Assembly: GCA_021772655.1 (NCBI GenBank)
Contig: JAJFLM010000055.1
Coordinates: forward strand, 1 to 37,336
Source: Deltaproteobacteria bacterium
Lineage (GTDB): Bacteria > UBA10199 > 2-02-FULL-50-16 > JAJFLM01
DNA: 37,336 nucleotides
Direction: 5' to 3'
Below, one piece after another: positions 1 through 37,336 of this stretch; within the stretch, counting starts at the first letter, position 1; each line of letters begins with the position of its first letter. The notes beneath the pieces were generated by a model. The model was given only the letters and a program-made list of their open reading frames with translations. It did no database searches and was not told the DNA's origin. The position numbers were made by a program, and so were the translations under genes.

Positions 1-24
1 GGGCACGGCATGCCGTGCCCCTAC
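1..24. repeat. Palindromic element, class I (truncated by window start)
   Basis: GGGCACGGCATGCCGTGCCCCTAC; rest of the 28-bp element lies outside the window. Confidence 0.85.
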
Positions 25-86
25 GGAATGCGCTGAAATACCTTCTGCGACTTGATATTTTCGTACCCTTCGACTAAACCCTTTTC

Positions 87-2768
87 ATGCCAAATTCATC
101 AATTGATACGTATAAAACCAAAGAAACCCTGAGTGTAGGGGCAAAAGACTACCAATATTATAGTTTGCCTCGTCTCGCAGCTGCGGGATTTGCACTGGAA
201 CGCTTGCCAGTCTCCATCCGTATTTTACTCGAGAATCTGCTGCGTTATGAGGATGGCCAATCGGTCACTCAGCAGGATATTGAAGCGGTAGCCGGATGGC
301 AAGCTCAAGCCAAACAGCGCCCTGAAATTGCTTTTCGCCCCGCGCGAGTGATTTTACAGGATTTTACTGGGGTGCCTGCGGTTGTTGATTTGGCGGCAAT
401 GCGTGATGCGGTCAAGCGCATGGGGGGTGACCCACAAGCAATCAACCCACTGCAACCCGTAGATTTGGTGATTGATCACTCGGTGCAAGTCGATAAATTT
501 GGCGAAGCCGGGGCCTTGGCTTTTAATACCCAACGTGAGTTTGAACGGAATCGCGAACGCTATGAATTTTTACGCTGGGGCCAGCAGGCCTTCGCAAACT
601 TCCGGGCCGTTCCGCCAGGAGCCGGAATTGTTCATCAAGTCAATCTAGAATATCTCGCGCGCGTAGTGTTTCAGCAGGATACGGCGGGCAATGCGATTGC
701 CTATCCGGATACTTTGGTTGGGACGGATTCTCATACGACGATGATCAATGGTATTGGCGTCTTAGGTTGGGGTGTTGGGGGTATTGAAGCTGAAGCGGCG
801 ATGCTCGGCCAGCCTATTTCTATGTTGGTTCCCGATGTGGTGGGCTTTCGTTTCACGGGGGCTTTGCCTGCTGGGACGACCGCAACAGATTTAGTATTGA
901 TGGTGGTGGAGCAGCTGCGCCAAAAAGGTGTGGTCGGTAAGTTTGTTGAATTTTTTGGACCCGGTTTAGACCATCTCAGTTTAGCCGATCGTGCGACCAT
1001 TGCAAATATGGCGCCTGAATACGGCGCGACGATGGGCTTTTTCCCCATTGATGATGAGTCATTAAATTATCTACGCATTTCAGGTCGCAGCGAAGAGCAA
1101 GTGCAAGTGGTTGAGGCCTATCTTAAAGCTCAAGGTTTATTCCGCACGGCCGATATGCCTGAACCTGAGTTTACAGATGTATTGTCTTTAGACCTCTCTA
1201 CTGTTGAAGCCAGTTTGGCGGGGCCAAAACGGCCTCAAGATCGTGTCGCCTTAAAAGATATTAAAGCGAATATCAGTCAAACGATTACTGATATGATTCC
1301 CGCGGATGAAAAGGTGAAACGTGTGGCCGTCACTTATAATGGTGAAGACTTTGAGTTGGGTCACGGTGCTGTTACTATTGCAGCGATTACAAGTTGTACC
1401 AATACGTCTAATCCCTCTGTGATGATTGGTGCCGGCCTTTTAGCGAAGAAGGCTGTGGCGCGCGGTTTAAAGGTTAAGCCTTGGGTAAAAACGAGTTTAG
1501 CCCCCGGTTCAAAAGTAGTGGCCTCTTATTTGGAAAAAGCGGGTCTGATGGCTGCGCTAAATGATTTAAAGTTTAATGTTGTGGGTTATGGCTGCACGAC
1601 TTGTATTGGTAACTCGGGTCCTTTACCCGAGCCGATCGCTCAAGCGGTGGAAGCCAATAATCTATTGGTAACTTCCGTATTATCTGGCAACCGTAACTTT
1701 GAAGGTCGGATTAACCCTCATGTGCGCGCTAACTATTTGGCATCGCCACCCTTGGTTGTTGCTTATGCACTTGCTGGTGATCTGAATATTGATATTTCAA
1801 CAGAACCTTTGGGGATGGGCTCAAATGGTGAGCCGGTATTTTTGCAAGATGTGTGGCCGACCAGCGAAGAAATCCAATCGACCATTGCCGAATCAATTGA
1901 TAAAGAAATGTTTATTAGTGAGTACGGGAAGATCTTTGATGGCGATGAGGACTGGCAATCTTTGCCAGTACCAGAGGGCAGCACCTATCAGTGGGACCCC
2001 AAGTCAACTTACGTAAAGCACCCACCTTTCTTTGAAGGGATGGGAACTGAAGCTCCGGGAGTCGCTGATATTAAGGGTGCCAAGCTATTGGCCTTGTTAG
2101 GTGATTCAGTGACCACCGATCATATTTCTCCTGCCGGTGCGATTCCTAAGGATAGTCCGACTACAAGATATTTATTAGCCAACGGTGTTGAGCCGAAAGA
2201 CTTTAATAGTTATGGCTCCCGTCGCGGTAATCACGAAGTGATGATGCGTGGTACTTTTGGTAACATTCGTTTACGTAATCAGTTGGCACCAGGAACCGAA
2301 GGGGGCTGGACGGCTTTTAATCCGGGTGGCGAAGTCATGTCGATTTATGATGCGGCGATGAAGTATCAAACTGAAGGGACACCTTTGCTTGTCATCGCTG
2401 GTAAAGAATATGGTACGGGCTCCTCGCGTGACTGGGCCGCTAAAGGGACGGATTTGTTGGGTGTAAAGGCTGTGATTGCAGAATCCTTTGAACGGATCCA
2501 TCGCTCTAATTTAATTGGTATGGGGGTGTTGCCCTTGCAATTTAAACAAGGGGACAGTGCTCAATCCTTAGGGATTACCGGTAAAGAGACCTTTTCGATT
2601 GAAGGGGTTTCAGCGGGTTTAAAGCCTGGCATGATGCTGACTGTGAAGGCCGATGACAAAACCTTTGAAGTTGTGACGCGTGTCGATACACCTGATGAAG
2701 TAGAATACTGTCGTCATGGCGGTATTTTACAATATGTCTTGCGTCAGATTGTAGCTCAATCAAAATAA
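87..2768 (+). CDS. acnA: Aconitate hydratase A (aconitase, IRP-like)
   Basis: 893 aa; aconitase hallmarks [89 protein letters not shown] and a C-terminal swivel domain. Confidence 0.98.
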
Positions 2769-2780
2769 TTGCAACGACGC

Positions 2781-4037
2781 TCACGCCAGAAACTCTGACA
2801 TAACTGTGTCGGCAAGTTCTAGGCCGCGATCAGTAAGCTGCCAATTCATGTAGGGGCGTGATTCATCATGCCCATTAACGCTTATCTCGACGGGCGCAAT
2901 GCATTGCGCCCCTACGAATTTATCGATTTGTTTTTGATAAATATCTCGAAAGTTGATGCCAAATTCATTGAGAAACTTTTCTTCAGATAAGCCCTCACGC
3001 TTACGCAATGCCAGCATCACAAATTCGCCCATGGCGATGGCTTGAGAAATTTCGTCTTGGTCAGGACTGAACTCGGCTTGCAGATACTTCTGTAAATTAC
3101 GCGGGTTATTTTGCCGTACGGAGTGTGACTTGCCCTTAGAGTTTTTTATGAACGAAGCGGCCGCTACCCCAAAGCCTAAGTAGGCTCCATAGTTCCAATA
3201 GTTTTGATTGTGGAGGCATTCAAAGCCAGGGCGTGCAAAATTAGAGATTTCATAAGCTTGCAGTCCTGCTTGTGCCAAGTGATTGCGAGTATGCCAGAAC
3301 ATGGCTAAGGCCGTCTCTTCATCAGGCAACGGTAACGGGGGCCGGGCTTGTGTCGACGCATTACCATATATTTTAGCAAAGGCCGTCTCGGGTTCAATGG
3401 TAAGATTATAACAAGATAAATGAGACGTTCCCAGATCAAGGGCAGTATTTAGGTCTTGTTGCCACTCTTTTAATGACTGTCCGGGCAGTGCAAAAATCAA
3501 ATCAAAGCTCACATTCTCAAAACCAGCCTGAAAGGCCGATTGAATCGTTTGAATGGCTTCTTGGGCAGAGTGAATGCGCCCGAGGGTTTTAAGATAATCA
3601 TCCTGAAAAGATTGCGCCCCCATTGAAATCCGATTGATGCCAAGGGCCTTGCGGTCTTTGAGCCCAGCAAGGTCAATGGTTTTAGGATTGGTCTCCATGG
3701 TGATTTCGCAAGCGGCGTCCCAGGTGAAATATTGATTCAGTGTTGTCAGGATTTTTTCTAAGAGATCCGGTCGTAATAATGAGGGGGTCCCTCCACCAAA
3801 GAAAATCGATTGAATATTGTAGGGGCGATCCTTGTGATCGCCCAATATTAATTCCGAGTGCGGGCGAATACAAGATTCGCCCCTACAACGTTGATCTATT
3901 TCTCGACACAAAGCTTCAATGTACTCTTCCTGCAAATCAAATTCTTCCCAGCCGCGGGGCACGCTGAAAAAATCACAGTAGCCGCACTTCACCTCACAGA
4001 AGGGGATGTGAATATAAATGGCGGTCGAAGAATTCAT
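2781..4037 (-). CDS. hemW: HemW-like radical SAM protein (oxygen-independent coproporphyrinogen III oxidase-like / heme chaperone), carrying two palindromic-element insertions
   Basis: ORF 2781..4106. IYIHIPFCEVKCGYCDFFS (radical SAM CxxxCxxC), IQSIFFGGGTPSLLRP, ISMGAQSFQDDYLKTLGRIH, LIFALPGQS, YEISNFARPG.ECLHNQNYW. Start set at the internal Met (MNSSTAIYIHIPF) because the further upstream ATG overlaps the divergent yacG start (CATG). Confidence 0.93.
   Translation of the reverse strand: MNSSTAIYIHIPFCEVKCGYCDFFSVPRGWEEFDLQEEYIEALCREIDQRCRGESCIRPHSELILGDHKDRPYNIQSIFFGGGTPSLLRPDLLEKILTTLNQYFTWDAACEITMETNPKTIDLAGLKDRKALGINRISMGAQSFQDDYLKTLGRIHSAQEAIQTIQSAFQAGFENVSFDLIFALPGQSLKEWQQDLNTALDLGTSHLSCYNLTIEPETAFAKIYGNASTQARPPLPLPDEETALAMFWHTRNHLAQAGLQAYEISNFARPGFECLHNQNYWNYGAYLGFGVAAASFIKNSKGKSHSVRQNNPRNLQKYLQAEFSPDQDEISQAIAMGEFVMLALRKREGLSEEKFLNEFGINFRDIYQKQIDKFVGAQCIAPVEISVNGHDESRPYMNWQLTDRGLELADTVMSEFLA
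2850..2915. repeat. Palindromic element, class II double hairpin, inside hemW
   Basis: GTAGGGGCGTGATTCATCATGCCC-spacer-GGGCGCAATGCATTGCGCCCCTAC; 66 bp. Confidence 0.9.
3819..3886. repeat. Palindromic element, class II double hairpin, inside hemW
   Basis: GTAGGGGCGATCCTTGTGATCGCCC-spacer-GGGCGAATACAAGATTCGCCCCTAC. Confidence 0.9.
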
Positions 4038-4104
4038 GCTGGGTGAATAGATAATATCTAAGCAGGTATTGCAATATCTGCCCTGATAATCGTATAGCAG
4101 GGTC

Positions 4105-4332
4105 ATGGTCCAAGTTCGTTGCCCCCAATGCCGAGAGCTGGTTGAATGGAAGGGAAATTCTTTTCGACCCTTTTGTTCGGAGCGTTGTAAGTTGATTGAT
4201 TTAGGGCAGTGGGCGAATGAAGGTTATAGTATTAAAGGAGAGCCGGCTGATTCTGATGTGCTCTCTAGTCAGGACGAGTCTGAAGAATCTAGGGATAATG
4301 TCATCCCATTTCCGCCAAGAAAAAAATTATAA
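4105..4332 (+). CDS. yacG: DNA gyrase inhibitor YacG-like zinc-binding protein
   Basis: 75 aa; VRCPQC...[33 protein letters not shown] is a typical YacG CxxC...CSxRCxxIDLGxW pattern. Confidence 0.93.
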
Positions 4333-4367
4333 AAAAGGCCGGCTCTCCCTAAGAAAGCCGGCCTTTT
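4333..4367. terminator. Probable bidirectional intrinsic terminator between convergent yacG and the 4397..5278 gene
   Basis: AAAAGGCCGGCT-ctccctaagaa-AGCCGGCCTTTT perfect 12-bp stem with A/T tails on both sides. Confidence 0.9.
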
Positions 4368-4396
4368 AATTATTCCGCTAGATCCACTAAGTACGT

Positions 4397-5278
4397 TTAA
4401 TCTTCTTTGCGACGGAGACTGATCAGTCCTGCACTGCTCATAGCCATCAAGATGAAGGGCCAAGCATTGCCCGTCTGACCTGCGGTGGCCATGAAATTAC
4501 AACCAGTTGCTCCGCCACCACCTTGGATATCCAAGAGAGGTTCCGGTTGGTTGTAGAGTTCAGAATCAGGGTCACAAACACTACCGACACCGTCCATATC
4601 TGAATCTAACTGAGCCGGGTTATAGACACGGATACAGTTATCTTCATTGTCTGGAATACCGTCGCCGTCATAGTCATTTTCACAAGCTTCACCGACATTG
4701 ATATTTTCGGTACCTTGCTCTTGACCTGGGTTGGGTACGATCGGGCAGTTGTCATCACAGTCGTTGACGCCATCTTCGTCAGTGTCCACGACATGAGGGT
4801 CTGTCCCTAAACCAGCTTCTACCGCATCAGAACAGCCATCGCCATCGGTGTCAGGAGAGGGTTCTGGATTTTCAGTGGGATTCCCACCGTCACCATTACC
4901 GCTATCATCGCCACCATTGCCATCGCCATCATCACCAACAGTTAAGAAACAGTCACCGTAAGTTCTTTTTTCGGCATCCAGCGGCGCACAGTCATGCAAG
5001 TCAGTGACGCCATCACTGTCGGTGTCAGGGTTGGTCGGGTCAGTTCCGTAATCGGCTTCCCCTAAATCTGACAGGCCATCGTTGTCATCGTCTTCATCAC
5101 AGAGGTCACCCCAGAAATCATTGTCGTTGTTAGCTTGATCAGCATTTTCAACTTCAGGGCAGTTATCGTGATTGTTCTCGATGCCATCTCCGTCGACGTC
5201 CCAAGTTGTCATGCTAAAGCCAACAGCTGGGGCCATCATCAGGGCGAGGGCGAGTGTTATGTATTTCAAAGTCGTCAT
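4397..5278 (-). CDS. Secreted thrombospondin type 3 repeat protein with C-terminal sorting-like tail
   Basis: N-terminal signal peptide (MTTLKYITLALALMMAPAVGFS), many DxDxDGxxDxxDNCP repeats, C-terminus GATGCNFMATAGQTGNAWPFILMAMSSAGLISLRRKED. Confidence 0.88.
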   Translation of the reverse strand: MTTLKYITLALALMMAPAVGFSMTTWDVDGDGIENNHDNCPEVENADQANNDNDFWGDLCDEDDDNDGLSDLGEADYGTDPTNPDTDSDGVTDLHDCAPLDAEKRTYGDCFLTVGDDGDGNGGDDSGNGDGGNPTENPEPSPDTDGDGCSDAVEAGLGTDPHVVDTDEDGVNDCDDNCPIVPNPGQEQGTENINVGEACENDYDGDGIPDNEDNCIRVYNPAQLDSDMDGVGSVCDPDSELYNQPEPLLDIQGGGGATGCNFMATAGQTGNAWPFILMAMSSAGLISLRRKED

Positions 5279-5308
5279 AGTTTTATCCTCCGCGTCTTGG
5301 GTTGCGTC

Positions 5309-7513
5309 TTAGGCCTCCACTGCCTTCCGGCGCATTGCGCGGAAGATGACTACGGGTAGCATAAACAATATCATCGGTAAGGCGTTACGTACGGGACTCT
5401 TCGTTCCGCTGAAGAGGTTACAGCCACTGTTGGCAGCAATCTCTTGGAAGTCAGTGTCACAAGCATCACCAATACCATCTTCATCAGCATCTGACTGGTC
5501 TGTATTGACGTCGAAGGGGCAGTTATCGACTGGGTTGCCTTCGCTATCAACAGTTTCAACACCATCAGCATCATCATCATTTTCACAGATATCACCTACG
5601 CCATCTTCGTTGGCATCGGTTTGTTCTGGATTGACAGCTAATGGACAGTTGTCAGCTTTATCATCTTTGCCTAGGCCACAGACACCTTCTACGGCGATAG
5701 TTCCGTCACAGATGCCATCACCATCAGTATCAGCACTGAGTGGGTTGGTGCGCGGAGCCACTAAGACTTCATCACCATCATTGATGCCATCACCATCAGT
5801 GTCGGCATTGTTAGGATCTGTCTTGGTAACGCTGCTTTCAACATCATCAGGTAATTTGTCGCCATCGCTATCGTTGTCGACGCTGTTACCAGGGTTTGGT
5901 GTGCCACCATCGCCATTACCATCGCCATTGCCGCCACCGGTTGTTTCAAAGCAGGTGTCGCCAGGGCCGACTTCAGGGTCTAATGGACGACAGTCTAAGC
6001 CAGCGGTACAGCTATGCTCTTCTGTATCGACTGCTAAAGGACCATCACATACGCCATCACCATCGGTATCTGGGTTGTTAGGATCGGTTCCAATGACGCC
6101 TTCAGCAAAGTCAGACAGACCGTCATTATCCGTATCAACATCGTCTGGCTCGGGTGCCTTAAAGCATGGTTCCGTAATAGCGGACTCATCTTGAGGGCAG
6201 GCATCAAAAGGTTCATAAGTACATTCTAAGGTGACTTCTACCACGCCTTCGCCATTCTTCTGGCCAGGACCATCACAGTAAGTATCACCATCAGTATCAG
6301 GGTTGATGCAGTTAGGATCTGTGTCATTGCTAACACCATCACCATCGGCATCGTCATCACAGGCATCACCTTTGCCGTCGCCATCCATGTCTTCAGTTTG
6401 GCTGAGGACAGGGCAGTTGCCGCTATCACCAGCGATTGCAAGATCAGTTGGGCCACCCATTGCAGGGCCGGCTTCAGTCACGCCGTTTGCTTTGATAGCA
6501 GACTCGACGGCGTTGCGGCTTAAGGTTACAGTGACAGGGCCGTTCTTACCAATAATCGTTTGGCTGGTTGATTTGAAACCGGCTTTACGTAATTGAAATT
6601 GCATTGTCATAGAAGCGACAGTACCTGGGCATAAATCTTCATCATCAGGGATGCCGTCGCCATCTTCATCAGGGCAACCGTTAGCTGATGGAGCGCCAGG
6701 GACGTCAGGACAGTCGTCTTCGCTATCAGGGATGCCGTCGCCATCACTGTCAGGACAACCATTGGCTGTACCGGCTACATCAGGACATTCGTCGACTTCA
6801 TCACAAAAACCATCTTTGTCTTTGTCTTCACAATCATCACAGGCGTCACCAATACCGTCACCATCAGTGTCGGTTTGGTCTGGGTTCGAGACGCCAGGGC
6901 AGTTGTCATCAGCATCGTCATGGCCGTCACCATCGGTGTCGGTTGAACCCGTGCTACCAGATTCCACAATAGTGACATTGTGGATCCATGCAAAAGGGCT
7001 ATCCATATTTTCAGCTTCAATGCCAGCACCAGCACCCGTACAAATAGCACGGTCTTTATTAGGAGCAATAATTTTAAGGTTCATGATAGAAAGTTTAGAG
7101 CCCGCGAAAATTTTCATGGGGCAATCACCACCATTATCGGTGTAGTTGGAGAAATCAAGAACAACTCCGGTATCACTTGTTACGTTACAACCTGATTCGG
7201 CAGTTGCACCACTATTTGAACAACGACGGATGCTAGCGCCGTATTCACCGCTAGCAGGATCGCGTTCAAACATTAGCTGAGTGGAGACAGTATAGGTTCC
7301 ATTGTCTTTAAAGCGAATGGCTCGCGTACAACCGCGTTCTGTTGCGTCGATTTTATTATGAAATGCGACAGCATTGGCAAACGTTGATGCTGGGGAATCT
7401 GCAAAGATATCACAAAAATCCTTTCCCCAAGCAGCGTCAGCTTGTGATGCAATGCTTAGACTGCATGCTAAAGCGATTACGCTTATAATAATTTTAAAAC
7501 CTTTCAAGGCCAT
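5309..7513 (-). CDS. Secreted TSP3 repeat protein with N-terminal beta-helix-like domain and C-terminal sorting-like tail
   Basis: Signal peptide ...SIASQADAAWGKDFCDIF; ~170-aa N-terminal domain shared with 7818..11585; TSP3 repeats; C-terminus NSGCNLFSGTKSPVRNALPMILFMLPVVIFRAMRRKAVEA. Confidence 0.88.
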   Translation of the reverse strand: MALKGFKIIISVIALACSLSIASQADAAWGKDFCDIFADSPASTFANAVAFHNKIDATERGCTRAIRFKDNGTYTVSTQLMFERDPASGEYGASIRRCSNSGATAESGCNVTSDTGVVLDFSNYTDNGGDCPMKIFAGSKLSIMNLKIIAPNKDRAICTGAGAGIEAENMDSPFAWIHNVTIVESGSTGSTDTDGDGHDDADDNCPGVSNPDQTDTDGDGIGDACDDCEDKDKDGFCDEVDECPDVAGTANGCPDSDGDGIPDSEDDCPDVPGAPSANGCPDEDGDGIPDDEDLCPGTVASMTMQFQLRKAGFKSTSQTIIGKNGPVTVTLSRNAVESAIKANGVTEAGPAMGGPTDLAIAGDSGNCPVLSQTEDMDGDGKGDACDDDADGDGVSNDTDPNCINPDTDGDTYCDGPGQKNGEGVVEVTLECTYEPFDACPQDESAITEPCFKAPEPDDVDTDNDGLSDFAEGVIGTDPNNPDTDGDGVCDGPLAVDTEEHSCTAGLDCRPLDPEVGPGDTCFETTGGGNGDGNGDGGTPNPGNSVDNDSDGDKLPDDVESSVTKTDPNNADTDGDGINDGDEVLVAPRTNPLSADTDGDGICDGTIAVEGVCGLGKDDKADNCPLAVNPEQTDANEDGVGDICENDDDADGVETVDSEGNPVDNCPFDVNTDQSDADEDGIGDACDTDFQEIAANSGCNLFSGTKSPVRNALPMILFMLPVVIFRAMRRKAVEA

Positions 7514-7580
7514 CCTCCTAAAAGTCCCTTCTTGGGGCTCTATACATTGGACTAAATAAACTTGTACTCACTGAGTGTGA

Positions 7581-7607
7581 TTATCGGGGGGATTTGCAAA
7601 AAGTTGC
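7581..7607 (-). promoter_or_regulatory. Sigma-28-like promoter motif upstream of the 7513 gene
   Basis: Minus strand reads GCAACTTT-ttgcaaatccc-CCCGATAA; same blocks and 11-nt spacing as seven other sites in this window. Confidence 0.75.
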
Positions 7608-7759
7608 TAGGAAGGCCTGCTATTTAAAGATCTTACGAATTCTTTTATGAGTCAATTTTAGGGGATTTCAATAAAAGTGAGTTGTTTCATGCAGATAGAC
7701 CATTTTGACCGCTTATTTTTGCAGTCAGGGTCTCCTGAAATGAAACGTAATTATTATAA

Positions 7760-7795
7760 AAAAAGGGCGACTCTTTTATAGAGTCGCCCTTTTTA
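7760..7795 (-). terminator. Intrinsic terminator downstream of the large TSP3 gene
   Basis: AAAAGGGCGACTC-ttttata-GAGTCGCCCTTTT perfect stem, flanked by A/T tracts, just after the stop of 7818..11585 (-). Confidence 0.88.
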
Positions 7796-7817
7796 CTGAT
7801 ATGAAATCAGGGTTCCG

Positions 7818-10800
7818 TTACGCGCTGCGGCGGCGCCAAGCTAATAGGCCTACACTGAGTCCTAATAGCCAGAACAGGCTCGCTTTATGGGCGCTTGACT
7901 GAGTCAAGAGCGTACAGCCACCACCGGTCAGACTGAGGTCGCCTGGTGTGCTATCACAAGCATCACCAACTCCATCGCCATCCGTATCCGTTTGATCCGG
8001 ATTCGGCAGCAAGATGCAGTTATCAAGCTGGTTCGGTTGGCCGTCACCGTCGACATCATTTTCGCAGACATCGCCGACACCGTTACCATCTTCGTCGGTT
8101 TGGTCTGGATTGTGAACACGGGTACAGTTGTCTGGACCAGCTTCGCATTCCCCAGGGATTGCAATCGGACCGTCACAGATATCATCATCGTCTATATCAG
8201 GGTGGTTCGGGTCAGATAAGTCAGTGACTTCTTGTAAGTCAGTCAAACCATCATCATCGGAATCAGGATCGTTAGGATCTGTATTGGTCACGTTATTTTC
8301 AACGTCATCAGACAGACCATCACCATCGCTATCCGTATCTGGGTTGACACTTGGGCCCACACAGCTTGTGTTGATGGCAGGGTTTAGTGGTTGACAGTCC
8401 ACACCATCATTGACGCCATCACCATCGGTATCAGGATTGTTTGGATCCGTACCAATTTCACCTTCATGGTCGTCGGTGAGGCCGTCACCATCGGTATCAT
8501 TACTATTATTTTCATTGTCACAGGCATCACCGATGTCATCACCGTCTTCATCTTCTTGACCTGGATTTGGCTCTTGTGGGCAGTTATCACTGTGATCTGC
8601 AACACCATCGCCATCACTGTCTGTATCATCAGAGACATCACAGGCATCACCAAGACCATCATTATCGGTATCGGCTTGGTCCGCGTTGTCGTGGAACTGA
8701 CAGTTGTCATCACCGTCATCTACGCCGTCGCCATCATCGTCGGTGTCACAAGGATTGCCGAGGCCATCGTTGTCCGTATCGGTTTGGTCTAAGGATGCTA
8801 CATTGTCACAGTTGTCGGTCGCATCAAGAATGCCATCGCCATCTGTATCATCAGGGTTTTCACAAGCATCACCAATGCCATCAGCATCAGCATCTTCTTG
8901 GCCCGCATTCGCAACGAAAGGACAGTTATCGTCACAGTTGGCTGTGTTGCCACCTGTACAGTTACCGTCACCCGGAGTCCCAGAGCCATCGCCGTCGTCC
9001 GCGATACCATCATCGTCATCATCCGAGTCACAAGGATTGCCGAAGCCATCGTTGTCCGTGTCGTTGAGATCCAGTGAAGGTGTATTTGGACAGTTATCAA
9101 TCAGGTCAGGAATGCCGTCACCGTCAGTATCTGCCGGTGGGTTGTTATTACCCGTATCACAGGCATCACCCGTACCGTCATTGTCGGCATCTTCTTGGCC
9201 TGGGTTGGCGACTAATGGGCAGTTATCAGGGACATCATCATTGACGCCGTCATTGTCGTCATCGTCGTCACAGATGTCACCGTCGCCGTCCATGTCTGTA
9301 TCCGTATTATTTGGATTAGGAGTATTTGGGCAGGTGTCAGTACCATCTAAGATGCCGTCACCATCCGCATCCATAATGCCGCCATCAATATCACAGGCAT
9401 CACCGATATTATCTAAGTCAGTATCTTCTTGTCCTGGGTTAGCGACAAACTGACAGTTGTCAGGGAAGGCATCTAAAACGCCGTCGCCGTCATCATCGTC
9501 GTCACAGATGTCACCGTCACCGTCCATGTCCGTATCCGTGTTATTTGGATCCGGATCATTCGGGCAAGTGTCGGTACCATCTAAGATACCATCACCATCG
9601 GTATCAACGGCGCCGTCATCTACGTCACAGGCATCACCGATACCGTCGATGTCGTTATCTTCTTGGAGCGGGTTAGCGACGAACTGACAGTTGTCAGGGA
9701 AGGCATCTAAAATGCCGTCGCCATCATCATCGTCGTCACAGATGTCACCGTCACCGTCCATGTCCGTATCCGTGTTTTTTGGATTCGGATCATTCGGGCA
9801 AGTGTCGACAGCATCTAAGATGCCGTCACCATCGGTATCTGTTACGCCGTTGTCGACGTCACAGACATCACCAATGTTATCTAAATCAGAATCTTCCTGA
9901 CCAGGGTTGGCGACAAATTGACAGTTATCAACCGCATCAAGGACGCCATCGTTGTCATCATCGTCATCACAAGGATTGCCGTCACCGTCGTTATCGGTAT
10001 CTGTTAAATCAAGCGAAGGCACAGTAGGACAGTTATCTACGGCATCCGCGATACCATCACCATCTGTATCAACAAAGTTATCGACGTCATCACAAGCGTC
10101 ACCGATACCATCTAAGTCAGTGTCTTCTTGACCTGGGTTTTCGATGAGTGGGCAGTTATCCGTGCCATCATCGACACCATCATCATCGGTGTCAGGATCA
10201 TTAGGATCCGTCCCTTGTTCGACTTCGGCATTATCACAAACGCCATCGCCATCGGTGTCGACACTGTCGCCAGCGTCTAAGGGACAATCATCGTCGCCAT
10301 CTAAAACGCCGTCGTCATCATCATCGTCATCACAGGCGTCGCCACCGTCTGGTTGGCCATCTGTATTGGTTTGATCTGGGTTGTAGACTAATGGACAGTT
10401 ATCGGCAGGGTCTGTAATACCGTCGTTATCATCATCGGAATCACAAACATCACCTTGTGTGTCACCATCAGTATCTAGTTGATCTAAGTTAGAAGTTTCA
10501 GGACAGTTATCATTGTTGTCACAAATGGTATCTGTATCTGTGTCAACGCTGCTTGTTGGATCATCAGGACAAGCGTCATCACCATCACAGACGCCGTCAC
10601 CATCAGAGTCAGTGCTTTGAGTTTCATCTAAAGGAGCACAGTCCATGGCATCATCAACGCCATCACCGTCATCGTCGGAGTCACAGGCATCGCCGTCACC
10701 GTCAGTATCAGTATCGGTTTGATCGTTGTTTGAAGCGTTAGGGCAGTTATCGCCGTTTTCATTACAAATACCGTCATTGTCTGTATCGGTACAAGGGTCA

Positions 10801-11585
10801 CAAGCATCACCGATACCATCTAAGTCAGTGTCTTCTTGACCTGGGTTGGCGACGCCTAAGCAGTTGTCATCGTCATCATCGATGCCGTCTTCATCGCTAT
10901 CATTTGGATTATCATCACAAACGTCCCCAAGGCCGTCTTTATCAGTATCCGCTTGATCGGCATTCGCATCGTCCGGACAGTTATCGAATTGATCCGGCAC
11001 GCCATCGCCATCACGGTCAGGGAATGAGCCGCCAGAAGATTCTAGCACCACATCTTTAACCCATGCCGAGGCATTGTCCATTTCATCCATGCCAATAGGG
11101 TTGCCACCGGCGGTACAAATAGCGGTGTCCTTATTAGGGGCAATGATTTTAAAATTTAATAAGCTTACTTTTGAGCCTTGGGCGATTCGAACCGGACAGT
11201 CACCATTATTTTGTGTGTAACCAGAGAAATCCAGAATGATAGATTCTTTGGAGAGTGCCGGGCAGCCAGGTTCTTGATAAGTTCCTGAGCTCACACAGCG
11301 TCGGATACTCATGCCATATTCTTTTCCAGCAGGAGGGGTGCGATCAATCACCAATGGTTCCGTAAAGCTGAATGATTTAGCCGCTTTAAAACGAATAGCG
11401 CGGGTACAAAGCCGTTCGTTTTCGTTATCCTTATTATATCCTGCAATGGCTGTTTTAATTGTTTGTGCCGTGCTGGCTTCAACGATATCGCAGAAATCTT
11501 TACCCCAAGCCGCATCAGCGGATTGAGCTGCGGTAGTCGCCACCAGAGCGGTCACAGCAATAAATAGTAGTTTGATCCGAGTCAT
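7818..11585 (-). CDS. Very large secreted TSP3 calcium-binding repeat protein with N-terminal beta-helix-like domain and C-terminal sorting-like tail
   Basis: 1255 aa; signal peptide MTRIKLLFIAVTALVATTAAQSADA|AWGKDFCDI; long run of DxDGDGxxDxxDNCPxxxNPxQxDTDxDGxGDxCD units; C-terminus TGGGCTLLTQSSAHKASLFWLLGLSVGLLAWRRRSA. Confidence 0.9.
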   Translation of the reverse strand: MTRIKLLFIAVTALVATTAAQSADAAWGKDFCDIVEASTAQTIKTAIAGYNKDNENERLCTRAIRFKAAKSFSFTEPLVIDRTPPAGKEYGMSIRRCVSSGTYQEPGCPALSKESIILDFSGYTQNNGDCPVRIAQGSKVSLLNFKIIAPNKDTAICTAGGNPIGMDEMDNASAWVKDVVLESSGGSFPDRDGDGVPDQFDNCPDDANADQADTDKDGLGDVCDDNPNDSDEDGIDDDDDNCLGVANPGQEDTDLDGIGDACDPCTDTDNDGICNENGDNCPNASNNDQTDTDTDGDGDACDSDDDGDGVDDAMDCAPLDETQSTDSDGDGVCDGDDACPDDPTSSVDTDTDTICDNNDNCPETSNLDQLDTDGDTQGDVCDSDDDNDGITDPADNCPLVYNPDQTNTDGQPDGGDACDDDDDDDGVLDGDDDCPLDAGDSVDTDGDGVCDNAEVEQGTDPNDPDTDDDGVDDGTDNCPLIENPGQEDTDLDGIGDACDDVDNFVDTDGDGIADAVDNCPTVPSLDLTDTDNDGDGNPCDDDDDNDGVLDAVDNCQFVANPGQEDSDLDNIGDVCDVDNGVTDTDGDGILDAVDTCPNDPNPKNTDTDMDGDGDICDDDDDGDGILDAFPDNCQFVANPLQEDNDIDGIGDACDVDDGAVDTDGDGILDGTDTCPNDPDPNNTDTDMDGDGDICDDDDDGDGVLDAFPDNCQFVANPGQEDTDLDNIGDACDIDGGIMDADGDGILDGTDTCPNTPNPNNTDTDMDGDGDICDDDDDNDGVNDDVPDNCPLVANPGQEDADNDGTGDACDTGNNNPPADTDGDGIPDLIDNCPNTPSLDLNDTDNDGFGNPCDSDDDDDGIADDGDGSGTPGDGNCTGGNTANCDDNCPFVANAGQEDADADGIGDACENPDDTDGDGILDATDNCDNVASLDQTDTDNDGLGNPCDTDDDGDGVDDGDDNCQFHDNADQADTDNDGLGDACDVSDDTDSDGDGVADHSDNCPQEPNPGQEDEDGDDIGDACDNENNSNDTDGDGLTDDHEGEIGTDPNNPDTDGDGVNDGVDCQPLNPAINTSCVGPSVNPDTDSDGDGLSDDVENNVTNTDPNDPDSDDDGLTDLQEVTDLSDPNHPDIDDDDICDGPIAIPGECEAGPDNCTRVHNPDQTDEDGNGVGDVCENDVDGDGQPNQLDNCILLPNPDQTDTDGDGVGDACDSTPGDLSLTGGGCTLLTQSSAHKASLFWLLGLSVGLLAWRRRSA
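9271..9966. repeat. Higher-order tandem repeat (234 bp = 78 aa period, about 3 units) inside the TSP3 gene
   Basis: cagatgtcaccgtc... begins at 9271, 9505 and 9739, exactly 234 nt apart, with near-identical downstream sequence; encodes units like TDMDGDGDICDDDDDGDGILDAFPDNCQFVANPxQED...DTDGDGILDGTDTCPNDPxPNN. Confidence 0.9.
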
Positions 11586-11643
11586 AGTCCCTCCATAAGA
11601 GATGGATGAAAAAAGTTATACTTGCCCATATAGGCTTCTGCCA

Positions 11644-11670
11644 GGATCGGCTTATTCTCCGAAAAGTTGC
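11644..11670 (-). promoter_or_regulatory. Sigma-28-like promoter motif upstream of the large TSP3 gene
   Basis: Minus strand reads GCAACTTT-tcggagaataa-GCCGATCC; spacing 11 nt. Confidence 0.75.
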
Positions 11671-12279
11671 GAGAAAAGGTATAAATCGTATTCCATTGGG
11701 GATATTTGAAAAAAATAAGTCATTTCAACTAGTTTCCATCGTAATGCCGGCTCTGTGAGCTGGGCGATGCAGGGGAGAGTGATAAATTTGCATAGCTGTC
11801 ACAGGGCTGAGCACTGTTTTGTGCCACGGCGGGCAGACGAAGGACTAAATAGTAAGTCATAACAGCAAGATATTTGTCATTGAGTCACGTGATGTAGTTA
11901 TCTCTAAAAAATTATATTTTATAGAGATGGTAGCGTTTTTTAATCTGACCGAACGGATTTTTCCAGTGACTCCTTAGTTTTTTGATGGGCAATCACCGGC
12001 TTTTTAAAAGAGTCGAAACTTAATCAATACTAAACAGTAGTTAAATAAGTGAGTTCAATCCGTTTTAACCCTTGCCATTGCTCGATAATTCTTCTGAAAG
12101 AGCCTGACAAAACCCGCTAAAACATTGGGGTTTATGCCTCTCGTGCTATTGTTATGTTGCTATTGCCCGACTTAAAGTGCTTCCCGGTGTATACAGTTGT
12201 AAGCTTTAGTAGAGAAAACTACGCAACATTTCTGAGCGTGCTGCGAATAGCTTGGCACTGGTTAGGTATGCAAATTTTA

Positions 12280-12306
12280 GCAACTTCTTCCCGGTGAGCC
12301 CGATAA
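12280..12306 (+). promoter_or_regulatory. Sigma-28-like promoter motif upstream of 12396 gene
   Basis: GCAACTTC-ttcccggtgag-CCCGATAA; spacing 11 nt. Confidence 0.75.
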
Positions 12307-12395
12307 GACTCTACGAGTAAGGCAAGCAAAATTTATTAATGGAAGTAAGTAGATTAACTTTTTTATAGAATAGAGATTTTCCAAGGAGGAATACC

Positions 12396-14471
12396 ATGGC
12401 CGATATGAACTTAGTTGTACAACGAGGAACAGGCGATAGCGCTACATTTAGTGGAGCTACTGCTCATAACGTTGATGACAACATGAGCGCAGAAACAGAA
12501 GCAGATTACCGTGCCATTGGCGCAGCGATCCCAAATATGACCGAAGATCCTGCAGTGACACATGTATATGTGGATGCCAATGGTAATGGTCAGCGTGACG
12601 ATGGCGAACGCGAAATTGATTTGGCAGCCATGTCAACAGCTCTGCGTACGGCTAATGCAGGTGCGGGTGGTACTGTTACTGTTGATGGTGCTGTTGAAGG
12701 CCCTACGCCTCCTCCTGCAGATCCTGCTCCAGCTGATGAAGCGACTCCAAGCCCTGATGCCGATCAACCTCTTGACGTTAACTTTGGTCTTGGCCTTGAA
12801 GCATTAGGTATTATTGGTTCAGGTGATGTCCCACATAGTGGTGGCGCCGGAAGCTTATTTGGACGCCTGACCTTGCGTGACCCAGATGTCCCTTGGATCG
12901 GTGGCGATCTTCGCTTAGGTCTTGGTGGCGGTCACATGGGCGCTGATTTTGGTTTGCCTAACGGCGAAACAGCAACCTCTGGTGTTGGCATGGTTGGTGG
13001 TAACCTCTACTTAGGGGCTAACATCATGCCTTTCTCAGCGCTACGCGGCTTAGATTTTGCTTTAGGACTTCAACTTGGTATTTATGGTTTATTGGGACAA
13101 GACGGTGCGACTGAAACGTTGCCTACCGATTGTGTTCCAGGTGAATTAGGCTTAGGTGAATGTGAGCCTCAAGCGAATGCCGGTTCTGTACCAACAGGTA
13201 CTGGCGGTGTTTATAATAGCACTCTCGGTAACTCAACCGGTGCTGATGGTGGTACGGTCTTAACCGTAGGACCTCGTATTGGAGCCGGTTACTCTTTCCC
13301 AATGGGCGATAGCCTCGGCGGACGAGTCGGTGCTTTTTATCAGCCAACTTGGATGAATGTGAACCCAGGTGATGCGGGCCATGGTGGCTTCAGTCAGTGG
13401 GGACATAACCTTGGCTTAAACTTTACTATGCAGTTTGGAAGAAGTTCGGTGACGCATCCACGTCCTACGACGCCGGTTGATAATGGTCCAGATGGTCCAG
13501 TATCTCCAGCAAACTCTCCTATCAATGTCGCTCAAGGTGATGATGCGACTGTCAATGCACCAAGTGGTGGATGGCCTGAATGGCCTGCGGGCTCTCGTGT
13601 GCTCGTACGCCATGCTGATGGCAGTACGGCAACACCTGATGTAGCTTTACCAACAGGTACAGGAACTTTAACTTTACCTGCTACTTCTTTAGAGCCAGGT
13701 CGTAACACTGTTGAAATTGGTGTCCCTGGAGCTACTCCATTGGTTACTGGTGAAGTGGTTGTTCCAACGGCTGCTCCTGCAGTGGACGCTGATGGTGATG
13801 TCACCGTCGGTAACTTCCGCTATCGTGGTTCTGTCCCAGCGCAAGCTGTGGCCGGACAAGGCGCGGACTTAGGTCGTATCACACCTCGCGTGGCTGTGCC
13901 TGCTGGAGTATCTGTAACCATCCGCGTTAATGAAGAAGTCGCAGCAACCATCACGGCTCCTGAAGGTGGTTTCCCAGCGAATGTGGCGATTCCATTAGTA
14001 CTGACTCAAGCTCAGTTGGATGCAATTTCACCACAACCAAGCGACAACGCTGTACAGATTCAAATTGGTTCGGTGGTCTTTACGAATACATTAAATATCA
14101 GACCACCAGTAGCAACGTTAACAAGTGCGACTCGTACCTCTTCGGCCACGCGTTATAGCAGTGATACTTTCACGCTTTCAGTGAACAGTGATCAAGCTAC
14201 CCGTGCCCGAGTGACTGTGGGAACGCATCATCAAGATTTCGACCTGACTACAGGTGCGAACAGTCTGTCTTTGACGGGCCGTCCTCGTGACTGGAATCAT
14301 GGTGGAGCTCGCGGTAGATACACAGCGATTCCTGTAACCATCCAACCTTTGGATGCTGAAGGGAACCCAACTGGTACGGCCATCACAGTCAGCCCAGACT
14401 CTCAGTTTAGACGCTCTGGCGGCGGTGGCGGCGGACGTAGTACTGGTACCATTACAGTCCCAGGCTTATAA
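12396..14471 (+). CDS. Uncharacterised protein: Ca-loop-like N-terminus, beta-barrel-like region, Ig-like C-terminal domains, no obvious signal peptide
   Basis: Strong SD (AAGGAGGAATACC-ATG). VYVDANGNGQRDDGERE resembles a calcium-loop motif; alternating G-rich beta strands (GGDLRLGLGGGHMGADFG, GGNLYLGANIMPF, LDFALGLQLGIYGLLG, GPRIGAGYSFPMGDSLGGRVGAFYQPTW, NLGLNFTMQFGR). Confidence 0.72.
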   Translation: MADMNLVVQRGTGDSATFSGATAHNVDDNMSAETEADYRAIGAAIPNMTEDPAVTHVYVDANGNGQRDDGEREIDLAAMSTALRTANAGAGGTVTVDGAVEGPTPPPADPAPADEATPSPDADQPLDVNFGLGLEALGIIGSGDVPHSGGAGSLFGRLTLRDPDVPWIGGDLRLGLGGGHMGADFGLPNGETATSGVGMVGGNLYLGANIMPFSALRGLDFALGLQLGIYGLLGQDGATETLPTDCVPGELGLGECEPQANAGSVPTGTGGVYNSTLGNSTGADGGTVLTVGPRIGAGYSFPMGDSLGGRVGAFYQPTWMNVNPGDAGHGGFSQWGHNLGLNFTMQFGRSSVTHPRPTTPVDNGPDGPVSPANSPINVAQGDDATVNAPSGGWPEWPAGSRVLVRHADGSTATPDVALPTGTGTLTLPATSLEPGRNTVEIGVPGATPLVTGEVVVPTAAPAVDADGDVTVGNFRYRGSVPAQAVAGQGADLGRITPRVAVPAGVSVTIRVNEEVAATITAPEGGFPANVAIPLVLTQAQLDAISPQPSDNAVQIQIGSVVFTNTLNIRPPVATLTSATRTSSATRYSSDTFTLSVNSDQATRARVTVGTHHQDFDLTTGANSLSLTGRPRDWNHGGARGRYTAIPVTIQPLDAEGNPTGTAITVSPDSQFRRSGGGGGGRSTGTITVPGL

Positions 14472-14561
14472 GATTAGAACATCCCACCCCTGTTAAGGGG
14501 GTGGGGTAGTTCATTCGGCAATGCATATTATTAAGGTTTAGTTTAAGAGGAGAATGAAGAT

Positions 14562-16448
14562 ATGGGATTAACATGTCAGCCACAGGAAGGGCAACTTCCA
14601 GTCGTATATAAAGTCAACCACTTGGCTACTCGATTGAGTGGCGAAACACCTGACGGTGTCTTTGAAGGTGGACAGGTTACCATAGATCTTGGTTCTCCTG
14701 AAGTACAACATTTAGAAGAGCGCATTGGATTCCGTAACGGAGCAAACAGACAATCAAATGCTTTGGCAACCCACTGGGGTAGTGTCAGAACTATGATTGC
14801 TGCCTTACAAGGTACTAGTGGTAATGTTATTACTCAGACCTCGTTGACGTCTGCAGTGACAGATGAAGATGCTCGTTTTAGAGCAGCTGTCTTATTGGAG
14901 TCGGCTTCTACTTTGATCAGTATTATGGGTCAAGAAACTACTTGTACAGAAATCCCACGTTTTGCGTTCACTCCTGATCAAATTCGTAGCAACAGAAATA
15001 CTTTAGGATCGGTGGCTAATCTTTATGTCGCCATGGGCGGTGAAGAAGATGATGGCGGTTTGCCTGATCCAAATCTTGCTGTGCCTGTGACGATTACGGA
15101 TGCTGATCTGGGTATGATTGATTCTTTAGTTGGTTATCAAGCAGATATTGAGCCGGATAGTGATTCTGATTCAGAACCAGGTTGGGCACTTTATGGCAAC
15201 TGGCACGCTGTTCGTGCCATGGTTGTTGCTCTGCGTACTGAAGCAAATGTTATTGATGGCACACAATTAGGCCAAATTGGTGATGCGGCTGCCAGACAAC
15301 GTGCCACAGTTATTGTTCAATCACTTACAGGTATGCTCCGCATTATGCGTAGCGAAGACTGGCAAGCCGGCCGTGCCTATGGCACAGAAGCAGCAGCACC
15401 AGCGGATCTAAACTTACCTACGACTTTGACAGCCAATGCTGATGGAGTCGTGAGCATTGCTGCCCCTGCCAGTGGATGGCCTGAAGGAATTAGTTATACG
15501 GTTGATGGTGGTGAGGAAACTGCTGTTACCGGGAATAATCCAATTTCTGTTACTTTAACGAGCGGTTCACATACTCTTGGTGTGAATGCTGGGACAGTAT
15601 CGCATAGTATTGAGGTGACAGTTCCTGACTCGACTCCAGTAGCTGACGCGGGAACCCCCCCAACTCCTGTCGCGAATACAGGTGGTACTGGTGGGGCTCC
15701 AGGAACAACGCCTCCAGCAACACCATCATCAGAAGGTTGGAGTACTGGTGAGATGATTGCTGGTGCACTCACATTCTTTGGCTTAGGAGCCGTGGCAACT
15801 TATTTTGGCCTGCGTAACCGCGGTAGCAGTAATGCGGCTCCAGCGCAAACGCCTCCGCCGGCAGCAACTCCGCCAGCGGAACCAGCTGCGCCTAAACGGA
15901 GTGCACGTCGTGCTCCAGCGGAACCAGCTCCAGTTGAGCCAGCTCCAGCGAAACCTGCAGCAGCAGCCCCAGCGGAACCAGCTCCAGCTGAGCCCGCAGC
16001 CGCTCCAGCTCCAGTAGCTCCGGCATCAGGTGTTGATGCTTTGGAAGCAAGTATAGCTCGTGACGCTGCGATTGAATCGATTCAAGAAGAATTAACCCTT
16101 CGTTTAGAAGCGGCAGCGCGTGAAGCGGGTGCGGATCCTAGTGTTTTCCGTGACCGTACATTTCAAGATCAGGTCAAAACCTTGGCAACTCAAACTTTTG
16201 AAGCTTGGGAAACTGATAACCGTCCTGTGGTCGAAACAGCAGGACGCTTTGAAGGTGCGATTCCTGAACGCTACCTTGACACTACCTTGGAACGTGCTCG
16301 TGATAATGCTCAACTTGAGCAGGCGACGCGTGAGGCATTCAGAGGTGCTCGTGGAGTCAGCCGTAGTGGCATCACTGCCGAAGAAGATACAGTACGCCGT
16401 TGGGCAGAATCCATGCGTGAAATGCGCCGGATTGCCGAACGCCGGTAA
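14562..16448 (+). CDS. Uncharacterised single-TM protein with duplicated N-terminal domain, Ig-like domain, Pro/Ala-rich linker and shared C-terminal domain (divergent copy)
   Basis: SD AGAGGAGAATGAAGAT-ATG; TM EMIAGALTFFGLGAVATYFGLRNRG; (A/P/E)-rich linker; C-terminus IPERYLD...TVRRWAESMREMRRIAERR. Confidence 0.75.
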   Translation: MGLTCQPQEGQLPVVYKVNHLATRLSGETPDGVFEGGQVTIDLGSPEVQHLEERIGFRNGANRQSNALATHWGSVRTMIAALQGTSGNVITQTSLTSAVTDEDARFRAAVLLESASTLISIMGQETTCTEIPRFAFTPDQIRSNRNTLGSVANLYVAMGGEEDDGGLPDPNLAVPVTITDADLGMIDSLVGYQADIEPDSDSDSEPGWALYGNWHAVRAMVVALRTEANVIDGTQLGQIGDAAARQRATVIVQSLTGMLRIMRSEDWQAGRAYGTEAAAPADLNLPTTLTANADGVVSIAAPASGWPEGISYTVDGGEETAVTGNNPISVTLTSGSHTLGVNAGTVSHSIEVTVPDSTPVADAGTPPTPVANTGGTGGAPGTTPPATPSSEGWSTGEMIAGALTFFGLGAVATYFGLRNRGSSNAAPAQTPPPAATPPAEPAAPKRSARRAPAEPAPVEPAPAKPAAAAPAEPAPAEPAAAPAPVAPASGVDALEASIARDAAIESIQEELTLRLEAAAREAGADPSVFRDRTFQDQVKTLATQTFEAWETDNRPVVETAGRFEGAIPERYLDTTLERARDNAQLEQATREAFRGARGVSRSGITAEEDTVRRWAESMREMRRIAERR

Positions 16449-16477
16449 TAAGAGCGACGCAAACATAATCTTTGCAG

Positions 16478-16510
16478 CAGCCGTCTGGTTTTCCAGGCGG
16501 CTGTTTTTTT
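16478..16510 (+). terminator. Intrinsic terminator after 14562..16448
   Basis: CAGCCGTCTGG-tttt-CCAGGCGGCTG stem (one G-T pair) followed by TTTTTTT. Confidence 0.9.
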
Positions 16511-16523
16511 ATGGGACTACAAA

Positions 16524-16558
16524 TGCCCTATATTAGGGCGTATGCCATGCGCCCCTAC
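16524..16558. repeat. Palindromic element, class II right half
   Basis: GCCCTATATTAGGGCGTATGCCATGCGCCCCTAC; intergenic, next to a terminator. Confidence 0.75.
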
Positions 16559-16617
16559 GGCGTTTAACATGTGGATCCATTTTGCCAATTTTCGTCAGTT
16601 CTTTTTTCATTCGCCAG

Positions 16618-16644
16618 GCAACTTTCGAAAGGATTCGCCGATAG
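16618..16644 (+). promoter_or_regulatory. Sigma-28-like promoter motif upstream of 16691 gene
   Basis: GCAACTTT-cgaaaggattc-GCCGATAG; lies inside the over-extended ORF 16571..20272, supporting a start at 16691. Confidence 0.75.
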
Positions 16645-16690
16645 CTTAAAGGATAGACGTAATTCTTTGAGGAGAGGACGAGCCCCAACC

Positions 16691-19600
16691 ATGAACGATT
16701 TTTGCCGTAGTATTTCACCGGACACTTTACAGAGCTATGGCTCCTTACGTGAGTTCTTAGTCCAGTCCAATGCACAGTGGAGCGAACAAGCTTTATTGAG
16801 TGCGGGGGCCCCGATGAGCTCTCTTGCAGCAGGAGAGGCGAATACCCATGATACGACCATTGATCCTGCGGCCGCTCAGTGTTTGCATGATTTGATTCAA
16901 AGTAGTGGCAACCCACAGTTGATCGCCGAATTAAGCCGTACCGAGACTTTACTCAGTCAGGCACAAGCCGGAGAAAATCTTAATGCGGTGCAAACAGAAC
17001 AACTTTTTACTTATTTAAGTTTAACCCATTATGTCAGCCACGACACTCCGGTATCTGAGCATAATCTCCTAGATCTGGGTATTGGTTTGGGGCTGGGGGT
17101 TGGTTTGACGACACTGGTTGTTTTAGGTTTACGTGAGATGCGGCGTACCAGGCAGTCCTCTACATCAGTAGCGCCGCCACCGTTGTCTGTTTCCACAGAG
17201 CCAGCAACGGTTGACCCGGCTAGCGTTTTGCCTGGGGATACGGGTGAGCGAAGAATTTCCTTTGAATGGCGTGAGGATAGCCCGATTCAACGTTTTGATA
17301 TTACCCTGGCGGCGACGTCAGATGAAAGACGTTTTGCAGGGAATACCTTTGTTGAAAATACTTCTTTTGAATTAGTTCGTGGTGACAATGATCAATTATT
17401 AGTCCGACGTTCCTATCGCGAAGACCATAGTATTGAACCGATGATTTATCGTGAAGGTCAGGTTTATAGCCTGCCGGAAAGTGCTTGGGTAGAATTGGGT
17501 GAACATGATGTGCTCGTTCAAATCCATATCGGTTCCGCAGATAATCAGGAGAATGGCACTTTGCGTGTTGAGCAGGCTGTACGGATTGCGCGCCATGAAA
17601 ATGGGGGCGCTTTTATTCCGGTTGATTTGGACTCCGTCGATAAAAACCTTTGTGTGGAGTTAGACCCCGTTGCTTTGACGGAAGTGCCACTATCCGTTCA
17701 GCAGCATGTCATGGAAATAAGCTATGCACGGACTGTCTTTGAGGCAGCGCGTATCTCAACGCTCCCTCAATCAGGACAACTATTGAGTACGAGTGAACGT
17801 GCGGCGGCGATGCATGCTTGGAATGACCTCGGTGAAGGGGCTCAGCAGCATTTCTTGGAGCGTAGCGGGATTGATTCCAGTGGTTATCGGGCGGAAATGC
17901 CCGTCTCGTTTGTTCGCGATTATCTGACGCATCGTTCGTCGGCGCTTATCCTGGAAGATTTCTCATTACGTGCGAGCCATAATCCAAATATTTTAGGAGC
18001 TGTGATGGCACAGCGTCTGCAAATCGAAGCGGGTTTTGGAAGTTATGGCGTTGAAAGCCAAGCTGAGACTGGCAGTCAAACAGTAGAAGGTCGCTTAAAT
18101 TTAAGTTTTAGAAATGCTGAAGACAGATTTTTGCTCAATGCTGATGCCGATTCATTAGTGAGTACGGGGATTCGTGAAGAGTCACAGGCGGAGATTCATA
18201 TGGATGCCGCTGGCCGCTTTCGGGTGCGTGGCACGCAGCAGCAAGGGGCTCGCCTTTATCGCGTGAATGATAGTTTGCAATGGAATTATACAGAATTACC
18301 AGAAGGCTTTGAAAGTGCGCCCGCCCTCCGTGAAGGGGATGTGCTTCGTGTAGGTGAAAATTCCTTTCGTGTTCATACGGGTTCCGGACAAGTTTTATTA
18401 ACGCCGCTTTCGGGGGCTGCTGATTTGGCTGCTGCGACGGAGTCTCATTTTGAGGCACCGGTCGTTCATGAGCATCTTGACCCGCAATGGGTGCGTAGCA
18501 TGCGTAGTCAGGTAGAACATTTTGATGAGTATCTCCGTACGGCAACAACGGAAGGTCAGCGGGTTCCCGACTCTGTATCTGATGCAATCCGTCGTCTGCA
18601 AACGCATATTGCTGATCGCCGACCGGTGATGCCAGGTTCCCATGATGCTCACGTTATCGCCTTAGCAGAAGAATTCTTGCCGGCCATGGCGGTGGAAGAT
18701 GGTGAGATTCTTTCTTCAGAGCCAAATATGTTTGCTGGATTTGATGCTGAGCGAGATTCCGTTGGTTTTGAGGAGGAGATTACGCAAGTACGTGATAAAA
18801 GTGAACTAATGGCTGAACATGAACGCATGATGCGTGAACGTCGTACGGGCTATGCCGAACGCATCGCTGTCTTAGAAGCGGGCTTAGGTTATGCTGAGCC
18901 GGCGAGCCAAGATTATCGTACTATTAGCGATGCGATCGACGCGCTCCGTGACGCCCATGGTTTGACTGGGGATGACCCTCGAGAAATTGATCCTGATGCG
19001 GCGGTGCATATTAGTGCGGCTGAAAGTTTGGTCGCGATTTTAAGTGAGTCATCACTGGATCAAGAGCTGGAAGGTGTTAGAGTTTTACAAGAAAAAGTTC
19101 GCGAGATGTTGCGTTATGAACCCGAGGGAGAAGTGCGGGACCGACTCAGTGAAGTTAATGAAATCGCGAAGGGCGCCTTAAGAGAGCAACGTGGTTTGCA
19201 ACCGCATGAGCAGGCAGTTGTGCATCGGATGCGGCAATTTGTTGATACTCTGATGGGTTCCGATGTCTATGAACGTTTTAGAGATACCTCCCGCAGTTTG
19301 CGTGAAAATCATTTGTCACCTGAGCGCCGGGCTCAATTTGAACAAGAATTACCCCGTCAGACACAGGCTTATACAGACTTTCGTGATAGCACGGTATTAA
19401 ATCATCCTTTCTTATTTGATATAGTCGAAGATGAGCGGCCTACGGTCGTTCCTCCACCACCACTGCCGAATGCGGCTGCTGAAACTCCAGCGGTGGCACC
19501 CGCGGTATTGACTCCTGTTGAGACGGCCCGTGCCCAGCGTGGTCAGATTGCACCCTTATTAACTTTAGTGCCGGACACCAATCCTGCCCGTGGTATCTTA

Positions 19601-20272
19601 ACGCGTGCCGATCAGTATTTATTTGAAGTACAAGATGGTCGACGTGAGAGTTTAAGTCCCGTGCAAGCACGCATGGTGACGATGGCGATGGATCTGGTAA
19701 CGCGTTTTGAAGGGAGTACTTCTTATCAAGACGTGAGACGGATCAATTCACAAATCCAAAGCTTGCAGGCGTCAGGAACAACTTCAGATAGCCAAGTAAG
19801 CCGCTTAGAAACTGATCGGGCTCCATTTGAAGCCGCGTTTGTACAGGAAGCCGATCAGATGGCACGCCAGGTCTTGCCGATGGAATTATTTTCAAGCGCT
19901 GAACAGACACCTGTAACGCCTCAAAGTATTGCTTTAGAAATAGTTGATCGTTGGCCGCAATTAGAAGGCCGTCTGTATGAGGGCGCTGTAACAGAAATGG
20001 CCAATCAGATTCATGGTGTGTGGGAACGTCGTGGTCGCCCGGGGTCTTCAGGGCCTGGTGCGATTGCTGGTTTGCCTTCGGAGCGCTTCGTGGAAGCGGC
20101 TATGAATATGATGCTGGAAGGCTATGAACAACGTTCTAATACCATGAGTCGTTTAGCTGAGAGTATCCGTCGTAGTGACCGCGGACCACGTGCCGAGCGT
20201 GATACGACTTCCTTGGCACGTCGGATTGTAGAAGCCTCTCGACGAAGTGTGGCTATCGGTGGACGCCGCTAA
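16691..20272 (+). CDS. Uncharacterised TM protein with FHA-like beta domain(s) and shared C-terminal domain
   Basis: ORF 16571..20272; start moved to ATG 16691 (MNDFCRSISPD) because the promoter-like motif lies at 16618-16644 and an SD-like GAGGAGAGG precedes it. TM LLDLGIGLGLGVGLTTLVVLGLREMRR; FHA-like ALREGDVLRVGENSFRVH; C-terminal SIALEIVDRWPQLEGR...GLPSERFVEAAMNMMLEGYEQRSNTMSRLAESIRRSDRGPRAERDTTSLARRIVEASRR. Confidence 0.75.
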   Translation: MNDFCRSISPDTLQSYGSLREFLVQSNAQWSEQALLSAGAPMSSLAAGEANTHDTTIDPAAAQCLHDLIQSSGNPQLIAELSRTETLLSQAQAGENLNAVQTEQLFTYLSLTHYVSHDTPVSEHNLLDLGIGLGLGVGLTTLVVLGLREMRRTRQSSTSVAPPPLSVSTEPATVDPASVLPGDTGERRISFEWREDSPIQRFDITLAATSDERRFAGNTFVENTSFELVRGDNDQLLVRRSYREDHSIEPMIYREGQVYSLPESAWVELGEHDVLVQIHIGSADNQENGTLRVEQAVRIARHENGGAFIPVDLDSVDKNLCVELDPVALTEVPLSVQQHVMEISYARTVFEAARISTLPQSGQLLSTSERAAAMHAWNDLGEGAQQHFLERSGIDSSGYRAEMPVSFVRDYLTHRSSALILEDFSLRASHNPNILGAVMAQRLQIEAGFGSYGVESQAETGSQTVEGRLNLSFRNAEDRFLLNADADSLVSTGIREESQAEIHMDAAGRFRVRGTQQQGARLYRVNDSLQWNYTELPEGFESAPALREGDVLRVGENSFRVHTGSGQVLLTPLSGAADLAAATESHFEAPVVHEHLDPQWVRSMRSQVEHFDEYLRTATTEGQRVPDSVSDAIRRLQTHIADRRPVMPGSHDAHVIALAEEFLPAMAVEDGEILSSEPNMFAGFDAERDSVGFEEEITQVRDKSELMAEHERMMRERRTGYAERIAVLEAGLGYAEPASQDYRTISDAIDALRDAHGLTGDDPREIDPDAAVHISAAESLVAILSESSLDQELEGVRVLQEKVREMLRYEPEGEVRDRLSEVNEIAKGALREQRGLQPHEQAVVHRMRQFVDTLMGSDVYERFRDTSRSLRENHLSPERRAQFEQELPRQTQAYTDFRDSTVLNHPFLFDIVEDERPTVVPPPPLPNAAAETPAVAPAVLTPVETARAQRGQIAPLLTLVPDTNPARGILTRADQYLFEVQDGRRESLSPVQARMVTMAMDLVTRFEGSTSYQDVRRINSQIQSLQASGTTSDSQVSRLETDRAPFEAAFVQEADQMARQVLPMELFSSAEQTPVTPQSIALEIVDRWPQLEGRLYEGAVTEMANQIHGVWERRGRPGSSGPGAIAGLPSERFVEAAMNMMLEGYEQRSNTMSRLAESIRRSDRGPRAERDTTSLARRIVEASRRSVAIGGRR

Positions 20273-20486
20273 TAGTATCTGTAGAATCTGTATGCATAAG
20301 GATACGGATTTTAGGCGAGATGTTCTTTGGGGTAATATTCCAAGTATCTATTATTATTGATGAATTTTAGGTTTTTCGTGGAAAGCTAAAGAGTGTGCTT
20401 GTCTTGGTGTCTTTGTTGAAAAGATTGGATAGCTCCTTTTGCTTTGATGTGCCGAAGAGAGTTTTAGCACATGCCAAGGAAATAAT

Positions 20487-23027
20487 ATGCCCCCACCTAT
20501 GCCTTTGACTCCCGTTTTGACTTCAATGCCGGCCGTCACCGGAACGATGACCCATGTCGTCGGGATGGCTTTGGATTCACAACTTGTCACGCAGACTTTT
20601 GCGGTAGGGGCACGGCATGCCGTGCCCCTACATTCTTCCCCCGATGTGTATGGTACGGCTGCGACAACCCTCCCCGCCAATGAGAGTACACACACTGGAA
20701 GTAGGATTCGCATCCCTCGTCCGGGTGCCGAAGTGTATGAGCTGACCATAGGCCGTGCTTACAACCAAGCGGGTTATATTGGTTTGATGGGTCAGGCTGA
20801 GCCGGCGGATTTAATTTCTGTGTCACGGAATCACGTGCGCTTAAGAATTTCTCCCGGGGGTCACTATTGGTTGAGTGATGCCGGCAGTTTGAATGGTACG
20901 ATGATCTACCGTGATGATGTGTTGTATGGCGGTCGCCAAGAAATTCCGGTCAACCCGCATGTCAATGTTTCGTTATGTGATGGTGATATTATTCGCATGG
21001 GCCGGGCGTATTTTCGCTGGTCTCTCCAGCAAGGTCAGCCTTATTTAATTAATGTGAAGGGAGTAGATCAGGCCGCCAGTGTGCGCTTGATGTCAGAACG
21101 TTCGGTTCCTTTGGTTGCGGAACAACCTTTATTAGAGCGTCTTCAGGCTATGCAAGGCGAGGTGGTGGAACTTTTCACAGTAGGCGACAAAGAGAAATTA
21201 GTCGGCCGCGTAGATCATATTGATGGGCAGGGTAAGGGTGCGGTCGTGCATTTGCGAGATAACGGTTGGAGTCAGTCGGTCGCCTTAAGTGATATTTTAA
21301 CTGTGCGGGGGCGTGCCGAACCTTTAGTGACGGATTATATCCATCCGAATGTGGCGCATCCACAGTTTCAAGATCGTTCTATCAATATTTCAGGCACGGA
21401 TGGCAGTGGTAAAGTTGTCCTGGTTGATTTTGCTGATCCACGACTCACTCATTTTTTAGAGACGCATATGCGTCCTATCCGTCATTCTTTAGCTGCGCAG
21501 ACTCTTTCAGAGCGCCAAGCCGCCGAGGCTGCTTGGCGCATTGTACGTGACTATGTCCCCTATGATCGGGCGCGTCTGTATATGTCGCTGCCCAATCAAA
21601 TGTATCGCTTAGGCGATTTTATCGAACGCGGTGTGTGTAATGAACGCGGCATGCTCTTGCAAGTAGCCTATCAATTTATTGGTTTGAATTCTAGAATGGA
21701 GAAGGGTCCTTTTATGGGAGGACGCCATGCATGGACGCGAGCCCATGTGAGTGATGAACACGGGCAAGCTTTTGAACTGATTCTTGACCCGCAACGTGAC
21801 TCTGTCATTGATGTCAATCGCGATGACTTTGCGGTCTTTTATAATGATGATTCTTCTCCCTTTGCGCAGCTAAAGGCAGCGACCATTGCCATTGGTATTG
21901 GCTCGAATTTTTCTGGAGCTGCAGTGGAACACTTGCAAGCCGAAGGTTTAAATCCTGATGCGTTATTAGATAATTTGGTGGAGCTGCGTTCTCAGCGTTT
22001 AGGCATAGAGTACGGGCCGGTGACTTGGGAAGAGATTCAAGCCCTGCGTCGTGAGCAGATGCATAATAACTTATGGATTATTGCCAGCGATGCGCGCCAT
22101 CAAATAATCAGTATTAACCATGCCTATGAAGCCTTAGCTGCAGATGCGCGCATACATGAGCAAAACTTGGCTTTAGCACTCTATGAACGGTTGACGACGA
22201 CGGAACGTCACTCCTTGTGGTTGGCGAATGGGAGTGAGCCGGATGGACGTTTGCCACAACGTTTTATCGATTATTATCGTGATTTACGGTTGCGTTTACA
22301 TGATTCCGGGCAGTCGGCCTTTGGTGACCCGCTTGAGCTTAACCAGATCTTAGCTGAGTTTGGTGGTGTTGTTGAGATAAGTGTTCAAAATATAACTGAT
22401 GAAATGCGTACACGTTATCCGCTATTGGCTGAACCTGTGTTTGAAAACTATGTCATAGAATTATCAGAACAAGTGATGGCTCGTTGGCAAAATGTAGGTG
22501 GTGCTTTGGAGCTGAATGCACGTGGTTTGTTTGATGTTCCAGAACAACTTTTTGAAGCCGTGGTCGCCGACTTTGCACTGCAACTTGAAAGTCGTCAGTC
22601 ACCCACATTAAACCGCGTTGCGGCAAGTATCCGGGCTTCAGATCGCGGTACGCGACGTGAGCGGGGTATTTTTGATGTCCGTCACATTGGTTTGGAATTA
22701 CAAAGTCGCTTCCCGGTTTTTACCGAGGCTCATTATCAAGCGATTACTCAAGCGCTAGAGGTAGAAATTTTTACTGCCTGGGACCAGGCCGGTCGCCCTT
22801 TAGATGAGGGGCGTCCTTTGGTGCCAGGTGTTGTGCCAGAGCGCTTCATTAATCAAGCTGTGAATAGTTTGCTGGCAGGCTTTGAGCAACGTTCATCCAC
22901 CATGCATCGGGTCGCAGCAAACATCCGTTTTAGTGACCGTGGTGTGCGTGCGGACCGCGACAATTCAGAACTCAATCGAATGATTTTGCGGATGATACGT
23001 GAATCGGGCCGTATTGTGCCGGTTTAA
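20487..23027 (+). CDS. FHA domain + SH3/Sm-like + transglutaminase-like protein with two tandem copies of the shared C-terminal domain
   Basis: FHA core ISVSRNHVRLRISPGGHYWLSDAGSLNGTMIY...CDGDIIRMGRAYFRW; transglutaminase-like RGVCNERGMLLQVAYQFIGLNSRM...GGRHAWTRAHV...FELILDPQRDS (Cys/His/Asp); C-terminal repeats with RxAASIRASDRGTRRERG and RVAANIRFSDRGVRADRD. Confidence 0.82.
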   Translation: MPPPMPLTPVLTSMPAVTGTMTHVVGMALDSQLVTQTFAVGARHAVPLHSSPDVYGTAATTLPANESTHTGSRIRIPRPGAEVYELTIGRAYNQAGYIGLMGQAEPADLISVSRNHVRLRISPGGHYWLSDAGSLNGTMIYRDDVLYGGRQEIPVNPHVNVSLCDGDIIRMGRAYFRWSLQQGQPYLINVKGVDQAASVRLMSERSVPLVAEQPLLERLQAMQGEVVELFTVGDKEKLVGRVDHIDGQGKGAVVHLRDNGWSQSVALSDILTVRGRAEPLVTDYIHPNVAHPQFQDRSINISGTDGSGKVVLVDFADPRLTHFLETHMRPIRHSLAAQTLSERQAAEAAWRIVRDYVPYDRARLYMSLPNQMYRLGDFIERGVCNERGMLLQVAYQFIGLNSRMEKGPFMGGRHAWTRAHVSDEHGQAFELILDPQRDSVIDVNRDDFAVFYNDDSSPFAQLKAATIAIGIGSNFSGAAVEHLQAEGLNPDALLDNLVELRSQRLGIEYGPVTWEEIQALRREQMHNNLWIIASDARHQIISINHAYEALAADARIHEQNLALALYERLTTTERHSLWLANGSEPDGRLPQRFIDYYRDLRLRLHDSGQSAFGDPLELNQILAEFGGVVEISVQNITDEMRTRYPLLAEPVFENYVIELSEQVMARWQNVGGALELNARGLFDVPEQLFEAVVADFALQLESRQSPTLNRVAASIRASDRGTRRERGIFDVRHIGLELQSRFPVFTEAHYQAITQALEVEIFTAWDQAGRPLDEGRPLVPGVVPERFINQAVNSLLAGFEQRSSTMHRVAANIRFSDRGVRADRDNSELNRMILRMIRESGRIVPV
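20604..20631. repeat. Palindromic element, class I, inside the FHA/transglutaminase gene
   Basis: GTAGGGGCACGGCATGCCGTGCCCCTAC, perfect 28-bp palindrome, translated as VGARHAVPL(H). Confidence 0.92.
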
Positions 23028-23052
23028 AATTGATGATTTCAATGGATACCTC

Positions 23053-23121
23053 GTAGGGGCGATCTGTCGGTCGCCCTTCGTGTTCCCATATTATTTAGGG
23101 CGAATGCCATTCGCCCCCTAC
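23053..23121. repeat. Palindromic element, class II double hairpin, intergenic
   Basis: GTAGGGGCGATCTGTCGGTCGCCC-spacer-GGGCGAATGCCATTCGCCCCCTAC. Confidence 0.9.
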
Positions 23122-23151
23122 CAAATTAATTGACCTCGCCCCAAACTTGAC

Positions 23152-23178
23152 GCAACTTTGCATTCTAAGTGCCGATAA
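23152..23178 (+). promoter_or_regulatory. Sigma-28-like promoter motif upstream of 23199 gene
   Basis: GCAACTTT-gcattctaagt-GCCGATAA; spacing 11 nt. Confidence 0.8.
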
Positions 23179-23198
23179 CCACACTGGAGTCTTATATT

Positions 23199-24266
23199 AT
23201 GCCACCACCAGAAGCTATTAGTAGTAGTTCCGTGAGCCCGTCTGTGCCCGTAGCCCTTACAGGGAATTCGACACCCGTGGCTCAAGTAAATACGCCTTCC
23301 GTTGGTGAAAGTTTTTATCAGCCAGCAGTGGCGGCCGGGCTTCCTTTAATGTCGCAGGTGAATCTCTCTCAGTTGCCCATTGCTCAAGTGAATCCTTTAG
23401 CATCGCCGCCTCCAATTGATACGAGTTGGATGGATTTATTGAATGGGTCAACTCACACCATTATAGTCGCTGGCATTGTGTTGATGCTAGGTTTTTTTAA
23501 TATTTCGTTGGCCATTCGAAACCGTAACCGCAGGATAGCTGAACAAAGAATGCTTGCTGAGGAAGACGAAGCGGCTCGTCCTGAAAGAGAACGTGAAGCG
23601 AGAGAAATAGCGGAGGCGATACAAAAAGAAATTCAAAAAAAACCTACAATTGAATGGGAGCGCATCAGGCTGTTCCACATGTCAGGGGACAATGTGCGTA
23701 TTCACACTAAAGATGGTGAGGTTTTTGAAGGGCGTGTTGTAGAGATAGATGAGACACGTGACGGACGGCGTACGTTTGAATTGAGGACGGAGTCCGCAAG
23801 TATGGTATTTTCTTCTGATCAAATGAAAACCGTTAGAACTGTGCCGAATACTGCAGTTGTGGCGCCTTCAGAAGTTTCTCCAGTAGTTAGTCCACGAGCC
23901 GCGTCCGTTCGACCGGAGGCGATTGCGATAGAATTAGTCGATCGTTGGCCCGTCTTAGAGGGTCGAGAATATCAAGATACTGTTTCATCTTTATCCCAAG
24001 AGTTTGCTCAAGAGTGGGAACGCAATCGCAGTTCGTATACAGAAAGTACGGGGGTTATCGAAGGACTGCCCGCAGAACGTTTTATGCAAGAGGCGATGGA
24101 GCGTACTTTAAGTTCTTATGAACAGCGCTCATTAACGATGCAGCGTGTGGTAGAGGGGATTCGTTCCAGTGACCGCGGGACGCGTGCTGAACGGGGTACG
24201 GAAGATTTAATGCGCCGTTTAGCCGAATCGGCGCGTGAGGCTGGCCGTATTGGCGCGCGGCGTTAA
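23199..24266 (+). CDS. Single-TM protein with charged coil, SH3/Sm-like domain and shared C-terminal domain
   Basis: ORF 23169..24266 begins at a GTG overlapping the -10-like box; ATG at 23199 (MPPPEAISSS) preferred. TM HTIIVAGIVLMLGFFNISLAIRNRNRR; DNVRIHTKDGEVFEGRVVEIDETRDGRRTFELRTESASMVFSSDQMKTV; C-terminal IAIELVDRWPVLEGREYQ...GLPAERFMQEAMERTLSSYEQRSLTMQRVVEGIRSSDRGTRAERGTEDLMRRLAESAREAGRIGARR. Confidence 0.8.
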   Translation: MPPPEAISSSSVSPSVPVALTGNSTPVAQVNTPSVGESFYQPAVAAGLPLMSQVNLSQLPIAQVNPLASPPPIDTSWMDLLNGSTHTIIVAGIVLMLGFFNISLAIRNRNRRIAEQRMLAEEDEAARPEREREAREIAEAIQKEIQKKPTIEWERIRLFHMSGDNVRIHTKDGEVFEGRVVEIDETRDGRRTFELRTESASMVFSSDQMKTVRTVPNTAVVAPSEVSPVVSPRAASVRPEAIAIELVDRWPVLEGREYQDTVSSLSQEFAQEWERNRSSYTESTGVIEGLPAERFMQEAMERTLSSYEQRSLTMQRVVEGIRSSDRGTRAERGTEDLMRRLAESAREAGRIGARR

Positions 24267-24317
24267 ACTGTAATTTCCATTTTTTCCATTTCTTGGAAAA
24301 AATTAACAAACTTTGGC

Positions 24318-24344
24318 GCAACATCCGCGTTTTCAGGCCGATAA
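24318..24344 (+). promoter_or_regulatory. Sigma-28-like promoter motif upstream of 24482 gene
   Basis: GCAACATC-cgcgttttcag-GCCGATAA; spacing 11 nt. Confidence 0.75.
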
Positions 24345-24481
24345 CAATTACAGAGTAGAATATTTAATTGTCTAGGAATCGACAAACTCTAGGTGTTCAT
24401 ACGCATTAATAAATACCTAATTGAGGGACTTGTGAATTTATTAACACTGAATACAGACGCATTCGCGATGCGGGAGGTCTT

Positions 24482-27400
24482 ATGACGCCTCCGCAGATAG
24501 TTCCATTCAGTACCACACAACTGAATCGCGAAATGCCGCCATGTACCGATGAACAAGCGGCGGCGAGGGAGTGCGTCCAACCTCTAGACCCTACCAGCGT
24601 TCCTTTATGTGACCCGATCAATGATTCTTCTTTGATGGGTGTGCAACGTATTTTGGTGCAAGAAAGTGGTGGACGTTTAAGCGCCACGTTTCAACCGGAT
24701 TTATCTGTTGCGCCCACAGCTGGACAGCGGGATCCAAATGTAGGTGAGTTGGGGCAAATTTCTGGTTCATTCAGTAGGCCCATTGCCATAGAGGATTTTG
24801 CCGAATCGATTATCCCCAATTATACCCAGCAAATCACCGCTTTGCGGACTCGCAGTCAAAGTGAAAGTTGGGACCAAGAGCGACTGACGCGTGAAGTGAC
24901 GCAGATGACCATGCGTATGCTCGAGGCAGCGTTGGTTCCGGAAGGATCTAACCTAACCACGAGTGATATTAATTTGGCTACTACAGGACATGGCCGTCAA
25001 GGCTATGGCATTTGCTTAGGTCGACCTGAGGGTGAAGGGGAAAGTGCGACGCGTCCCGCTTATATGTACTTGTATGACCGTCGTTTAGATCAATTGTGTG
25101 TCGATGGCGAAGGTCGTCCGACCATGTCTGTTCCCACACTGCCGTTGAATAATATTCAGCCCCATGAAGCTTTAAGTTTGATTGAACTGGGCGGCATTGA
25201 TGAAGGGCATTATTGTTTTCCACGGCGGCGGCGTAATTCAATCAATATTGCCGCGCTGTTACAAACGAGTACAGAAGGTATTATTAGTGAGCTGACGGGT
25301 GAGAGTCATGAGAATATTATTAATTTAGATCGCCCTTTAGAAATGCAGCATAGCAGCATGTATTTTGAAAATGACCATGCTTTAGCTATTGCTGAATCTT
25401 TGCGGATGTTTTCTAGAAATGCTTTTTCTGGTGAACAAAGAGCCGAAACCAGTATCCAAATGCAGCGCGATGGGCAGACGTTGGCACGTGATGGCCAAGC
25501 TATGGCACGAGATCAAGCTAATAACTTAAAGTGGTTATATGTAATGATGGGCTTGCAGATGTATTTAAGTATGAGAATGTCAGGCTCACAAATGATTCAT
25601 CGCTTTGAAAGTGTTGTTGGAGGTGTGCTTAAAACAACATTTCTTCGTACGCCTGCATTAGCCGTTAGAGGAGATTTCCGACAATTGGCTAGGGAATGGA
25701 AAGGTGTCTTTGATTTTAGAAGTATGATTCTGACCGATTTAACCGATAAGGTGCGCGATTCAAACAATCCGTTGAGTGAAACGTCTCGCCGTATCTTAGC
25801 AGGCTTTGACCGCGGCCAATCACCACATATCATTCTTTCAGGACCATCAGGTTCTGGTAAAGGTTATGCGATGTCTGCGGCTGCAGGTGCTGCGACTAGA
25901 GGTGAAACAAGTGTTGAGGCATTTGAAGGGCAGCGTCCACGTTATGTGCAGATCAGTGCCAGTGCCATCGTACGTGAAGCGGGATCCTGGCAGAACCGTG
26001 CACAAGAACTATTCTTTAAAGCGATTGACGGACTTTCTGGGAATAGACCAGTTATTGTCCATTTAACAGAGGCTGATAGTTTTGCTTCGGCGGGTGTGGA
26101 TGCCGGTAATAGACCCCTTAACTTACTTCCTAAACTTTATGAAATTACTGAAGGGACGAATCCTAAGTATAGAAACTTACATTTTGTATTTGATTCTACC
26201 CGTTGGCAGACCATTTTTGAAAATGGCCCTGATTTACTTCGGAGAACCGCGTTTGTTGAAAACGCGCCGCCATTGCCGCAGGACTTGCGTTCAGCTGTGC
26301 AGGCCCGTGCGAATGGTGCCGGTGTGGAATCATTTATTATGTCACGGCGTTATGAGCGGGTGAATATCACTCCCGCAGCGATAGATGCTGTTGTGGCCTT
26401 AGGTGGTTATGAAGCAGGGGCCCCACCAAGTGCTCACAATACCGTTTTGGATGCCGTAGTAAATAGTGCGCTAAAGTTGAGAGGCAGTGGGCGCTCATCA
26501 TCTTCTACTGTTGATGTGATGCCAGAAGACGTGATTCGCGTTGTTTCTGAAGCGACGGGACGTACTGTTCCTACGGTGCAAGCAGAATTAGCCACGTTGT
26601 TAGAGGGTGGTGTAGAGAATAATCCACGTATCCAAGAACGGATTATTGAGACCTTTTATAGAGAGTATACAAACCCTCGTGGTGGTGTAATTAATCCGTT
26701 AAACCCTAATGCAGAGCCGTCAACGACGGGTGCTGCTAATGCAAGTCAACCGAGAGAGGTGGCTACGGAATCATCGCCACCGCCGCAAAGTACCGAGCCA
26801 CGACCTTCTGAGTCCACCCCAGGAACTCCACGTGTTGTCACCGAAAGCGCCGTTCAATCGGAAGCTAGTCGTATTGCTCAAGAACTTTCAACAGATGGAC
26901 GCCGCATTCAATTCAGTGAAAGCGTGATCCGTGCGGTGGCAAATCGCTTAAGTGGTTCTAGTCAAGGTTCGTTGAATGATCTTAATCGAGAAATGGGTCG
27001 TTTTCTGCGGATGGCTGGGGAAGAAGCGATGAGCCAGCATGTAGAGATTGTGACCGAGGCTCATTTCACCAGTGCTTATAATGCTTGGAGCGCCCCTCGT
27101 AATCATGCCCGTAGTTTCTTTACCTCAGGCACTCCCGAGGCCCACGCTTTCTGGCAAGGGCAAGAGCCCGGGATGAGAGAATTGATTGTCGATCAGATGG
27201 TTGAGGCCCTGCAGGCGGAAGAGCGGAGCACGGGTTCTAGTATGAATCGCGGTGAATTTTTCCAACGTTATTTTGAAAGGAATTTACAGACGAGTGGCCC
27301 AGCCTCTGTGATGCCAGCACAGGGTTTTACCCCAGCACCTCCAGCAGAGAGCCCTGCAACCCCGCCGGCTGAAGAAGCGCGCCCAAGTAGTCCGGCTCCT

Positions 27401-27850
27401 GCCGAAGCCGCACTTACTCCTGAGGTCCCGGCTCAACCCGAGGCCGTGGATGTGGCAGAAGTTGATCGCTTGGTTTCAAGTTTGCCTGAGACCCGACGCG
27501 ATGCTTTGGCTCAAGAGCATATTAGTTTAGAACTAGAAAGTCGTTTTCCTGATGCCCTTAGTGGTCGTGAGTTTGCGGATCAACGGGGTGTCTTAGCCCA
27601 GCAGATTGTGGAGTTATGGCGTACTGAGGGTCGCCCGGGTAGTACGGGGTTTGTATCAACGCTGCCACCAGAACGTTTTATTGAAAGCGCCTTACAAAAC
27701 CTTGAAGCGCGTTCTGCAACTTTTGAACGCATGGTCAGAGAAATCCGTCGTGCCGATGTCGGCCCCCGTGCCGAGCGTGAGACCGCTGACTTCTTACGTC
27801 GTTTAGCGGAATCTTCCCGTGAAGCTGCGCGTGTCGGTGGACGGCGTTAA
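24482..27850 (+). CDS. AAA+ (ClpB/ClpA-like) domain protein with Cys-containing N-terminus and shared C-terminal domain; ATPase motifs degenerate
   Basis: P-loop-like HIILSGPSGSGKGYAMS at 25841-25864; Walker-B-like VIVHLTEAD; sensor-1-like LHFVFDSTR; Clp-like PEDVIRVVSEATGRTVPTVQAEL; C-terminal ISLELESRFPDALSGREF...LPPERFIESALQNLEARSATFERMVREIRRADVGPRAERETADFLRRLAESSREAARVGGRR. Confidence 0.82.
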   Translation: MTPPQIVPFSTTQLNREMPPCTDEQAAARECVQPLDPTSVPLCDPINDSSLMGVQRILVQESGGRLSATFQPDLSVAPTAGQRDPNVGELGQISGSFSRPIAIEDFAESIIPNYTQQITALRTRSQSESWDQERLTREVTQMTMRMLEAALVPEGSNLTTSDINLATTGHGRQGYGICLGRPEGEGESATRPAYMYLYDRRLDQLCVDGEGRPTMSVPTLPLNNIQPHEALSLIELGGIDEGHYCFPRRRRNSINIAALLQTSTEGIISELTGESHENIINLDRPLEMQHSSMYFENDHALAIAESLRMFSRNAFSGEQRAETSIQMQRDGQTLARDGQAMARDQANNLKWLYVMMGLQMYLSMRMSGSQMIHRFESVVGGVLKTTFLRTPALAVRGDFRQLAREWKGVFDFRSMILTDLTDKVRDSNNPLSETSRRILAGFDRGQSPHIILSGPSGSGKGYAMSAAAGAATRGETSVEAFEGQRPRYVQISASAIVREAGSWQNRAQELFFKAIDGLSGNRPVIVHLTEADSFASAGVDAGNRPLNLLPKLYEITEGTNPKYRNLHFVFDSTRWQTIFENGPDLLRRTAFVENAPPLPQDLRSAVQARANGAGVESFIMSRRYERVNITPAAIDAVVALGGYEAGAPPSAHNTVLDAVVNSALKLRGSGRSSSSTVDVMPEDVIRVVSEATGRTVPTVQAELATLLEGGVENNPRIQERIIETFYREYTNPRGGVINPLNPNAEPSTTGAANASQPREVATESSPPPQSTEPRPSESTPGTPRVVTESAVQSEASRIAQELSTDGRRIQFSESVIRAVANRLSGSSQGSLNDLNREMGRFLRMAGEEAMSQHVEIVTEAHFTSAYNAWSAPRNHARSFFTSGTPEAHAFWQGQEPGMRELIVDQMVEALQAEERSTGSSMNRGEFFQRYFERNLQTSGPASVMPAQGFTPAPPAESPATPPAEEARPSSPAPAEAALTPEVPAQPEAVDVAEVDRLVSSLPETRRDALAQEHISLELESRFPDALSGREFADQRGVLAQQIVELWRTEGRPGSTGFVSTLPPERFIESALQNLEARSATFERMVREIRRADVGPRAERETADFLRRLAESSREAARVGGRR

Positions 27851-27941
27851 ATAAAATCCGATCAAATAATTTCTATTCGTTAAAACCTGAAGAGACTTTG
27901 GTCTCTGAGCCACCGATAATCATTATGTAGCCGGAATGCGA

Positions 27942-27969
27942 GTAGGGACACGGCATGCCGTGTCCCTAC
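27942..27969. repeat. Palindromic element, class I variant with compensatory change
   Basis: GTAGGGACACGGCATGCCGTGTCCCTAC; G to A in the left arm matched by C to T in the right arm. Confidence 0.9.
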
Positions 27970-28032
27970 AGTATGCAACCAGCTGATATTATTGGGTTAA
28001 ATAGGTTCTTTCGAGGCATTGACGAAAATCCG

Positions 28033-28059
28033 GCAACTTTTGCAAGCAGGGGCCGATAA
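28033..28059 (+). promoter_or_regulatory. Sigma-28-like promoter motif upstream of 28126 gene
   Basis: GCAACTTT-tgcaagcaggg-GCCGATAA; spacing 11 nt. Confidence 0.8.
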
Positions 28060-28125
28060 CATAAATGGCGTAGCCTTGCTTTTACTTACTTTTTTAAGGT
28101 CACGCTTAGCCAAGGAGGAACTGAT

Positions 28126-29457
28126 ATGTCTGGATGTAATGATTTTAACGCAACGGCGATGCCGAGTAACGCAAATCTATGTGTGGTGAATGAAGGCTCG
28201 GGCTTTCAAGGCTATGTCGCCAATACTGAAGGTGTGATTACAGGCCACATGGCGCCCGATAGTTCGCCGGGTGCCCCAGCAGGTGCCACTCAATACGTTG
28301 AAGGTGGCGATACCCCTTATCTTGGTTTGCAATTAGGTCGCTGTCGTACGGCGAGTGGTATGGTGACACGCCATGATGTGCGTGTGGTCGGACAGAATTT
28401 TTCAGCAGAAGCGATCAATCATTTATATTCATCACTTAACTTAGCTCCGGGACATGATCCCAATTACACCGTGACCAATGATGCTTATTCGACGCAACGC
28501 GGTGATATCTGTGTGAACATCGATCAGGCCCATCAGACCTCACAATTGATTCAAAGTTTGATTGATGATGTTCCTGAAGGGATGACCGATGAGCAACGTG
28601 ATACTTTAGTGGAAGCCTTGCAAGTTCATTACCGCCGTGTGCATGGTCAAGAACCACCGCGAACAACGGGTCAAGCAGCGTCGCATTATTTTAATGAATA
28701 TATTGTTCATGTGCTTTCCTTCTTGATTGGTTTGCCTTTAGTCTTTGGTGTTCTGGCCCCATTATTTGGTAAGTGGGCCGGACTTGGCGGACATGGTGGT
28801 GGCGGTGGACCGACACCTCCTGCCGGTGGCGCGGGTGTTAGTTCTGGTGAAGTTAATTCTGCCGACGTGGCGCGTGGTTTAGCGGCTTTAAGTGCTTTAG
28901 GAAAAAGTTTAACACCCCCTGCACCAGAAGGTGAAACTGCGACGGAAGGTGAAGGTGAAACATCATCAGACGCGGAAGCCCAAACCAATGCCCGTATTGC
29001 AACAGTAGAAGGCTACCCAGTATTCTTGCCGACTCACTTAGGTCACTTAGCAGATACCTGTTATAGTTTAGAGCAGTTTGTAAGTGCCGCCGGTGGTAAT
29101 TGGAGTGAGATTGTTGCTTCGGCTCAAAGCATGTCGACAGAATTGATGACACCAAATATGTCATTTTCTCCAGTCAGCGAAGCCGCTCCGGTTGCTGAAG
29201 CGGCTCCGGCCAATGGTTTAAATCCAGTCGCAGCCGGCATCTTACAATACCACGCGCAAACAGGTGGCCTGACGGTTGATTCACCAGCAGGTGCTGCTGT
29301 ACCGGGTTCACCGACGGCCTTAACCCCTGGTTCCACGCCCGTGTTGATGACGCCGCAACCATTGTCCGGTGTGAATGTACGCGTACCGACAGTGGAAATG
29401 CCGACAATTCGTGTCCCGTCTTTAAGACCGGTGCCGCGGATGGTTCCAGTTTTATAA
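28126..29457 (+). CDS. Uncharacterised TM protein with glycine-rich linker
   Basis: SD AAGGAGGAACTGAT-ATG; TM IVHVLSFLIGLPLVFGVLAPLFGKW followed by GGHGGGGGPTPPAGGAG; no recognised family. Confidence 0.72.
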   Translation: MSGCNDFNATAMPSNANLCVVNEGSGFQGYVANTEGVITGHMAPDSSPGAPAGATQYVEGGDTPYLGLQLGRCRTASGMVTRHDVRVVGQNFSAEAINHLYSSLNLAPGHDPNYTVTNDAYSTQRGDICVNIDQAHQTSQLIQSLIDDVPEGMTDEQRDTLVEALQVHYRRVHGQEPPRTTGQAASHYFNEYIVHVLSFLIGLPLVFGVLAPLFGKWAGLGGHGGGGGPTPPAGGAGVSSGEVNSADVARGLAALSALGKSLTPPAPEGETATEGEGETSSDAEAQTNARIATVEGYPVFLPTHLGHLADTCYSLEQFVSAAGGNWSEIVASAQSMSTELMTPNMSFSPVSEAAPVAEAAPANGLNPVAAGILQYHAQTGGLTVDSPAGAAVPGSPTALTPGSTPVLMTPQPLSGVNVRVPTVEMPTIRVPSLRPVPRMVPVL

Positions 29458-29511
29458 TCTATCATAGGGGTATGTATGCTTATGCCCCGACGATTCTTTG
29501 TAGAGGGAATA

Positions 29512-29550
29512 ACAGGGAGATAGCTATTTAGTTATCTCCCTGTGTCGTTT
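29512..29550 (+). terminator. Probable intrinsic terminator after 28126..29457
   Basis: ACAGGGAGATA-gctatttagt-TATCTCCCTGT stem followed by gtcgTTTT. Confidence 0.7.
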
Positions 29551-29743
29551 TAGACTTTGTTTGCTCTTTAATGCTGTGCCGATATGAGTCACTTCGGTGA
29601 TTACCGCCCCCATGCTCTAAAAGCTTTTTCACCGGTGTTGTATAAAGCATTAGAATTATCAATGACTTAGCAATATCATTCACTCCAATTCTGGCACAGC
29701 CATTGCAATATTCCTTTGACGTATCAACAGAAGGAGAAGTGAG

Positions 29744-31522
29744 ATGGCCCCACCCATTAATCAGCAGCAAGCAGCTAATAAACTGGATCTTACCTTAGCT
29801 GACAACATGTGCTTTGCCCCAGAGGATCTGGTTTGCGAAGCCCCGGTAGATAGTTTTTCTGAGGAACCAGCAGCGTTTTGCGCTGACACTCAATATTACA
29901 ATCACGCCTTTGCGGATCTGAGTACGTTCCAAGCGGATGCCTTGGCGGCTTTAAGCGCACAGCCCGAGGGATATTCAGTGGCGAGTGAGCTCAATCGTTT
30001 GCCTGAATCAGTGCGTTCGGTGGTGCAGCCCTATGTGCGGGCAGCTGCGAATCCTGCAGGCTTACGTTTTCAAGTGAGAAGTATGGTGACCCCGGAAGGG
30101 CTTACGACTCAGCAGATTTATTTATATCGCCAAGCGGCTACACCAGTGTCGGCAAACGGTCCATCGTCAGGGGGATTAGGGGCACCATCAACACCACCAG
30201 CACCGCGCGGCCCTGTGACCATGATGCCTTTCTATACAAGCGGTGGCATCCTGGCCTTTGTCTTGGCAGTAGATGCGACATTGATTGAGCCACTGATTGA
30301 TCGCGGCATGCCGGAGGTCTTACGTCCGGTGTTGAATTTGCAGACCGCGATTACAGCCACGTACACCACCAATGTGGTGTTGCAACGGATGGGCGTGGTG
30401 CAAGAAGGGGCGGCTTTAAGTGGTGGCATGTTTCAATCGTTTCCTTTGTTTACATCGATGACCGTCCTCGCGGGAGACCTGATGGGTCGCTTTGGTTGGG
30501 AGGGTGATGGTTTTGATAAGCAGTTTGTAAGTGCCTCCTTAGGATTGATTCCAACCGCCTTAGCCTCACATTACGGTCTGTTGGAGATTGCTTTTTCAAA
30601 GGCTCCCGGACAAGTCGTGTCGGCAATGGGTTATGCGGGAGCGCGTTATTATTTGATGCGTGGTTTGGGCAGCGTGACGCGGGCTTTTAGTGCTGCGGGT
30701 GTCGCATTGTTATTAAACTATGCCGGCGACCTTTATATCAATTGGCGTGAATCAGCCCATGGTGCCGATGATGAACCGATGTATCAGCTGATGAAGCTGG
30801 CACGTGATCAACATACCGATGGTTTTACCGGTGGTTGTGGCGGGTATTGGGGTTTAAAGAATTTCTTTGTCTGCAAACCTTTAGTTGGGGTGACGTCTTT
30901 GTTTGCGGGCGATGAACTGGCTAAGCACAGTTATGATAAAGCGCAGGAGTTTGTTCATTCAGGTGAGAAATTTGCCGAGTGGGTGACGGATAGCTTGGTC
31001 TTTTTTGCCATGCAATCAACTTATAGCAATGCAAATATTGATTGGTCTCAGGCAAGTGAGCAGGACCTACAATATATGATGGAAACTTTAGAGATTAACT
31101 GGAGTGGGGTGGAGCGAGAGATTGGCAGCTTGTATCGTGATGCAGACGACAATGTGAAGAACGCCTATGCGCTCTTTAAGATTGGCAAGGGAGAGATTCC
31201 CCAAGGGCAACGCTTAAATCGTTTGATTGGAGCGGATGGACGCGTGTTGGATTCAACCGCTTTGCAGCAGCATGTGATTCGAGCGGTGCGTAACAAGTTG
31301 GTGCAAGCCAATCGGAATTTGGAGCGCGGCTTATTGGCGCAGGGTATTTTGGTACGCCGGGGCTCAGAGCTGCACTACACGAATCCCAATCACTACACAC
31401 CGGCCCAACAGCGCTATATGGATACGCAGGCCGTGCGACTGACCCTTGAAATCATGCAATATACGGTTTTCTTGGGGGTTGTGGATCGGGTGGAGACGAT
31501 GAGTTATCCAGACCCCGGGTAG
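29744..31522 (+). CDS. Glycine-rich membrane-type protein, paralogue family type A
   Basis: SD AAGGAGAAGTGAG-ATG; shares LPESVRSVVQPYVRA...FQVRSMVTPEGLTTQQIYLYRQA, PAPRGP linker, hydrophobic PFYTSGGILAFVLAVDATLIEPLID and the SFPLF..MTVLAGDL region with 33573..35477. TAG stop is formed within a palindromic element. Confidence 0.75.
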   Translation: MAPPINQQQAANKLDLTLADNMCFAPEDLVCEAPVDSFSEEPAAFCADTQYYNHAFADLSTFQADALAALSAQPEGYSVASELNRLPESVRSVVQPYVRAAANPAGLRFQVRSMVTPEGLTTQQIYLYRQAATPVSANGPSSGGLGAPSTPPAPRGPVTMMPFYTSGGILAFVLAVDATLIEPLIDRGMPEVLRPVLNLQTAITATYTTNVVLQRMGVVQEGAALSGGMFQSFPLFTSMTVLAGDLMGRFGWEGDGFDKQFVSASLGLIPTALASHYGLLEIAFSKAPGQVVSAMGYAGARYYLMRGLGSVTRAFSAAGVALLLNYAGDLYINWRESAHGADDEPMYQLMKLARDQHTDGFTGGCGGYWGLKNFFVCKPLVGVTSLFAGDELAKHSYDKAQEFVHSGEKFAEWVTDSLVFFAMQSTYSNANIDWSQASEQDLQYMMETLEINWSGVEREIGSLYRDADDNVKNAYALFKIGKGEIPQGQRLNRLIGADGRVLDSTALQQHVIRAVRNKLVQANRNLERGLLAQGILVRRGSELHYTNPNHYTPAQQRYMDTQAVRLTLEIMQYTVFLGVVDRVETMSYPDPG

Positions 31523-31546
31523 GGGCACGGCATGCCGCGCCCCTAC
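31519..31546. repeat. Palindromic element, class I, overlapping the stop codon of 29744..31522
   Basis: GTAGGGGCACGGCATGCCGCGCCCCTAC (one mismatch); TAG at 31520-31522 is the stop codon. Confidence 0.9.
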
Positions 31547-31637
31547 AATTATTGCAATATTAATAGCGGTAAAGCCCCATTAATTTCAATAACTTACAAT
31601 ATTTATCTATTTTTCGCATAGATTCGCACAGTTTCCC

Positions 31638-31664
31638 GCAACTTTTCACCGAACAGGCCGATAA
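31638..31664 (+). promoter_or_regulatory. Sigma-28-like promoter motif upstream of 31742 gene
   Basis: GCAACTTT-tcaccgaacag-GCCGATAA; spacing 11 nt. Confidence 0.8.
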
Positions 31665-31741
31665 TACTATTCGGGTGGCCGGAGTTCGGCCAAAGGTCTA
31701 GAAGGTCAGTTTGGTAGAGGGGTCTCAAAAGGAGACCTGAT

Positions 31742-33532
31742 ATGTGCGATTCAACAATAGCAACTTGTCCAGTCGATACGACTTTAAATTATACCCCCAA
31801 TATTGATGAGCAACCAATCGGCGCGCCCGTTTGTTCAACAGAGACTCCTTTAGATGGTTTTAGTTCCGAGTCCCCATTTACTTTAGATCAATCTGTCAGC
31901 CAAGGCATGATGTCTTATTATGCCGGGCATTCGGGATTAGAAGCGACGAGCGCTATAGATTTTCCTCGTGATCAAAGTCTTGCTTTGGTCGACTATCAAG
32001 AACAATTGCCACCAGAAATTTTAGCGACTCCGCATGTGGCAGCGATGATTCGTTTGCAAACTGAATTTCAGGTGCCGGTTTCCTTCCGTGTCGTTAACGT
32101 CCAATTATCTAATGGCCAAACCATGCCTCAATTATATTTTTATCGTACAGCCGATGAAGGCGCCGTGAGTGTTCCTGGTGGACGTGGCCCTAATGGTGTG
32201 ACGGGAACTCCTGGTGGTTCGGCTCCGCGACCTTCAACTGTTGGCATGACTGTGGGTCTTGTCGGTATGTCCGCCGCGATTGTCGCCTTTGATCATCTCT
32301 TGCTGGACGAACTGGTTGACCGCGACATCATGCCAGAAGAAGCTCGGATACCTGTAATGTTTAGTACGATGATGACATCTCACTATGCACTCTATCGTGC
32401 GGGTATTGTAGAGACGAGTCCGGTAGCAGGCTTACGTCATATTCCCACTTTCTTTGGATTTCAGATCTTAGCTAATTTATTGCTGACAGAAGTTGTCGGC
32501 ATGGAGCCAGGTGATACCTGTACAGACTTTTTAGGGATTACTTTAGCAGCAATGCCGTTTGCTTATGCTCGGATGTCACCGGCCGTAGCAGAGGCTCTTG
32601 GCTTGCGTGTTGAAACAGGTGCTCTAGCAGCCTTGGGTCGTGGGGGCACAGCATTAAGTTTAGGCGCTGCTGCAGCTCGCGTATTAGGTATGGTCGCTAT
32701 TGTAGATATCGGTAGCCGTGTTGGCGTCAATGGCATTGGCCGCATTGTTTCGGCCACCAGTGGCGGTGACTATGATAACAATATGCGCCTATGGAACTTA
32801 GTTCGTTTGACACAGGATATTATCAATCAAGAACGCGTCGGTGAAGTTCCTGCCAGCATGTTAGGGATGCTATTTACTTTCGCTGCGACAACTCGCACCT
32901 GGTACGATGGTGAGTTTGATACTTGGTATCACCAACGGATGGATGACCTTCAATCGGAACTCGTGACAGGTTCTGATCAATTCGGCAATGGCATGCATCA
33001 AGCCATTCTGCAGATTATTTCACAGAACACGACGGTAGCTGACGGCCACTCGATGCATAGTGCTATGCAGCAAATGGCGCTTGACCCAACAAATGCTGTC
33101 GAGATGCATACAGATTGGCAAGGCGTGGCCCGTGACTTACGGCGTTTTTATGGGGATTCTCAAAACGAAGATAATATTGAAAATGGGTATAACTTAGTTG
33201 ATGAGTATACGGCTCCATTAACCACCAGTGGTATTGCTAGCTTGATTCAATTGGTTGATGACAATGGAAACATTCAAGATGTGGGTGAGTTTAGAGATCA
33301 TTTTCACCGTCATCTTAGAACAGAAGCCTTCCAGATTCATCGTCGGATGAATGAACGGAGTCTGGCCTTAGGGCTCAGTGAAAATGTCAATGGGGTGCTA
33401 GTGAGTCACATCCCAGCTGACCCAAGCCAACTGACATTCGAGCAGCGTACGTATTTGGATGGAGAGGCTTTGCGTGACACCGTAGCGCTTTTACAAACTC
33501 AAATGCTGATAAGCACGATTAGTGACGAGTAA
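31742..33532 (+). CDS. Glycine-rich membrane-type protein, paralogue family type B
   Basis: SD AAAGGAGACCTGAT-ATG; PRPSTVGMTVGLVGMSAAIVAFDHLLLDELVD..IMPEEAR, AGIVETSPVAGLRHIPTFFGFQILA matched closely by 35528..37108. Confidence 0.76.
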   Translation: MCDSTIATCPVDTTLNYTPNIDEQPIGAPVCSTETPLDGFSSESPFTLDQSVSQGMMSYYAGHSGLEATSAIDFPRDQSLALVDYQEQLPPEILATPHVAAMIRLQTEFQVPVSFRVVNVQLSNGQTMPQLYFYRTADEGAVSVPGGRGPNGVTGTPGGSAPRPSTVGMTVGLVGMSAAIVAFDHLLLDELVDRDIMPEEARIPVMFSTMMTSHYALYRAGIVETSPVAGLRHIPTFFGFQILANLLLTEVVGMEPGDTCTDFLGITLAAMPFAYARMSPAVAEALGLRVETGALAALGRGGTALSLGAAAARVLGMVAIVDIGSRVGVNGIGRIVSATSGGDYDNNMRLWNLVRLTQDIINQERVGEVPASMLGMLFTFAATTRTWYDGEFDTWYHQRMDDLQSELVTGSDQFGNGMHQAILQIISQNTTVADGHSMHSAMQQMALDPTNAVEMHTDWQGVARDLRRFYGDSQNEDNIENGYNLVDEYTAPLTTSGIASLIQLVDDNGNIQDVGEFRDHFHRHLRTEAFQIHRRMNERSLALGLSENVNGVLVSHIPADPSQLTFEQRTYLDGEALRDTVALLQTQMLISTISDE

Positions 33533-33581
33533 ATTAAATAAATAGTTCTTAATTAGTCTACAAACGGGAGTTGTGACGATT

Positions 33582-35477
33582 ATGCCAGATCCATTATCAA
33601 TGTCTTATTGCGACCCAACTATGGCAACATGTTTGCCACAGGACAATGTGTGCGAAGCCTTGCCTGAAGTGACGGTTGAAGAAGCTAGCTATAGCACAGC
33701 GTTGCCTATGTCTTTGCCGCAGACGATTGCCCAATACCATGGGATGAATCCTTTGTTGGCTAATAGTTCTGCCAGTATTTCAGTGCCTGCCGGTATTGAG
33801 TTAGATACGCCTTATTCTATTGCGGAGAACTTTCATTTAATCCCTGAACCCATGCGCCCCCATGTTCAAATGCTGCGTGGACTTTCTACGGTGACTTTTT
33901 CTGTACAGCAGTTAGTGACTCCTGAGGGCGTAACACAGTATCAATTCTTTTTTCGTAATGCCGATGCGGGAGCCACACCAGCCCCGCGCCCGACGCCAGG
34001 GAGTACAGGCGGTTCCGGGATGGGTTCAAGTCCAATCCCAGAACCTAGTATGCCACACTGGGCGGTTCCGGTTTATTATGCCGCGAATGTGGGTTATCTC
34101 TTGGCGGTTGATGCCGGTGTCGCGGAACTTGTTGAGGCCGATATTATTCCTGCCGGCATGCAAGCCCCAGCAACACTCACAGCATTCTATTTTACGCATC
34201 GTGGGCTTGAGCGCCTTGGTGTTGCAGGACGCTGGAACTGGTCGCAAGTGGCCCGCAGTATGCCGCTCTTCTATTCATTTCAAGTTTTATCGTCTGCCGT
34301 GCTGCGCGAAGCCGGTGTCAATACAGAAACGCTCGGTGGCCGTGCTCTGGTGATGGGGACATCGATGTTACCATTTTATTTAGCTCGTCATTCAGCAACT
34401 TTAAATTCGGCATTGCGCGTAGGGATGGGTTTAGAAACAGCAGCCGGTTTATCATGGGGCGCCCGCAGTTTAGGTTTTGGTTTTAGGGTGCTAGGCGCTG
34501 TAGGTCGCGTTGGTTTGGTTAACTGGGGTCTAGGCGCGGTTAATGATATTACTGACTGGGTCACGGGTCGTGATGAAGATGGCGAGCAAATGTTAGGTGA
34601 CTTTGTGTGGCAGCGTGTCGTGCAGCAAGAGCGTGGCGATGTACTCACAGCTCTGCTCGGCAATGTGCATGAAGTCGGAATGCGCTTAGATAATTATTTC
34701 TTCGATGATCACAGTGAAGCTTTTGATGATCTCTATTTTGATACCCTGCATCAGTCCCATCAGGCCGCACGTAGCATTCTTGAAATTGTTGATCACTCCT
34801 TTGATGCTAACGTGCAGATTGACCTGCCTCAACTACGTCGTTCATTGCAGAGCCGAATGGGATCCGATTGGACGACACAGCATAGTGCTCAATTTACTGA
34901 GCTGCAGCGTTTCATGGATCAGCGTCCCGCGAATACACCACTACCATTGACCGAGTTAGTGATGTCCATTGCTAGTTTTGGTTTTGACGACAATACAGCT
35001 ACTGATATTCTCGTCGGCAGCTTATCGGCTGACTGGGATGGTTTTGAAAACACTTTAGAAGGTATTTATGCGGAAAACTCTAGTGATGTGCAGGCCGCTT
35101 ATCAACTCATGAATTTAGTGCAGAGTGCCGGTGCCGATATGCCTTTCTGTGAAGATGATTTGTTAGATTTAGTTGACGAGTCTGGTTCATTGCGCAGCCG
35201 TACAATTATGCCGGAATTAATGCAGTTTGAAACCATTCCAGCACAAGAGAATGCACGCCAATCATTAGTGGAATACTACCAACGCCAACACAATGATGCA
35301 GACCGTGGGTTAAGAATACATAGTCATCATTTAAATCTGAGTTCTGGTGAGGGGGCGGATACGCAGTTCAATGCACCGACGAATTCTCGTCAGATTGAAT
35401 TTTTTAACGGTGAAGGGGCTGAGATGACCTATACTTATTACCGGACTTTGGTGTTGCAACGTTTATTAGCACGATAG
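33582..35477 (+). CDS. Glycine-rich membrane-type protein, paralogue family type A
   Basis: ORF 33573..35477 (GTG start); ATG at 33582 is an alternative (MPDPLSMSYCDPTMATC). VTFSVQQLVTPEGVTQYQFFFRNAD, PVYYAANVGYLLAVDAGVAELVEADIIP, SMPLFYSFQVLSSAVLRE. Confidence 0.75.
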   Translation: MPDPLSMSYCDPTMATCLPQDNVCEALPEVTVEEASYSTALPMSLPQTIAQYHGMNPLLANSSASISVPAGIELDTPYSIAENFHLIPEPMRPHVQMLRGLSTVTFSVQQLVTPEGVTQYQFFFRNADAGATPAPRPTPGSTGGSGMGSSPIPEPSMPHWAVPVYYAANVGYLLAVDAGVAELVEADIIPAGMQAPATLTAFYFTHRGLERLGVAGRWNWSQVARSMPLFYSFQVLSSAVLREAGVNTETLGGRALVMGTSMLPFYLARHSATLNSALRVGMGLETAAGLSWGARSLGFGFRVLGAVGRVGLVNWGLGAVNDITDWVTGRDEDGEQMLGDFVWQRVVQQERGDVLTALLGNVHEVGMRLDNYFFDDHSEAFDDLYFDTLHQSHQAARSILEIVDHSFDANVQIDLPQLRRSLQSRMGSDWTTQHSAQFTELQRFMDQRPANTPLPLTELVMSIASFGFDDNTATDILVGSLSADWDGFENTLEGIYAENSSDVQAAYQLMNLVQSAGADMPFCEDDLLDLVDESGSLRSRTIMPELMQFETIPAQENARQSLVEYYQRQHNDADRGLRIHSHHLNLSSGEGADTQFNAPTNSRQIEFFNGEGAEMTYTYYRTLVLQRLLAR

Positions 35478-35484
35478 GCGTTAT

Positions 35485-35512
35485 GTAGGGGCACGGCGCG
35501 CCGTGCCCCTAC
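35485..35512. repeat. Palindromic element, class I, intergenic between 33582 and 35528 genes
   Basis: GTAGGGGCACGGCGCGCCGTGCCCCTAC perfect palindrome. Confidence 0.92.
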
Positions 35513-35527
35513 GTATATTTTGGAGAT

Positions 35528-37108
35528 GTGATGGTATCCCCGGTTTTGCCAAATTGTGTTCCGATGACTCACTCTGCAGGGGCCTCTACTTGCGTAAGTG
35601 CAAGCTGGCAGCAGTGGATCGATTCGCCGGCTCGATTGCTCACAGATATATTTACTGAACTACCCATGGCGCTGCGCCATACGGTGAGACCCATTTATGA
35701 ATGGGCACAAGCTCATCAACAACCGATTGCCGTGCGGGTTCATTGGATGGAATCAGCCCAAGGTCAGCGGATGCCACAGTTTAGTTTGCAGCGCAGCACC
35801 GCCACACCTCCATCCGCGCCTCAACCGCGTGGTCCGAGCACTTTAGGGCTCACTGTCGGATTGTTTGGTGGCTCAGCAGCCATCGTCGCTTTTGATCATG
35901 GCTTGTTACAATTTTTGGTCGACGAAGGGGTGATGCCCGCTGAAGCGCGATCACCAGCGCTCTTTGGTACTTTATGGGGTACCCACCAAGCACTGTATGC
36001 GGCAGGGCTGGTTGAAACGAGTCCTCGTGCGGCGCTGTTAGAAATGCCCACTTTTTTTGGTTTTCAACTCATGGCTCAAGGCTTGCTGGATTTTTTAGGT
36101 GTGGAGCTTGATCCAACCGCGACGGCTTTTGCAGGTTTGACACTCGCTGCCATGCCTTATGCGCTGGCACGTCAGTCTCCAATGTTAGCGAATGCACTCA
36201 ACGCAGCTCGTGCTGGTCAAGGTTTTCAATTAGCAGGCTTATCTTCGCGTGCAGCGACTCTGCGTGTGGGAGCTGCTTGTGCCCGGTTGCTTGGTTGGAT
36301 TGGTTTGGCTGATTTAGGGACGCGTGGCTTATCTGATTTTGTTGGTTGGGCGTTTATGGATGCTGAGGACGAAGCTGATTTTGCATTGTTTCGATATGCG
36401 CAAGATATATACAATCAGGAGCAGCATGGTGATCTTGTGGCGGGGGCTGTTGGAACTTTTGTGAATTCCGGTCAGTCAATCCGCAGTTTTTTTGATAGCG
36501 AAGTACGTACCGAGTATTTTGCAGATTTACGTGAGATTCAAGGCCAGCTTTTTGCGGGAGCCGAAAACTTTGAAGCGGGTTTGAATCAAAGTTTGCTCGC
36601 ATTGGTCGCGCAGCACATTCATTTAGATTCAGGAACTTCTTTACTCGCGATGCGACAAGAGGCGCATACGATGTCAGCGCACGAGTTGAACTGGCGTATT
36701 GATTGGGCCGGCTTTATCGGAAGCGTGTACACCTTTTATCAATCAGATGAGAATCGAGAGAGTATTGAGCAAGGCTATGATTTGTTAGATCGTACGGGGA
36801 TCAGAGATTGGGTGTCATGGCGTCGTCTCATTGAAGCGGTTAACGATGAAGGCGTGATAGAAAATCCAGCGGCATTACAGCGGCATTTATGGGATGCCGT
36901 CAACCAACTGACCTTAGAAGCCATGTTTGCTATTGAAGAGTGGGCGGCAGAACAAGGTTTGGTTGATGAAGCAGGGGAGTCGCTAGTTCTTTTAAGTGAT
37001 CAAGAGTTGTCCGATGAACAGCGCCAAGCTGTGCGTACGGAAGGACTGCGATTGGCAGTGGAGCTAGTGTATTTGATGCAGTTATCGGCGGCCTTAGATC
37101 CATATTAG
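35528..37108 (+). CDS. Glycine-rich membrane-type protein, paralogue family type B
   Basis: PRGPSTLGLTVGLFGGSAAIVAFDHGLLQFLVDEGVMPAEARSPALFGTLWGTHQALYAAGLVETSPRAALLEMPTFFGFQLMA; GTG 35528 or ATG 35531 start. Confidence 0.75.
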   Translation: MMVSPVLPNCVPMTHSAGASTCVSASWQQWIDSPARLLTDIFTELPMALRHTVRPIYEWAQAHQQPIAVRVHWMESAQGQRMPQFSLQRSTATPPSAPQPRGPSTLGLTVGLFGGSAAIVAFDHGLLQFLVDEGVMPAEARSPALFGTLWGTHQALYAAGLVETSPRAALLEMPTFFGFQLMAQGLLDFLGVELDPTATAFAGLTLAAMPYALARQSPMLANALNAARAGQGFQLAGLSSRAATLRVGAACARLLGWIGLADLGTRGLSDFVGWAFMDAEDEADFALFRYAQDIYNQEQHGDLVAGAVGTFVNSGQSIRSFFDSEVRTEYFADLREIQGQLFAGAENFEAGLNQSLLALVAQHIHLDSGTSLLAMRQEAHTMSAHELNWRIDWAGFIGSVYTFYQSDENRESIEQGYDLLDRTGIRDWVSWRRLIEAVNDEGVIENPAALQRHLWDAVNQLTLEAMFAIEEWAAEQGLVDEAGESLVLLSDQELSDEQRQAVRTEGLRLAVELVYLMQLSAALDPY

Positions 37109-37135
37109 TAGGGGCACGGCGCGCCGTGCCCCTAC
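37108..37135. repeat. Palindromic element, class I, directly after the 35528 gene stop
   Basis: GTAGGGGCACGGCGCGCCGTGCCCCTAC perfect palindrome, identical to the one at 35485. Confidence 0.92.
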
Positions 37136-37150
37136 GGCATTGTAATAGGC

Positions 37151-37336
37151 TTAAAATGTCTTCTTAGGCAAGGGTCCCCAATCAGGTTGAGTGCCATGGA
37201 TATCTAATGATATCGGATTTTCACCCTGAGCATTCATCATATACAACTTATACCCACCACTACGGCTGGAGCTAAAGGCAATATACTGATTGTTAGGGGC
37301 CCAAGTAGGCTCTTGGTTATGCCCGGCATTAGAGGT
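37151..37336 (-). CDS. C-terminal fragment of a TolB/PD40-like beta-propeller protein (truncated by window edge)
   Basis: Reverse-strand translation TSNAGHNQEPTWAPNNQYIAFSSSRSGGYKLYMMNAQGENPISLDIHGTQPDWGPLPKKTF*; EPTWAPNNQYIAFSSSRSGGYKLYMM is the typical WD40-like PD40 pattern. Confidence 0.85.
   Translation of the reverse strand, partial: TSNAGHNQEPTWAPNNQYIAFSSSRSGGYKLYMMNAQGENPISLDIHGTQPDWGPLPKKTF

What the first reader, a model, noticed from the sequence alone, without database searches (positions are those of the whole stretch)
14562..27850. Five consecutive genes carry an apparently undescribed, shared ~115-aa Arg-rich C-terminal domain
Seen directly in the translations: C-termini at ~16060-16448, 19910-20272, 22366-23027 (two tandem copies), 23908-24266 and 27508-27850 align by eye. 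Consensus about I-LEL--RWP-L-G--Y.....W---GRP---G---GLPxERFIE-A----L--YEQRSxTM-RVA--IRxSDRGxRAER-T-DL-RRLAESxREAxRIGxRR. The 14562 copy is the most diverged but keeps W, IPERYLD and RRWAESMREMRRIAERR. The domain sits at the extreme C-terminus of proteins that are otherwise unrelated (TM/Ig-like, FHA-like, FHA+transglutaminase-like, SH3-like, AAA+). Inference: it is a common docking, assembly or targeting tag that brings these parts into one complex. I do not recognise it as a named family.
Basis: partly seen in the sequence, partly recalled or inferred. Interest (0 to 1): 0.88.

Follow-up and report, generated by a model that had tools for sequence, protein, structure and literature searches.

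The report
New helical docking domain, lysine-free operon
Five neighbouring bacterial genes carry the same previously undescribed all-helical domain, probably a docking module that gathers membrane-anchored and signalling proteins into one complex; the gene cluster is also almost free of the amino acid lysine, for reasons unknown.

Summary
Six copies of one ~95-120 aa domain lie in five consecutive genes, five of the six C-terminal. Every copy is found by a profile built from the other five (E 1e-8 to 1e-37). The domain matches nothing in Pfam, NCBIfam, PADLOC, PHROGs, PDB sequences or PDB folds, although AlphaFold models it confidently (pLDDT 94) as a helical bundle. A profile finds it in 2 of 384 genomes: this one and one distant relative of the same class (8 more copies), where copies are tandem, internal, N-terminal or C-terminal and a second locus adds FHA, weak PP2C-like and HopA1-like domains.

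By TM position, flanking Arg and Cys placement, the copies lie on the cytoplasmic side of signal-peptide-less membrane proteins. Best reading: an adaptor that assembles these parts, like the 'effector-associated domain' principle but in no known EAD family. Interaction itself is untested. 'Arg-rich' misleads: net charge is near zero; Arg abounds because lysine is purged.

That purge is the stranger finding. Four proteins of 526-691 aa have no lysine (genome mean 4.8%). Elsewhere in the genome a 1055-aa lysine-free protein sits beside a 71.5%-identical paralog with 55 lysines.

The parts
16077..16445 (+). Domain copy in protein B (C-terminal, most diverged)
   Evidence: leave-one-out profile E 1.3e-8; alignment
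19913..20269 (+). Domain copy in protein C (C-terminal)
   Evidence: leave-one-out E 5e-35; alignment
22377..22685 (+). Domain copy D1 (internal, first of a tandem pair)
   Evidence: leave-one-out E 2e-12; alignment
22686..23024 (+). Domain copy D2 (C-terminal, second of the pair)
   Evidence: leave-one-out E 7e-27; alignment
23904..24263 (+). Domain copy in protein E (C-terminal); the copy modelled by AlphaFold
   Evidence: leave-one-out E 8e-38; pLDDT 93.9, pTM 0.86
27503..27847 (+). Domain copy in protein F (C-terminal)
   Evidence: leave-one-out E 1e-25; alignment
14562..16448 (+). Gene B: signal-peptide-less N-terminal part, one TM segment, low-complexity linker, domain
   Evidence: ORF; TM and Cys analysis
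16691..20272 (+). Gene C with the more likely start (listed ORF starts at GTG 16571): TM segment, FHA-like region shared with D, domain
20487..23027 (+). Gene D: no TM segment, FHA domain, transglutaminase-like region (Cys384, His414, Asp434 by eye), two domain copies
   Evidence: Pfam FHA 3.6e-6
23169..24266 (+). Gene E: TM segment, SH3/Sm-like stretch (by eye), domain
24482..27850 (+). Gene F: N-terminal part with six Cys, weak TM segment, AAA module with degenerate Walker A and B, domain
   Evidence: Pfam AAA 6.2e-5; motifs
12396..14471 (+). Gene A: no signal peptide, barrel/Ig-like by eye, no lysine; syntenic homolog in G006
28126..29457 (+). Gene G: Cys-containing N-terminal part, one TM segment; no domain
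29744..37108 (+). Genes H, I, J, K (29744-31522, 31742-33532, 33573-35477, 35528-37108): four paralogs of one hydrophobic family, without the domain; I, J and K have no lysine
   Evidence: BLASTP; alignment; lysine counts

Best explanation
The shared module is a cytoplasmic, all-helical protein-protein docking (adaptor) domain. Its copies bind one another, or one common partner. In that way the cytoplasmic tails of the membrane-spanning proteins B, C, E and F are gathered with the soluble FHA protein D into one membrane-associated assembly, which probably also includes A, G and H-K. FHA domains (and in the relative PP2C-like and HopA1-like domains) suggest that assembly or activity is controlled by Ser/Thr phosphorylation. 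Shown: homology of the copies, absence of known relatives, co-encoding, conserved gene order in a relative. Predicted: a confident helical fold. Inferred: cytoplasmic side, like-with-like or common-partner binding, phospho-control. The biological job of the assembly is not known.
For: Six copies in five consecutive co-directional genes and eight more in a relative with the same gene order. Confident all-helical model with no enzyme-like match. Tandem copies in D and four full copies in one G006 protein suit a multivalent scaffold. In B, C and E the copy follows a TM segment that Arg residues flank on the C side; Cys lie almost only before the segment, 15 of 17 in the window proteins and 49 of 54 in twelve proteins of four genomes. 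FHA in D and FHA, weak PP2C and HopA1 with the domain at a second G006 locus. W38 and E58 invariant and R94 nearly so in 14 copies.
Against: No interaction data and no multimer model. Only two genomes carry it, while relatives of the H-K genes exist without it, so it is not essential to every such cluster. Copies diverge strongly and the tree does not resolve them. Gaps of 40-286 bases between the genes do not prove one transcript.
Confidence: 0.6

Rival explanations
1. It is a localisation, secretion or turnover signal read at the extreme C-terminus (conserved ...RR-COOH), not a docking domain.
For: Five of six window copies are C-terminal and four proteins end in a similar ...RR.
Against: Internal, tandem and N-terminal copies in G006, which lack the final helix; a folded ~95-aa core is large for a signal; most hosts already have a TM segment.
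Confidence: 0.15
2. It binds nucleic acid through its arginines.
For: Twelve to twenty Arg per window copy; an SH3/Sm-like stretch in E by eye; two very weak RNA-binding folds among chance Foldseek hits.
Against: Net charge -6 to +4 per copy; Arg abundance is explained by exclusion of lysine in the whole cluster; no significant fold match.
Confidence: 0.07
3. The copies are relics of duplication among neighbouring genes and share descent but no common function.
For: Copies are adjacent, which favours recombination; they diverge strongly; only 2 of 384 genomes have the domain.
Against: Kept in two families of the class with matching gene order; present at a second G006 locus with signalling domains; W, E and R conserved in nearly all copies.
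Confidence: 0.13

Closest known systems
Effector-associated domains (EADs) and bacterial Death-like domains (PMC7159879, PMC8195603)
   Same: Small, non-enzymatic, mostly helical, terminal, repeated in neighbouring genes with different partner domains; proposed to couple parts by like-with-like contacts.
   Different: No match to any Pfam family; no vWA, MoxR, VMAP, GTPase or STAND core recognised; hosts are membrane-anchored; internal tandem arrays in the relative.
FHA-centred phospho-signalling (T6SS TagH-type FHA proteins, PP2C phosphatases)
   Same: FHA in D and in G006 proteins; NCBIfam TagH (VI_FHA) scores 2.2e-8 for a G006 protein.
   Different: TagH match is far below its cut-off (34 vs 120 bits) and reflects the FHA domain; no T6SS component was matched in the proteins scanned.
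Lysine deserts (PMC10665810, PMC10169902)
   Same: Long protein stretches without lysine, conserved in evolution.
   Different: Here whole membrane proteins of one gene cluster are affected in a ~49% G+C genome with no detectable Pup ligase, and close paralogs keep lysine.

Membership tests
Effector-associated domains (EAD) | Small, non-enzymatic, mostly all-helical domain | tested here: met
   95-120 aa, five main helices, pLDDT 93.9; no enzyme family matched
Effector-associated domains (EAD) | N- or C-terminal position | tested here: inconclusive
   Five of six window copies C-terminal; G006 copies partly internal and tandem
Effector-associated domains (EAD) | Further copy in an adjacent gene fused to another domain | tested here: met
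   Copies with FHA (D), AAA (F) and TM proteins (B, C, E) in consecutive genes
[quoted passage not shown]
   Tree of 14 copies unresolved; genome groups neither single nor rejected
Effector-associated domains (EAD) | Sequence match to a described EAD family | tested here: not met
   No Pfam match for 14 copies beyond chance; that every EAD family is in this Pfam copy was not checked
Effector-associated domains (EAD) | Fused to or beside a core conflict-system component (vWA-MoxR-VMAP, GTPase, STAND) | tested here: not met
   Pfam, NCBIfam and PADLOC scans show none
Effector-associated domains (EAD) | Homotypic interaction | not testable with these tools
   No multimer prediction or binding assay
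Active AAA+ ATPase (protein F) | Walker A GxxxxGK[ST] and Walker B hhhhDE | tested here: not met
   F has GPSGSGKG and VIVHLTE; Pfam AAA match 6.2e-5
Transglutaminase-like enzyme (protein D) | Recognisable family profile with Cys-His-Asp triad | tested here: inconclusive
   Cys384, His414, Asp434 present by eye but no Pfam match; G006 counterpart lacks Cys and His
Pupylation-linked lysine deserts | Pup ligase in the genome | tested here: not met
   PF03136 absent from G000, G001, G006 and G037; control genome rings

The most novel reading that the evidence does not exclude
The cluster encodes an undescribed, signal-peptide-less, envelope-spanning machine of one little-known bacterial lineage. 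A new helical docking domain holds its cytoplasmic parts together, and lysine has been eliminated from its components by selection at the protein level, which would imply an unknown lysine-directed chemistry, modification or supply constraint where or when it works.
Probability: 0.35. Interest if true: 0.85.

Novelty: new variant of a known kind. Interest (0 to 1): 0.66.

Why it matters
A confidently predicted fold with no sequence or structural relative, shared by a whole gene cluster, gives a direct handle (pull-down, deletion) on an uncharacterised membrane assembly in a barely studied lineage. The lysine purge is a clean natural experiment: paralog pairs with and without lysine exist in the same genomes, so the cause can be tested rather than guessed.

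Tried and rejected
Known family: rejected by Pfam, NCBIfam, PADLOC, PHROGs, PDB sequence and PDB/viral fold searches. Defence system: only a weak TRIP13 (AAA) match in PADLOC. Phage or plasmid origin: no relative of the domain or of gene I in viral contigs, and none of gene I in plasmids. Wider spread: motif scans of 85,462 species genomes with gene I and with the domain found no relative, but such scans reach close relatives only. Structure of the H-K family: AlphaFold pLDDT 53, not interpretable. Lysine loss from base composition: rejected, because AAA/AAG is rare in frame only (0.6% vs 4.8%), other frames are near normal and G+C is the same. Lysine loss as a general outer-membrane trait: not supported, a BamA-type protein of this genome has 51 Lys/49 Arg. 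Lysine loss through pupylation: no Pup ligase. Lysine loss to escape cross-linking by the transglutaminase-like part of D: not tested; weakened because in G006 that part lacks Cys and His while A, B and I are still nearly lysine-free. Most lysine-poor background ORFs looked by eye like antisense, contaminant or acidic-repeat ORFs. Weak profile matches in G019, G032 and G046 were not accepted; the match in G014 sits alone among unrelated genes.

Full report
OBSERVATION. The window's five genes B (14562), C (16571, probably starting at 16691), D (20487), E (23169) and F (24482) share one domain. BLASTP between whole proteins aligns mainly their C-termini, and profiles built from any five copies find the sixth at E 1e-8 to 8e-38. 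The profile finds exactly six copies in this genome, all in this window.

RELATIVES. The profile was run over 384 genomes (the 47 held of the class, plus others). Only one other genome, G006, of a different family of the same class, has it. G006 has eight clear copies and one partial, on two contigs. On contig C56 the gene order matches the window: TSP3-repeat proteins on the opposite strand, A-like, B-like, one 1356-aa protein with four full copies, G-like genes, H-K-like genes. On contig C15 the domain occurs near the start of a protein of about 2300 aa that also has an FHA domain (5e-7) and a weak, sub-threshold PP2C_2 match (0.0023), and at the end of a 923-aa protein with FHA (2e-7) and HopA1-family (2.9e-15) matches. 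So it is not a strictly C-terminal tag. Relatives of H-K are found in G001, G037 and G014 without the domain. In G001 a G-like gene, and in G037 an AAA-like gene and a G-like gene, stand beside them; these are similar in layout rather than by BLASTP. The core of the cluster is therefore probably wider than the domain.

FOLD. AlphaFold on 14 copies gives mean pLDDT 93.9, pTM 0.86 and five main helices. Foldseek finds nothing significant in the PDB (best E 1.2, best probability 0.12) or among viral models (best E 1.0). Conserved positions are W38, E58 and R94, with E10, L11, R14, P16, G92 and R97 frequent.

SIDE OF THE MEMBRANE. B, C, E, F and G have an N-terminal part of about 100-400 aa without a signal peptide and one hydrophobic segment (weak in F, found by eye); in B, C and E Arg residues directly follow it. 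B, G and F have good ribosome sites at the assigned starts. In twelve such proteins of the four genomes 49 of 54 Cys lie before the segment, in 42% of the residues (p 7e-14, which treats related proteins as independent; window alone 15 of 17, p 2e-6). This fits an outside N-terminus, possibly disulfide-bonded, and an inside C-terminus that carries the domain. How such long tails would cross without a signal peptide is not explained. Topology is inferred, not shown.

MECHANISM. A folded, apparently non-enzymatic, repeated module on the inner tails of several membrane proteins and on a soluble FHA protein is best read as a docking module. FHA, and in G006 a possible PP2C and a HopA1-like domain (relatives of which act on phospho-Ser/Thr: own knowledge), suggest phospho-control. 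F's AAA module lacks the Walker A Ser/Thr and the Walker B Asp. The G006 counterpart of D lacks the Cys and His that D keeps at Cys384 and His414. Scaffold rather than catalytic roles are therefore plausible for those parts. Interaction itself is untested.

COMPARISON. The closest concept is the effector-associated domain: small, mostly helical, terminal domains repeated in neighbouring genes and thought to couple parts by like-with-like contacts (PMC7159879, PMC8195603). The present domain meets the size, helical and adjacent-copy criteria. It fails the sequence-family and core-component criteria, so it is not filed as an EAD; it may work like one.

LYSINE. A, I, J and K (526-691 aa) have no lysine and 30-35 Arg each. 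B, C, D, E, F and G have 2-9 Lys against 15-116 Arg; H is less affected (13/30). The 227 background genes contain 4.8% Lys. In frame, AAA/AAG is 0.6% against 4.8%, while other frames are near normal, so selection acts on the protein. The trait recurs in G006 (A 1/55, B 1/51, one I-type 0/49, G1 0/14) and G001 (G 1/37, H 1/28) but not in G037. It is specific to particular copies. On contig C185 of this genome a 1055-aa protein with 0 Lys/69 Arg lies beside a 71.5% identical paralog with 55 Lys/79 Arg; at 54 aligned Lys sites only three became Arg, while 53 of 79 Arg and 21 of 26 Glu were kept. In G006, paralogs of A and B outside the cluster have ordinary lysine content. No Pup ligase was found in four genomes of the class, and a BamA-type protein has normal lysine, so pupylation and a general outer-membrane habit are unlikely causes. 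The cause is unknown. Possibilities are a lysine-directed modification or cross-linking, a lysine-specific protease, or production under lysine shortage.

LIMITS. The host genome is a 474-contig assembly (93% complete, 7.8% contamination). Organism names were not available. Scans of the large collections detect close relatives only. Domain calls for transglutaminase-like, SH3/Sm-like and barrel-like parts rest on reading. The background for lysine is a sample of about 8% of the genome.

Noticed in passing
window 12396-37108; L016, L017, L028: Nearly lysine-free gene cluster: A, I, J and K have no lysine in 526-691 aa; the trait recurs in homologs in G006 and G001 but not G037.
   Followed up: partly
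L133:6788-9952 and L133:2849-6028 (contig C185 of this genome): Tandem paralogs 71.5% identical over 1053 aa, one with 0 Lys/69 Arg, the other with 55 Lys/79 Arg; lysines replaced mostly by Ser, Gln, Asn, Thr and Glu, not Arg. A 222-aa lysine-free neighbour at 6109-6774.
   Followed up: partly
L130, L131, L132 (G006 contigs C32, C79, C36): G006 has several further A-like genes, most paired with B-like genes, with ordinary lysine content; N-termini share a ~65-aa module (GAIDT..EA...YT..QL..IRD) also seen in L133.
   Followed up: partly
window 4397-11585 (minus strand); L016:1-10147: Three TSP3-repeat proteins beside the cluster in both genomes, ending in a Gly-Cys, hydrophobic, Arg-rich tail like a sorting signal; one matches MtsC above cut-off.
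   Followed up: partly
L083:13155-15905 (G001): A 916-aa protein with barrel-like start and many CxxCH motifs has 1 Lys/58 Arg and no evident signal peptide; beside multihaem cytochromes.
   Followed up: no
L105:1-1089, 5402-6043, 6153-7178, 12132-13202; L049:3-1211; window D N-terminus: Several lineage-specific proteins start with an Ala/Ser/Thr/Leu-rich ~40-aa stretch that does not look like a classical signal peptide.
   Followed up: no
window 24482-27850; L029:2647-5826: AAA modules in F and in the gene at the corresponding place in G037 both lack the Walker A Ser/Thr and Walker B Asp, so both may be inactive ATPases.
   Followed up: partly
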